Assembly (NCBI GenBank): GCA_014284505.1 | Contig: JAAFYY010000001.1 | Coordinates: forward strand, 2,108,001-2,172,000 | Direction: 5' to 3' | DNA length: 64,000 nucleotides | From: Streptacidiphilus sp. 4-A2 | GTDB lineage: Bacteria; Actinomycetota; Actinomycetes; Streptomycetales; Streptomycetaceae | Part shown: positions 1 to 64,000 of the stretch, piece by piece | Numbering within the stretch: position 1 is the stretch's first letter | Layout of the letters: each line of letters opens with the position of its first letter | Translations under genes and position numbers: made by a program | The notes under the pieces: generated by a model | The model's input: the letters and a program-made list of their open reading frames with translations, nothing else | Database searches by the model: none | What the model was told of the DNA's origin: nothing

Positions 1-3000
1 CCTCGGCGTTGACGACCGCGACCGCGATGACCACCGCCAACCCGGACGGCTCACTGACGCTCACTCAGAGTGCGGTACCCAGCCGGGTGTTCCAGCACGG
101 AGCGTGGGCCGACCTGAACCCGACCCTGCGGGCGAATGCCGACGGCACGGTGTCGCCGGTGGCGACCACCGACGCGGTGGTCCTGTCCGGGGGCGGTCGC
201 GGACCGGTCGCCGAGCTGTACACCGGCGGCCAGGGCTTCACCCTCACCCTGCCGGTCACCCTGCCGCGCCCGACCCTGTCCGGCCCCAGTGCCCGCTACG
301 CCGACATCCTGCCCGGCGTCGACCTGACCGTCACCGTCCTGGCCGACGGCGCCGTCAGCGACGTCTTCACCGTCCGTACCGCGCCGCGGCCCACGACCCC
401 GGTCTGCCCGCTCTGCTGGACGCCGGCACCACCACCACCCGCGGGCTGCACCTGGCCACGGACCGGACCGGCGACCTGGCCGTCACCGACGCCCACGGCC
501 GGCCCGTCTACACCGCGCCCGCACCCCAGGCCTGGGACTCCAGCGCCACCGCGCTGCCCGTGGCACCGCGGCCCGCACCCGCAGCTCCGCCCTGGCCCCG
601 GCGGCCTCCGGCACCGGCGCACCCGCCCACGGCGCCCATACCGCCACCCTGGCCGCCACCGCCCGCACCGGTGCGATCGACCTCGCGACCCCGACCGCAC
701 TGCTCGACGCACCCGGCACCCACTACCCCGTCTACGTCGACCCGACGTACTCGCCGAGCTACGGCAACAGCGGCTGGTCCAGCCCCGGTGCCGGCGTCGC
801 CTCCGAGAACTACTGGAACAGCACCGTCGACGCCGTCGACACCCCGCTGCGCTCCGAGGTCGGCAACAGCAGCTCGGTCCAGGACGAGGCGATGAGCCTG
901 TTCGACTTCCCGGTCCCCTACTCGGCCCTGCACGGCGCGAAGATCTACAGCGCCTCCTTCGGGATCACCGAGACCTACTCCTGGGCCTGCCTCACCTCCG
1001 GCCACGACCAGAGCGTCGACCTCTACGCCCCCTCCCAGGTGCTGACCTCCTCCAACGCCAACTGGAACGCCTGGTCAGGCAGTCTGGGCAGCAGCGTCGC
1101 CTCCGACTCCTTCGCTCTGGGCTACAACTCCAGCTGCCCCACCGGTCCCACCCCGGCCTTCAGCAGCAGCACGCTGACCACTGACATCAGCAACGACATC
1201 GCCGACAACACCCACACTCAGACCCTGGCGCTGCGCGCCGACGACCACAGCGACAACTACGCCTTCAAGAAGTTCGACCCCACCAGCGCGCACCTTGTCA
1301 TCACCTACGACAAGTACCCGAACACCCCCTCCGCGCTGAAGACGGTCCCGGCCACCAACTGCGCCGGCAGCACTCTGGGCGACACCGGCGTCACCATCTA
1401 CGCCACCCAGTCGACGCCCACCAACAGCTCGCTGACCACCACCTTCAACCTCTACAAGACCTCCGACAGCACCAAGACCAACCTGCTGACCACCGCCAAC
1501 AAGGTCGCCTCCGACACCTGGCCGGAGCATCGGGGCAACAGGCCGTACTCCCCCTGCCCGAGTCCTTCTTCTCCAAGCTGGCCAACGGCGCGGCGACCAG
1601 TTTCTCCTTCGTCGCCAGAGCACCGACTCCACCCTGACCTCCGGCTGGAGCGGCACCGCCTGCACCTTCCTGTGGGACCCGACCCGGCCCGGCTCGCCGA
1701 CCGTCACGACCAACCCCACGCCGCCGGCCGGCGCCCAGAGCTGCCTCACCGTCGGCAGCCCCGCCGGCAGCCCCGGCAGCATCGAGCCGATCGGCAGCAC
1801 CTGCAGCTTCACCCTCAGCCCGCCCACGACCGGCGGAACCAGCACCGCGATCTCCGGCTACCTGTACCAGATCAACCAGGCGGCCCCGATCCAGTTGCCG
1901 AGCACAGGTTCGGCCGACATCACCGTCCCGCTGACCAACCTGGTCAACACCCTGACCGTCAGCGCGCTCTCCGCCGGAGGCAACATCGGCTCCGCGACCA
2001 CCGTGTGGTTCGACGGCACCGCGCTGAGCCCGCCCGCCAAGGACGGTGACCTCAACCTGGACGGCGTGCCCGACCTGATCGTCCCGGCCCGGGCGGCACG
2101 GACACCAAGTTCGCCCCGGGCCTGTGGCTGGCCGACGGCACCGGTAACGGAGGCGTCAGCACCCACCCGGTCAACATCGGAATCAGCGGTCTGGGCACCG
2201 ACTCCAACGGGACCCCGACCGACTGGAACGGCGCGCAGGCCGTCACCGGCAGCTTCTGCGGCAACGGCGCCCAGGACGTGCTCGCGTACTTCCCGACCGG
2301 CGCCAACGCCGGCGGCGGAGACGTCGCCTGCAACGACGGCACCAGCGGCCCGCTGCACGGCACCGACCTCAACAGCTCCAGCGCGCCCTTCGTCATCACC
2401 GCAGGCTCGCTGACCGACGACTTCGGCGACAACGTGACCGACGTCGCCGCAGCCGGAGCCACCAGTGGCAAGGGCACCGGCCTGCCCGACCTGCTCGCCA
2501 CCGGCCCCGACGGAAACCTCTACCTCTTCTACTCGACCACCGCGAACGGCTACGGCAACTCCTTCGGCTGCAACAGCGGCTGCTACGAACTCAGCGGCCT
2601 GGCCAGCCCCGACGGCACCAGCTGGGGCAACTGGACGATCGCGACGGCGCAGCTGGCCGGCGGGACCGCCATGTACCTGTGGAACCGCGGCACGGGAGCC
2701 CTGGACCTGTGGACGGGGCTGGCGCTCAACAGCACCGGCACGAGCCTGAACACCACCGGCCAGTACACCATCGCCGACGGTGTCAGCACCTTCTGGAACA
2801 AGAACGCGGCCGACCCGATCGTGCTGCGGGCGGCGGACATGACCGGCTCCGGCATCCCCGACCTGTGGGCCACCGACACCACCAGCGGTGTCACCACCAG
2901 CTACCTGCCCCCCGCCCTGGGCACCAGCATGCCGCTGCCCACCTCCGGTGGCAGCCAGCCCAGCTCGGCCGACCATGCCTGGAGCTTCCAGGACATCGGC

Positions 3001-4864
3001 AGCAACCCGTCCGGCACTCAGGTGGCCAGCACCGTGGACAGTTTCGGCACCCTGCCGCTGACCGGGACCGCCGGCGCCGTCTGGAACACCGGCGACACCT
3101 TCGACCCCGACGTGCTGCTCAACACCACGAGCGACGGGGTCACCCCCAGCGGCGGCACCGGGGACCTGTCCACCACCGCCAACGCCGTCGACCTGACCAA
3201 GAGCTTCACGCTCTCCGTCTGGGCGGACCCCGCCGCCTGGGACGCCTCCATCCTGAGCCAGAGCGGCACCGCCGACTCCGGGCTCAGCCTGGCCGTCCAG
3301 AACGGCACCTGGTCGTTCAGCCTCAACACCGGGCCGGGCACCGCCTGGACCTTCGACAGCATCACCGGCGGCACCGCGCAGCTCAACACCTGGGCGCACC
3401 TGACCGCCACGTACGACCAGAGCACCGACGTCATGAACCTCTACGTCGACAATGTCTTCGTCGCCACCGGCAGGCACGTCGCGCCCGCCACCGGCGCCAC
3501 CGGCCCCTTCCACATCGGCGACGACTACAGCAGCGGGAAGTACCAGGACCACTTCTCCGGCCGGGTCGCCGACGTCCAGGTCGTGGCCGGCACAGCGGTG
3601 CCGCCCACGCAGATGTCCGGGGCCGCCGGCTACCACCAGTCCGTCACGCCCACCCGCATCCTCGACACCCGGACCGGCGGCACCATGGCCGGCTATGCCG
3701 GCACCACCGCGTCCTCGGCCGTCGCCGTCGGCGCCAGCACCGTCCAGGGCGGTACCACCACGATCCTGAACATCGCCGGCGACGCCGTCTCCCCGACGGT
3801 GAGCAACGCGCCTCTCACCATCCCGCAGCGTGACCGCCGTGGCCGTGGACCTCACCGCCACTGCCGAGACCGCCACCTCCTACCTGTCCGCCTACGCGGA
3901 CGGAACTCAGCAGCCGCAGACGTCGTCCACCGACTTCAGTCCGAACGACACCGTCACCAGCTACCAGATCGTTCCGGTCGGCAGCGACGGCAGGATCGAC
4001 CTGACACTCGGCGGCAGCGGCTACACCACGGCGCTGATCGTCGACGTCACCGGCTACTTCACCAGTGACAGCACGCTGACCGGCGACCAGACCTACACCC
4101 CCTGTCCAGCGCCACCCGGCTCCTGGACACCCGGACCGCCACCACCTACACCAACCTGACGAGCAGTCAGTACACGGCCGGCACAGGCGTCGTGGCCTCC
4201 GGCACCAACTTCACCCTGAAGATCGCAGGCAACGGCGGCGTCCCGGCCGACGCGTCGGCAGTGGCCCTCAGCCTCACCGCCGCCAACCAGACCGGCGTCG
4301 GCTTCCTGGAGGCCTATGCGACCGGTGCCGCGCCGAGCGCGGACACCAGCCTCAGTTTCGACACCAGCAGTGCCTCCACCTCCATGGCGGGCGATGTCCC
4401 GATCGCCGCGGACGGCACCGTCACCATCAGCGTCCACGGCGCCGCCGCCGTCATCGCCGACATCGCCGGCTACTACACCACCGGTACCAGCGGCGAGAAG
4501 TACCACACCGTCAACCCGACCCGGCTGGTCGACACCCGCAGCGGCATCGGCGGCAGCCAGGGCGGCGTGACCACCTACGGCACGTACACCCTGACGGCGG
4601 CCGACACCCAGCTCATCACCACCGCCGCCACACCCACCCTCGCCGCGACCCTCACCGTCACCGACACCTCCGGTGGCGCCGGCAACGGCATCGTCTACCC
4701 GACCGCGGCGGGCTCGCCCGGCACGGCCAACATCAACTGGGCCAGCGGCTCCACCAGGGCTGACCTCACCTTCACCCCCCGACTCCCACGGAGAGATCAG
4801 CATCTACAACCACAGCGGCGGCACGGTCGACTTCATCCTCGACTGCAGCGGCTACTTCGACTGA
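1..4864 (+). CDS. Large secreted LamG/FG-GAP-type protein, 5' truncated and frameshifted
   Basis: Coding continues from the window edge to the TGA at 4862-4864 but changes frame near 390, 570, 1530, 1850, 2090, 3825, 4105 and 4775. Joined, it gives more than 1600 residues of a Thr/Ser/Gly-rich extracellular-type protein. A DNRLRE-like stretch (about 700-1320, with 'HYPVYVDPTYSPSYGNSGW') comes first. FG-GAP/VCBS-like segments follow ('DLNLDGVPDLIV', 'GSGIPDLWATD'), then a LamG/concanavalin-like domain at about 3180-3620 ('FTLSVWADPAAW', 'LYVDNVFVATG'). The end holds three repeats of about 130 residues, each with a 'TRxLDTRTG'-like motif and a 'DVTGYF'-like end. Such proteins are exported and may bind carbohydrate, but no catalytic domain is visible. 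The signal peptide would lie upstream of the window. It is probably unrelated to the NRPS clusters. Confidence 0.75.
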
Positions 4865-4884
4865 CAGCAAGCACCACCTCACAA

Positions 4885-4920
4885 CCGCGGGGCCGGACCG
4901 AACAGGGTCCGGCCCCGCGG
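4885..4920. terminator. Perfect 15-bp stem-loop between convergent genes
   Basis: CCGCGGGGCCGGACC (4885-4899) is exactly complementary to 4906-4920, with a 6-nt loop GAACAG. It lies 20 bp after the stop of the secreted protein and 137 bp beyond the end of the oppositely oriented AfsR-like gene, so it can serve both. There is no T-tract, as is common for actinomycete terminators. Confidence 0.8.
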
Positions 4921-5057
4921 CCGTCTGCGCCCAGGACAGAACAGGACAGGACAGGACGAGGCCGCGCCGGCCGGCCAGGTCCTTGGCAGGCCCGCCCCGC
5001 AGCGGGCACCCGCGCCGGAGAGGCAGACCGTGCGCGGGTTCGAACCGGGGGGCTGCC

Positions 5058-7970
5058 TCAGCTCCCCGCGTCCGCCAGCTCCCGCAGGCGCCCGGCGACC
5101 GCGTCGGCCTGGGGTGGGAGAGCTCGGTGAAGATCCCCAGCGCGCGTTCCCAGCAGGACCGGGCCTCCGCCGGACGGCAGTCGGCCAGCAGGGACGCGGC
5201 GAGATTGTCCAGGCTCCGCCCCTCCCCCTGCCCCTCGGCAAGCTCCTGCTGGATGTCGACGGCCTGGCGCAGGCACTCGATGGCCTCCGCGGTCCGTCCG
5301 CAGCGCTGGTAGGTGACACCGAGGCCGTCCAGCGTCGCGGCCTCCGCGAACCGGCTGTCGGCCACACGGGCCGCGGTCAGGGACGCCTGGAACGAGGTGA
5401 TGGCGTCGTCGAAGGACCCCGCGCTGCTGTACGCCTCACCGAGGGCGTTCAGCACCGAGGCGAGCGCGAACGGGGTGGACACGGAGCGCACGATCGGGAT
5501 GGCCTCCTTGAACCAGTCGATGGCTTCCTGGTAGCGCTCGGCACCCAGGTGCACGATGCCGATGGAGACCATCGTGTTGGCCTCCTTCTCCCGGTTGCCG
5601 ACCCGGCGGTGGAGGTCGAGCACCTGCGGCGGTAGACCAGCGCCTGGTCGTAGCAGTCGGTCGCCTGGAGGTGGTTCGCCGCCACGAGAGCATCCGGGCC
5701 TCGGCCGCGACGTCGCCGGAGTTGCGGGTGCTCTCGATCGCGATCGCGCAGAGCTCGCTCCAGTCGGCATGGTGCCAGCGGCTGAGGTGGAACTCCTCCA
5801 ACAGCCAGGGCAGTTGCCAGGCGAAGCGCGAACTGGCGGTGGTCGGCGGCGAGCCGGATGACCGCCATCAGGTTCAGCCGCTCGGCACCCAGCCAGGAGA
5901 AGGACTCGGCGGCATCGGCGAAGACCGGGCCCGGGACCGGCTCCTCGTCCCGCTCCAGCAGGGCGAGGCGCCGCCGCTTGCGTTCCGCGGCGCCGTTCGC
6001 GCGGTCGACCGCGCAGAGATACCAGGTGGCGAGGCGGCCCACCGCGGCGGCTCGTTCGGTTTCCGGAATGCTCTGGACGGCCTGTTCCAGGGCGTAGGCG
6101 TGGACCAGGTCGTGCAGCCGGTAGCGCAGCGCCACCGGCGATTCGACCAGGTTCAGGTCGACCAGCCGTTCCAACGCCTGCTCCGCCTCGGCCTCGTCCA
6201 CGCCCAGGAGCGCGGCCGCCGGTTCCAGAGCGAGGTCGGGGCCGGTCCACAGGCCCAGCAGCAGCAGGGACCGGGCGAGCCGGACACCTTGCGGGCCCTG
6301 ATCGTCGAGCGCGGTGTAGCTGAGGTCGATGGCCGCCCGGACCGCGAGGTCGCCGTAGGCCAGTTCCCGGAGCCTGCGGTGCGCGGGGCGGAGCCGGTCG
6401 GCGAGATCCTGGACCCTCCACTGCGGCCGGGAGGCCAGCCTCGCTCCGGCGACGGCCAGCGCGAGCGGAAGCCCGGCACAGGCGGAGAGAATCCCGGCGG
6501 TGGCCGCGGGCTCGGCGGCCAGGCGGTCGGCGCCGACACTGTGCTCCAGCAGAGTGCGGGCGTCGGTGTCGCCGAGCCCGTCCAGGTGGATCAGCTGGTT
6601 GCCGGGCAGTCCGGCGATCCGGGACCGGCTGGTCACCAGGACCGCGCAGCCGCCGGATCCGGGGATCAGCGGACGGACCTGCGCGGCATCCTTCGCGTCG
6701 TCGAGAACGATCAGCATGCGCAGGTCCGACAGGGCGCTGCGGTACGCGGCCTCGCGTGCGCCCGGATCCTGCGGGATCACCGCGGCGTCGACGCCGAGGG
6801 CGGCGAGAAAGGCCCCGGTCACGTCGCCGGGGTCACGCGGCGACGAACCGCTGCCACCCAGGCCGGTGTAGAGCTGGCCGTCGGGGTAGTCCGCCCGCAG
6901 GCGGTGGCCGACGTGGACGGCGAGGGTGGTCTTCCCGGCCCGGCCGTGCCGGAGATCACCGAGACCACGGGCACGGGCGGCCCGGGTTCAACGGTTTCGT
7001 GCCCGGCACCGGGCACGCCGGTTCCCGGCTCGCCGGTTTCGGGCATCGCTCCGGGCTTTGCGGTCAGCGCGGAGAGTGCCTGGCGGACCTGGTCGACGCG
7101 CCCGGTGAAGGCGGCGATGTCCGCCGGGAGTTGCGCGGGTCTGTGCGGCACCGGCTGCTGCACCCCGGGGTCGCCGGGTGCGAGGCCCGGCGGGGGCATG
7201 TCGTCGGTCGGGTCGGGTGCCCCGAGGGCGAGCTCGGGGTCGCCGCGCAGGATTCGGCTGAAGAGGTCCTGCACCGCCGCGGAGGGCTCCACGGCGAGCT
7301 CGTCGATGAGGACGCGCCGCAGCCCCTGGAAGACGTCGAGCGATTCGGCCTGCCGATCGGCACGGTACAGGGCGAGCATCAACTGCCCGTGGAAGACCTC
7401 CCGCAGCGGATGCTCCGTCGTCAGCGCACGCAGCTCACCGATCACTTCGTTCTGCCGACCCAGGTGGATATGGGCCTCTATGCGTCCTTCGAGTGCATGC
7501 AACCGGGATTCGAGCAGTTGCTGGATCCGGGCGTCCTGTCCGTGCAATCGCGGCACGTCGGCGACCGGAAGGCCACGCCACAGCTCCAGTGCCGCCGACA
7601 GATCCGTGGACGCCGTCGCCCACCGGCCGCCGCGGACCGCCTCCAGTCCGCTGGCGCACAGGTCGACGAAGGTGTGCAGGTCCAGCTCGCCGGGCTCGAC
7701 CTGGATGAGATAGCCGGGCGCCACCGCCCGGATCCGCGAACCCTCCCCGCCCAGCCATCGCCGCAGCCGGGCCAGATGGTTGTGCAGCGCCGCACTCGCC
7801 GAGGGCGGCGGCTGCTCACCCCACACGGCGTCGATGAGCTGATCCGTCGGCACAGCGGTATTGCAGTTCAACAACAGCGTGGCAAGCACGGCCCGTGGCA
7901 TCGCACCGCGGATCTCAACGGCATTGCCCCCGTGGAATACCGCCACCGGACCCAACAACGCAAAACGCAT
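5058..7970 (-). CDS. AfsR/SARP-family regulator with NB-ARC and TPR domains
   Basis: Starts at the ATG at 7970 ('MRFALLGPVAVFHGG'), preceded by a GGGGGG Shine-Dalgarno; the family normally begins this way. The winged-helix DNA-binding plus bacterial transcriptional activation domain fills about residues 1-250. An NB-ARC ATPase follows ('LRMLIVLDDAKDAAQVRPL' kinase-2 region, 'VLVTSRSRIAGL', 'GLPLALAVAGARL'), then C-terminal TPRs ('LGEAYSSAGSFDDAITSFQ'). Frameshifts near 6945, 5830, 5690, 5640 and 5110 break it; the reconstructed C-terminus ends at 5058. About 970 residues is normal for an AfsR-like protein. It lies 3.2 kb from cluster A and points away from it, so it is a candidate pathway regulator rather than a proven one. 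Confidence 0.85.
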
Positions 7971-8233
7971 ACGTCCCCCCAGACGTCGCCGATCCGCGTA
8001 CCATACTCCACTCCCCTGTACGCTCGAATCCTGTTGAGCCGCAGAGCCGTTGGCCGCGCAAGGCAGCCGCAATCGGAACCCGCTCCGCCGAATTCGATCC
8101 GGACCCAGTACTCGCCGGGCTCAGTACTCGCGAGAAAGACCCCGGCGTACTCCACGAAGTCCGGCCCGAGTCAGTCGGCGGGGGATTTCCCTCGGGATCG
8201 GCGACTCCGTCCAGGAATCCGGCACCGTACATC

Positions 8234-8257
8234 AGGGCGCCCCGGGTGGGGCGCCCT
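8234..8257 (-). terminator. Stem-loop after the secreted-protein gene
   Basis: AGGGCGCCCC (8234-8243) pairs perfectly with 8248-8257 across a GGGT loop. It lies just beyond the stop of the minus-strand secreted protein (8280) and upstream of the AfsR-like gene start (7970). Confidence 0.75.
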
Positions 8258-8279
8258 TTCGCTTCAGATCGCACGGAAC

Positions 8280-10037
8280 CTACGCGTACACGTAGCTCTG
8301 CGGGCCGGTTGCGTCGATGTGGCCGTTGTCGGGGGTGAGCCAGACGACGGCCCAGGTCCCACCGAGCGGGGCCCGCGAGCCGAGCGAGTATCCGCCCGAC
8401 GAGTTGAGGCCCGCCTTGGCCATGGCGTACCAGCTGCTGCTGCCGTAGGGACGGAACACCAGCGTGACGGAACCGCCCCGCTCGGTGGCCCAGACGCCGG
8501 ACGTGAGGCGCTGCTGGACGTGGCCGCTGAAGCTGACCCAGCCGTTGCGGCCGACGTGGGTCTGGCTGGGCCGGCCGCCGGTGACCCTGGTGGGGGCGCG
8601 GTAGATCTTCACTGCCTTGCTGTAGGCGGGCTGGTAGTCGGCGCCGCCCTCGTAGTAGGCCCGCCAGTAGCCGTTCGACTGGCTGCCGTACGTGGCGTAG
8701 GCGGCGAACTCCTGGTAGGCCAGGTTGGTCCGGCCGACCTGGGTCCACCCCACGTTGTGCCAGGTGCGCCCGTCGGGCGAGTACTGGAGCATGACCCAGG
8801 CCTGGCCCACGCCCCAGTCGCCCCCGGTCAGGTAGCCGTCGACGGCTGCCTCGCCGTAGGCGTCCTCACTGACCGAGAAGCGGCTGATGGCGGTCGGCAC
8901 GGGGATGTGGACGACAACCGGGCTGCTGTTGGTGTCGGAGTCGGCGAGGAAGGGGTTGTAGTCCCAGTAGTTGCAGAAGTAGTACGCGCCGGCGGTGTTC
9001 ACGCTGAGCGCGAAGGTCCCGTCGGCAGCGGTGGTCACCGTACTGCCGCCGCCGCAGCCTCCGGCGCCGCTGTCGATTCCCTGCCCGGGCGCGGGCGCCC
9101 ACACACCGTTCTCCTGGTACTCCAGCACCCCCGGATCACGGTCCGGCCGCCGGCGGCGAGCCGCACGTCGGTGGGGTGAGCAGCCGGATGCGGGTGGGGT
9201 CGGCCTTGGCCGACACCGTGAGCGTGCTGGGGTACGTACCGTCGAAGGCGTACGGGTACGTGGCGGTCTGCCCGCTGGCCTTGTTGGCGATACCGATCCA
9301 GAAGCTGGCGCTGCCCTTCGCGGTGTACGAGACGGAGAACCGTCCGTCGGAGCCGAGGGTGTCGCTCTCCCCGGGTCCAGCGGGTTGTCGGGGTCGGACA
9401 CGGTCACGGGGATCCCGGTGGGATCGAGCGTGGCACCGGTGGACGGGTCGGTGACCGTGACCGGGGCGGTGATCGTGTACGTGCGGTTCTGGTAGGTGAC
9501 GAAGGACCGGCTCGCGGTCAGCGCGCCCACGTGCACCTTGGCCGCGTAGGTGAAGGTACCCGCGTCCGCGAAGTGGTCGACGTCCCCGTCGCTTTCGGTG
9601 ACGTCGAAGGAGACCTCGTACACGCCCAGGTGCGGCAGCGACACCTCCGAGCTGGAGACCCAGCCGGAGGGCGTCGAGGGGTTCTGGACGAAGGCGGTCG
9701 AGGTACCGGCGTCAGGGGTCCCCGCTGCGGCGCCGACCGGAACGTAGTGGGCGGTGACGCCGGTGATGGAGCTGGCCGTCCAGGCGGCGAACGACAGCTT
9801 CCAGTAGTCCGGCCAGGAGTTGCCGACCGAGTTCAGCCAGGCGGAGGCATCGGTCGACGGCTTGACGGACGAAGCAGTGGACGTGCCCGACGGCCCAGCG
9901 GAAGGCGTGTTCGCCGGGGCGGCCCCGGCCGGGGCCGGTACGGCGGCCGCCGTGGCGCTGACGGCAGGAAGCGCAGCCGTCGAGCCCAGAACCGCGCACG
10001 TGAGAACGGCGCGCATGACGATGGAGCGGGAAATCAC
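8280..10037 (-). CDS. Secreted protein of unknown function
   Basis: The likely start is the GTG at 10037 (reading V-I-S-R-S-I-V-M), with AGGGGG about 10 nt upstream; the ATG at 10016 is an alternative. The N-terminus is a typical Sec signal: a basic start, the hydrophobic run 'AVLTCAVLGSTAALPAVSA', then Ala/Pro-rich sequence. The mature part contains beta-rich, Ig-like stretches ('YEVSFDVTESDGDVDHFAD', 'YTITAPVTVTDPSTGATLD') and a Tyr/Trp-rich C-terminal half ending 'TGPQSYVYA'. Two compensating frameshifts (near 9370 and 9160) shift only the middle. Related secreted proteins of actinomycetes are uncharacterised; I do not recognise a catalytic motif. About 585 residues. Confidence 0.75.
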   Translation of the reverse strand: MISRSIVMRAVLTCAVLGSTAALPAVSATAAAVPAPAGAAPANTPSAGPSGTSTASSVKPSTDASAWLNSVGNSWPDYWKLSFAAWTASSITGVTAHYVPVGAAAGTPDAGTSTAFVQNPSTPSGWVSSSEVSLPHLGVYEVSFDVTESDGDVDHFADAGTFTYAAKVHVGALTASRSFVTYQNRTYTITAPVTVTDPSTGATLDPTGIPVTVSDPDNPLDPGRATPSAPTDGSPSRTPRRAAPASGSVSPTRPAGRPPRTRTPSTVRTPARSRCRPRPTPPASGCSPHRRAARRRRPDRDPGVLEYQENGVWAPAPGQGIDSGAGGCGGGSTVTTAADGTFALSVNTAGAYYFCNYWDYNPFLADSDTNSSPVVVHIPVPTAISRFSVSEDAYGEAAVDGYLTGGDWGVGQAWVMLQYSPDGRTWHNVGWTQVGRTNLAYQEFAAYATYGSQSNGYWRAYYEGGADYQPAYSKAVKIYRAPTRVTGGRPSQTHVGRNGWVSFSGHVQQRLTSGVWATERGGSVTLVFRPYGSSSWYAMAKAGLNSSGGYSLGSRAPLGGTWAVVWLTPDNGHIDATGPQSYVYA

Positions 10038-10773
10038 GCTCGGAAACCCCCTGAGAAGCCAACAACACGTTTGTACGCGCATGAGGATAGGCGGAGTTTG
10101 TGACGATCGTTGCGGGCCATGTCCGTTTTCCACCGACACCGCCCAAGGCGTCGTCATCCCATCGTTATTGTCCCCGGCAACCGAGCTGGCCCGGAGCGGC
10201 GCGGGAGCGCGACCGGGGAGGCATCGGCGGTACACCGTTCAGCGGTTCGCCCCGTCCACGGCCGGCTCGCACGGATCCGCGCGGGCGCAGTGGTTCCGGG
10301 CATCAGGACCGGCGTACCGTTGATCTGATTCACACTCAGATATGGTCAACCCGAATGGAGTTGAGCCGATTCCGCCCCCGGGCCGGAACAGGCAGGGCAG
10401 TTGGTGCCTGGCACGGTTCTGCCGACCGTCCATTTGAGGTGAGCGGCAGCGCCGTTGGCTTTGACCATTTCTGGTACAGATGACCGGGATCACGCGATAA
10501 GACCGAGAGGCGTATCCGATATCGGGCGGAACCAGCGATTCCGGCTCCTGGAACGGCTGCTGACCATGCGCCAGATCCGCACAGACCCTGGTCAGGGCGC
10601 GGACGACACATAGGTGTCAGTGCACATCTGTGCCAGCCGGGAGCCGGGACACCGTGGTTGCCGGGCGTACAGAATTGAAGTGCGCCGAGAGGGAAAGCCA
10701 AGAACGAAAAGCCCTCCGGTCCAGTCCCCCCAACCACCTGACCCGGGCATCCCTATGCCCAGAGGAGGCCGTC
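10038..10773. other. Gene-free stretch upstream of cluster A
   Basis: No open frame here has a ribosome site, family motif or consistent codon bias. The stretch is less G+C-rich around 10310-10350 and 10450-10500 and presumably holds the promoter of the secreted protein (minus) and of the small secreted protein (plus). No convincing -35/-10 pair or operator could be fixed by eye. Confidence 0.5.
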
Positions 10774-10970
10774 ATGATTGCCGCGAAGCTTCGGACCGTT
10801 GTTCTGGGCCTGGCCGTTGGAACCGTCCTCCTGGGTGCGGGGGCCTGCCTGACCACCACGGCTCACTCGGATGTCCGGCAGCCGCAGGCGGCCGCCGCGG
10901 CGACCGCGACCACCACCGCGCAGCCGACCGACGCCGGCACGGTTGCGCCGGGGACATGGGCTGGCAGTAG
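10774..10970 (+). CDS. Small secreted or lipoprotein-like peptide, probably frameshifted
   Basis: A very strong Shine-Dalgarno (AGAGGAGG) precedes ATG 10774. The product opens with a clear signal sequence ('MIAAKLRTVVLGLAVGTVLL', then 'GAGACLTTTAHSD') followed by an Ala/Thr/Pro-rich tail. In the opening frame no stop occurs before the NRPS. A shift near 10930 gives the ending D-M-G-W-Q and a TAG at 10968-10970, which I take as the true end (about 65 residues). The Cys after G-A-G-A only weakly fits a lipobox. No function is assigned; it is probably an independent small exported protein ahead of cluster A. Confidence 0.5.
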
Positions 10971-11027
10971 CCACCAGCGCCGGGCCGGCCCTACTGAGCC
11001 GCCTGCCGCGGTCCTCCTTACTTCTCC

Positions 11028-11066
11028 CTTCTCCGGTCCTCTTCTCCGGTCCTCTTCTCCGGTCTG
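11028..11066. repeat. Three 13-bp tandem repeats
   Basis: CTTCTCCGGTCCT occurs at 11028-11040 and 11041-11053, and once more with one change at 11054-11066. The array lies 65 bp upstream of the first NRPS gene, in its presumed leader. Confidence 0.85.
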
Positions 11067-11130
11067 GGCTCATATCAGGCGCTCTGCCGGCAATCGCCCT
11101 GGTTCGGTGCAATCAATTCAGCGGGGTCTG

Positions 11131-14100
11131 ATGATGTCGTCACACAGTCTTCCCTTCACGTCCATGGCACTCCGCCATCCGGACCGGCCCGCGGTCCGCA
11201 GTTCGGGCCGGATCGTCAGCTATCGCGAGCTCGACGAAAGGGTGCGAGCGCTCGATTCCGCACTGCCGGGGACAGACCGTCGCGGTGCGGAGCAGCGACC
11301 GCCTCGACTACATCGTGGGGATGCTCGCCGCCTTCCGCTCCGGCGGGACCTATCTGCCGCTGGACGCCGGGGCACCGGCCGAGCGCGATGCCTTCATGCT
11401 TGCGGACGCCGGAGCCGCGGTGCTGCTGCTGGACGGGGTTCCCACTCCGCTGACGGAGGAGCGCGGCCGTGCCGGTGCGCCGTCCTATGTGATCTACACC
11501 TCGGGGACCACCGGGCTGCCCAAGGGCGTCTGGGTCCCGGTGGACGCCCTGTCGGAGCACATCGCCGCGACGGCCGACCGGATGGGCGTCACCGCGCAGG
11601 ACGTGGTGCTCCAGTTCGCCCGGCCGACCGTGGACGTCTCGATCGAGCAGACGCTGGTGGCGCTGACGGCCGGCGCCTGCCTGGTGCTCCCCGATCGACA
11701 GCTGCTCTCCCCGCGCGAGCTGCTGGCGCTGCTGGACGCGGAGGACGTGACCGTCGCCAACCTGCCTGCCGGGTACTTCCACGACCTGGTGGCCGAACTG
11801 CGCGAGCGCGGCGGTTCGCCGCGGGCGCTGCGGCTGATGGTCTCCGGCAGCGACCGGCTGGAGCCCGCCGCCGCCGCGGCCTGGCGCGAGCTGACCGGGA
11901 TACCGCTGCTCAACGCCTACGGGCCCACCGAGACGGTGATCACCGCCACGGTCCACGGGTCGGGCCGCAGGCGGTCGGGGAGCCGGTCGGCATCGGCGCC
12001 GCCGTCGGCGAGCGGACGCTGCACATCCTGGACGACAAGCTACGGCCCTGCCCCCGGGCACCGCCGGCGAGCTGTTCATCGGCGGCCCGCTGCTTGCCTG
12101 GGGCTACCGGCGGCGTCCGGGCTGAGCGCCGAGCGCTTTGTCGCGGATCCCTTCTCCACGCTCCCGGGTGCGCGGATGTACCGGACCGGGGACCGGGTCC
12201 GGCGGCAGTCCGAGGGCGGAGCGCTGGAGTACCTCGGCCGGACCGACCACCAGCTGAAGATCCGCGGGTTCCGGGTCGAACCGGGCGAGGTCGAACAGGC
12301 GGTGGCCGGCTACCCGGGGATCACCGGGTGCGTGGTGGTCGAGCGGGAGGGCCGACTGGTGGCGTATGCCACCGGGGCGGTACCCGAGTACGGACAGCTC
12401 CGGGAGTTCCTGCGGGAGCGGCTTCCTGAGCAGTTGCTCCCGAGCACCGTGGTCGCGCTGGATGCCTTCCCGCTGACGGGGAACGGCAAGACCGACCGGG
12501 CGGCCCTGCCCGAGCCGACGGCCGCGCCGGTGGCGCAGGCGGGCTTCGTCGCCCCGAGCACCGGGGCGGAACGGCTGATCGCCCAGGTCTGGTCGGAGGT
12601 GCTGGGCGTCGACCAGGTGGGGCCGGGGACAACTTCTTCCATCTCGGCGGCGACTCGCTGACCGCGGTCCGGATGATCGGCCGGGTCTTCGACGACTTCG
12701 GCATGGTGTCGCCCTACGCGATCTTCGACGCGCCCACCCTCGCCGCGTTCGCCGCGGCCGTCAGCGCCACCGAGGAACCCGCCGGGGTTTCCGCCGGGGT
12801 TCCGCTGCCGCAGGAGGCGCAGCCGGCCGCACCGGGCACCGCCCCGCTGTCGAAGTTCCAGCGCGGCCTGTTCTTCCTGGACCACTGGAACGCGGGGGCG
12901 GCCACCTACAACGTGCCCTGGGTCTTCCGCTTCCAGGGCTCGGTGGACCCTGAGCTGCTGCGCGGCGCCCTTGAGGTCGTCGTCTCCCGGCACGCTCCGC
13001 TGCGGACCGTCTTCGTCCTGGAGGAGTCCGGGCCGCGGCAGCGGATCAGCGACCGGATCACGCTGCCCTTCACGCTGGTGGACGCCGCCGCCGACCGGGT
13101 GGACGGGCTGATCGCCGAGGCGGCCCGGCAGCCGTTCGAGCTGGAGACCGGCCCGCTGTTCCGGGTCGACGCGGTGCGCACCCCCGACGACCGGCTGACC
13201 GTGGTGTTCACCTTCCACCACCTGGTCTGGGACGAGGGATCGCTGCCGGTGCTGGAGCGGGAGCTGCAAGAGGCCTACCAGGCGCTGGCCGAAGGCCGTC
13301 CGCACCGGCTCCCGGAGCTGCGGGTCGACTACCCGGCGTACAGCGCCGCGCAGTACACCGACGGTGCCGCCGAGGCACAGCTCGGCTACTGGCAGGAGGT
13401 GTTGCGCGGGGTTGCCGCGGACAGTGCGCTGCCCACCGACCACCCCCGCCCCGACCAGCAGGCATTCCGGGGCGCGCAGCACCGCTACGCGCTCCCCGGG
13501 GAGACCGCGCTGGCCGTGCGGGAACTGGCCCGCAGCGAGGACGCCACCCCGTACATGGTGCTGCTGGCGGCGCTGGCGCTGACGCTGCACCGCCGTTCGG
13601 GCCGGACCGATCTGGTGGTCGGCGCTCCGGTGAGCCTGCGCGGTCGCGCCGAACTGTCGGATCTGATCGGCTACTTCGTCAATCTGCTGCCGCTGCGGAT
13701 GCAGGTCGACCCCGGTGCGTCGTTCCGGGAGCTGGTACGGCAGGTGCGCAAGGTCTGCGTCGGCGGCTACCGGAACCAGGACGCGCCCTTCGACGACATC
13801 GCCGGGCTGGTGCTGGACGACCGCACGGGAGACCGCATTCCGCTGTGCCAGATCGTCTTCGAGCTGCATCCCACGGACGCCCGCGAGCTGTCCGTGGGCG
13901 GGGTGCCGGTCTCCCGGGAGATCCATCTCAACGACGTCTCCCGGTTCGATCTGACCATTTCCGTCGACGACCGGGGCACCGGCTTCACCGGTCGGTTCGA
14001 GTACGACAGCGACCTGTTCGAGGCCGCGACCATCGCCGGCCTGCGGGACGACTGGCTCGCGACCCTGGCCGAGCTGACACCCGCGCCGGCCGTCCCCACA

Positions 14101-14455
14101 CCGACGGTCCCCGCACTCACCGTGCCGGCTCCCGCCGCCCCCGCGTCCGCCGTCCCCCGCAGATCGTGGTGGAGACCGTGCAGGCCGGATGGAACGGGTG
14201 GTCGCCGACACCATGCGCGAGGTGCTCGACCGGCCGCAGGTGGGCCCGGAGGACAACTTCTTCCGGATCGGCGGCAACTCGCTCGCGGCCCTGCGGGTGG
14301 CCATGCGGCTCTCCCGGGAGACCGGGACCCGGGTTCCGCCGCACCTGGTGTTCCGGGCCAGGACAGTACGGGCCATCGCCGAGCAGTTGGCCGCGCAGGA
14401 GCAGACCGGAGCGGCCCCGGCGCCGCAGGCCGCAGCGAAAGGAGCACGGCAGTGA
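11131..14455 (+). CDS. NRPS: A-PCP-C-PCP
   Basis: Starts at ATG 11131 (a second ATG follows at 11134) after GCGGGG; there is no N-terminal C domain, so this is an initiation protein. A domain about 11150-12530: A3 '[14 protein letters not shown]', A5 'NAYGPTET', A7 'YRTGD', A8 '[11 protein letters not shown]', A10 'NGKTDRAAL'. PCP1 has '[15 protein letters not shown]' (about 12630-12680) and PCP2 '[15 protein letters not shown]' (about 14250). The C domain (12840-14060) carries H-H-L-V-W-D-E-G-S, so the usual Gly of HHxxxDG is Glu. The binding-pocket residues I read by eye are D-V-E-N-M-S-A-I-T, with no confident substrate. Frameshifts near 11270, 11965, 12055, 12627 and 14160. The stop overlaps the next gene's GTG. 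About 1100 residues. Confidence 0.9.
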
Positions 14456-17400
14456 CCTCGTACGGAGAGTTCGCGGGAGTGGTCAGACAGGCGCCGCTGT
14501 CGGGGTTGCAGCGCGGGCTGTGGTTCCTGGACCAGTGGAACCCGGGGGCGGCGACCTACAACATCCCCTGGATCTTCGAGTTCGACGGTCCGCTCGAACT
14601 ACCGCTGCTGGAGGCCGCGCTGGGGACGGTGGTCCGGCGGCACGACTCGCTGCGGACGACCTTCGGCCTGCGCGACGGCGCTCCGGTCCAGCTGGTCCAT
14701 GAGCACGGAACTCCGAGGATCGTGTCGGCGGACCTTTCCGCACTGCCCCCGGCCGAGCAGGCCGAGCAGGCGGAGGCGCTGATCGCGGCCCAGGCGGCGA
14801 CGCCGTTCGAGCTGGAGAAGGGGCCGCTGATCAGGGTGACCGCGATCCGGCGGTCCGCCGGGCGGCTCACCCTGGCCATCGTGGTGCACCACATCGTCTG
14901 GGACGGCTGGTCGTCCGACGTGTTCGAACGGGAGCTGTCCGAGTGCTACAGCGCCCTGCTCGAAGGGCGCGCCGCCCGGCTGCCGGAGCTGACCATGCAG
15001 TACCCGGACTGCGCCGAGGCCGCGGCCGAGGAGTCGTTCGAGGAGCATCTGACCTACTGGAAACGGCAGTTGAGCGGGGCTCCGGCGCTCCTTGAGCTGC
15101 CGGCCGACCGGCCCAGGCCGCCGGCCCAGAGCTACCGCGGCCACACCGAGCCGTTCGGGCTGGCCACCGGCACCGCCGCCCGGGTCAGGGAGCTCGCCGA
15201 GGCCGAGGGGGTGACCCCGTTCATCGTGATGCTGTCCTCGTTCGCGCTGCTGCTGAACCGCTTCACCGGGGCCACGGACCTGGTCATCGGCACCCCGGTG
15301 ACCACCAGGAACCGGCCGGAGCTGGAGAACCTGTTTCGGCTACTTCGTCAACCTGCTGCCGCTGCGGATCCGGCTGGACCCGGGGATGACCTTCCGCGAG
15401 CTGCTGGAGCAGGTCCAGGAGACCGCCTTCGACGGATACGCCTATCTGGACACGCCGTTCGACGCGATCGTCGACCATCTGGCGCTGGACCGGGCCACCC
15501 AGCACCCCGCTGGTCCAAGTGGTCTTCGGCGCCCACGCGGAGGACCGTGAACCGGTGCGGTTCGGCCAGGCCGCCGCGACCCGCGGCGTCCGCCCGAACG
15601 GCACCACCAAGTTCGACCTGACCTGGTCCGTCTACGACGACGGCGAGCTGCGCGGCGAGGTGGAGTTCAGCTCCGACCTGTTCGACGCGGAGTCGGTGCT
15701 GCGGATGACCGGGGAGTGGCAGACCCTGCTCGAAGCCGCGCTCGACGACAGCTCCCAGCCGGTGCTGCGGCTGACCGCGCCGGACGCGCCGGAGCGGGCG
15801 TCGGCTCCGGCCGAGCTGCCGCCGGGCCGCTGCCTGCACCAGTTGTTCGAGGAGGCCGCGGACCGCCACGGCGAGCGGATCGCGGTCGGCTACGGCGCGG
15901 AGCAGCTGAGCTACACCGAGCTGGACCAGCGGGCCAACCGGCTCGCCCACGCGCTGATCGCGGCCGGAGTGCGCCGCGGCGACCGGGTCGGTCTGCTGCT
16001 GGAGCGGACGCCGGAGATCCTGGTCTCGGTGCTCGCCGTGCTCAAGACCGGGGCGGCCTATGTGCCGGTGGACCCGGCCGGGCCGGCCGGGCGGGCGGCG
16101 GTGGTGTTCGGCGACACCGGGGTGGCGGTGGTGGTCACCGACCAGCCGGAGCGCGTGCCCGAGGGGCCCTGGCAGGTGTACTCCCCGCCAACCGGCAGCC
16201 GGAGCTGGCGGCCCTGCCGCGGAGCAGGCCACCGGCCCAGGAGCGCCCGGCGACATCGCCTATGTCATCTTCACCTCGGGTTCCACCGGCCGTCCCAAGG
16301 GGGTGGCGGTCGCCCACGAGCATGTCAGCCGGCTGCTGGCCTCCGGCGCCGAGAGGTTCGCCTTCGGCCCCGGGCAGGTGTGGACGCTGTTCCACAGCTA
16401 TGCCTTCGACTGGACGGTCTGGGAGATCTGGGGCGCGCTGCACCACGGCTCCCGGCTGGTGGTGGTGCCGTATCTGACCAGCCGCTCGCCGCAGGAGTTC
16501 GCCGAACTGCTGGAGCGCGAAGGGGTCTCCTTCCTCTGCCTGACCCCCTCGGCGCTGCGGCAGCTGGAGGCGGTACTGCGCGAGCGGCCCCGGGCGCTGC
16601 CCGCGCTGCGGCAGATCATGCTGGGCGGCGAGGCGCTGGACCCGGCCGTGGTCCGGCGCTGGTTCCAGCTGGATCCGCTGCCCCCGGCGGCGCTGTGCAA
16701 CCTCTACGGCATCACCGAGACCACGGTCCATGTCACCACCTTCGAGGTGCCCGGCACCGCCGACGGCTTCGAGCGGAGCCTGATCGGCTCCGCCCTGGAC
16801 CACCTCCGGCTGCGGGTCCTGGACGACTGGCTGCGCCCCTGCCCGGTCGGGGTGGCCGGTGAGCTCTATGTCGGCGGCGGCAGCCTCGCCCACGGCTACT
16901 GGGGCCGGCCGGACCTGACCGCGGGACGGTTCGTGGCCGACCCCTTCGGGCCGGAGCCCGGCGGCCGGCTGTACCGGACCGGCGACCTGGCCCGGCGGCT
17001 GCCGGACGGCGGACTGGAGTACCTGGGCCGGGCGGACCACCAGGTGAAGCTGCGGGTTCCGGATCGAGCTCGGCGAGATCGAGAACGCGCTCGGCGCGCA
17101 CCCGCAGGTGGAGGCCTGCGTGGTGAACGTCCACGAGGACCGGCTGGTCGCCTATGTGACCGGCCGCGCCCCCGAGGACATGCGGGAGTTCCTGGAGCGC
17201 TCGCTGCCCGGCTACATGATCCCGGCCAGTGTCACCGTGCTCGACTCGCTGCCCGTCACCGTGAACGGCAAGACCGACCGGGCCGCGCTGCCGGCCCCGG
17301 CGCCGCAGCGGCGGGGCGGACGACCAGGTGGTGGCCCGCGCACCGCCGTCGAACAGGCCCTGGCCGCAGGCTTCGCCCAGGTCCTGGGGGTGTCCCGGAT

Positions 17401-18957
17401 CGGGGTCGGCGACAACTTCTTCCACCTCGGCGGCGACTCGATCCGGGCCGTGCAACTGGTCGCGGCGCTGCGGGACGAGGGCTGGACGGTGTCGCTGCGG
17501 GACGTCTTCAACGCCCCCACCGTCGCCGGTCTGGCCGCTCTGGCCCAGCCGCTGCGGCCGGGCGCGGGCCCGGGGCAGGAGCTCGCGGCGCAGGCCTTCT
17601 CGCTGCTGGCAGCCGAGGACCGGGCCGCCCTGCCGCCCGGCGTCGCGGACGCCTACCCGATGGCGTCCATGCAGCTCAGCATGGTGTTCCACATGGAGAT
17701 CGGGGTGACCTCCAGCTACCACAACGTCAACAGCTACCGGATCGCGGCCGGCCTGGACCAGGAGGCCTTCACCCGGGCCGTGGCCGAGGCCGTCCGACGG
17801 CACCCGGTGCTGCGGACCGGCCTGGACATCTCCGGCTTCAGCGAACCCCTGCAACTGGTGTACGCCGAGGTCCCGGCGCCGGTCGAGTTCGAGGACCTGA
17901 GCGGGCACGACGCCGAGGGCCAGGACGACGCGGTGCGGGCGGTCTTCGAACGCCATCGCCGGTCGCCGTTCGACCTGCTGGAGCCGCCGCTGTTCCGGAT
18001 CACCGTGCAGCGGCTGGACCAGGAGGCCTTCCAGCTGACCATCTCGGAGCACCACGCCATCCTCGACGGCTGGAGCTTCACCTCGCTGCTGTCCGAGCTG
18101 CTGGACCGGCACGCCGAGCTCTCGGCGGATCCGGCCGGCCGCGCGGCCCCGGCACCGGAGTCCACCTTCCGGGAGTTCGTGGCGGCCGAGCGGCAGGCGG
18201 CGGCCGACCAGGAGTCCCTGGCCTACTGGCGGGACCGGCTGGCCGGGGTGCGCGGCGGACTGTGGCCGGGCACCGGTGACCCGCACGACGTGCCGGTCAC
18301 CCATGACCGGGTGCTCCCGGCGCGCCGGAGCAGTTGCGGCTGGTCGCCGCCGCCGCGGGCGTGCCGGTCAAGGCGGTTGCCCTGGCCGCGCACGTCCGGG
18401 CCCTGCGACAGGTCACCGGCAGCCCCCTGATCACCACCGGTCTGGCCACCAACGGCCGGCTGGAACGGCGCGGCGGGGCCGAGGTCTACGGGCTGTTCGT
18501 CAACTCGGTCCCGCTGACCACCGAACCGGACGGCTGCTCCCCGCTGGACCTGGCGCGCCTGGTGCACCGGGCCGAGCTGGACATGATGCCGCACCGCAGG
18601 GTGCCGATCGCCCAGCTGGCACAGCTGATGGACGGCACCCGGCTCGACAGCCAGTTCGGCTATCTGAGCTTCCACGCGCTGGGACGGCTGAGTTCGGCGC
18701 GGATCGTGGACGGAAAGATCGGCTGCGAGCCCACGCTGCGGCACGAGCCGAACAGCTTCCCCTTCACCGCCGCGCTGATCCAGGACTCGGCCTCGCAGCG
18801 GGTGCTGCTGGCCGTGGACCACCAGCGCTCGCTGGTGCCCGACACGGTCGCCCTCGACTACATCACCGCTTTCAGCGCCGCCCTGGACGAGATGGCCGCG
18901 TCCGCGGGAAACGGCGACACCAACGGCGACACCGACGAAGAAAGGCTCCTCCCCTGA
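14452..18957 (+). CDS. NRPS: C-A-PCP-C
   Basis: GTG 14452 lies in a GTGA overlap with the previous gene and has AAAGGAG upstream. Order: C (14490-15770, '[13 protein letters not shown]'), A (15800-17300, '[14 protein letters not shown]', '[13 protein letters not shown]', 'NGKTDRAAL'), PCP ('[15 protein letters not shown]', about 17410-17450) and a terminal C (17600-18900, '[11 protein letters not shown]'). The pocket residues I read are D-W-W-C-M-G-L-V-H. They resemble the D-F-W-N-I-G-M-V-H threonine code in layout but not closely enough for an assignment. The terminal C domain has no A or PCP of its own; the free PCP in the next gene supplies the carrier. Frameshifts near 15335, 15505, 16190, 17055 and 18320. 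About 1500 residues. Confidence 0.9.
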
Positions 18958-19289
18958 TGGACACCACCTACGCCCCCCTGGCGACCGCCCCCGTGACCGG
19001 TCCGGACGACGGCACCACCCTGGACGAGCTGGTCGCCGAGACCTGGCGCAAGGTCCTGGGACTGGAGACGGTCGAGCCGCACCACGACTTCCACAGCTGC
19101 GGTGGCCACTCGCTGCACGCGCTGCGGATCGTGCATGTGCTCCGCCGCCGACTGGACGTCGAGATCGAGCTGCTGGCCCTGCTCAACGCGCGTGACCTCG
19201 CCGACTTCACCGAGACCGTCCGGGCGAGCCTGGGCAGCGCCGCACCGCGTCGGCCCGCGCTGGTACCCCGCTCCGGCGGCGCCCAGTGA
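18957..19289 (+). CDS. Free-standing peptidyl carrier protein
   Basis: ATG 18957 overlaps the preceding stop (TGATG). The 110 residues are a single carrier domain with the phosphopantetheine motif 'SCGGHSLHALRI' (Ser in G-G-H-S-L) and the usual helix-2 region. It is translated between a C-terminal C domain and a type II thioesterase, so it should act in trans as the acceptor or donor for the C domain ending the previous protein. The PPTase at 31 kb is the obvious activating enzyme. Confidence 0.85.
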   Translation: MDTTYAPLATAPVTGPDDGTTLDELVAETWRKVLGLETVEPHHDFHSCGGHSLHALRIVHVLRRRLDVEIELLALLNARDLADFTETVRASLGSAAPRRPALVPRSGGAQ

Positions 19290-20057
19290 CCGGGGGCAGG
19301 CCCGGGACCGCCGGGGACTGGCTGCTGATCCCGGCACCGCAGCAGGGCCCGGTGTTCCAGCTGTTCTGCTTCCCGCACGCCGGTGGCGACGCCACGGCCT
19401 ACACCCCGCTGGCCCACGCCCTGGCCCCGCTGGCCGAGGTCCGGGCGCTGCGGATGCCGGCCCGGCGGCGGCACCTGGACCCCATGCCGGGCAGCTTCGA
19501 CGCCCTGGTGCGGACCGTCGCGGCGCAGGTACGCCGACACCGCGGCGAACGTTTCGGCTTCTACGGGCAGAGCCTGGGGCGCTGCTGGCCTTCGAGGTGG
19601 CCCGGGCACTGCCGGGGGAACGCCCCGAGCTGGTGGTGGCGGCCGCGTCCGAACCACCCCAGCTGTGGGCCGGGGGATTCCCGAGGAACGCGACGCGGAC
19701 TCCCTGCTCCGCAACGCCGGCCTGGGTGAACTGATCCTCGCGGAACCGGAGTTGCGGAAGCTGGCGCTGGCCGCCGTGCAGACCGACCTGGACCTGCGCC
19801 GCACCTACCGCTACCGGCCCCGGCCGCCGATCGAGTCCGACCTGTACGCGGTCGCCGGGGACGCCGACCCGATGGTCGGCGCGGCGCAGCTGGACGGCTG
19901 GGCCGAGCTGACCGCCGGCCGCTTCGGCCGCTCCGTCGTCCCCGGCGGCCATCTGCTGGCCACCGTGGCCCAGCCGGGTCCGGTGGACCTGCTCGCATCC
20001 CTCATCGGGCGTGGCCCCGACCGACTTGTCCGGGAGCTCCAGTGCTCAACGCCGTGA
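19286..20057 (+). CDS. Type II thioesterase
   Basis: GTG 19286 sits in a GTGA overlap with the PCP gene. Typical alpha/beta hydrolase features of editing thioesterases: 'FCFPHAGGDATAY', the nucleophile elbow 'GFYGQSLG' (G-x-S-x-G), and a C-terminal 'VPGGHLLA'-like region with the catalytic His. It clears misloaded acyl groups from carrier domains of the cluster. Two frameshifts (near 19580 and 19675) shift the middle. About 256 residues, normal for the family. Its last codons overlap the P450 start. Confidence 0.88.
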
Positions 20058-21219
20058 CCGATCTCAGCGATCCCGCCCTGTGGGCCCGCCCGGACCTGCC
20101 GGAGATCATCGACGATCTGCGCCGCGAGGGCCCGGTCCAGCTCACCGGGACGGCCCAGGACGGCCCGGTCTGGTCGGTGATCTCCTATCAGGAGGCCGTC
20201 CAGGTGCTCCGGAGCCCGGTGGTCTTCAGCTCGGAGCAGGGCTCGCTGCTGGCAGCGGGAGGGGCTGACCCCGGCCGGGGTGGGCAAGATGATGGCGCTG
20301 TGCGACCCGCCCCGGCACCGCGAACTGCGGGCCCCGGCCACCGCCGCCTTCTCGCCGGGCCGCTCCGCGCGGCCGCCCCGGGCATCCTGGACATGGCCCG
20401 CGGGCTGTTCGACCAGGCGCTGACCGAAGCGCGGGTGGACCTGGTGGACGTGGTCTCGGCGCTGCCGCTGGCGGTGATGTGCGACCTGCTCGACGTTCCC
20501 GAAGCGGACCGCGACATGGTGGTCCGCGTCTGTGACCAGGCCTTCCTCGGCGACACCGCGGAGCAGCGCCGGGCCGGGCACCAGCAGCTGATCCCGTATC
20601 TGATGCACCAGGTGATGCGGCGGCGGCTCGACCCGGGTGACGACCTGATCAGCACCATGGCCACGCACCGGATCGGCGGGCGGCTGCTGCCGATCGAGGA
20701 CGTGGTGCTCAACCTCGACAACATCGTGGTCGGCGGGGTGCAGACGGTCCGGCACGCCTCGGCGATGGGGCTGCTGACGCTGGCCCAGCGGCCCGACCTG
20801 TGGCGGCTGGTGCAGAGCGGATCGGTCGACATGGACGGCGTGGTCGACGAGCTGCTGCGGTGGACCTCGGTCGGGCTGCACACCCTGCGCACCGCCACCG
20901 AGGACGTGGAGCTCGGCGGGCGCACCATCCGGCGCGGCGAGCGGGTGGTCGTCTGGACCTGGCCGGCCAATCACGACCCCGAGGCGTTCGCACAGCCGCA
21001 CGAGATCATCTTCGGCCGGTCGCCGAACCGGCACCTGGCACTCGGTCTCGGGCCCACTACTGCATCGGGGCGCCGCTGGCCAAGGCCGAACTCGGAGCGG
21101 TCTTCTCGGCCGCCGCCGAGCGGCTGGCCTCGATCGAGCTGCTCGGCGAGCCCCAGTACAACCGCTCGCTGATCAACTTCGGCCTGGAACGCCTCCCTGC
21201 GCTGCTGACCGCCCGCTGA
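20042..21219 (+). CDS. Cytochrome P450 of cluster A
   Basis: GTG 20042, preceded by GGGAG at good spacing, overlaps the end of the thioesterase. The heme loop reads 'LGLGPHYCIGAPLAKAEL' and ExxR is in 'VDELLRWTS'. The I-helix has 'GGVQT' where A/G-G-x-D/E-T is usual, so the acid of the acid-alcohol pair is Gln and the Thr is kept. Frameshifts near 20265 and 21050 interrupt it; about 390 residues is normal for a soluble bacterial P450. It probably hydroxylates an amino acid or the peptide, possibly while carrier-bound, given its place between thioesterase and MbtH. The substrate is unknown. Confidence 0.88.
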
Positions 21220-21266
21220 ACACAGCCCGTCCCCCTCCCGCTCGCAACCGGAAAGGCTCCACCACC

Positions 21267-21474
21267 ATGACGAACCCGTTCGAGGACGAGAACGCCGAGT
21301 ACCAGGTCCTGGCCAACGAGGAGAACCAGCACTCGCTCTGGCCCGCGTGGATCGAGGCCCGGCCGGATGGTCCGTGGTCTTCGGCACCGCCGGCCGCCAG
21401 GACTGCTCGGCTACATCGAGGCCAACTGGACCGACATCAGGCCGGCCAGCCTGCTCGGCGCCCTCGCCCGGTAG
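21267..21474 (+). CDS. MbtH-like protein
   Basis: ATG 21267 after GGAAAGG. About 69 residues with the family signature: 'NPFEDENAEYQVLANEENQH', 'SLWPAWIEARPDGW', then 'YIEANWTDIRPASLLG' near the C-terminus. Two close frameshifts (near 21375 and 21400) must be corrected to read it. MbtH proteins bind NRPS A domains and are needed for their folding and activity. This is the only copy seen, so it may serve all the synthetases here. Confidence 0.9.
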
Positions 21475-21554
21475 CCGGAGCGACGACCCGGGTTCCCGCG
21501 GTGTCCCGCGCGCCGCGCGGAAAACCCCCATGACGTTGGATTGAAGGAAGACTC

Positions 21555-24500
21555 GTGATCCCGGTTTCGTTTGCACAGCAACGCCTCTGGCTGGTCGACC
21601 AGATCGAGGGCCCCAGCCCGCTCTACAACCTCCCTGTCGCCCTTCGGCTGCACGGCTCGCTGGACCTGCCCGCCCTGCGCACTGCTCTGGCGGACGTCAT
21701 GGGCCGGCACGAAGCCCTGCGCACGGTCTTCCCCGAGCTGGCAGGCGTGCCGGTGCAGCAGGTGCTCCCGGTGGCGGAGGCGCCGCTGCGCTTCGAGGTG
21801 GTCGACTGCGGTCCGGAGGAGTACCCGGCGCTGCGACGCGGCGCGGCCGGCCCGTTCGATCTGCGCCGCGACCCGCCGATGCGGGCGACCGTGTTCCGGC
21901 TGGGCCCGGACGAGGCCGTGCTGCTGGTGGTGCTGCACCACATCGCGGGCGACGGCTGGTCGCTGCACCGCTGCTGCGGGACCTGGGGAGCGCCTACACG
22001 GCGCGCACGCGGGCGGAGCCCCGACTGGGAGCCGCTGCCCGTCCAGTACGCCGACTATGCGCTCTGGCAGCGCCGGCTGCTCGGCGCCGAGGAGGATCCG
22101 CAGAGCCTTCAGCACCGTCAACTTGCCTATTGGCGCCAGCAGTTGGCCGGGCTGCCGGAGGAGCTGGAGCTGCCCGTCGACCGCCCAGGCACTCGGCGTC
22201 CGGCGACGGCGCGGAGGCCCGTGACTTCCGCCTGGACGCGGAACTGCATGCCCGGCTGCGCGGCTTCGCCCTCCAGCAGCGGGTCACCATGTTCACCGTG
22301 CTCCAGGCCGGGCTCGCGGCCTTGCTGTCCCGGCTCGGGCGGGCACCGACATCCCGCTGGGCACGGGGGTGGCCGGCCGGACCGACGAGGCGCTGAACGA
22401 CCTGGTCGGGTTCTTCGTCAACACCCTGGTGCTGCGCGCCGACACCTCCGGCGACCCCTCGTTCACGGAATGGTCGGCCGGGTCCGCAAGACCCATCTGG
22501 AGGCCCTGTCCCATCAGGACATCCCCTTCGACCGGCTGGTGAGGAGATCAATCCGGCGCGTTCGCTGGCACGGCACCCACTGTTCCAGGTGATGCTGGTG
22601 ATGCAGAACAACGACGGCGCGCAGCTGGAGCTCCCCGGTCTGGCCTGCTCGGCCGAGCCGATCGGCCTGCGGGTGGCCAAGTTCGACCTGACCATGGGCC
22701 TGCGGGAGTGCTTCGGGGCCGACGGCGAGCCGGCCGGGATCGAGGGCTCGGTCGAGTACGCGACCGCCCTGTTCGACACGGCCACCGTCGACCTGCTCAC
22801 CGAGCGGCTGGTGCGGCTGCTGGCCGCCGCGGTCGCCGATCCGCAGGCCCCATCGGGCGCCTGGACGTGCTCGGCGCGGACGAGCGGTACCAGGCGCTGT
22901 ACGGCTGGAACGACACCGCGGCCCCGGTCACCAGCGGCTCGCTGCCGCAGCTGTTCGAGCGGCAGGTGGCACTGACCCCGGACGCGGTGGCGCTGGCCTC
23001 CGACGAGGAGGAGCTCAGCTACGCCGGGCTGGACACCCGGGTGACCGCGCTGGCGCGGCATCTGGTCCGGCTCGGGGTCGGCCCGGAGACGCCGGTGGCG
23101 ATGCTGATGGACCGCTCCGTCGACCTGGTGGTGGCCACCCTGGCGATCATCAGGGCCGGCGGGTTCTATGTGCCGCTGCACACCAGCTTCCCGCCGGACC
23201 GGATGGCCTGGGTGATCGCCGACACCCGCGCCACCGTGCTCGTCACCGACCGCGGCGAAGTCGGCTTCCCGCACGACGCCCGCGTGGTCCGGGTGGCGGA
23301 CGCCGAGGCGGAGCAGGCAGGCGGCCTCGCAGCCCCGGACGGCATCACCCCGGGCGACCTCGCCCCGGCCCCCTTCCCCTCGGTCCACCCGGACCAGCTG
23401 GCCTATGTGATGTTCACCTCGGCTCCACCGGGGTGCCCAAGGGCGTGGCCGTCCGGCACCGCGACGTGGTCGACCTGACGGCCGACCGGCAGTGGCGCGG
23501 CGGGGCGCACGAGCGGGTGCTGCTGCATTCGCCGCACGCCTTCGACGCCTCCACCTATGAGCTGTGGGTGCCGCTGCTGTCCGGCGGGACGGTCGTGGTG
23601 GCCGCCCCGGCGGGCTGGACGACTGGACGCTGACCGACGCGATCGAGCGGCACCAGGTCACCGCCCTGTTCATCACCAAGGCGCTGTTCGACCTCTTCGC
23701 GGAGGAGAACCCGGAGGTCTTCCTGGGCCTGCGGCAGGTGTGCACCGGCGGTGAGGCCGCCTCCGCGGCGATGATGCGCCGGGTGCTCGACGCGGTCCCC
23801 GGCCTCAGGCTGGCGCATGTCTACGGCCCGACCGAGGCGACCACCTTCGCGACGCTCCAGGAGCTGTCCCAGGACGACCTGGCCGGGGTGCGCGTGGCGA
23901 TCGGCAGTCCGCTGGACAACATGCAGACCTATGTCCTGGACGGCAGTCTGCTCCCGGTCCCGCCCGGGGTTCCCGGGGAGCTGTACATCGCCGGCGCGGG
24001 CCTGGCCCGCGGGTACTGGAACCGGCCCGGGCTGACCGCCGAGCGGTTCGTGGCGTGCCCGTACGCCGCCGGCGGCCGGATGTACCGGACCGGCGACCTG
24101 GTGCGCCGACGCGCCGACGGCGCGCTGGAGTTCGTCGGCCGGGTCGACGCGCAGGTGAAGCTGCGCGGCTTCCGGATCGAGCTCGGCGAGATCGAGGCGG
24201 TGCTCGCCCAGCACGAGGGCGTCGGACAGGTGATCGTGCTGGCCCGGGAGGACCAGCCCGGCGACATGCGGCTGGTCGCCTACTGCACCCCGCCGCCGCG
24301 GCCCCCGACCTGGCGGCGGAGCTCGGCGTCTTCGCGACGCGGTCGCTGCCCGGTTACATGGTGCCCTCGGCCGTGGTGTCCTGGACACGCTGCCGATGAA
24401 CGCCAACGGCAAGATCGACCGCAAGGCGCTGCCGGCCCCGGTCTACGGGGGCAGCGCCCCGAGCGCCCCGAGCACTCCGCAGCAGTCCCGGCTGTGCGAA

Positions 24501-27500
24501 CTCTTCGCCGACGTACTCGGGCTGGAGTCGGTCGGGATCCACGACAACTTCTTCACCCTGGGCGGCCATTCGCTGCTGGCCACCAGGCTGATCAGCGCGG
24601 TCCGCAGCGAGCTCGGCCACGAGCTGGGGATCAGGACGCTGTTCGACCTGCCCACGGTCGCCGAGCTGGCGCGGCACATCGAGCAGGAGCGGAGCCAGGC
24701 CCGCGACGCCCTGGTCCCGGTACCGCGCGGCGAGCGGCTGCCGCTGTCGTTCGCCCAGCAGCGGCTCTGGTTCCTCAGCCGGCTGAACGGCCCGAGCAGC
24801 GCCTACAACGCGCCCCTGGTGCTGCGGCTGAACGGCCCGCTGGACCATGACGCCCTCCGGCTGGCCGTCCAGGACCTGCTCACCCGGCACGAGAGCCTGC
24901 GCACGCTGTTCCCCTCGGACGGGGGCGAGCCCGCCCAGCGGATCCTGGAGCCGGCCGCGGCCGAACCCAGCTTCGTCCGGCACCAGGTCCGGGAAACCGA
25001 GCTGGACGAGCTGGTCGCCCGGGAGTGCGGCTACGCCTTCGACCTCGCGGTCGACCTCCCGCTGCGGGTGTCGGTCCTGTCCACCGGCGCCGACCGGCAC
25101 GTCCTGGTGCTGCTGCACCACATCGTCTGCGACGGCTGGTCGATGGCCCGCTGCGCCGCGACCTGGCCACGGCCTATGCCGCCCGGCTGGCCGGGGCCGC
25201 CCCGGACTGGGCGGAGCTTCCGGTCCAGTACGCGGACTATGCCGCCTGGCAGCGGGAGCAGCTGGGCACCGAGGACGACCCTTCGAGCGTCATCGCCCAG
25301 CAGTCCCGCTACTGGCGCGCGGCGCTGTCCGGGCTCCCCGACGAGCTGGCGCTCCCCCGCGACCGCTCCCGCTCCGAGGCGGCCGGGCAGCGCGGCGAGA
25401 CCCTGGGCTTCAGCATCGGCGCGGACGTCCATGAGCGGGTGTCCGCCCTCGGCCGCCGGACCGGCACCACCGCCTTCATGGTGCTCCAGGCCGCTTGGCC
25501 GCGCTGCTCACCCGGATGGGCGCGGGCGAGGACATCCCCGTCGGCGCCCCGGTCGCCGGACGCACCGACGACTCCCTGAACGACCTGGTCGGCTTCTTCG
25601 TCAACACCCTCGTGCTGCGGACCGACACCTCGGGCAACCCCACCTTCCGGACCCTGCTCGACCGGGTGCGCGAGACCGACCTGGCCGCCTACCAGCACCA
25701 GGACCTGCCGTTCGAGCGGCTGGTGGAGCTGGTCAACCCGGCCCGCTCGACCACCCGTCACCCGCTGTTCCAGGTGATGCTGGTACTCCAGAACGCCGTC
25801 GACTCGCAGCAGCCGCTGCCCGGCCTCCAGGTCAGCGAGTTCGCGGGGCTGCGCACGGAGACCGCCAAGTTCGACCTGTCCTTCGCGCTGCGCGAGCTGC
25901 TCGGCCCGGACGGGCAGCCGGCCGGGATGGAAGGCGAACTCCAGTTCGCCACCGACCTGTTCGACCGGAGACGGCGGAACTGCTCACGGTGCGCTTCCAG
26001 CGGCTGCTCGCGGCCGTCACCGCGCAGCCCGACCTGCCGGTGACCGGCGTCGACGTGCTCACCGAGGCGGAGCAGCGGCAGCTGCTGGCCTGGAACGACA
26101 CCGGGCGGGCGGTCCCCCGGCGACCCTGACCGCCATGATCCAGGCGCAGGTGCTGCGCACCCCGCAGGCCACCGCGGCGCTCTTCGAGGGCGCCACCCTC
26201 AGCTACGCCGAACTGGACGCCGCCGCCGAGCGGCTGGCCCGGCGGCTGGTGCGGCTGGGCGCGGAGCCGGAGCGTGCCGTGGCCGTGGCGCTGCCGCGCG
26301 GCCTGAACACCGCGGTGGCCTTCCTGGCGGTGCTCAGGACCGGCGCGACCTACTTCCCGATCGACCCGGCCTACCCCGAGGAGCGGCTCGGGTACCTGCT
26401 CGCGGACGCCCGGCCGGTGCTGCTGCTGACCGAGCGCTCGGTGGCGGCGGACCTGCCGCAGTCGGCCTCCCGGCCGGTGCTGCTGCTGGACGACCCGGCG
26501 CCGCAGGAGGACCCGCGGCCGCTCCCGGCCGCCGTCCCGGCCCGCCCGGGCATCCCGCCTACCTCATCTACACCTCGGGATCCACCGGGAGGCCCAAGGG
26601 GGTCGTGGTCACCCACACCGGGGCGGCCGCGCTGCTGGGCGTGACCGTCGAGCGGTTCGAGGTCGGGCCCGGGGACCGGTTCCTCCAGTTCGCCTCGACC
26701 GGCTTCGACGCCTCCATCTGGGAGATGGCCATCTCGCTGGTGTCCGGCGCCACCCTGGTGCTGGCGCCTGCCGAGCGGCTCGCCCCCGGTGCGCCGCTGG
26801 CGGAGCTGCTCGCCGAGACCCGGGTCAGCCATGTGCACCTGCCGCCCGCCGCCCTGGCCGTGCTGCCCGAGGGCGGGCTGCCGGACCTCAGGGTGGTCAC
26901 CGTCGGCGGATCGCCGTGCTCGCCCGCGCTGGTGCGCGGCTGGTCCGCGGGCCGGCTGATGATCAACGCGTACGGTCCCACCGAGTCCACCGTGTGCGCC
27001 ACCCTCACCGGGCCGCTGTCCGGGAACACCACCCCGACCATCGGCAGCCCGGTCCGGGACACCCAGGTCCATGTCCTGGACGCCGGGCTGCGGCCGGTGC
27101 CGCCGGGGGTGACCGGCGAGCTGTACCTGGCCGGCGCGGGCCTGGCCCGCGGCTACCACAACCGCTCCTCGCTGACCGCGGAACGGTTCGTGGCGAACCC
27201 CTTCGGCGCTCCCGGCGCGCGGATGTACCGGACCGGCGACCTGGCCCGCCGGGACCGGGACGGCGGCCTGACCTTCCAGGGACGCGCCGACAGCCAGGTG
27301 AAGATCCGCGGCTTCCGGGTGGAACCCGGCGAGATCGAGGCCGCGTTGACCGCGCTGCCGCAGGTCGCGCAGGCCGCCGTGGTGGTCCGGGAGGACACGC
27401 CCGGTGACCGGCGGCTGGTCGGCTACGTCGTTCCGGCCGGGGACGCCGGGAGCGCCGGGGACGCCGGGGACGCCGGGAGCGCCGGGGACGCCGGGATCGA

Positions 27501-29154
27501 GACGGCGTTGCTGCGCTCGGCACTTGCCGCCACCCTGCCCGGCCACATGATGCCCGCGGCCTTCGTGGTGCTGGACGCGCTCCCGCTCACCATCAACGGC
27601 AAGCTCGACCTGCGCGCCCTGCCCGCGCCGGAGTACTCCCGGTCGGCCGGCCGGCAGCCGCGTTCGCCGCGCGAGCAACTGCTCTGCGAGGTGTTCGCCG
27701 AGGTCCTGGGCCTCGCCCGGGTCGGCGTCGACGACAGCTTCTTCACCCTCGGCGGGCACTCGCTGCTGGCCCCGCAGCTGGTGTGGCTGATCAACCAGCG
27801 CCTCGGCGTCTCGCTGCCGCTGAGCATCGTCTTCGACCGCGACACCGTGGCGGCGCTCGATCCCATGCTGGACGCCTTCGCGGGCGTCGAGGCGGCACCC
27901 GTCCGCGCCGACGACTTCGCGGCCGACGCCGTGCTCGACCGGGCGATCACCGCCGAGGGCCACCCGGCGCCGGCCTTCGGCGCCCAGGCGGCCGACCCCG
28001 CCGGGATCCTGCTCACCGGAGCCACCGGCTTCCTGGGCCCCTTCCTCCTGCGGGAACTGCTGGACCGCACCACCGCCGAGGTGTTCTGCCTGGTCAGGGC
28101 CTCCGGCTTGGAGGCGGCCGAGCAGCGGATCCAGCAGAGCCTGGACGGCTACGGCCTGTGGGAGGAGCGGCTGCGCGACCGGATCCGGCCGGTGCCCGGC
28201 GACTTGGCCCAGCCGCTGCTCGGCCTCACCCCGGACCGGTTCGACCGGCTCGCCAAGCAGGTCCAGGTGATCTACCACAACGGCGCCAGGGTCCACATCA
28301 TGGAGTCCTACGCCCAGATGCGGGACGCCAACGCGGCCGGCGTCCAGGAGGTGCTCCGGCTGGCGGTGCTGCACCAGCTGAAGCCGGTGCACTATGTGTC
28401 CACCCTGAGCACGGTCGTGGCCGGACCGCAGGACCCGGAGCTGCTCCCCGAGGAGTGGGAGAGCGACCCGCGGCTGCTGGGCGGCAGCGGCTACGTCCGC
28501 AGCAAGTGGGTCGCCGAGCGGCTCACCCGGCTCGCCCACGAGCGCGGGATCCCCACCGCGATCTACCGGACCGCGCGGCTCAGCGGGGACTCCCGCACCG
28601 GCGCCGTGGCCGGCAGCGACGCCTTCTGGCACTACGTCAGGGCCTGTGTCGAGATCGGGGCGCGCCCGCTCCCGGAGCACCCGGACGACGACCTCCAGGA
28701 GAACCTGATCCCGGTCGACTTCGCCGCCGCCGCCCTGGTCCGGCTGGCCCGCTCCGGGCCCGCCGACGGCCGGACGGTCAACCTCGCCGCCGCCGCCCCG
28801 GTCCGCCTGGGCGCCGTCCTGGAGCACGCCAGAACCCTCGGCTACCAGCTGGAGGACCTGCCCTACGAGCAGTGGCGGCACCGGCTGGAGGCGGCGGCCC
28901 GGGCGGAAGGGGTCCCGCAGGACAGCTCGCTGCGGGCAGTCGCCCTGATGAGCAGCGCCACCGCCGCCGTCTCCGGCCGGGGACGCCAGCCGCGCGACTT
29001 CGACCGCCGCAACCTGCTCCAGGGGCTCGACGGCTCCGGGATCGAGAGCCCCGAGGTCGGCCCCGAACTGCTGGACCGTTACTTCGCCTACTTCATCGCC
29101 TCCGGGCAGCTGCCCCGGATCCCGGTCGGCTCCGCCCCCACGGGCCGGCCGTGA
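21555..29154 (+). CDS. NRPS: C-A-PCP-C-A-PCP-reductase
   Basis: GTG 21555 after GAAGGA. Order: C (21560-22870, '[10 protein letters not shown]'), A (22910-24450), PCP ('[15 protein letters not shown]'), C (24730-26060, '[10 protein letters not shown]'), A (26130-27640), PCP ('[15 protein letters not shown]') and a thioester reductase (28000-29120). The reductase is canonical: '[15 protein letters not shown]', '[10 protein letters not shown]', and YxxxK in '[10 protein letters not shown]'. The product should leave as an aldehyde or alcohol. Pocket residues read by eye: first A D-A-Y-I-C-G-V-T-F (near valine/isoleucine codes), second D-A-W-H-T-G-A-V-C (hydrophobic, Phe/Leu-like). At least ten frameshifts lie between 21990 and 26550; the reductase half is intact. 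About 2500 residues. Confidence 0.92.
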
Positions 29155-29222
29155 GCACCTCCGTCCGCATCCGGCCGCCCCACCACCCGAGCACCCGACC
29201 CGGCAGGGAAACCCAGAACCTC

Positions 29223-30046
29223 ATGAACCCCGCGACGCCCGCCCGCACCGCCCAACGCCAGCGCTACCTGATGTGCCGCCCCACCCACTTCGAGGTGACC
29301 TACTCGATCAACCCCTGGATGGACCCGGCCAAGCCGGTCGACCGCGACCTCGCCGTCACCCAGTGGGAGCAGCTCGCGGACCTCTACCGGCAGCTGGGTC
29401 ACCAGGTGGAGGAGATCACCCCGCTCCCCGGATACCCGGACATGGTCTACGCGGCCAACGGCGCCACCGTGGCCGACGGCAGGGTGCTCGGCGCCCGCTT
29501 CCGCAACCAGGAGCGGGCCGCCGAGGGGCCGGCCTATCTGGAGTGGTTCCGCGCCAACGGGTACACCGAGACCCACGACCCGGTCCAGGTGAACGAGGGC
29601 GAGGGCGACCTGCTGGTCGCCGGGGAGCGGATCCTGGCCGGCACCGGATTCCGGAGCAGCCCCGAGAGCCACGCCGAGGCCCAGGAGTTCCTGGGCCGGC
29701 CGGTGGTCGGGCTGCACCTGGTGGACCCGTTCTTCTACCACCTCGACACCGCGCTGACCGTGCTGAGCGACGACGAGATCATGTACTACCCGGGGCCTTT
29801 TCACCGGGCAGCCGGGCGGTACTTGAGCAGCTGTACCCGGACGCGATCCAGGTCTCCCGCGCCGACGCCGAGGTCTTCGGGCTGAACGCGGTCAGCGACG
29901 GCCTGCATGTGGTCCTGCCCGAGGCCGCCACCGGGGTCGCGGCCAGGCTGCGGGAGCGCGGCTTCACTCCCATCGGCGTCGACCTCTCCGAACTCTTCAA
30001 GGGCGGCGGCAGCGTGAAGTGCTGCACCCTCCGGCTGCGCGACTGA
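29223..30046 (+). CDS. Dimethylargininase/arginine deiminase-type amidinotransferase
   Basis: ATG 29223, 68 bp after the NRPS stop. The protein has the guanidino-modifying fold: 'YLMCRPTHFEVTYSINPWM', 'DMVYAANGATV', 'EGEGDLLVAG', a His in 'FRSSPESHAEAQ' and the nucleophile Cys in 'GGGSVKCCTLRL'. Members hydrolyse arginine or methylarginine to citrulline, or transfer amidino groups. One frameshift near 29800; about 274 residues is normal. Directly behind a peptide-aldehyde NRPS, it may supply citrulline or ornithine as a building block or convert an Arg residue. A housekeeping role cannot be excluded, since related genes occur elsewhere in actinomycetes. Confidence 0.75.
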
Positions 30047-30163
30047 CAGCCCCGGTTCCCACCGTCGGGGCCATCCCGACGAGCGCCACACTCTGCTGAC
30101 CTTCACTTTCAGCTGACCTTCGCTTCTGCTCACCTCCGATTCTGATGACCAGGGAGTACCACC

Positions 30164-30969
30164 ATGTTGTTGACCCGCAATCAGCTTGAGAGCTACCGCC
30201 GGGACGGGTTCCTGCTGATGGAGTCGTTGCTGGAGCCGGCCGAGGTGGACGCGCTGCGCTCGGCCTTCGTACGGGACTGCGAGGTGCCCGGTCCGCAGCG
30301 GATCGCCGAGGACGGGGGCGCCGCGGTGCGCGCCGTCTACGCTTCGCACCAGCGCCAGCCGGAGTTCGCGGACCTGATTCGCGATCCGCGCCTGCTGCGG
30401 CCGGTGGAGCAGCTGCTCGGCGCGGACAGCTATGTCTACCAGTTCAAGATCAATGCCAAGCCGGCCTTCGGCGGCGAGAAGTGGTCCTGGCACCAGGACT
30501 TCACGGCCTGGCAGATCGCGGACAACCTGCCCGCGCCGCTCCAGGTGAACATCGGGATCTTCCTCGACGACGTCACCGAGTTCAACGGACCGGTCATCTA
30601 CCTGCCCGATCGCACCGCGCGGCGCCTGCTGAACGACCGGCGGGCCGAGCGGGCCAAGTCGGAGCAGCACCTGGACCCGGACGACATCGCGCTCACCCCG
30701 GAGCAGCTGCCAGTCATGTCGCCCGCGCGCGGCATGGTGAGCCCCAAGGGCCCCGCGGGATCGGTGGTCTTCTTCTCCTCCGAGTTGCACGGCTCGGCCC
30801 CCAACATGTCCCCGATGGCTCGGCGCTGCTCATCGCCACCTACAACGACGTCTCCAACCTGCCCAGTTGGCAGGGGAGCCGCGCCCCGACTATGTGGTGT
30901 GCGGGACACCGAGCCGCTGAGCCCGCTCGACGGCACCTTCCTGCGGCAGCGCGAGCTGGTGGGGTCTGA
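30164..30969 (+). CDS. PhyH/EctD-family Fe(II)/2-oxoglutarate dioxygenase 1
   Basis: ATG 30164 after AGGGAG. It carries the H-x-D of the facial triad in 'WSWHQDFTAWQIADNLP', a distal His in 'FFSSELHGSAPNMSP', and the family run 'YVYQFKINAKPAFGG'. The family hydroxylates small amines and amino acids such as ectoine, proline or carrier-bound residues. Frameshifts near 30820 and 30890 obscure the C-terminus ('RDTEPLSPLDG'), so the exact stop is uncertain; 30969 is the nearest stop in a used frame. It closely resembles the dioxygenase at 49.8-50.5 kb. Its place in cluster A suggests hydroxylation of a precursor amino acid or peptide residue. Confidence 0.85.
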
Positions 30970-31027
30970 CCGGTGGCCGGTGCGGCACCGGTCGGAACGA
31001 GGACAGGCAAGCAGAAGGGAAGAGGAC

Positions 31028-31945
31028 ATGAACCGGACGGATCCGCACAGCGGCAACGGCACCCGGATGATCCGGTACGGCCTCCGCGACCAGCCGGAGC
31101 GCCTCGACGAGGGGAAGCGGCCGGCCCTGGCGGCGGGACAGGTGGACCTGTGGCTGCTCCGCCAGCCGGACGCCCGGCGGGCCGGGGACGAGCTGGACCT
31201 GGCGGTCCTGGACGGCGGGGAACTGAAGCGGGCGGGGGCCTGCCGGCGTCCGGAGGACGGGCGGCTCTACGCGAGCGCGCACATCGCCCTGCGGCGGGTG
31301 CTCAGCGCCTACCTGGGGATCCAGCCCGGCAGCATCGGCTTCGTCCGCGAGCCCTGCCCCTGCTGCGAGGGGCTGCACGGCCGCCCGGCGGTCGCGGCGG
31401 CCCAGCCCGGGCTGCACTTCTCGCTGTCCCACGGGCGGGGGATGGTGCTGGTCGGCGTGGCACCCGTCCCGATCGGGGCCGACGTGGAGGCTCTGCCCGA
31501 TCCGGAGACGGTCGAGACCTGCTCGGCGGCGTTGCACCCACAGGAGCAGGCGGAGCTCCAGGCCCTGCCGCCGGCTGCCCGCAGCGCGGCGTTCGCCCGG
31601 ATCTGGACCCGCAAGGAGGCCTATCTGAAGGGCATCGGCACCGGGCTGGCCCGCGATCCGGCCGCCGACTTCCTGGGGGCCGACCTGGCGGCGCGCCCGC
31701 CCGGCTGGACGGTGCTGGACATCAGCTGCGGTCCGCGACACGCCGCCGCCGCGGCGGTGCTGGGCGGCCCGCCCACGTCCGTCTCGGTCCGGTGGCTGTC
31801 GGCGGACGTGCTGCGGGCGCGGCCCGGTGTGCCCGGACCGCGCCCGCAGGGGCCCGGGAATCACACCGCGCTGCCCACCGGCTCCGAAACACCGGCCCCG
31901 GAGCCGCTGTCGGTTCCAGAGCTGCTGTCGGCTGCGGCCTGCTGA
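31028..31945 (+). CDS. Sfp-type 4'-phosphopantetheinyl transferase
   Basis: ATG 31028 after GGAAGAGG. Both hallmark motifs are present: 'VPIGADVEAL' (the Mg-binding D-V-E) and 'IWTRKEAYLKGIGTG' (WxxKEAxxK). It transfers phosphopantetheine from CoA to the Ser of carrier domains and should activate all PCPs here. At 305 residues it is longer than many Sfp proteins because of a Pro/Gly-rich C-terminal tail. That tail overlaps the convergent MFS gene by 85 bp. It reads through without a frameshift. Confidence 0.9.
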   Translation: MNRTDPHSGNGTRMIRYGLRDQPERLDEGKRPALAAGQVDLWLLRQPDARRAGDELDLAVLDGGELKRAGACRRPEDGRLYASAHIALRRVLSAYLGIQPGSIGFVREPCPCCEGLHGRPAVAAAQPGLHFSLSHGRGMVLVGVAPVPIGADVEALPDPETVETCSAALHPQEQAELQALPPAARSAAFARIWTRKEAYLKGIGTGLARDPAADFLGADLAARPPGWTVLDISCGPRHAAAAAVLGGPPTSVSVRWLSADVLRARPGVPGPRPQGPGNHTALPTGSETPAPEPLSVPELLSAAAC

Positions 31946-33117
31946 CGCTGCTCCGGGCGGGTCAGCAGGTAGCCGGCGGCCAGGGCGAGCAGGGCGGCGG
32001 CGCCATAGGCGAGGTCGCGGTAGGGCAGGAAGGCGATCAGCGTGGATCCGCTGGCAATGCCCACCGACTGTCCCAGGGTGATCAGGAACCCGTCGGCTCC
32101 GGCGACCCGGCCCATCAGCTCACCGGGGGTGTTCAGCTGGACCGCGGTCATCGAACCGACGATCAGGAACGGCAGCCCGAGCCCGAACACCAGGGCGGCC
32201 GCCACCACCACGGCGTCGGAGGGGACCGCCATCGCCAGCGCCGAGACGCTCAGCAGCGCCATGCCCAGGGCGGTCAGCCGACCGGGCCCGAGCCGGTTGA
32301 TGGCCGGGCCGGCCAGCAGCCCGCCGAGAATGCCGGTGACTCCCATCGCGGTGACGATCACCCCGGCCCAGGTCGGCGCGTGGTGCAGGCCGACGGTGGC
32401 GACGGCCAGCCCGAGCGTCTCGAAGAGCCCCATCACGAACAGGCCGAGCACCAGGGCGGTGGTCAGCTGGCGCAGCACCGGGGTCCTGGCCAGGAAGCGG
32501 AATCCGGCGGTGGTCTCCGCGCGCCAGCTCTGCCCGGAGCGGACGGGCTTCGGGTCGTCGACCTTGATCAGGGCCCAGCAGACCAGCCCGGCCGCGAAGC
32601 TGGCGGCGTCCAGCACGGCCACCGCGCCACCGCCGTAGGCGGCCAGCAGGCCGAGCCCGATGGCGGGGGTGATCAGCCGCTGCCCCTGGGTCAGCGCCTG
32701 GGACAGTCCGTTGGCCGAGCCGAGCTGCTCCTCCGGGACCATGGTGGGCAGCAGGGCGGACATGGCCGAGTTGGTGATGTCGCTGGAGAGACCGTAGAGA
32801 AACATCACCGTGTAGATCAGCCAGACCTGCCCGGCATGGTGGACCTGGGTGAGCGAGAGCACCAGCAGGCAGGTGGCCGCGTTGGACACCAGCAGCAGCG
32901 GCTTGCGGCGGACCCGGTCGACGAGCACCCCGGTCAACGGGGAGAGCAGGGTTCCCGCGATCAGGCAGAGCATGCACAGGCCGGCTCTGGAGGTCGAACC
33001 CGTCAGCTCCTTGACCCAGACACCGGCGGCCAGCCAGAGCGCGTAGTCGCCGATGGTGCTGAGGGTGTTGCCGAGGAAGTACAGGCGCATCCGCGGTTGC
33101 GCGAGTAGGTCGCCCAT
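31861..33117 (-). CDS. MFS transporter, probable exporter of cluster A
   Basis: ATG 33117 with GAAGGA upstream; 418 residues, intact. About 12 hydrophobic segments ('LYFLGNTLSTIGDYALWLAA', 'LITPAIGLGLLAAYGG', 'ALVLGLFVMGLFETLGLAVA') with the charged MFS loop 'GVLVDRVRRKPLLLVSNA' after TM2. It resembles drug/H+ antiporters of the MFS_3 (enterobactin exporter-like) type. The C-terminal 28 codons overlap the convergent PPTase gene. It probably follows the small gene at 33.2 kb in one transcript and exports the cluster A product. Confidence 0.85.
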   Translation of the reverse strand: MGDLLAQPRMRLYFLGNTLSTIGDYALWLAAGVWVKELTGSTSRAGLCMLCLIAGTLLSPLTGVLVDRVRRKPLLLVSNAATCLLVLSLTQVHHAGQVWLIYTVMFLYGLSSDITNSAMSALLPTMVPEEQLGSANGLSQALTQGQRLITPAIGLGLLAAYGGGAVAVLDAASFAAGLVCWALIKVDDPKPVRSGQSWRAETTAGFRFLARTPVLRQLTTALVLGLFVMGLFETLGLAVATVGLHHAPTWAGVIVTAMGVTGILGGLLAGPAINRLGPGRLTALGMALLSVSALAMAVPSDAVVVAAALVFGLGLPFLIVGSMTAVQLNTPGELMGRVAGADGFLITLGQSVGIASGSTLIAFLPYRDLAYGAAALLALAAGYLLTRPEQRQQAAADSSSGTDSGSGAGVSEPVGSAV

Positions 33118-33200
33118 GGTTTGTCCTTCCAGGTCAGGGAGAGAGGGAGGGGTCGCCGAGGAGGTGGCGGGGAGGGGTCGGGACGGGTCAGGACGGCGGG

Positions 33201-33482
33201 TCAGGACGGTTTGGGCGGGTGCAGGGCGGCCGTCCAGCCGGCCAGTTCGGCCGTGGTCGCGATCGCCCGCTCGCAGATGGCCAGGCAGTCCAGGCGGGCC
33301 CGGTCGACGGCCGGTGCGATCAGGAACATCACACCGCGAGCACCGGCCCGGGAGGTGTGGACCCGAAGGTGCTCGAACCCCTTCTGTTCCTCCCCGGAGC
33401 GGGTGAGCGCAGGGGTGAGGATCCTCCGGGCCTCATCTGACACTCCATCAGGACAGCTCATGGAGAACGAGATTACGTGCAT
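33201..33482 (-). CDS. Small uncharacterised protein
   Basis: A 93-residue frame starting at ATG 33482 ('MHVISFSMSCPDGVSDEA'); an upstream ATG at 33503 is also possible, and neither has a good ribosome site. It has a compact alpha/beta look, with 'GVMFLIAPAVDRARLDCLAI' and a C-terminal 'GWTAALHPPKPS'. Similar small proteins occur beside biosynthetic genes in actinomycetes, but I know no function. It lies 84 bp upstream of the MFS gene on the same strand and is divergent from the LuxR-type regulator. Confidence 0.55.
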   Translation of the reverse strand: MHVISFSMSCPDGVSDEARRILTPALTRSGEEQKGFEHLRVHTSRAGARGVMFLIAPAVDRARLDCLAICERAIATTAELAGWTAALHPPKPS

Positions 33483-33529
33483 GAATCGACTGTCGCGCAT
33501 CATCGTGGGCCCAGTGAAGGCAATCCCGA

Positions 33530-33543
33530 GTCACTTAAATGAC
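33530..33543. promoter_or_regulatory. Near-perfect palindrome, candidate operator
   Basis: GTCACTTAAATGAC is palindromic except for one symmetric mismatch pair and is A+T-rich in an otherwise G+C-rich sequence. It lies in the intergenic region between the divergent small gene (33482) and the LuxR-type regulator (33679), where an autoregulatory site would be expected. No direct evidence of binding. Confidence 0.35.
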
Positions 33544-33678
33544 ATGGCTCATACGTGCCAGGTGGCCGGTCGAGCTGATTCGGATCTTGACGAGTGATCG
33601 CCCGGACGGATAGGTAGGACGCCGGACACCCGCAGCCGCCCGAGCAGTCGCCGAACGGCCGGGCGGACGACGAGAAGC

Positions 33679-34677
33679 ATGGGGAATGCTGAGATGCTGG
33701 GTGCGCTTGGGCTGACCGACGAGGGTGAAGCCGTCTACCGCCTCATGATCGCCCAGCCGGACTGGACCGTCGCCCAGCTCGCCGGGGAACTGGGCTGGGG
33801 CAACGACTCGGTGCGGGCAGTCCTGGACCAGCTGGCCGACCTGGAACTGCTCAGACCGTCCTGGACGGCGGACGGCACACCGCGGATGGCCAACCCCCAG
33901 GTGGCCTTCGAGGTACTGCTGGCGCGCCGCCAGGCGGACCTCACCCGCCAGCTCCAGGAGGTGGAGGTCAGCCGGGCGGTCATCGCCTCGCTGATGGAGG
34001 AGTACTCCGCGTCGGACCTGGGCACCGACCGGGACGGCATCCAGCGGCTGCACAGCATGGAGGACGTCAGGATGATGTTCCAGGAGCTGGGCAGGCAGAC
34101 CCGGGAGGAGACGCTCTCGTTCGCCCCAGGGGGGCCGCAGACCCCGGAGAACCGCGCCGCCAGCCGTCCGGTGACCGAGGCCCTGCTCGCCCGCGGGGTC
34201 AAGGTCAGAACCATCTACCTCAGCAGCGTCCGCAACGACCCGGGCAGTATCGCCCATGCCGACTGGCTGGCCGAGCAGGGAGCCAGAACCCGGACCAGAC
34301 CGGCGCTCCCGATGCGGATGCAGATCGTGGACCGGAAGGTCGCCGTCGTCCCGCTCGACCCGGACGACAGCTCGAAGGGCGCGGCGGTGATCAGGGAGCA
34401 GGGGGTGCTCACCGGGCTGTGCGCGCTGTTCGAGTCCGTGTGGGAGGCGGCGGAGCCGTTCGGGGAGGCCTCCTCCACCCCCAAGGGCGAGATCAGCAAC
34501 CAGCAACGGGAACTGCTGAGGCTGCTGTCGAAGGGCCTCACCGACGAGGCGGCGGCACGCCAGCTCGGGGTGTCCCTGCGGACCGAGCGGCGCATGATCA
34601 CCGACCTGATGGAGCAACTGGGCGCGCAGAGCAGGTTCCAGCTCGGCCAGCGGGTGATGGAGGCAGGCGTGCTCTAG
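33679..34677 (+). CDS. LuxR-type regulator with N-terminal TrmB-like helix-turn-helix
   Basis: 332 residues, intact, from ATG 33679 (GAGAAG upstream; ATG 33694 is an alternative). The N-terminal region ('EAVYRLMIAQPDWTVAQLAG') is a TrmB-like winged helix, the middle resembles the sensor part of such proteins, and the C-terminal LuxR/GerE helix-turn-helix reads 'LLRLLSKGLTDEAAARQLGV' then 'SLRTERRMITDLMEQLGAQS'. This two-HTH type is common beside actinomycete biosynthetic genes. Its position next to the exporter/PPTase end makes it a likely regulator of cluster A. Confidence 0.85.
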   Translation: MGNAEMLGALGLTDEGEAVYRLMIAQPDWTVAQLAGELGWGNDSVRAVLDQLADLELLRPSWTADGTPRMANPQVAFEVLLARRQADLTRQLQEVEVSRAVIASLMEEYSASDLGTDRDGIQRLHSMEDVRMMFQELGRQTREETLSFAPGGPQTPENRAASRPVTEALLARGVKVRTIYLSSVRNDPGSIAHADWLAEQGARTRTRPALPMRMQIVDRKVAVVPLDPDDSSKGAAVIREQGVLTGLCALFESVWEAAEPFGEASSTPKGEISNQQRELLRLLSKGLTDEAAARQLGVSLRTERRMITDLMEQLGAQSRFQLGQRVMEAGVL

Positions 34678-34684
34678 CCCTCCC

Positions 34685-34740
34685 GGCGGCACTTCTCCGG
34701 CGGCACTTCTCAAGCGGCACTTCTCCAGCGGCACCTCTCC
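34685..34740. repeat. Four 14-bp tandem repeats
   Basis: A 14-bp unit of the form GGCACTTCTCC plus a variable AGC/GGC start recurs four times (GGCAC at 34688, 34702, 34716 and, with a changed base, 34730). It directly follows the LuxR-type gene stop. A G+C-rich stem (34812-34825, GCCCCT-CC-AGGGGC) sits further downstream and may terminate transcription. Confidence 0.8.
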
Positions 34741-34843
34741 GGTCGTCCCACGTCAGCCCCCGCGTTCGCGCGGGCACCGGGCCGGCTCGTCCGGGGCACC
34801 CCGCAGGGGCGGCCCCTCCAGGGGCTCTGAGACGATCTCCGCC

Positions 34844-36020
34844 ATGCCAGACCGAAACACCTCCGCATCCGACCGCACGATCGTCCTCCGCTTTCTTTAC
34901 GTCCTGGTCGTCGTGACCGGGTATCTGTGTGCCGTATCCGGCTCGCCGAGCAGCCCGGTGCGCGTCACAGCGGCTCTGGGAGGCTCCTGGCTGGGCGCTT
35001 CACTGCCGGTGACGCTCTGGTCCCTTGCCGCCCTCACCCTTGGCCGTCGCGTCGGGCTCACCCCCACCATCATGTCGCTGGGGATCGGGCCGGCCCTGCG
35101 GACCTCGTTCGTCGACCACCGGATCCTGATCGTGCGTCGCTTTCCTTTCCCCGTCCTCAGCATCCGCTCGGTCAAGGATCCTGGTCGGATCACCATGCTC
35201 CGGCTTGCGCCGCTGGTGCTTGTCGCCGCGGCGGTCCAAGGACTGGCCGGCTGGGGACTCCTGCTGGTACCCGGCCCCTTCGGTGTGGCGGCTGGTACCG
35301 CGTGCCTGGGGACGGCGCTGGTCCGGCTCGTCGGAGTTCGGCGCACCGCGGGCGCGCACTCCCCGGGAGGTCCTGCGCCGGCGCAGCGCATCGGTGACGC
35401 CCCGGCCCTACAGGTGATAGCCGCGACCCAGCGGAGCCTGCCGGAGGCGCGACGCCTGATCGACGGCTGGTCGGATCCGGATCTGCGCGGGTCGACCAAC
35501 GGCAGGATGGCCGAACTGCTGGTGCTGATGGGAGAAGGCCGCTACCGCGAAGCCATGACCCTGGCCGAGGCGCTCGCTCCGGCCGCCGACCTGACCCCGT
35601 CGACCGGGCCGGCGTACAACTGAGTCTGGCCCGGGCGCTCGCCTACCAGATGGAAGCCGGTCCGAGCGAGCCCGGTGACCGCGAGCATTTCCTCGCGCTG
35701 TGCCGGGAGCTTCGTGACGCACCCGCCGGGGTCACCTCCGGGAGCGATCTCCAGAGTCTGTACTACCTGGTCAAGGGGATGTGGAGGTGGCTGTCGACGA
35801 GGCCAGGGCTGCGGCCCGGGTCGGCAGTGCGCCGCTGCGCCGCTGCATGACCCGCTGCACCCTGGCTGTGGCTCTCCACCGCGCCGGACGCACCACGGAC
35901 GCCGACAAGGCACTTCGCCTGGCCAAGAAGGACGGGCCCGACATCGCCCGCCTCGCCTTCGTCACCGGCCTCCTCGACGGCGCCGGCCGGTCCGTCCCGC
36001 TCTCCGCGGCTGCCGACTGA
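34844..36020 (+). CDS. Membrane protein with C-terminal repeat-like soluble domain
   Basis: From ATG 34844 the protein has about four hydrophobic segments ('FLYVLVVVTGYLCAV', 'LPVTLWSLAALTLG', 'LAPLVLVAAAVQGLAGWGLL', 'FGVAAGTACLGTALV'). A soluble tail rich in Ala/Leu helices follows ('GRMAELLVLMGEGRYREAMT', 'DKALRLAKKDGPDIARLAF') and looks TPR-like. The second loop ('LTPTIMSLGIGPALRT') resembles membrane site-2-protease-like or peptidase-associated proteins, but no HExxH is visible. Frameshifts near 35610 and 35780. About 390 residues; no function assigned. Confidence 0.65.
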
Positions 36021-36047
36021 GCCGGGCGGAGCCGTCGGCACCGGAGC

Positions 36048-37300
36048 TCAGGCGGGTACTTCGCCGGCGAATACCACGACGATTCCATACAGCCCGGAGA
36101 GCAGCGCGAACGCGCCCAGCAGGAAAGCCGGCCGCCATCTGCCGCGGATCTTCGCCACCCGTTCGGCTATCGGGAAAAGGAGGGTGAACGCAGGCAGGAG
36201 AAAGCGCGCCAGCGGTGGTGCCGGGGAGGCGTTTCCCAGGTCTATGACTATCAGTGCCGCGCTGTAGGCGAGCAGTACCAGGGGCTGACGGCGCCGCAGG
36301 GTGCGGATGAACAGGGCCAGGTAGGCAAACAGCGTGACGAGCATGACCGCGGAAACAGCGGCAGAAGTGCCATGAGAGAAAGGGGAACGCAGTCCGGTTG
36401 CCGCAGCCTCATGGATGAGCAGCCCGAAGAAGGACAGGCCGCCATTGAAACTCGACCCCCAGGCGTCCTGGATGTGGAAATACGCAAGCCAGGAGCCCTC
36501 CACCCACCCCGTCCACAGGATGTAGCCGACCCAGCCCATGGGAGCGACCAGGCAGAGAGCCAGCAGGCGCCGCCGGAGGAGAGGGTAGTCGTCAGCGCCT
36601 CGCTCGCTGCGCAACTCGGCCAGGGCGGCCACTGCGACAGCCGCGGTGAGTGCCATGGTGGTCGGTCTTGTCAGGCCCGCGAGGAAACACAGCACCCCGG
36701 CCCAAAGCCAGCAGCGGGTCATCACCGCATACAGCGTCCAGGCAGCGAGCGCGGTGAACAGAGATTCCGAGTAGGCCATGTTTTCGATTGCCGCGAGCGG
36801 CAGCACGCCCCAGAGCACTGCCGCGATGACGCCCACGCGGTGGCCGTGGCAGTGCGCGGCGCAGGCGTAGATCCCCAGAGCCGCGGCGATCCCGGCCGCC
36901 CCGGACACAATCACCAGCGCCGTACCCGCACTGATCGGCAGAATCCGGTACAGCGGTTCGGCGAGACCTGGATACAACGGGAAGAAGGCACGCGGCGAAT
37001 AGGGGATGCCATGTGCGCCGATCGTGCCGTTCGGAGTCGCATAGGGAATCCGGGCCGTGTAGCCGATTTCGACGATCCGGGTGTACCAGGCAGCATCCCA
37101 AGCGCCTCCCAGCCGTGCCAGTGCTGATATGTGGCACGTTTGTCCGTAGATCACCAGGACAATCAGGCCGAGAGCGCGCGCTGCGACGTATCCACCCAGC
37201 GCTGCAACAGCACGCCGAGAGAAGAATGCGGAGAGACCGTTGCAGGGGACACCGCAGGCGGAAGAGGCGCCTGCTGGCGAGGTGGGCGAGCGGAGATCAT
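36048..37300 (-). CDS. PIG-V-like mannosyltransferase/glycosyltransferase membrane protein
   Basis: A polytopic protein with a short lumenal loop after TM1 typical of dolichol-linked mannosyltransferases ('GGAWDAAWYTRIVEIGYT', with W-D) and 'FFPLYPGLAEPLYRILP' and 'YSESLFTALAAWTLYAV', all familiar from the PIG-V/mannosyltransferase family. It probably transfers mannose from a polyprenyl donor in the membrane. The open frame starts only from an upstream TTG (37397). ATG 37300 lies in a different frame and would need a shift near 37215, so the 5' end is uncertain. It lies tail to tail with the membrane protein (27-bp gap). Confidence 0.7.
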
Positions 37301-37404
37301 ACGGCGCAACTCTAGGCCAAGGCCCCGTGCTCGACCGCCGGGACCACCTCGGCCCCCGATGCCTGCCGACAGGCCGGGGCCGGGGCCGGCTCGGCAACCC
37401 GGGG

Positions 37405-40400
37405 TCAGAACCGAACCGTGGAGGTGAGTCCGGCCGGCTCCAGCGAGGTCAGCAGTGACTCTGCTGCCGCGCCCTCTGCCGCTCCGCTGCGTCGGTAGAG
37501 AGCCACCGCCTGCCGCAGGTCGGGCAGGGCGGCGGCGTGGTCGCCGGAGCGGACGGCGCAGCGGGCCACGCCTTCCAGGGCCCGTGCCTCCGCCAACGGG
37601 CTGCGGATCTCGCGCGCGAGGTCCAGGGCCTGACGGAAGCAGGTGAGCGCCTCGTCCGGCCGGGCGGTGTCCAGCAGCAGCGAGCCTGTGGTGTGCAGGA
37701 CCGCGGCCTCGCGCCGGCGGTCGCCGATCTCCTCGACGAGTGTTCGCGCCCGGGCCAGCAGCCCCGCCGCGCCCGCGCGGTCCCCGAGCGCCAGCCGCAC
37801 CCGCGCCAGGTCGTGCAAGGCACTCGCTTCCTCGTCGCGGACACCGGCCTCCCGGTAGTCGATGAGGAGTTGTTGCAGCAGTTCCTCGGCGGCCAGGGCC
37901 TGGCCGGTCTCCAGCCGGAGCCGGGCCAGGCCGTGGCGGACGAGGAACGGGCCGCTGCGCTCGCCGATCTCCGAGTAGGTCTCCAGGGCCGCATCGAACA
38001 GTGCGGCGGCGGCCGGGTAGTCGCCGGTACTGCTTCGCAGGTACCCCAGCTCGCATCGGGCGTTGGCCTCGCCCAGGCGGTGCCCCAGGTTCTGGTAGGC
38101 CTGGAGGGCCTGCTCCAGCAGGTCGGCGGCGGCCGGGAGGTCGTCCTGCGCCCGGTGGATGGCACCCAGGTTCCACAGCAGGTTGGCCTCGCCCAGGCCC
38201 TCGCCCAGCTCCCGGTAGATGACCAGGGCCCGTTGGCCGAGGCTGGTCGCGCCCTCGTAGTCGAGAGCCTGCTGCCGGACCCGCCCCAGCGCCCAGAGGG
38301 TGTTGCCCTCGCCGAGGCGGTCACCCAGGCTGCGGAAGATGGCCAGGGCCTGCTCGTGGCACCGGGCCGCAGCCGGATAGTCCCGCTCCATGTGGTGCAC
38401 GCGGCCCAGCTGCCACAGCGCGGTCGCCTCGCCGGAGCGGTCGCCCAGGCCCCGGTGCAGCGCCAGTGTCTGTCGTTGCAGTTCGGCCGCGCCCTGGTAG
38501 TCCCCCATCATGATCCTGGACCGCCCCAGCCGGTCCAGCGCAACGGCCTGGCCGCGGAGGTCGCCCAGCTCCTGCGCGGCAGCGGCCGCGGCGCGGTGCA
38601 GGACCGCACCCTGCGACGGCAGGCCCTCCTGCACCAGGAAGGCGCTCAGGGAGCCGCTCAACGCGGCCGTCCGCGCGGGCCCGGTGGACAGCGCCGCGGC
38701 AAGCAGGTTGTCCCGCTCGGCCCGCATCCACTGCAGGGCTGCACCGAGGTCGGGCAGCGGCGGCACGACGCCGGGCACCGGGCAGTCCACGGTCCGGTCG
38801 CGGCTGGCACGGGGGGCGATGTGACTGTCCGCCAGGTGGGCAATGTACTGGTAGTAGTCCAGCAACCGCTCCAGCGCGGCATCGTGGCCCCCGGCTTCGA
38901 CGGAGCCTTCCGGGTCGGCCTGGTCGGTGGTGCCGAGGGTGCGGGCGTAGAGGCGGACCAGATCGTGCAGCAGATAACGGCCGGCGGTCCGCTGCATGAC
39001 CAGGTTGTTGTCGAGCAGGGACTCCAGCAGCGACTCCGCGAGGTAGTGGCTGGTACCCAGCAACGCGGCAGCGGCATACGGGTCGATGTCGCCTCCGGGT
39101 ATCCGGCCGAGCAGAAGGAGAAGCTGTTGTTCGTCGTGGCGCATGCCTCGGTAGGAGGTTTCGAAGACGGCCGCGACATCCCGTTCCTCGTCACAGAGCC
39201 GGGTCAGACGGCTTTGCTCGTCGCGCAACTGGGCGGCCAGGTCGCTCACGGTCAGCGTACGACGGTGCCGCAGCCGCGAGCCGGCGATCCGCAGGGCCAG
39301 CGGCAGGCAGCCGCACAGCAGCGCCAGCTCCGGAAGGTCCGGGTCGTCCTCGGCGAGCCGGTTCGGTCCGGCAACCATGCGGATGAGTGAGGTCGCCTCT
39401 GTCAGCGAGAGCACCCCCAGGGCCAGGGTGTGCGCGTCGTCCAGACCCACGAGGCGCCTTCGACTGGTGACCATGACCAGACAGCCCGGAGCAGCCGGGA
39501 GCAGCGGCCGGACCTGCGCCGTGGACACCGCGTTGTCCAGCAGGATGAGGGTCCTCGTCCCGCTGAGCGTGTCGCGGTAGAGCGCGGCCTTGGCTCCGAG
39601 CTCGCGGGGATCTGCTGGGCGGCGACTCCGAGGGCGCCCAGCAGGGCGTCCAGTGCCTCCTCGGCGCTCAGTGCGGCTGTGCCCGCCGAATGGGCGCGCA
39701 GGTCGAGGAAGAGCTGTCCGTCCGGGAACCGCTCCCGGACCCGGTGGGCCGCGTGTACTGCCACGGCCGACTTGCCTATGCCACCGAGTCCGTCGATCGC
39801 GCACAGCACCACCGTTCCCGGCGCATCCCCCGCCGTGGTCAGGTCGACCAGGCGCAGGAGCTGTCCCAGTTCCTCCTCACGCCCGACGAAGAGACGGGTG
39901 TCGGTGGGCAACTGGTTGACCGGCCCTTTCGGGGCGGTCCCGGTCTCGGGCGTGACGGCCGGCGCCGCAGGGGCCGGCATGTCGAGTGTGGCGGACAGAA
40001 TGGCCTGTTCCGCCGCGGCCAGCCCGGGCCCCGGGTCGAGCCCCAGTTCCTGGGCCAGCCGAGTGCGGGTGGAGTGCAGCACCGCCAGGGCATCCCGCTG
40101 ACGCCCGGCCCGGTAGAGAGCGATGGCGAGCCGCTCCGCGATCCCCTCCCAGAACGGGTGTTCGTCGAGCAGGGCCGACATTTCGGCGATGACCGCGGCG
40201 TGGTTCCCGCAGGCGAGTTCCAGGTCGGCCAGCGCCTCGTGGGCCGCCATGTGTTCTTCCTGGAGCCGCGTGCGTGCGGTGCTCACGAACGGTGCTTCGA
40301 TGCCGGACAGGGGTTCGCCACGCCACAGGGCGAGGGCAGTGCGCAGTTCGACGATGGACGTCCCGGTCGGGCCTGTCCTGACAGCGGCCCGGGCGGCGCG

Positions 40401-40718
40401 GACGCTCGCGATGAAGCGGGCGGCGTCGATCGCGTCGGGGGGCACCATGAACTGGTAGGCGCCGTTCACAAGTTGAAGTTGCCCGCCGGCCTCGGCCGGC
40501 AGGGCCTTGCGCAGCTTCGAGATGATGTTGTGGATCTGTGCTCGCGCGGTCTGTGGTGAGCGTTCGCCCCAGAGACCGTCGATGAACTGCTCGACAGCGA
40601 CCGGCGAACCGTTCTGGAGCAGAAGCATGGCCAGGGCCGCGCGCAGGCGCGGGCCTGGAATCTGGACCTGCTGACCCCCGGATTCGATGGTCAGTGGGCC
40701 CAGCAGCCCGTACTTCAT
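37405..40718 (-). CDS. AfsR/SARP-family regulator 2 with NB-ARC and TPRs
   Basis: ATG 40718 after GGAGGGGG. N-terminal SARP DNA-binding domain ('MKYGLLGPLTIESGGQQVQI', 'LRAALAMLLLQNGSPVAVEQ') and activation domain to about residue 260. NB-ARC with P-loop 'AIDGLGGIGKSAVAVHAAH', 'TLILLDNAVSTAQVRPLLPA' and 'LALRIAGSRL'. At least eight C-terminal TPRs ('GEATALWQLGRVHHMERDYP', 'GEANLLWNLGAIHRAQDDLP'). One frameshift near 39605 splits the NB-ARC. About 1100 residues. It lies between the two clusters and points toward cluster A, so the cluster it controls cannot be told from position. Confidence 0.9.
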
Positions 40719-41345
40719 CGCCTTCCCCCTCCGGCTGTCGCGGTCGCGCGCATGCGAAGCACGGAACCGCGCGAGGTGGCGAATCGTTCGTGCTCACCGA
40801 ATCGCGAGTCGCAGGATTGTCAACCGGACTTGAGGAAGTTGTCAACTCCAGGCGTCGTGAACGGATCCGACGGAGGTACTCGCTGCTCAGCGGGCCCCGG
40901 GTGCTTCCGCGCGGCAACTGCGGAGCGCGAGTCCGCTACCGGTTCGCCGCCGGACCGACCACCTCTGCGCGACGGCGAGCGAAGAGGTGGGTGGGATCAT
41001 CTGCGCGAAGCACCAGGACGGCGAGCAGCAGGCTGCCCAACCCGGCCGCCGGGGCGGACGGAAGCGGGGGAATACCGGGCCGGGCAGCGCGGGGAAGGCG
41101 GCGGGTGCTAAGGAAGTCGGTGGAATTCACCTGGTCGCTGGGCATACCGCACTGACTGCATGTCACATATGTCGCCCGATCGGGACAGCTCAGTGGCCTG
41201 CCGGGCGGACTTCCGTTGGTGACACCGACGCAGGGATGACCATCGCGGCACGTACAGATCACGCTCCGGCAACGACGTCCACAGAACCCCCACAACCCTG
41301 CGATGCTGTGCCCCGTCCGCACCTAAGCGATCTTGGGAGTCCCCT
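40719..41345. other. Gene-free stretch between AfsR-like and DUF4234 genes
   Basis: Open frames here lack ribosome sites and family motifs. The stretch must contain the promoter of the AfsR-like gene (minus) and of the DUF4234 gene (plus). It is less G+C-rich around 41120-41230. No certain promoter elements were identified. Confidence 0.5.
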
Positions 41346-41774
41346 GTGCAGAACACGCCCGTACTCGCCCCGCCGACCGGCCTGGCGATGAAGCACCGCG
41401 GCTCGGTCGCCGTATGGCTCGGCCTGCCCATCATCACCTTGGGCATCTACTCGCTGGTCTGGTACTTCAAGATTCACAAGGAGCTCCGGAACTTCGACCA
41501 GCGCCAGCAGCTCAGCCCTGGTGGAAGCCTCTGCGTCATACTCTTCCTCAGCTGGACCGTGGTCGCCCCGCTGGTCTCGTACTACAACACCGGCAAGGCC
41601 GTCGCCGCCGCCCAGCGCGCGGCCGGCCTCGAGCCCACGTGCAGCCCGGCGGCAAGCTGCTGGCTCGCCCTCGTCTTCGGCCTGAACGTCTGGTACCTCC
41701 AGAAGGAGCTCAACCTCATCACCGACGCCTACCCGGGGATGGCGCCGAACACCCCAGTAGCCCTGGCCGGCTGA
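41346..41774 (+). CDS. DUF4234-family membrane protein
   Basis: GTG 41346; 142 residues, intact. The DUF4234 pattern is clear: 'LPIITLGIYSLVWYFKIHKE' as the first membrane segment with its charged end, a second segment 'LCVILFLSWTVVAPLVSYY', and a third near 'ASCWLALVFGLNVWYLQKEL'. Function unknown; these small proteins are widespread in actinomycetes and probably unrelated to the clusters. Confidence 0.8.
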   Translation: MQNTPVLAPPTGLAMKHRGSVAVWLGLPIITLGIYSLVWYFKIHKELRNFDQRQQLSPGGSLCVILFLSWTVVAPLVSYYNTGKAVAAAQRAAGLEPTCSPAASCWLALVFGLNVWYLQKELNLITDAYPGMAPNTPVALAG

Positions 41775-41809
41775 CGACGTCGCCGGTCGCCCGGCCGTAC
41801 CGGACACAG

Positions 41810-41837
41810 CGGCGCCCCCGCCTTCGGGGGAGCGCCG
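41810..41837. terminator. Stem-loop between convergent DUF4234 and MFS genes
   Basis: CGGCGCCCCCG (41810-41820) pairs with 41825-41837 around a CCTT loop, with a 2-nt bulge. It lies 36 bp after one stop and 42 bp before the other, so it is likely bidirectional. Confidence 0.7.
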
Positions 41838-41878
41838 CGTTCACGGCAGCCATGCAAGAACCACGTTGCGAGGACACG

Positions 41879-43122
41879 CTAGGCCGGAGCAGCTTCTCCT
41901 TGCGCGGCCGTTTGATGGGGCAGCTGCCGAACTGCGGAGGAGGCCAGTGGTACGACGGTGGCGACGGCGTAGATGACTGCTGCGCCGACGGCCACCTTGA
42001 AGCCACCGACGGCAGTGGCGAGCGGACCGACGCAGAGCTGGCCGACCGGAATGGCGATATAGGCCAGCAGGTCGTCGTAGGACGCAACACGCGACAGTAC
42101 ATCGGCGGGAACGTGCTCCTGAAGTGACGTGTCCCACCCGTCGGCTGCCACCGTGGTGCCCACTCCGGCGACGAACGCCGCCATGATGAGCCAGGGAGCC
42201 CCCAGGTGGGCTCCCAGGGCGAGCAAGGGCAACGCGCCAAGCACGCTCATCAGTTGCCCCAGGCGGAGGAGGCGCTTGACAACGATGCGGTACATCAGCG
42301 CGCTCATGAGCAACATGCCCATGCCGCGCGAACTGAGGACGAAGCCCCAGGTCGCTTCGCCGCTGATCTGCTTGGTGAGCGAGGGTCCCAGGATCTGCCA
42401 GGCACCGGTCTGCACCAGATTCACGACGCAGAAGGACAACGAAACCATCCACACCCAACGGATGCGCCGGAACTCGCCCCAGCCATCGCGGATGTCGGCC
42501 ACAATGGTCGATTTCCTCTCGGTGACGGTGTGCGTGGTGATGGTGAGCCCTGCCATGCATCCGGCCGCGAGGAGGTAGGTGACCGCATCGAAGGCGATCG
42601 CAGGTCCGCTGCCGGCCGTGGCGACGACCACGCCCGCCAGGCTCGGGCCGAGAATCTTCGTCGCGTTGCGCATCGAACTCAGCAGGGAGTTCGCTCGCTG
42701 AAGTTCCGCGCTCCCGACCAACTGCGGACGATGCCCCGTAGCGCCGGCGACGTGAACGCGCTGAGAACGCCGTTCAGGAACTCGAGGCAGGCGACCAGGA
42801 GCAGCGTGTAGTGACCGGTGAGCAGAATCGCCGCGACCGCGCCCTGGGTGAGTGCCGAACCGAGATTCGAGAGGACCAGCACGGTCCGACGTGAGAAGCG
42901 ATCAGCGACGGCTCCGCCCACCAGGAGGAACGCCAGCATCGGCACCATCCGCACGGCCAGGACGATGCCGAGGTCGACGGCGCTGCTCGAGGCGTCCAGC
43001 ACCGCGAACGCCAACGCGATCGGGGCCATGGAACTGCCGAGCAGGGAGACCAGCTGACCGCTGAAGAACCAGCTGAAGTCTCTTCGGCGTGCGGGTAGTG
43101 AAAGCATGCGCCTCAGTCTCAT
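41879..43122 (-). CDS. MFS exporter of cluster B
   Basis: ATG 43122 ('MRLRRMLSLPARRRDFSWFF'). About 414 residues and 12 membrane segments, with the MFS signature 'VGGAVADRFSRRTVLVLSNL' after TM2 and further segments such as 'FDAVTYLLAAGCMAGLTI' and 'LSVLGALPLLALGAHLGAPW'. One frameshift near 42715. It is divergent from an ArsR-type regulator with only 43 bp between starts, a typical regulator/exporter pair, and probably provides export or self-resistance for the cluster B product. Confidence 0.85.
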
Positions 43123-43130
43123 GGGTAGCC

Positions 43131-43155
43131 CTGCCGGGCGATAATATTTCGGCAG
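43131..43155. promoter_or_regulatory. Inverted repeat, probable operator of the ArsR-type regulator
   Basis: CTGCCG (43131-43136) and CGGCAG (43150-43155) form a perfect 6-bp inverted repeat with a 13-bp A+T-rich centre (GGCGATAATATTT) that contains a -10-like ATAATAT. It fills the 43-bp gap between the divergent MFS and ArsR-type starts and abuts the AGGAGG ribosome site of the regulator. Binding here would block both genes. Confidence 0.6.
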
Positions 43156-43165
43156 GAGGCGAAAG

Positions 43166-44166
43166 ATGGTCCTGCTGCGAATGTCCCCGATAGCCCTGTC
43201 GCGATCCCGCTTCGCGCTGTCCCCCCTGGCCGAGACGGTCGGCTCCCTGATCGTGCTGAGCAAGCCGTGTACCGATCCCTGGCTGGCCTCCTGGCACGGC
43301 CGCCACCGGAGCGCCCTCGAGACACGCCTCGAGGCCGACCCCTTTGCAAGGGGCATGGTGAGACTTCTCGGCTCGACCAAGCTCCTGCCCGACCTGGTTG
43401 CGGTCCCCCCGTGCGATGGCATGAAGACCACCCTCGACCTCGAACTCGCGATGTTCACGGGCGTGTCGGACGACGAGGTGCACGCCGACTTCGAGAATGC
43501 CGCGGCGCAGAGCTGGGAACAGCATGACCTGGCCTGGCTGTCCGGACGTGGATGGGGCGCCAGGGCCGCGGACCTGATGAGGTCCCTCTGGGATCTCCAC
43601 GTGGCACCGGATTGGGGGCGCCGCCGGGCACTGCTGGAGCGGGATGTCACCTACCGGGCAGGGCTGATCGGCGCGCACGGGTGGCCCAGGGCGCTCCAGG
43701 ACATGAGCCGGGTCAGCGCCTGGGTCGGCGTGGACTCGATCCGCTTCAGCGACCAGCCCTCCCCGGACCGGACTGTCGGCGACGAGGGGATGCTCTTCGT
43801 GCCCGTGAGTACGTCGAGCGGCAGTTGGCTCTGCGAGGCACCGCCGGCCCAGTACGCGCTGGTGTACCCGGCGCGCGGGCGGCAGCCGCGACCTGGGCCA
43901 CCCCCTCCCAGGCCCTCGCCCAACTGATCGGTGCCGGCCGCGCGAGAATTCTGTGCGACCTCGAGTGGGGGGCGACCAGCAGCGAGCTCGCCACGAAATT
44001 CGGCCAGTCGCTCGGCACGGTCGGAGGCCACCTGGCCGTCCTGCGGAACGCGGGAATGGTCGTGGGGACGAGGGTGGGCCGACGCGTGGTCTACCGGCGC
44101 ACCCAAAAGGGCGACGCTCTCGTCGGATCATCTGGGGACGACGGTCGATCCGACGAGAGACCGTGA
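43166..44166 (+). CDS. ArsR-family regulator with long N-terminal domain
   Basis: ATG 43166 with a perfect AGGAGG. The N-terminal 240 residues ('SPLAETVGSLIVLSKPCTDP', 'WGRRRALLERDVTYRAGLIG') match the DUF5937-type domain that precedes ArsR winged helices in actinomycetes. The DNA-binding part reads 'GRARILCDLEWGATSSELAT', 'SLGTVGGHLAVLRNAGMVV', 'GRRVVYRRTQKGDALV'. One frameshift near 43890. About 333 residues. Divergent from the MFS exporter; likely a ligand-sensing repressor of that gene and of itself. Confidence 0.8.
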
Positions 44167-44193
44167 CCGTCGGCCCGGCCACGTGGAGGCACC

Positions 44194-45640
44194 TCAGGAG
44201 AGGCGCGCGAGGTAACTCCGGAAGTAGCGCATGTTCTCCTCCCGGTCCGGTCCCCAGTTGAGGACCCCGAGCACCTCGGGTGCAAGCCCCATGTGGGTCC
44301 CGAGCTTCTCGTAAGTCGCTTGTGTGCGCTCGCGCGTCTGTCGTTCCACGCTCTCAGCCAGCTTCATGTACGTGGGCGGCTTGCCGGAGAACTCGTAGAG
44401 CTGCGCGACCGCGTGCAGTGCGACCTCGTCGATCGCCTCCTCCCGGCTCATCGTGACCAGGGGCCTGCGCAGTGGCTCGAAGGAGTGGTCACCGAGGAGC
44501 CCGCCTCCTCCGAGCAGCAGTTCAGCCAGGTGCCGCGCCAACAGCGGCGAGCAGTGGAAGCCGTCCCGGTAAGTCCCGGAGAGCACCCAGACGTTGTCCT
44601 GCCAGACCCGTCCGATGAGTGGGAAGCCGTCGATGCTCGCCGGCCTGTTACCGACATGCAGTTGGAGGATCCTGCTGGAGAACAGACCCCTGTCGAGCTG
44701 TTCGAGGGCACAGGTCATGAGGAAGTGCGTCATACCGGTGGTCGCTGACGACTCAGGGCTCAGCGCCAGGTCGTTGGTCGCGCCCAGGTAGACCGTTCCG
44801 TCGCCGGGAACCATGTGCAGACCGCATCCCCGGCGCGGTTCGGCGTACGAACGACGTGGGAGATGCCGGAAGCGCTGCTTTCGCACGTCATGGCGATGCC
44901 CTTGCCGGCCAGCACTGGCGGCATGGACCGATCGCCGTCCGACAGGTCGTTCAGCAGCGCGCCGCTGTGCGCGCCCGCCGCCACCAGGAAACGATCAGCC
45001 TCGATGACGTCGCCGGCTGCGGTGACGACCGAGGTGGCCCGGTCACCGTTCCGGTTCCATCCAGTGATCATGTCGTCGAGGAAGGTCACGCCCCTGCCGC
45101 GGGCGGCGGCCACCACCGATTCCAGAACCTCGCGCGCGTCCACACCGCCTTCGTCAGGGATGTAGGTTGCCGCCAGCGGACGGGCGTCCACCACCGGGTC
45201 CAGGTTCGGAACGTCGCCGAAGGGAACCGTCTCGAACTTGCGACCGTAGCTCTGAAGGGCGTCCAGGATCGCCTGATAGTTGAGGCTGTCCAGTCGCCCG
45301 CCCTTGCTGTTGAGGATGACGTAGGTGCCGTTGCGGATGGCGATCCGACGCTTGACGGCCACATCCTCGTTGAGTTCCTCCAGCCATGACGGCCATGCCT
45401 CGAGTGCCTGGAGGGACATTTTCAGCTTTTCTTTCCCACCGACGAGGAAAGGCTCCGGTGAGTCACCTCGGAGAAGCAGCCGAGCATCGCTCCGGCCGCT
45501 GTGGAAGCGGCACCCGGACGCCCTCCTGGACCGATGACGGCGACCTTGAGCTTGCCATCGGATCTCACCAGCTCCAGGGCAGTCGCGCATCCGAGGATGC
45601 CATTTCCCACTATTACCACGTCATAGGCGTTTGGAGCCAT
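44194..45640 (-). CDS. DAO-family FAD-dependent amine/amino-acid oxidase
   Basis: ATG 45640 after GAGGGA, 12 bp after the ATP-grasp stop. N-terminal FAD Rossmann motif 'DVVIVGNGILGCATALELVR'. The DAO-type middle includes 'VVAAARGRGVTFLDDMITGW' and 'RFLVAAGAHSGALL', and the C-terminal FAD loop is 'NRPASIDGFPLIGRV' with 'VLSGTYRDGFHCSPLLA'. The family (glycine oxidase, sarcosine oxidase, D-amino-acid oxidase) oxidises C-N bonds of amino acids or secondary amines. A helical extension of about 110 residues follows the usual end. Frameshifts near 45450 and 44835. Last gene of the long cluster B set. Substrate unknown. Confidence 0.8.
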
Positions 45641-45652
45641 GGTTGTATTCCC

Positions 45653-46931
45653 TCATGCGGATCGGGGCGGCGGGCAGGCGGCCGCCCGTGAGAATCTTGG
45701 AAGACCTGCTGTCAGGCGAAGTGACTTGTCGTCGTGGAGTCGGTAGGTCTGCTGGACGGCACTGTTGATGAGGTCTTCGCAGGAATCCATGTCCGGGGCC
45801 TCGAAGAGCACCATGGCCACTCCGGCGGTACTGGAGATGATTTCCCCCATGGTGTCGCCGAGCCCGACCCTCATCTGTATGTGGCGCACGCCGGGAAATT
45901 CCTCGATGTCCGCGCGGCTCACCCCGTTCCTGGCTCCGGGCTTGACCGGGAGGCAGGCAAATCCGAAGACGGATTCGCTGCCAGGATGCTCCGCCGGCAC
46001 ATCCTCGCCGGCCAGCAGCCTCGCATGGGCAGCCCAGAGATTCACGCCGATCGTGTACTGGGCGGACAGGCTCGCCAAAATCCCCGGAGGCCGCCAGCCC
46101 AGCTCTCCGGCGATGAATTCCACCGGCTCGCCGAACACTTCGAGATCAAAGGCCCCCAGCGTCCACCGAGCGCGGTGACCGCTGCCTGGGCGAACTCACG
46201 GGCCTGTGCGTAGAGACCGGGATTGGTTTTGACGGGATAGGCGACCGAGCGGAGTGTCGAACCGTATTTTGCCTCGATCGCCGGCTCCAGGAACCGGGAG
46301 ACCAGGAAGTGCTCGATCCGACCGTCAACTATGGTGCCGTCCAGGTGCCACTCGGGCCCCTGCTGCCTTTCCTCGATCACCGCATGCCGCAGTTCCGGGT
46401 TCGTGCTGAGGAGCTCGAAGACGTCCTCGACGGTCGGGCATGAGAAGACCAGCCTGCTTCCGCCCAGAGCAGGCGGTTTGACGATGAACGGAGCCGAGAG
46501 GCCCGCAAGCACCGCTCTGGTTTCGGCGAGATCGCACGGCGCGTTGGTGGTGGTCGCGAAGCGCGACGTCGGAACGCCGTGCCTGGCCCAGAGTGACTTC
46601 TGCAGAGCCTTGTCCGCCCGGCCATCGCGGTGGCCGGGTCGAGCTTCGCAGGAATCCGGAGGAGCCCGCTGAGGATGGCAGCCGTTACCACTGCGATCTC
46701 GTGCAGGGGAATCACCGCGTCGACTTCGTCGGCCACGCCGAGGTGCAGGAGGACGGACCAGGCCAGCTCCGGGCAGTCGTAGGAGGGAACAAAACCGCTG
46801 TGTGCTATCCGCTCCCCCAGCGATTCGACTATCGCCCTGTTCCGCTCGGTGTAGAGCACCGTCAGCGTGTGGCCCAGATCGGCGAGCTCAGTCAGGGCCT
46901 CCGCCTGCGGGCCCAGAACAACGATGTGCAT
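45653..46931 (-). CDS. ATP-grasp carboxylate-amine ligase
   Basis: ATG 46931 with AGGAGAG upstream. The N-terminal preATP-grasp part starts 'MHIVVLGPQAEALTELADLG'. ATP-grasp features follow: 'PFIVKPPALGGSRLVF', 'EERQQGPEWHLDGTIVDGRI', and a C-terminal 'GVNLWAAHARLLAGEDVP' with a closing domain. The family activates a carboxylate as acyl phosphate and joins it to an amine, often forming dipeptides or peptide-amino-acid conjugates. Frameshifts near 46600 and 46170; about 425 residues is normal. In cluster B it is the best candidate for adding an amino acid to a peptide or small-molecule core. Confidence 0.82.
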
Positions 46932-46977
46932 CTCTCTCCTGAGTAGCGTGAGGACGGGAAGCGCGCGCAGCGACTGC

Positions 46978-47699
46978 TTACCCCGGCCACCGCAGATAGG
47001 TGGTTTTACCGCGGCCCGGCAGGACGTACCTGAGTGCCCGCGGTCCAGCCCGAGAGCGTCACGCAGCGCCGCGGTCTCGCCGGGCCAGCCGCTGTGTGAG
47101 ATCTCGTCAAAGGCCAGGACGCTGCCCCGGGTCAAGTACGGCTTGATGGCGTTGATGACATCCATCGTGGGCACGTACAGATCAAGGTCGAAGTAGGCCA
47201 GCGCCACAACCGTGTGGTCGTTGGCTTCCAGATACCCCTGCACCGATGTGCTCACGTCGCCGCTGACGAGCTGCACCGGACTCTTGCCCGATCCGTCGTC
47301 GTGCCGTGCGTCCAGGACCGCCCGGATGTGTTCCTGGAACGACGGCGGGAGGGCGAACTTGTCCGGACGTTCGGCGAGGTTCTTCCGGTCCACGTCCACC
47401 GCACCCGCGAATCCTGTGAACGTGTCGAATCCGACGATGTCGCGGTGGACGTTGTGCGGCTCGTAGATGTCCCTCAGCTCGGCCAGGATCGCGAGATGGC
47501 GCCCCTGCAGGACCCCGAACTCCATCATGGCGCCCGGAACTTCCATCGCCATCTGGTAAAGGGAATCCATGACGAGGATGTCGAGGAGAGGGCGGCGCCT
47601 GAGGTACAGCGCCATCGTGTCGACCAGGTCCTCCATGGCAATGGGTGACTCTTCGAGCAATCGGGCCAGCCGGTGACGCACTTGCTGGTCATGGGTCAT
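46978..47699 (-). CDS. TylF/MycF-type O-methyltransferase
   Basis: ATG 47699 overlaps the dioxygenase stop (ATGA). Family motifs: 'VPGAMMEFGVLQGRHLAILA' (SAM loop), 'DIVGFDTFTGFAG', 'VVALAYFDLDLYVPTMDVIN' (metal-binding acidic region), 'GSVLAFDEISHSGWPGETA'. Members are Mg- and SAM-dependent O-methyltransferases, best known for macrolide sugars and also found in peptide clusters. A frameshift near 47040 hides the natural end; the corrected tail 'GRGKTTYLRWPG' stops at 46978. About 240 residues. Confidence 0.85.
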
Positions 47700-48535
47700 A
47701 TCTTCTCCTCGTTGCTGGTCGGCTTAGGGCTGAGCGCCCACTCAGGGTTCGCGAATGGCCGGTCGAGAGCGCTCAACGGCGTGGGGTCGCGGGAGGCGAG
47801 CCACTCGGGGCGCGGATTCTCCATGGGCAGAAGGCGATTGTGTGTGCTGTTGTAACGGATGAAGATCACAGTGCGCCGTTTGCCCGACAGGTTCGGCGGT
47901 GAGCAGTGCAGCAACCGGCCGTCAAAGACGACGGTTGTCCCGGGTGCGCCCTTGATGGAGACGAGACCCAGGCGGTCGGCCAGCTCCCGGAGCATGTCCG
48001 GGGTGATCTTGTGGCGGATATCGGCGGTCAGGGTGTTCTCCCACCCGTTCTGGTGGGTCACCGTCTCCTCGTCCAACGAGAGCCGATGGGAGCCCGGCAT
48101 GACGAAGATCGGACCGTTGAACTCGGTCACCTCTTCCAGGAAGACGGACACGTTCAACGCCCGTGGCGTCGGCATCCCGTCGTCGCGCTGCCAGTAGAGG
48201 TAGTCCTGGTGCCATTCCCAGACATCGCCGAGGAAGGGCGCCTTGGGATTGAGCTGCGTCTGGTGTATGTACACCTCGCTCTCCAGCAGGGCGCGAGCCG
48301 GCTCGAGATTGCGGATGTCGCGCGTGAACCGGTCGAACGCGTCGCTGTGCCGGTGAACGGCGTAGATCGAACGGACCTGCTCGCCTCCACTTTCGAGAAT
48401 CCGCTGCGGGATCTCCAGGCCGGACAGGCGCCGTGACTCGCTCAGCAACAGCTCCGTCTCCTGCGGTGAAAACCGGCCCGGCATCACCAGATATCCATGC
48501 TCGTGATAGAAGTGAACATCCTCGACTGACAGCAC
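47696..48535 (-). CDS. PhyH-family Fe(II)/2-oxoglutarate dioxygenase 2
   Basis: 279 residues, intact, from ATG 48535. H-x-D in 'VWEWHQDYLYWQRDDGMPTP', distal His in 'GRLLHCSPPNLSGKRR', and the EctD-like pattern 'VYIHQTQLNPKAPFLGD'. It is clearly more distant from the two dioxygenases at 30.2 and 49.8 kb than those are from each other. Translationally coupled to the methyltransferase, which suggests hydroxylation followed by O-methylation of the new hydroxyl (inference). Confidence 0.88.
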   Translation of the reverse strand: MLSVEDVHFYHEHGYLVMPGRFSPQETELLLSESRRLSGLEIPQRILESGGEQVRSIYAVHRHSDAFDRFTRDIRNLEPARALLESEVYIHQTQLNPKAPFLGDVWEWHQDYLYWQRDDGMPTPRALNVSVFLEEVTEFNGPIFVMPGSHRLSLDEETVTHQNGWENTLTADIRHKITPDMLRELADRLGLVSIKGAPGTTVVFDGRLLHCSPPNLSGKRRTVIFIRYNSTHNRLLPMENPRPEWLASRDPTPLSALDRPFANPEWALSPKPTSNEEKI

Positions 48536-48614
48536 TGTACGTCTCTCTCATTCTCCGGAGCGGTGGCAGTCATTCGTTCTGCGACCACGAGCACATCGGC
48601 CGGTCATGGCGGGA

Positions 48615-49703
48615 TCAGGCCGTCAGCACGGCCTTCAGGACGGCTCCGTCCGCCACCATGGCCATGGCTGACGTGACGTCGGAAAGGGGAACTCCGTCAC
48701 CAGACTGCGAAGACCGAAGCGTTCGACCAGCTCCGGAAGCATACGAATGTACTCGCCCAGGTGCGCCCCGCTGAATGCCCATGAACCGATGACGTCCAGC
48801 TGGCGGTAGACGATCTGGTGAGGGTTGAACGAGGTGTTCCCGCTATCCGTGTACTGGCCGACAATCAGGTACGCGCCACCTCGGCGCACCATCCTGGTGC
48901 CCTGCTCAACCGCGTCCGGTACCCCTGCACACTCGATGACCAGGTCTGCCCGCGACCGCCGGTCGCCTCGAGCACCGCCTCGAGCGCCTGGTGAGCGCCG
49001 CCGGAGTCGACGTCGATGTGGTGATCGCCGATGCCGGCGGCGCGGGCGGTGGCCAGCCGCGACCGCGGGCCGCCGATCAGGATGACGTGGGCACCGGCCA
49101 GCTTCGCGAGGCATGCAGCCGCGAGCCCGACCGGACCGCTGCCCTGGACCACGACGGTCTCGCCGAGCTTCACCGGGCGTCGCTCCCACAGCGCATGGAT
49201 CATGGTGGGGCCCGCGCAGGCGAAGGACATCGCTGCCAGGGGATCGACGCCCGAGGGCACCCGGAAGACCGTCGTACCGGGTTCGAGGCTGATAAGTCCG
49301 CCCACGAGCCCCGTAGCGGTGACGCCTCGGTGATGGGCCGGTTGACGCCGTAGGTGCGTCGAGCCTCGCACAGGGTGGGTTCACGCAGCCGACATGAGGG
49401 ACAGGTGCCGCACGCGATCGACGACGCCCACATGACCTGTCACGACTCGAGCCGGTTTCCGTCACTGTCCCGGACGGTGCCCCGGCCGAGCTCGTGAACG
49501 GTGCCGAGGCCCTCGTGGCCGAGCACGAGCGGTGTGGGCACGTTGAGATGACCATGCGTCAAATGAAGGTCGGTCCCGCAGATCCCGCCGTACCGGCAAG
49601 CCACCGTCAGGCCGCGCGGGCTCCGGCGGGGGACCTCGAAGGCGGCCAGGGACGGCCGCGTCGTGAAGTCCTGCAGAACGACCGCGCGGGCCGTGGTGGT
49701 CAC
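48615..49703 (-). CDS. Zinc-dependent medium-chain alcohol dehydrogenase
   Basis: GTG 49703 with AAAGGAG. Catalytic-zinc region 'GGICGTDLHLTHGHLNVP' and 'LVLGHEGLGTV'; structural-zinc cysteines 'IACGTCPSCRLREPTLCEA'; NAD(P) loop 'VVQGSGPVGLAAACLAKLAG'. It oxidises an alcohol or reduces a carbonyl. Frameshifts near 49440, 49330, 48950 and 48690; the true C-terminus ends at the TGA at 48615. About 362 residues. Lying between two hydroxylases, it could oxidise a newly made alcohol (inference). Confidence 0.82.
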
Positions 49704-49753
49704 GGTGGCTCCTTTCTGGGCAGTGTTCGGCACTGCCACCCGGGCGCGGTCTC

Positions 49754-50546
49754 TCACGCCATGCTCGCGATGGGCCGGTCGGGCTCGAGGGAGAGTGGCC
49801 GGGTGTCCCTGCTCACCAAGTACTCCGGCGCGGATCGCCCTCCAGCCGTGGTGTGTTGAGCACGTCGTTGTAGGTGGCGATGGCGATCCGGCGCGGCGTG
49901 ACGACAGGTTGGGGGACGAGCCGTGCACGATCTCGGGATGGAAGAAGACGGCGGTGCCGGCCCCACCGGTGGCCGTGATCGAGCCGTACCGCTCGTCCAG
50001 CGCACGCAGCGTCTCGGGCGACAGCGCGATGTCATCCGGATCGAGGTGCTGGCCGGAACGGCGCTCGCGGGCGGAGTCGGCACGGCTCACACCGGCGATG
50101 TGCGAGCCCGGGATGAACCTCAGCGGCCCGTTGGACTCGTTGACGTCGTCGAGAAGACCACGGCATTGACGAGCCGCGGCGCCGGCAGGTTGTCGGCGAT
50201 GGACCAGGCTACGAAGTCCTGGTGCCATGCCCAGCCGTCCCCACCCAGAGCCGGCTTGGCGTTCACCTTGAACTGGTACAGGTAGATCTGCGTGCCGAGC
50301 AGTCGCTGCGCCGACCGGCAAGACGGTGGGAGCGAACCAGGGCAGAGTACTCGGGCTGCCGCAGGTGCGATGCATACACGGCTCGCACCTGCTGGATGAC
50401 GGCTCCACGATGCGGTGCTCGCCCGGGATCTCCGCATCCCTCTCGAAGGCGGCACTCAGAGCGTGGACCTCGTCAGGAGTGAACAGGGACGGCAGGACGA
50501 TCAGTCCGTCCTGTTCATACCGCTCGATATCAGCTTGCGTGATCAT
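49754..50546 (-). CDS. PhyH/EctD-family dioxygenase 3
   Basis: ATG 50546 ('MITQADIERYEQDGLIVLPS') with GAGGA upstream, 11 bp after the flavoprotein stop. H-x-D in 'WAWHQDFVAWSIADNLPAP', distal His in 'FFHPEIVHGSSPNLSS'. The segment 'LYQFKVNAKPALGGDGWAW' is almost the same as in the dioxygenase at 30.2 kb, as is 'HLDPDDIALSPE'. Frameshifts near 50400, 50320, 50150 and 49895. The two genes look like paralogues serving the two clusters and may act on the same type of amino acid. Confidence 0.82.
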
Positions 50547-50557
50547 GGGCCGGATCC

Positions 50558-52082
50558 TCACTCGCTCGCGATCGCACGTTCGATGAATTCCTCGAGCGGG
50601 CGGACATGGGCATCCTGGTCGTCCCACTTGTTCTCGACGTCACTCGCCACGTGGTGGGTGGGCGGCGAGCTCTCCCGAGCGGAAGTGCCGGATCACCGGG
50701 TGCAAGTAGCTCTCGGCCGGCATCCCGGAAGAGTCCCCGCTGAAGAGGGTGTTCTCTCCATGGTCCGGCCCGTATTCCAGCGTGATGGCGAAACTGTCCC
50801 GGTCCGCGCCGAAGGAAGGGTTGTGAAGATAACCCATCGGTACTTCCCGGTAGTAGCGCGCGGATCCCGCCGGAGTGGTGACCAGAAGGTCTGCCAGGGT
50901 TCCGAACTGCTGCCACAGGGCAGAACTCCGGTTGATCCGGCCGATGATCTCGGCGGACAGCTCCGATGCGGTGGCCGGCACAAGAGCGTGGGGCCACGGC
51001 CGATCGGCGTAGCGCTCCTGCAGGATGTGATACAGCGCGCGGGCGCCGTAGCGGAATCCGTGGATGAATCCGTTTGTGGAGCGTTTGAAGTCGAGTTGCT
51101 GGGTCAGCGTGCCGGCGAAGTAGAGTCCGGGTACGTTCACCGACTCGTAGGCCTCGGTGAGCTCGGCGAAGCGGTCCTTGACCGCCAGTCGCGGTCGACA
51201 CCCCTCGTCGAAGATCGAGGTGTCAAGCCGGAAACCAGTGGAGCAGATCACGCGGTCGTAACTGTGCACCCGGGTGGTCCGCCGGAACCGGATCCGCACA
51301 TGGTAGCCGTCATTGTCCCTTTCTATGTGCTCCACCGCACCGTCGAGGACCGCGTTCTGCGACTTCAGCTGGTAGGTGTCCAGGAAGTTGTTGTTGACCG
51401 CCCTGAGGTGTCCCACGAAATGGGTCTGCCAGGCCAGCCGGACCGGACTCGGTCCGGCCACGTGGATCACTGCCGCGGTTTCCAGCAGGTTGTCAGCGGT
51501 CTCGAAAGCGGAGTTGCCCTTGCCGATCACCAGCACCCGCTGGTCGGTGAACTCCTTGGGATCCACGGACACCGTCGCGTACTGCTCGGCCGACTCGATC
51601 CCCGGAATTTCCGGCACATAGGGCTTGCTCACCCCGGTGGCCACGACGACGGCCCGCGCGTGGAAGCTGTTCCCCGTCTCGTCGATGACCGTGAACCCGG
51701 TTCCGGCCCGACTGACCCGGGCTGCACGGCTGCCGTAGCGAATGTGCAGCTCCGGGGTGGCCGCGAAATCCGCGAGGTACCGCACCAGGTCGTCGGCCTC
51801 GGGGAAGTAGCGCTCGCTGTAGTCGGTGAACAGGAGCGCGGGATCGTCGGAGAGCAGAGAATTCCAGTCCATGCGCAGATTGAATTCCCGGTCGTCCGTG
51901 CCGGTGTACCGCTTGTTGGACGATATGAGCCGGCGATGGCGGGGGAAAGTGCGGAAGAACGTCCCCGGCGTGTCGCCGGCCTCCAGTACGACATAGCTGT
52001 CTCCACTCGCGTGGAGGAGATGAGCCAACTGGAGGCCGGCCGGCCCCGCGCCGATCACAAGATAGTCAACGAACATTTCCAC
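50558..52082 (-). CDS. FOXRED2-like FAD/NAD(P)-dependent oxidoreductase
   Basis: Begins at GTG 52082 or ATG 52076 ('MFVDYLVIGAGPAGLQLAHL'), overlapping the membrane-protein gene. Two dinucleotide folds: the FAD 'VIGAGPAGLQLAHLL', and 'RVLVIGKGNSAFETADNLL' for NAD(P)H, followed by 'RVICSTGFRLDTSIF'. It resembles flavin monooxygenases and FOXRED2-type proteins; the C-terminal region ('HVRPLEEFIERA') is typical of the latter. A frameshift near 50640 hides the natural stop at 50558. About 507 residues. It may N- or C-oxygenate the cluster product; substrate unknown. Confidence 0.8.
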
Positions 52083-53693
52083 TTGCCGACCCTTTCATTT
52101 CCATCTCTACAAGGAGGTCGTCCCTCAGCACCAGCCATTCATACCGACTGATGCAGAAATAGATCTCCTTGCGGCGTATCTCAATGCCGGCCAGCGGACC
52201 GTCATCGATTCGGTACCGGGGTAGGTCGCTCCAGTAGTACAGATGGCTGCCGGGCGCTTTGATCCAGTGCAGCCACCGGGGCAGCGGGCTCTTTCGGACT
52301 CCGGCGCGGAGCCTGCCGAAAAGCTGCCGAAGATAGGCCACATGCTGATCGGCCTTCGCCGGATCCCAGTAGGTCATGCCGAATTCCGCCACGATTTCGC
52401 GGAGATCGGTGCTCTCCGGCCGCAGTGCGTGCAGACGGTCCCTCAGGATGGGGTTCTCGACGCCGCCCATAGGGTAGGTGACGAAGGGTTCGGCCGCCAG
52501 GAAGTTTCCCAGCGACCGCCCGTACTCGCGATCGAACGGGCTCATGAACCCGTTGTGGATCGCCACGGATTTTCCAGCCTCCGTGGTACCCGTCCAGTAG
52601 ACGCGTTCCGAAAGCGGAGTCTCCCACCAGCCCAGGTTAGTGGGCTGCCATGCGAGGCCCCGAGCACGAGCAGCAGCACGGCGAGGCTGGCGAGCCACGA
52701 CGTGGAGTCGAATGCCAGCAGCTGAACGGCGGTCGGGGTGGAGGCGATGGCAACGATCAGAGCCGCACCGGTCACGATGTTCTCCAGGAAGAACAGTCCG
52801 GAGCAGAGAACCACGACGACGTTGAACAAGATCGCACAGCCGATGGCCAGTACCGCCAGCGGCCGCTGTGCGAATGCCACCAGGCCCAGCGCTTCGACCG
52901 CGAGGGTGCCCCAGTTCAGCCAACGAGCCGCCGATCCGACCGTTCGCACGACCGACCTCGCCGTCCGTTCGGGGAGGAACCGCCCCCACCCCCACGCATA
53001 CGCGGCGGCCACCAGGAATTCCGGACGATTCCTTGTCGCCCAGGACCAGGGCCTCGGACCGAGGCGCAACTTGCTCCGCAGGGCTGTCACGTAGTGCGAC
53101 AGGAAGACGGTGCCTTGCAGCACCAGCAGAGCGGCCGCGTCGGCTGACGCATCGTGCGTTCCCGTCAACAGACCGAGGCCGCCGGCGATCAGGGACCAGC
53201 CGAAGGTGACCCGGACGATGCGGAGGCTGGCCATGGCGTGATGGGTCCATCCGCCGAGGCGACCGCAGACGGCAACCAGGGCAGCGAGGGCCAGGGGCTC
53301 GTAGATCAGCGCGGCGGCTCCGATGAGCAGCACCGACGCCCGGTCCCAGCGCTGCCAGCCGAGCGGGTGAGCCGCGTCGTAGTCGAAGGTGAGGCACCTC
53401 CAGAGGACCACTCCCAGAGCCGTGGTGGAGACCCAGCACAGAGATCCCGGCGGCGTTCGACCGAAGGCCAGGGCGCTCACGGTGAACGCGATGACCATCG
53501 GACTGACGGTCAGGCCGGCTCGTAGGGCCAGGGGCTTGACCGGGTAGGTCCCGTTCAGTGCTCGTGCGGGGTAGTCACCGGCCCCCAGCCGAGAGGAGCC
53601 CCACTTGGTCGCGGGCGAGATCAGCAGCCGGTACAGCGCGACTGTCGCCGCGACCTCACACAGAACACGCCCCGACCCTGCTGCCCAGTTCAC
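52066..53693 (-). CDS. Polytopic membrane protein with C-terminal soluble domain
   Basis: Probable GTG 53693 (AAGGGGA upstream; TTG 53696 also possible). Roughly nine hydrophobic segments, e.g. 'MVIAFTVSALAF', 'ASVLLIGAAALIYEPLALAA' and 'FFLENIVTGAALIVAIA', then about 190 soluble residues rich in Trp/Tyr ('GWWETPLSERVYWTG', 'RWLHWIKAPGSHLYYWSDLP', 'YFCISRYEWLVLRDDLLV'). The membrane part loosely resembles HTTM/gamma-carboxylase-like proteins, but I see no catalytic motif and do not assign a family. One frameshift near 52650. It directly follows the palindrome after the pentapeptide gene and might be an immunity or tailoring membrane protein. Confidence 0.65.
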
Positions 53694-53721
53694 CAAGTCC
53701 CCTTAGTTGATAGCTGATGTG

Positions 53722-53753
53722 GCTGTCGGGCCCGGCGCGCCGGGCCCGACAGC
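53722..53753 (-). terminator. Perfect 32-bp palindrome just after the pentapeptide gene
   Basis: GCTGTCGGGCCCGGCG (53722-53737) is followed immediately by its exact reverse complement (53738-53753). In RNA it forms a 14-bp stem with a 4-nt loop. It begins 7 nt after the tandem stops of the 5-codon gene and ends 28 nt before the membrane-protein start. There is no T-tract. A partial terminator or 3' stabiliser between precursor and tailoring genes is the most likely role. Confidence 0.8.
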
Positions 53754-53763
53754 GTGCGATTCA

Positions 53764-53781
53764 TCAGTGGCTGTAATCCAT
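53764..53781 (-). CDS. 18-bp pentapeptide gene (MDYSH), candidate minimal RiPP precursor
   Basis: ATG GAT TAC AGC CAC TGA, followed directly by a second TGA, encodes Met-Asp-Tyr-Ser-His. AAAGGAG stands 8 nt upstream, one of the best ribosome sites in the window, and a perfect palindrome follows. M-x-Y-x-H is the form of biarylitide precursors (18-bp bytA-type genes), in which a P450 joins Tyr and His side chains and the tripeptide Y-x-H is released. Here a P450 gene lies immediately upstream on the same strand. Differences: known precursors usually have Arg at position 2 and precede the P450. It could instead be a leader or regulatory peptide, but no other function fits the sequence as well. 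Confidence 0.65.
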   Translation of the reverse strand: MDYSH

Positions 53782-53789
53782 GGCGGATA

Positions 53790-53796
53790 CTCCTTT
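53790..53796 (-). promoter_or_regulatory. Ribosome-binding site that defines the pentapeptide start
   Basis: AAAGGAG on the minus strand, 8 nt before the ATG at 53781. No open frame other than the five codons uses it: the downstream membrane-protein gene has its own site beyond the palindrome. This argues that the five-codon frame is translated. Confidence 0.7.
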
Positions 53797-53915
53797 CGTG
53801 CGACTGGGTACAGGGCACGGGAATTCAACGGGGCAGAATTACCCCGCAATCGATTCCCGCGGTATGAGGGGGCGTCAGCAATCGCGGCGCAGGTGCGCCG
53901 GGATGGTTCCCCGGT

Positions 53916-55091
53916 CTAACGACCTGTTCGGCCGTCGAGCGAAACAGGGAAGACGCCGATGGTGCGCACAGTGGCGGTTCTCCGGCGAGTCGGACTGCCA
54001 GCCATTCGCAAGGGCGCAGGCAGTTCCACCAGGCTTTCGACCAGCGCCCTCACGGCTATCTGCCCGAACATCGAGCCCAGGCAGGCGTGCGGGCCCCAGC
54101 CGAAGCCCAGGTGCCGATTGGGCTTCCGATCCAGGACGAGCTCGTCGGGCCGGTCGAACTGCTCCGGGTCGCGGTTGGCGGAGGCGAGGAGAGCGACAAC
54201 CGTCTGCCCTCGCTCGATCGTGATGCCGCCGATCTTCGTCCTGCTCACCGCAACCCGGCTGGTCGCCTGGGCCGGCCCGTCAAAGCGGATGAGCTCGTCG
54301 GTGCCGCTGGCAAGGAGACTGCTGTCCTTGAGCAGCTCGAATGCCTCGGGATGCTGGAAAAGAGTCAGGAGGACGTTTCCCGCGGTAGCATAGAGGGTTC
54401 CGAAACTGGCGTTGAACACCGTTCCCACAGTGTTGCGCACATAGTGTTCCGGAATTTCATCGCGTTTGGCGTCCTGCTGGAGACCTGCCAGTCCTCCGTC
54501 CACCCCGGCGCCATCGAACCACTGGTCGACCAGCTTGATGAGCTTCTTCCGTGCCAGGTCGCCCGACTCTACGGCCTCCGGGCGCAGCCCCGCGTCCATG
54601 CGCTGCGCGAGCCAGTCGGAAATGTCGACGTACTCCGCCAGATCCGGCTCGGGCACGCCCAGCAGCTGTGAGGTCATGGTCAGCGCGACCGGCGCCGCGA
54701 TCTCCAGCATGAAGTCGAACCTGGGTCGGTCCGCAAGGCTTTCCAGCAATGCCAGGATCTGCCGGCGAGCCGCGGAAGCGACGGAATCCAGGTCCTGCCG
54801 GCGCAGTGCATTGGTAAAGACTTCGCAAGGGCGCCTGGTCCGGGGGTCCAGTGACTGAATATTCTGCTGGAACTCCGGAACCTCTATTCCCAGCCGCCCC
54901 CGGTCCCTGGCGAAAACCTCATGATCGCGGAGCACTTCACGGCAGTCATGATATCCGGCCAGTACCCATGACTTCATCTGCTCGTGCCAGAATACCGGAG
55001 AATTCTTGCGCAACTGCCGGTAGAAGGAATAGGGGTTTTCCAGCGTATCGGGGTCTAGTGGATCGTAGTGGACCACCGCCGCTCCCTTCAT
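53916..55091 (-). CDS. Cytochrome P450, candidate peptide-crosslinking enzyme
   Basis: 391 residues, intact, from ATG 55091, with no Shine-Dalgarno but a strong promoter close by. Heme loop 'FGWGPHACLGSMFGQIA'; ExxR in 'GTDELIRFDGP'. The I-helix reads 'FNASFGTLYATAG': against A-G-x-D/E-T the acid is Gly and the Thr is kept. Loss of the acid is consistent with radical crosslinking rather than ordinary hydroxylation, but does not prove it. It lies 134 bp before the MDYSH gene on the same strand, which makes it the candidate Tyr-His crosslinking enzyme, as in biarylitide clusters. It could instead act on a carrier-bound amino acid from the adjacent NRPS. Confidence 0.85.
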   Translation of the reverse strand: MKGAAVVHYDPLDPDTLENPYSFYRQLRKNSPVFWHEQMKSWVLAGYHDCREVLRDHEVFARDRGRLGIEVPEFQQNIQSLDPRTRRPCEVFTNALRRQDLDSVASAARRQILALLESLADRPRFDFMLEIAAPVALTMTSQLLGVPEPDLAEYVDISDWLAQRMDAGLRPEAVESGDLARKKLIKLVDQWFDGAGVDGGLAGLQQDAKRDEIPEHYVRNTVGTVFNASFGTLYATAGNVLLTLFQHPEAFELLKDSSLLASGTDELIRFDGPAQATSRVAVSRTKIGGITIERGQTVVALLASANRDPEQFDRPDELVLDRKPNRHLGFGWGPHACLGSMFGQIAVRALVESLVELPAPLRMAGSPTRRRTATVRTIGVFPVSLDGRTGR

Positions 55092-55100
55092 AGGATAGAG

Positions 55101-55128
55101 ATTATCTTGGACTGTTCGAACACGTCAA
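55101..55128 (-). promoter_or_regulatory. Near-consensus promoter giving a leaderless or near-leaderless P450 mRNA
   Basis: On the minus strand TTGACG (55123-55128) and GATAAT (55101-55106) are separated by 16 bp. The -10 box ends 9 nt before the ATG at 55091, so transcription should start at or a few bases before the start codon. This agrees with the absence of a Shine-Dalgarno. Confidence 0.6.
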
Positions 55129-55142
55129 GGCCAGAATGGTAA

Positions 55143-56398
55143 TCATGCCGAGCAGATGGCCGTGCCCAACGACCCGTCGTTCACCCGGTGGAACAGGTCG
55201 GACAATAGAATCCCGCTCCTCATAAGGCCGTCGTGGCAGAAGCCTTCGGTTATGAGGAGTTGCGTGCTGCCGACCACCGAAGCTGTTCGCCGCTGTAGCT
55301 CCAGCGGCGTATACAGGTCCTCCGCATACGCCAGGGCGACCAACGGCACCTTATTGGCAGCCAGGACTTCCGAGTCGTACAGATCCGGATAGTCGGTGGC
55401 TTCCGCGAGCAGGTCCGCCACCTCTCTGAACGGTTTGAGGTGGGAAATTTCCTGGAACATCCACGGAAACATCATCTCGCCGAAAAGCAGCAGGGGATCG
55501 GCATCGTCGGCAAACTCAGGAAGCGCCGCAAGCGCGCGGTGTGCTGCCCACCTGGTGCTGTATCCCTTTCTGGCATAGACGAACTCCTGCATCGCGAAAA
55601 GCACCCTGTCCACGAATCCGGTGTGGGCGAGCACTGCCTGAAGAAAGCCGTCCGAGATCCCGGTGTCGTCCCACGCGTCCTCGATGAGCTTGTGCACCCG
55701 TTCGAAGCCGTTTGCTCATACCGAGGTTCCGGCCCAGTAGTCGCAGCCGCCGACTGGTCAGTCGTCTCCGTCCGGCAGCCGGACGTCGTGGGTGTCGAGG
55801 TGATCCGAACCGCCGGACGGCCTGGGCGTCGTTCGGATATTCCGCGTAGTACGCCGGTTCTCTGACGTAGCAGGTGTGTGTGAAGACCTCCTCGGCGGTC
55901 GCGTCCAGCCCGGGGAGTCCGCCGGAGACGAAAGCCGCACGCAGTCCCTGGGGAGCCACCGACAGGTAGGTCAGTGCGATGAACCCCCCGTAGCTCTGCC
56001 CGAGGAGCGACCACCGGCGGCCGCCGGCGACCCGCGCGCGCAGTATCTCAGCATCGCGACGATCCTGTAGTACCGCAGGCGCGCTGCCAGTTCCCGGCGC
56101 CTGCTTCCGTTGACTGCGCGGTGACGGGGGAGCTGCGACCGCAGCCGCGTTGGTCCATCAGCAGCACACGGTGTCCTTCCAGGGCCGCGCTCAGCCAACC
56201 GGTGGCGGCGGCCGGCCTGGGTGACGGTCCCCCCGGTCCTCCCTGGAGGAACAGCAGCCATGGCAGATCGTCGTGCTCGTGTTCGGCGGCTACGACCTCC
56301 TGGGCGAATACCTCGATGACCAGGCCATCCGGTCGTCCGTGGTCAAGGGGGACCATGATCCGGTGGTCCCGAAGGATGATGTCGGAGTGGACGGTCAC
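55143..56398 (-). CDS. Proline-iminopeptidase-like alpha/beta hydrolase (S33)
   Basis: GTG 56398 overlaps the NRPS stop (GTGA). 'DLPWLLFLQGGPGGPSPRP' is the oxyanion-loop motif of actinomycete prolyl aminopeptidase-like enzymes. The nucleophile elbow is 'LLGQSYGGF', an Asp lies in 'ALAYAEDLYTPLE' and the catalytic His in 'TEGFCHDGLM'. These enzymes remove N-terminal residues from short peptides or hydrolyse small amides. Several frameshifts between 56100 and 55690 scramble the middle; about 418 residues. Between NRPS and P450/pentapeptide genes, it could trim the N-terminal Met-Asp of the MDYSH peptide (inference). Confidence 0.82.
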
Positions 56399-59300
56399 CA
56401 CGCCTTCGAGGCGCGACGGGTACGTGCGCAGCAGATCTCGGCCCCTTTCACGATCGGTGTCCGAGACGTCCGGTCCGGCCCGGTGGGACGGGAGCTCCTG
56501 CCGGGCGGAAGGGTGCCTGGCTGTGAGGTGTCCGAGCTGCGGTGACAGCTCCTCCTCCACACAGCGAGGAAGGGGGTCAGGTCGTTCGCCTCGCCCTTCT
56601 CCAGAGTCTCGAGAAGCGCGCGCCGCCATTGCCGGTAGGGCACGACGTCGACCGAGCGCCCGGTCGAGCGGATGTCGGAGACCATTTCCCGCCAGGTCAC
56701 CGGAGGACCTGTGACGACGTCACAGACCTCGTCCTGCCACTGGCCGCTCAGCGCGGTGTGCACCACGACCTCGGCCAACAGGTCTGCCGGCGTCACCGGC
56801 AGCAGCAAGTCGAGATCCGGCGCCGTCCGGAGGAGGAGACAGGTCTTGACCAGGGCCGCCAGGAAATCGTCGCCGAGTTCCATGGTCTGCCGCTGGACGG
56901 CGACGACCTGTCCTATCCGGTACGTAAGAGTGGGAATCCCCCTGGCCGCTGCTTCACGCATGTAGCTCTCGCCCAGCCACTTGCTCTGCTGAAGGCCGCC
57001 GACGAGCGACGCGGCGGACCGGGCAAGGTCCTCCGGCGAGCCTGGCGGCTCGCTGTCCCCGGCGGGCGCCTCCGACCGCCCGAGGGCCCGCAGTGACAGG
57101 AAATGGACCGGCTTGACCACCTCGGTGGCAGCGAACCGGAGCACCTCCTGCGTGCCGAGAATGTTGACCGGGACCAGCTGCTCGAACGATGCCTTGTGAT
57201 CGAAACACTCCCCTTCGTGGATGATCACGTCGATCGTGCGGCTGAGCTGGTGATACAGCGGTGCTTCCAGGCCGAGGTTCGGCAATGCCGGGTCACCTGT
57301 CACAGTGCGGATGCGCTCGCCGTCCCCGGGCCGCCACAGCTCGAAGCGCTGCATTCGGGCGCGAAGATGCTGCATGGTGCGACTGTGGTCCGCCGGCCGC
57401 GCGAGCACGTGCACGGCCGCATCCGACTGATCCAGCAACGCCCGGACCAGGAACACCCCCGCAGTGCTCGCTCCCTCGGTGACGAGTATGTTCCGATACG
57501 GCGGCCCGGCCGGTTCGCGGAGGCCTGTCGGACGGATCCCGGGCGGCAAGGCAGCGAACGCCGCCGGCCTGCTCTGCTCCGCCGACACTCGGGCGCCGTC
57601 CACGCCGCGGGCATCCGAGGAATCCCCGCCGGTCAGCCTGACCAGATGACGCACGGTCGGCCGCTGGAAGAACTGCTCGAGGTCGAAGGGCACGCCGCTC
57701 TCGGCGACCCACCGGGCGGCCATCCGGACCGCTATCAGGGAGGTGCCACCCAGGTTGAAGAAGTCGACATCGGGGCCACCTGCTTGCGGCCCAGCAATTC
57801 CGCCCACAGGGCGCAGGCGGCGGCCTCGGCCGGCGTCGCGGGCAGGGGTTGATCGACCTGGCCGGCCAGCCGTTCCTCCCCAGCGTCCACGGTGTTCAAC
57901 GCGGCGCGGTCGACTTTGCCGTTCGGCAGTGGGCAGACGGTCCAACAGGACCATCCGCGTCGGCACCATGACTTCGAGCAGGCGCTCCCGTGCGAACCGG
58001 CGTAGCTCGGTTCGCAGGGCATCCGGGTGCATCATTCCCGACGGGACGCCTGAAGAGGTCGCCTGTTCCGTCGAAGACGGGGCGTGTTGTCCAGGCCTCG
58101 CGCAGACATAGGCCACCAATTCGTCGCCGCGTTCGTGGTGTTGCGACATGACGACAGCGGCCGCTTCGACCTGTGGGTGCTCGGACAGCACGCCTTCGAT
58201 CTCGTCCAGTTCGATCCGGTGACCACGCACCTTCACCTGACGGTCGTTGCGCCCGAGGAAGTCCAACGTCCCGTCCTCGCGCCATCGCACCCGATCGCCG
58301 CTCAGGTAGTAGCGGCCGGCCGACGAGTCCGCATGGCGGACGAAGCGTTCACGATCCAGCTCCGGGCGCCGGAAGTAGCCCTGAGCCACCCCTCGGCCTC
58401 CGATCCACAGCTCGCCGGCCACGCCCACGCAGGCATCGTTGCCAAGGCCGTCCACGACCCTGACGACCGTATGAGCAAGTGGGCGTCCGATCGGAGGTGG
58501 CGACACGGGGGCACCGTCGTGGTCGAGTTGGTTGGCCAGGGACCAGATCGTCGTCTCAGTCGGGCCGTACATGTTCAGGATGCGAACGCCTGGCAGGGCA
58601 TCAACAAGGTCCCCGGCAAGCCCGATGGTCAGAGCCTCGCCACCGACGAGCAGTGTCTCCAAGCCGCGCAGCGCTTCAAGCGCCGCCGGCTGGGCGGCCA
58701 CAGCCGTGAGGAACGACGGCGTTGCTTGAAGGAGGCTCGGCCGGAATCGGCCGACCAGGTCCGTCAGGGAGTTGTTCCCGTGTGCGAGCCTCTCGATCAT
58801 GCGCTCCGGACAGATGACCGTACAGGCCCCCCGCACCAGTGGCCACAGGATTTCCAGAACGGAGATGTCGAAGGAGACGCTGGTGAGCGCCAGCACCCGG
58901 TCGTCGGGCGACAGGCCGATCGCGTGGTCCATCGCGAGGAAGAAGTTCAGCAGGTTGCCGTGCCCGACGACCGTGCCCTTCGGGTGTCCCGTCGAGCCGG
59001 AGGTGTAGATGACGTACGCGGCGTCCTGGCTGGCGATGTCGCCCTGTCGGAGAGCCGTGCCCGTCGGCACGGCGGCCGGTCGACCATCAGCCAGGAAGAC
59101 CGTCGGGGCCTGCACCTCAAGGGGCTTGGCAGCCGGCTCGGCGATGATGCACCGCAGATCCGCGTCCCGGGCGATGAACTCCAGGCGCGCTGAGGGAAAG
59201 TCAGGATCCAACGGTACGTAGGCGGCACCGATCGCCATTGCCGCAAGGAGGCCCACCACGAGATCGACGCTGCGGTGAACGTGCACGCCGACCCGGTGCC

Positions 59301-60270
59301 CTCGGTCCACCCCCACGGCTCGCAGACGATGAGCGACCGTGAGGATCCTGCGATCGAGTTCCGCGTAACTCACCGACTCGTCGGTGTCGCAGACGGCGGT
59401 GGCATGCGGCTGCCTGTTCATCTGCTCGCGGAAGAGGGTGTACACATCAGTGAACGCCGTCCCTTGCGGGAGCGGACCGACGCACCACTTCGTCAGGTTC
59501 TCCCGGTCACCGGCGCTGCGGAGATCTGCACGGGCAGCCACCGCTGCCGGAGCGGCCACCAGGTTTGCCAGCGCCTGCTCGTAGTAGCCGGTCGCCCGCG
59601 TGGAAATCGACGGGTGCACCTGGCCCGGGTCACAGACGACGTCGAGAAGGAGGAGCCGGGACGCATGGTCATGGACGATGCGCACCCTCAACGGGACGCC
59701 GGCCGGTTCTCGCGGCGCTTGCCGATGGTCGGCCTGGGCGTCCGTGCTTTGCTGTGTCCCACCGACGCTCAGGTGACTGTCGAGAACGACGTGCGGCATG
59801 GCGTCCGACACGCGTTCAGCGGAGAGGTGGGCGTGGGGTTCGGCTGCCTTCTCCCAACAGAGCACCTCACGGGCCAGGTCGAGCCACGACTTTCCGGTCA
59901 GGTCGACACGCATCGGCAGGGGACTCGGCGAGGCGCCTGTCGCACGGCCCTTCCCTGCTCCGGTGACGGCAGTCACAACCTCAGCGCTCGATGTCAGGGA
60001 TCCCAGCACGCGCAGGTGAGCCGCGACGAGGAGAACCCGCAACGGGAGTCCGTGATGATCTGCCAGGTGGTAGAGGGCACTGCTGATCGCGTCCGGCACA
60101 GCGACGGGGCCCTGTGAAACAGGGCTCCATGCGCTGCCCGGGCGCACTGCTCCAGGAAGGGGAGAGGCATCGGCCCCCGCCATCACCGAGCGCCAGAACT
60201 CCAGGTGAGCTTCGTCCTGGGACGAGTCGTGCCGACCGGGGCAGACCGGATCCTTGGTGAAATTTGCCAT
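56395..60270 (-). CDS. NRPS: half-C, A (glycine-like), PCP, degenerate reductase
   Basis: ATG 60270 ('MANFTKDPVCPGRHDSSQDE'). The first 280 residues match only the C-lobe of a C domain; no HHxxxDG is present. A domain: '[14 protein letters not shown]', 'NMYGPTETTIW', A10 'LPNGKVDRAAL' (after a frameshift). Pocket residues by eye D-I-L-Q-L-G-M-I-W match the known glycine code. PCP 'VDFFNLGGTSLIAVR'. The reductase-like end has 'NILVTEGASTAGVFLV' instead of TGATGFLG, and 'GGLQQSKWLGE' where YxxxK should be, so Tyr is Leu; the upstream Ser/Thr motif is also lost. It should be redox-inactive. Compensating frameshifts near 57930 and 57775; the last 50 codons are uncertain. About 1290 residues. Confidence 0.88.
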   Translation of the reverse strand: MANFTKDPVCPGRHDSSQDEAHLEFWRSVMAGADASPLPGAVRPGSAWSPVSQGPVAVPDAISSALYHLADHHGLPLRVLLVAAHLRVLGSLTSSAEVVTAVTGAGKGRATGASPSPLPMRVDLTGKSWLDLAREVLCWEKAAEPHAHLSAERVSDAMPHVVLDSHLSVGGTQQSTDAQADHRQAPREPAGVPLRVRIVHDHASRLLLLDVVCDPGQVHPSISTRATGYYEQALANLVAAPAAVAARADLRSAGDRENLTKWCVGPLPQGTAFTDVYTLFREQMNRQPHATAVCDTDESVSYAELDRRILTVAHRLRAVGVDRGHRVGVHVHRSVDLVVGLLAAMAIGAAYVPLDPDFPSARLEFIARDADLRCIIAEPAAKPLEVQAPTVFLADGRPAAVPTGTALRQGDIASQDAAYVIYTSGSTGHPKGTVVGHGNLLNFFLAMDHAIGLSPDDRVLALTSVSFDISVLEILWPLVRGACTVICPERMIERLAHGNNSLTDLVGRFRPSLLQATPSFLTAVAAQPAALEALRGLETLLVGGEALTIGLAGDLVDALPGVRILNMYGPTETTIWSLANQLDHDGAPVSPPPIGRPLAHTVVRVVDGLGNDACVGVAGELWIGGRGVAQGYFRRPELDRERFVRHADSSAGRYYLSGDRVRWREDGTLDFLGRNDRQVKVRGHRIELDEIEGVLSEHPQVEAAAVVMSQHHERGDELVAYVCARPGQHAPSSTEQATSSGVPSGMMHPDALRTELRRFARERLLEVMVPTRMVLLDRLPTAERQSRPRRVEHRGRWGGTAGRPGRSTPARDAGRGRRLRPVGGIAGPQAGGPDVDFFNLGGTSLIAVRMAARWVAESGVPFDLEQFFQRPTVRHLVRLTGGDSSDARGVDGARVSAEQSRPAAFAALPPGIRPTGLREPAGPPYRNILVTEGASTAGVFLVRALLDQSDAAVHVLARPADHSRTMQHLRARMQRFELWRPGDGERIRTVTGDPALPNLGLEAPLYHQLSRTIDVIIHEGECFDHKASFEQLVPVNILGTQEVLRFAATEVVKPVHFLSLRALGRSEAPAGDSEPPGSPEDLARSAASLVGGLQQSKWLGESYMREAAARGIPTLTYRIGQVVAVQRQTMELGDDFLAALVKTCLLLRTAPDLDLLLPVTPADLLAEVVVHTALSGQWQDEVCDVVTGPPVTWREMVSDIRSTGRSVDVVPYRQWRRALLETLEKGEANDLTPFLAVWRRSCHRSSDTSQPGTLPPGRSSRPTGPDRTSRTPIVKGAEICCARTRRASKAW

Positions 60271-60362
60271 GAGACTGCTCGGTCCTCTCCGCCGGGACTC
60301 GCCGGAATGATAGAGATTCGGTTCGAAGCGCATTTTTTCGCCCTAGGTGATGGACGATCTCT

Positions 60363-61759
60363 TCAGGCCACGACAGGAGAGGCAGAAGAATCGGGTGCCT
60401 GCTCGGCGGCGGCCTGCTGTTGATTGTTCCCGGCAATCTCCGGGGCATCGAGCGCCGGAAGAGTGGAACGGCCACCCCCGTGGTGATGACGGCCACCAGG
60501 ACCAGGACGGAGAAAATCTTCTGGGAGATGATGTGCTGGGCAAGCCCGATGTTGATGAAGATGAGGATCATCAGGCCGCGTGCGTTCATGAGCGCGCCCA
60601 GTGACCAGGATTCCCGCCAGGAAAGTCCAACTGCTCTCGCGGCAAGTCCACAGCCGAGGTACTTTCCTGCGAATCCTGCTCCCAGTGTGGCCAGCAGGGC
60701 GAGAAGCATCTCCGGCCGGGTGAATCCGGACAGTACGGTATTAAGGCCGGAGAACGCGAAGAAGACGGGCACCAGGAAGGTGCTGACGAAATCCATCATG
60801 CGGCCGTGCAGGGCTTCCCGGAACTCCGGGTTCCTGGGCATGGCGACTCCCGCGATGAATCCCCCGAAGACCGAGTAGATACCGATCCAATCGGTGAACC
60901 ACCCCGCACCCAGAACGATCAGGGCGACGAGGTACATCTGGCCCGGCTCGACGTTGCCGGTACGAGCCACTCGCGCGCCCATCGGCCGCAGCAGCGGGGC
61001 CACGACAAGCAGCATCACTGCGGCGAACAGAGCACCCAGCGCGAGGGTTCGCGCCGCAGCGGCCGGCCCGCTGCCTGCATGGACGGCAGTGAGGAACGCC
61101 AGGAAGCACCAGGCGACGGCATCGTCGACTGCGGCGGCCAACAAGGCCAGCTTGCCGATCCTGGAGTTCTCGATCCGCCGTTCGTAGAGGATCCTGGCCA
61201 GCATGGGGAAAGCGGTGACGGACAATGCCCCGCCCACGAACAGCGCGAACATCGCTGGAGAGACGTCGGGTGGGGACAACTGCCGATAGACGACCAGCCC
61301 TGCCCCGGCGCCCAGCAGCAGGGAGGGTGCGACACCCGAGACCGCCAGAACGGCAGCGCGACGAGCTTCGCCGCCACGTGCTTCGCCACCGCCGATGCCG
61401 TCCGCCCGGGAGTCAAATCCCACTCCGACCAGAAACATATAGAGAGTCAGGCCGAGCGTGCTCAGCATATATAGCGCGGGTTTGACATCGGCGGGGAACA
61501 GGACGTGCTCCGCGCGGGGTGCGAGCTGCCCCAGCAGTGTCGGACCGAGCAATACTCCGGCGATCATCTCGCCCAGCACTCGTGGCTGCTTGACGGCCAG
61601 AGCCAGCCGGCCGCAGAGTGCCGAAGCCAGGAGTATGGCCAGAAGTGCCACTAGTACCTTGAGCGTAAAATGGAGATTTGGGTCGACGGGCAGTGCAAGT
61701 TGCCGCTGATTCGACCGAACACCAATCAACACGATGTCCCCCATACGGTTGCGATTCAT
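60363..61759 (-). CDS. CPA2/Kef-type cation/proton antiporter
   Basis: ATG 61759 with GGAG 3 nt upstream; ATG 61744 is an alternative. About 12-13 membrane segments with family motifs 'PRVLGEMIAGVLLGPTLLGQ', 'LARILYERRIENSRIGKLAL', 'AAAVDDAVAWCFLAFLTAV' (conserved D-D) and 'GALMNARGLMILIFINIGL'. It exchanges Na+ or K+ for H+. A frameshift near 60430 hides the natural end ('ASPVVA', stop at 60363). About 465 residues. First gene of the collinear cluster B set; related antiporters occur in several biosynthetic clusters, possibly for self-protection. Confidence 0.85.
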
Positions 61760-62532
61760 ATCTCCACAGCCTTGTCGCCCTGCGGGTCGCCCGCAACCAT
61801 GTACACAGTGCCACGGCCGCCCGGGCCGACTCCAGCCGCGAAAGTCGGTCGACTCACCGCCTCACCCGACAATTCTTCTGCATCGAATTCACGGTCCACA
61901 GGGCCGGCCCTGGTCGCAGGATCGGAATCCATTCCCCCCGGGGCGGGCGCCGAAGATCTGAGTTCTCGGATCCACGGGACCGATGATCACGGAGCTTCCT
62001 TTCCGGCTGACTTGTTCGCGGCCCCGGCCGAGCAGGACGGGCCTGATCAGGCCCACCTCCGCCCGGGCCGACCCAGGTCGACGCTGGAGACCAGGGATGG
62101 CAACGGGAGCGCCGCTCCACGTGGGCCGCGCTGTGTAGAAACAGAATTGCGAGGCGTCCTATCCGTTTCCTACTCGATCTCTAATCGAGGAGCGTCCGCA
62201 CAGCTCCGCGACTTGCAGAGGGGACAAAACAGGAGATCAGTGGTGAAACCGACGAGCAGGTCTTGCGCCTGCCGAGAATGGCATCCGCGCAGGGTGGTGC
62301 TTGCGAGGGGCGACACCCCGTTGCTCATCTTCGGCAATCCGCGCGCCGGCGCCCCGGCGTCGGACAGTGACTCCTCGCCGCCTCCAGCCACTCGGGTCAC
62401 GAGCAGCCTTCCGGCGTGTCTGCCGCCGGGCGTGCCAGCCCGCGACACTGCCTCCGGCCCCGTTGCGGCCCGGCCGGCCTCACCGTCACCAGGCCGCCGA
62501 ACAGGACGTACGAAGAACTCTCGCGCGGGTAA
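61760..62532. other. Gene-free stretch upstream of the cluster B set
   Basis: No open frame here has consistent coding bias. It should contain the promoter of the antiporter gene. A 6-bp inverted repeat CTCGAT-CTCTA-ATCGAG lies at 62173-62189 in an A+T-richer patch and could be an operator. A GTG at 62242 with AGGAG upstream opens a frame containing 'DTPLLIFGNPRAG', reminiscent of DUF302 proteins, but the rest does not match; it may be a remnant. Confidence 0.45.
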
Positions 62533-63037
62533 CTAGCCCCGCACCTGCCCCTGCCGGCGCACGAGGCCGGTCTGGGCGATGAGGGTCTCGGGGTGGTCCG
62601 CGCCGAGCATCCGCTCCATATCGTCCACCAACGCATCGAAGTCGATGGCGGCCCCCTCCGCGTCCCCGCCTGCCCCGCTCGTGGGCGAGGTTGTTCCGGG
62701 AACCGATGAACAGGAACTGCAACTGCTCTACCACGCGGTCGAGTTCCTCGCCGAAGGCAGGATCCTGCGCTGCGGCTTCCTCCAGTGCCTCCATCGCCAG
62801 CCCCCAGGCGTCCTCGCTCGGCACGTCCCGCCCGGCCTCGACCTCCCCGGCCAGCGTCCTGAGCGCAGGGGCCTCGCCCAGCTTCCGGCCGACCAGGTCG
62901 TGGAGCTCCTCCAGCACGGCATCCACCGTGCGGTCGGCCTCCGTCCCCGCCGGGTCGGCCACATTCGCCCGGCGGACCGCCCGCGCGTACAGGTATCCGA
63001 CTGCGATCTCCATGCCCGCCAACCCAAGCTCCTTCAC
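62533..63037 (-). CDS. Uncharacterised helical protein
   Basis: From ATG 63037 ('MKELGLAGMEIAVGYLYARA') about 168 residues, predicted mostly helical and acidic ('VDAVLEELHDLVGRKLGEAP', 'EDAWGLAMEALEEAAAQDP'). A frameshift near 62670 leads to the more natural end 'MLGADHPETLIAQTGLVRR' and a stop at 62533. The ending 'GADHPETL' resembles TPR/kinesin-light-chain repeat ends. Function unknown; probably chromosomal background. Confidence 0.6.
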
Positions 63038-63395
63038 GACGTCACATTTCAGACGGCCAAGGACAGAAGTGCGAAAACCGGACCTGGCCCGCCTGACATG
63101 CAGCGCAGTACCTGCACACTGCGTCCGGCTTCTGCTCCGGACGGGCTGGAGGTGCGGGCGGGATGAAGCCGGTCACCCAGCCCGAACAGCCCGTCCCCCA
63201 GCTCCCTTCCGGTCAGCTGCTGCTCCTGTCACCGAGCAAGTCTCCTGGCGGCCGGCACCGAGGGCACCAGTAGAAACACGGGTTTCGGCCACCCAAGTCA
63301 CCGGGCCGGCCAGGTAGGCGAGTCGGGTTCTGGCACGGATCCCGCTGAGCGGTTACAGAGGGTCTCGGGATCCCCGGAGCGTAAGATGAGGAAGC
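63038..63395. other. Intergenic region, divergent genes
   Basis: No coding frame with a ribosome site is apparent. It separates the divergent helical protein and aldo/keto reductase genes and should contain both promoters; none could be fixed confidently. Confidence 0.45.
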
Positions 63396-64000
63396 ATGAC
63401 GATCATGAAGCGGACCCTCGGGAGTACCGGCGAGGACGTGACCATTCTCAGCTACGGCGCCATGGAGCTGAGGGGCGTGCCGCGCGGTCCCGAGATCGCG
63501 GACGACGAGGCGGGCCGTGTCCTGAACGCGGTCCTCGACGGCGGCATCAACCTGATCGACACCTCCCCCGACTACGGTCGCAGCGAGGAACTGATCGGCA
63601 CTCACATCGGCCGTCGCAGGGACGAGTTCTTCCTCTCCTCCAAGTGCGGCTGCCCGCTCGAGGTGCCGACCGACGCGCCGCCGCCCTACCCGCACGACTT
63701 CACTCCCGGCAACGTCCGCGCCAACGTCGAGCGCTCGCTGCGGCGGCTGCGCACCGATCGCCTCGACCTGGTCCAGGTGCACATGTCGCCGAGTGTGGCG
63801 ACGCTCGGGGAGAACCGCACGGTCGAGACGCTCAGGGACCTCCAGGCCGAAGGCAAGATCCGCTTCATCGGCATGTCGGGCATCCTGCCGAACCTGCCCG
63901 ATCACCTTGCGATGCGCGTCTTCGACGTCTTCCAGATCCCGTACTCGGCGGTCCAGCGCGATCACGAGGCACTCATCACCCAGGCTGCCGACGCGGGCGC
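63396..64000 (+). CDS. Aldo/keto reductase, 3' truncated by the window edge
   Basis: ATG 63396 after GAGGAAG ('MTIMKRTLGSTGEDVTILSY'); ATG 63405 is an alternative. AKR features: 'NLIDTSPDYGRSEELIG' with the catalytic Asp and Tyr, the Lys in 'FFLSSKCGCPLE', and 'LDLVQVHMSPSVATL' with the His of the tetrad. It reduces aldehydes or ketones with NADPH. Coding is still open at the window end (about 201 residues seen). No frameshift. Probably outside the biosynthetic region. Confidence 0.88.
   Translation, partial: MTIMKRTLGSTGEDVTILSYGAMELRGVPRGPEIADDEAGRVLNAVLDGGINLIDTSPDYGRSEELIGTHIGRRRDEFFLSSKCGCPLEVPTDAPPPYPHDFTPGNVRANVERSLRRLRTDRLDLVQVHMSPSVATLGENRTVETLRDLQAEGKIRFIGMSGILPNLPDHLAMRVFDVFQIPYSAVQRDHEALITQAADAG

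Follow-up and report, generated by a model that had tools for sequence, protein, structure and literature searches.

The locus described here raises the question whether an 18-bp open frame next to a cytochrome P450 gene in Streptacidiphilus sp. 4-A2 encodes the precursor of a cross-linked peptide of the biarylitide type. Precursor genes of this class escape gene finders, and the main text of a cluster survey calls them the smallest known genes (PMC13417212). On the minus strand of the window (the whole stretch of 64,000 nucleotides that was analysed) positions 53781 to 53764 read ATGGATTACAGCCACTGA and translate into MDYSH and a stop (codons ATG-GAT-TAC-AGC-CAC-TGA). A second TGA follows in tandem at 53763-53761. 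The ribosome-binding site AAAGGAG is located at 53796-53790 on the same strand, 8 nt from the ATG, and going back from this ATG to the nearest stop in the same frame no other ATG, GTG or TTG codon is met. The P450 gene (53916-55091) lies upstream on the same strand with a gap of 134 nt, and a perfect palindrome of 32 bp (53722..53753, minus strand) is found directly behind the pentapeptide gene. An earlier note had reported the 18-bp frame, the tandem TGA, the ribosome site with its spacing, the palindrome and the upstream P450, and rereading of the sequence confirmed each of them. The pattern ATGNNNTAYNNNCAYTGA matched once within the window and never in 100 shuffles, and the same result was obtained with GGAGN{4,10}ATGNNNTAYNNNCAY, which describes MxYxH with a ribosome site. 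A genome scan (9.05 Mb) for AGGRG, 8 nt, MxYxH and TGA also gave one match, with none in the reversed control. Given a single window match against none in 100 shuffles and a single genome match with the site, the motif is not a product of chance, and we regard it as very probable that 53781-53764 is the true structural gene of a minimal RiPP precursor.

The P450 at 53916..55091 (minus strand, 391 aa) is the proposed Tyr3-His5 cross-linker and is of the biarylitide type by sequence, tree and predicted fold. Compared with PDB sequences, its best eight matches reached 232-249 bits, the next two 188-190 and the remainder at most 129; the nearest were P450Blt and RufO, with 36% identity to P450Blt. 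The top 13 PDB fold matches of the predicted model (mean pLDDT 86.6) were all P450Blt or RufO structures (TM-score by query length 0.84-0.92), followed by CalO2. In a tree of 40 rows the window P450 is placed within a clade of 12 rows (support 100/99), and the sister of this clade is the P450 of Actinokineospora inagensis (support 100/98). The tree left out the P450s of the related loci L102, L105, L106 and L107 and the second P450s of L089, L092, L095, L097 and L099; L082 and L084, which duplicate the contigs of L012 and L014, entered neither the tree nor the counts. Judged by sequence and predicted model, the window P450 is thus assigned to the biarylitide (P450Blt/RufO) family. In the alignment, the I-helix consensus of the clade is (F/L)NA(S/A)(F/Y)(G/S)T. 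At the places of His234, Glu238 and Ser239 of P450Blt the window enzyme has Asn, Gly and Thr, and its residue 169 is Ala; RufO (9m47) has His, Glu and Val at the aligned places, and Asp169. Positions 234 and 238 are described as controlling the specificity of P450Blt (PMC10929621). When close P450s were sought across the phylum (E<=1e-75, scoring four candidates in each genome), the own genome alone among 396 gave a match, and a search of plasmids gave five records, all below 51% identity. Among the published accounts compared, a set that does not extend to the SgrB and ShyB precursors, no assayed enzyme was found that could be placed in the clade.

The earlier note had proposed to look for the five-codon frame beside homologues of the P450. 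A P450 match occurred in 39 genomes, and loci from 30 of these were examined; in another set, of 69 loci, a precursor scan covered 13. Each of the 11 P450s that share the clade with the window enzyme is accompanied by a candidate gene for M-x-Y-(D/N)-H, five codons or slightly longer. The fourth residue is Asp in eight cases and Asn in three, and in 9 of the 11 the gene lies within 3 kb of the P450. MSYDH is located just downstream of the P450 in L010, L011, L015, L081 and L083 (44-155 nt past the matched end), MTYDH 1.7 kb upstream in L014, and MSYNH occurs twice upstream in L093. MRYDHCL (L086) and MSYDHAPN (L018), also upstream, carry 2-3 extra residues at the end. MIYNH and MMYNH lie 9.0 kb from the L012 P450 and 7.6 kb from the L013 P450, respectively; these two would be too distant to accept save for their mutual agreement. 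Outside the clade, no precursor candidate was found within about 20 kb in L091 and L094. The 15 coding bases of MSYDH are identical in 10 of 10 pairs among five genomes (L010, L011, L015, L110 and L112), with flank identities of 37-66% from -60 to -25, 58-74% from -25 to 0, 40-71% from +18 to +60 and 38-55% from +60 to +110; in more distant clusters the serine codon is TCC or TCG.

Together with the family of the P450, these counterparts support the part of the earlier interpretation that places a biarylitide-type precursor next to its P450. The other part, that a P450-first gene order extends the class, was rejected. The same arrangement is present in 5 of the 11 clade relatives and in MKYWH clusters of six genomes, where the precursor begins 15-32 nt after the matched P450 end, and a downstream precursor is already in print: in the main text of the survey MRYWY follows its P450 at a distance of 1.4 kb, and a separation of the precursor gene from the P450 gene is said to be confined to six MRYWY clusters (PMC13417212).

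Several precursor candidates of unusual position or form were noted in the same loci. The MMYNH genes (L013 16726 (+), L164 4464 (+)) and MIYNH genes (L111 1014 (-), L163 15013 (-)) have ribosome sites and, in two Streptomyces, stand directly before an ATP-grasp ligase and a membrane protein, MemP; no P450 homologue closer to them appeared in the sequence examined. At 7.6 and 9.0 kb they fall beyond the 3-kb search radius given for CoreFinder (PMC13417212). The over-long MSYDHAPN (L018 3260 (+), in a Flavobacteriales MAG) and MRYDHCL (L115 10834 (-)) have P450s of the same clade downstream. In L119, tandem MSYNH genes (9293 and 9412 (+)) precede the P450 and are adjoined by NRPS genes (C-A-T and a homologue of the adenylation-carrier-reductase protein).

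The peptide MDYSH corresponds to MSYDH with Ser and Asp swapped (Asp2/Ser4 instead of Ser2/Asp4). That Asp at position 2 departs from the usual, as the earlier note held, is borne out: among 394 same-family genomes the own genome alone has MDYxH preceded by a GGAG site, and Asp2 is absent from every other candidate in the loci examined. Since MDYSH was met once, conservation supports the position of the gene and the M-x-Y-x-H pattern rather than the sequence itself. A sequencing error behind Asp2/Ser4 was considered and is thought unlikely, because 5 of the 15 coding positions are different between this gene and the MSYDH gene of L010, within an intact frame. A match between Asp2 and the P450 pocket was also considered. 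The column of P450Blt residue 74 is Glu in five MSYDH enzymes and Ile in the window, but this gives no conclusion because the enzyme of L014 (MTYDH) has Ile as well. A Met-Asp start should retain its Met, and methionine aminopeptidase normally acts on Met-Ser. P450BytO, a characterised relative, is reported to tolerate changes at positions 2 and 4 (PMC12951456). The main text of the survey contains no word starting with MDY or YSH (PMC13417212), and full-text searches for MDYSH and MSYDH, which cover articles and not their supplements, gave unrelated matches only. Provisionally, in a comparison that does not extend to Table S1 of the survey, we consider MDYSH a new precursor sequence. The locus would add to the class a precursor unseen in the relatives searched, with a Tyr-Ser-His core that has an unexpected ring residue, as well as a P450 clade with no assayed member in the accounts compared and a cluster in which a pentapeptide P450 occurs alongside ATP-grasp and NRPS-like genes.

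The genes around the pair are on the minus strand as well. MemP (52066..53696, two frames) is 46-48% identical to its homologue L010 5090-6703, for which no Pfam or NCBIfam match was found; MemP gave a predicted model with a mean pLDDT of 36 and occurs in at least four of these clusters. It is followed by an FAD-dependent oxidoreductase (50640..52082; Pyr_redox_3, 5.6e-51; 62% to L010), a PhyH-type dioxygenase (47696..48535; PF05721, 4.5e-31), an ATP-grasp ligase of the L-amino-acid-ligase type (45653..47723), which is spread over three frames with collinear matches to L010, L011, L014 and L015, and an MFS transporter in two frames (41879..43650; PF07690, 3.8e-12 for 41879-42721; 47-59% to L010). 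The intact ligase homologue L011 6715-7968 matches ATP-grasp and LAL_C2. On the other side of the P450 lies an alpha/beta hydrolase, weakly proline-iminopeptidase-like and spread over several frames (55143..56629), with a 45% match in L119; its fragments match Abhydrolase_1 (1.9e-5 and 3.3e-4) and NF045948 (2.7e-5), all below cut-off. Further on are an NRPS-like protein with adenylation, carrier and thioester reductase domains (56395..60333; PF00501, PF13193, PF00550, PF07993 and TIGR01746; 47% to L119), whose amino acid may be glycine according to a specificity code assigned by eye, and a Na+/H+ exchanger-like membrane protein (59981..61759; 36% to L010 3689-4969, which matches PF00999). A separate NRPS region at 11135-31945 (+) has condensation, adenylation and reductase domains in broken frames, together with a P450, a PhyH protein and a phosphopantetheinyl transferase domain.

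The window and the MSYDH cluster L010 have in common the MFS, ATP-grasp ligase, flavoenzyme, MemP, P450 and Na+/H+ exchanger-like genes. Three genes of the window recur in the MSYNH cluster L119, namely those for the ligase (35% to the L011 enzyme), the hydrolase (45%) and the A-PCP-reductase (47%, 473 residues aligned); a C-A-T NRPS protein adjoins this cluster. In many relatives the gene set further includes a PreATP-grasp ligase and a protein that matches amidinotransferases in the PDB. Searches of the window genome for the ligase (query L015 6665-7987, E<=1e-20) and for the amidinotransferase-like protein (E<=1e-30) gave no match, so that the window represents a cluster branch with another ligase. 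From our own reading of its Pfam match, L015 6665-7987 is probably the Pgm1-type ligase of the survey. A connection between loss of this ligase and loss of Asp4 was not upheld, because the genomes of L010 and L011, without a ligase match, keep Asp4 and L013 has the ligase with Asn4.

With the biarylitide systems (bytA/bytO; P450Blt with MRYLH; myxarylin with MNYLH) the locus shares the features tested for this class: an 18-bp gene for M-x-Y-x-(H/Y), here M-x-Y-x-H, with a ribosome site, an adjoining P450 coupled to it, and membership of this P450 in the P450Blt/RufO family. It differs from them in Asp2/Ser4, in Asn and Gly for His234 and Glu238, in a P450 only 36% identical to P450Blt, and in the additional ATP-grasp ligase, flavoenzyme, PhyH protein and A-PCP-reductase. 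Sequence and model comparisons support a system that works like a biarylitide system, with a predicted cross-link. The main text of the survey lists 277 biarylitide clusters, 47 of them with Asp4 and a Pgm1 ligase (PMC13417212). With this subgroup the window has the P450 clade (Asp4 or Asn4 in 11 of 11 relatives) and ATP-grasp chemistry in the cluster in common, but it has Ser4 and Asp2 and, genome-wide at the thresholds used, lacks the PreATP-grasp ligase and the amidinotransferase; the MSYDH clusters L010 and L011 also lack this ligase. The window system, without Asp4 and without a Pgm1-type ligase, is outside the subgroup. The MKYWH clusters (AchB type) resemble the window in the precursor just downstream of the P450, but they belong to another P450 branch (about 38% identity), keep His234 and Glu238 and have Trp4.

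The rufomycin pathway, in which RufO is reported to nitrate MRYLH on the way to a product of an NRPS (PMC12186263), offers a different precedent. It has in common with the window the pentapeptide substrate, the P450 family and NRPS-type genes nearby, and in such a scheme the window P450 would nitrate or hydroxylate Tyr3 on a disposable carrier that feeds the NRPS proteins of the window. RufO structures are among the nearest folds of the P450 model, one of the NRPS-type genes is close to the P450, a C-A-T protein adjoins the related cluster in L119, and a single nitric oxide synthase gene is present in the genome. The features specific to rufomycin are however absent. The window P450 lies in the tree outside the branch of RufO chain 9m47, Asp169 and Val240 of RufO are replaced by Ala and Thr, and a distance of 1.02 Mb separates the cluster from the sole match to nitric oxide synthase. 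Moreover, His5 is kept in 11 of 11 clade relatives, and a mere carrier of Tyr does not obviously need it. On the residues, the tree and the missing clustered synthase we rejected RufO-like nitration as first choice and consider it improbable.

Two further explanations dispense with a product. In one, translation of the five codons and the palindrome would control transcription of the downstream MemP gene. A strong hairpin follows straight after the pentapeptide gene (RNA fold of -33.5 kcal/mol, z -4.21; none of 200 shuffles as good) and is succeeded by MemP, and the MTYDH gene of L014 likewise stands directly before MemP. In the relatives, however, the pentapeptide precedes the P450 or an MFS gene or sits kilobases away, so that the downstream gene is not constant, the conserved part is the amino acids Met, Tyr and His, and direct reading gave no attenuator-type run of codons. 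A consensus scan of 53650-53950 detected no promoter of the sigma-70 type and no hairpin followed by a T-run; the palindrome is thus not a textbook terminator. The 60 nt 3' of 16 candidate precursor genes (the window and 15 others) fold with -17.0 (L112) to -44.5 kcal/mol, the shuffle control referring to the window hairpin alone. We regard this regulatory role as the least probable of the alternatives. Slightly more credible, and still improbable, is a decaying remnant in which the precursor frame persists, the P450 and its neighbours are broken and nothing is made. The ligase, MemP, MFS and hydrolase genes each extend over several frames, coding-like ORFs (>=200 aa) cover just 0.15 of 41-61 kb, and the genome as a whole has an intact rpoB and no excess of frame switches (0.5 against 1.3 per 20 kb in the sister genome). 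In the P450, Pro and Arg at positions 84 and 90 are lost, though they are common to 15 other MSYDH-type rows (9 from the clade and 6 further ones) and P450Blt; by eye, the segment between the two positions appears shifted. Against decay, the P450 frame is open across 391 aa and the pentapeptide gene still has its start and stop codons, the Tyr and His codons, the ribosome site and the hairpin. The genome has a completeness of 76.5% versus 98-100% in 13 other genomes of the genus, a mean ORF cover of 0.34 in ten 20-kb stretches (range 0.10-0.48) versus 0.70 in the sister genome, and, by our own reading, at least three other P450 genes split between frames, all of which fits an error-prone assembly. 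When ten randomly chosen stretches from each of two genomes were compared directly for frameshifts, no comparable pair emerged. The ligase, MemP and MFS homologues in L010 or L011 are unbroken, and the split ligase, MemP, MFS and hydrolase genes are probably, though not surely, intact in the organism.

The reading that we prefer is cross-linking of Tyr3 and His5 of MDYSH by the window P450, to which we assign, from sequence and model comparisons, a probability of roughly 0.78. Points that count against it are the Asn and Gly at the places of His234 and Glu238, the departures at P450 positions 84 and 90, the split frames of the ligase, MemP, MFS and hydrolase genes, and the single occurrence of MDYSH. 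The ribosome would make the pentapeptide, and the P450 encoded upstream would bind it, with Met-Asp as a two-residue leader, and join the side chains of Tyr3 and His5 through a C-C, C-N or C-O bond, with a loss of 2 Da. Met-Asp would then be cut off by a peptidase, for which the neighbouring alpha/beta hydrolase is a possibility. In the case of myxarylin a prolyl oligopeptidase is described as probably cutting the leader (PMC12951456), and by analogy the hydrolase is a candidate for leader removal here. The ATP-grasp ligase and the oxidative enzymes of the cluster may elaborate the bridged Tyr-Ser-His core, and the MFS protein may export the product. A more specific and rather unlikely version is a RiPP-NRPS hybrid, in which the ligase would join the bridged core to further units, one of them an amino acid that the A-PCP-reductase loads and reduces, to give a cross-linked peptide aldehyde or a derivative. 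If so, the exchange of Ser and Asp would mark a branch off the route through PreATP-grasp ligase and amidinotransferase of the Asp4 relatives.

Some observations concern other loci. The nitric oxide synthase domain outside the window (G000:C4:3183211-3184260) lies in an open frame of 865 residues. L104 and L106 each have a tandem pair of MRYLH genes upstream of one P450. In L122 an MSYDY candidate at 15576 (+) is located about 5 kb from a P450 on the opposite strand, in a cluster with a carbamoyltransferase.
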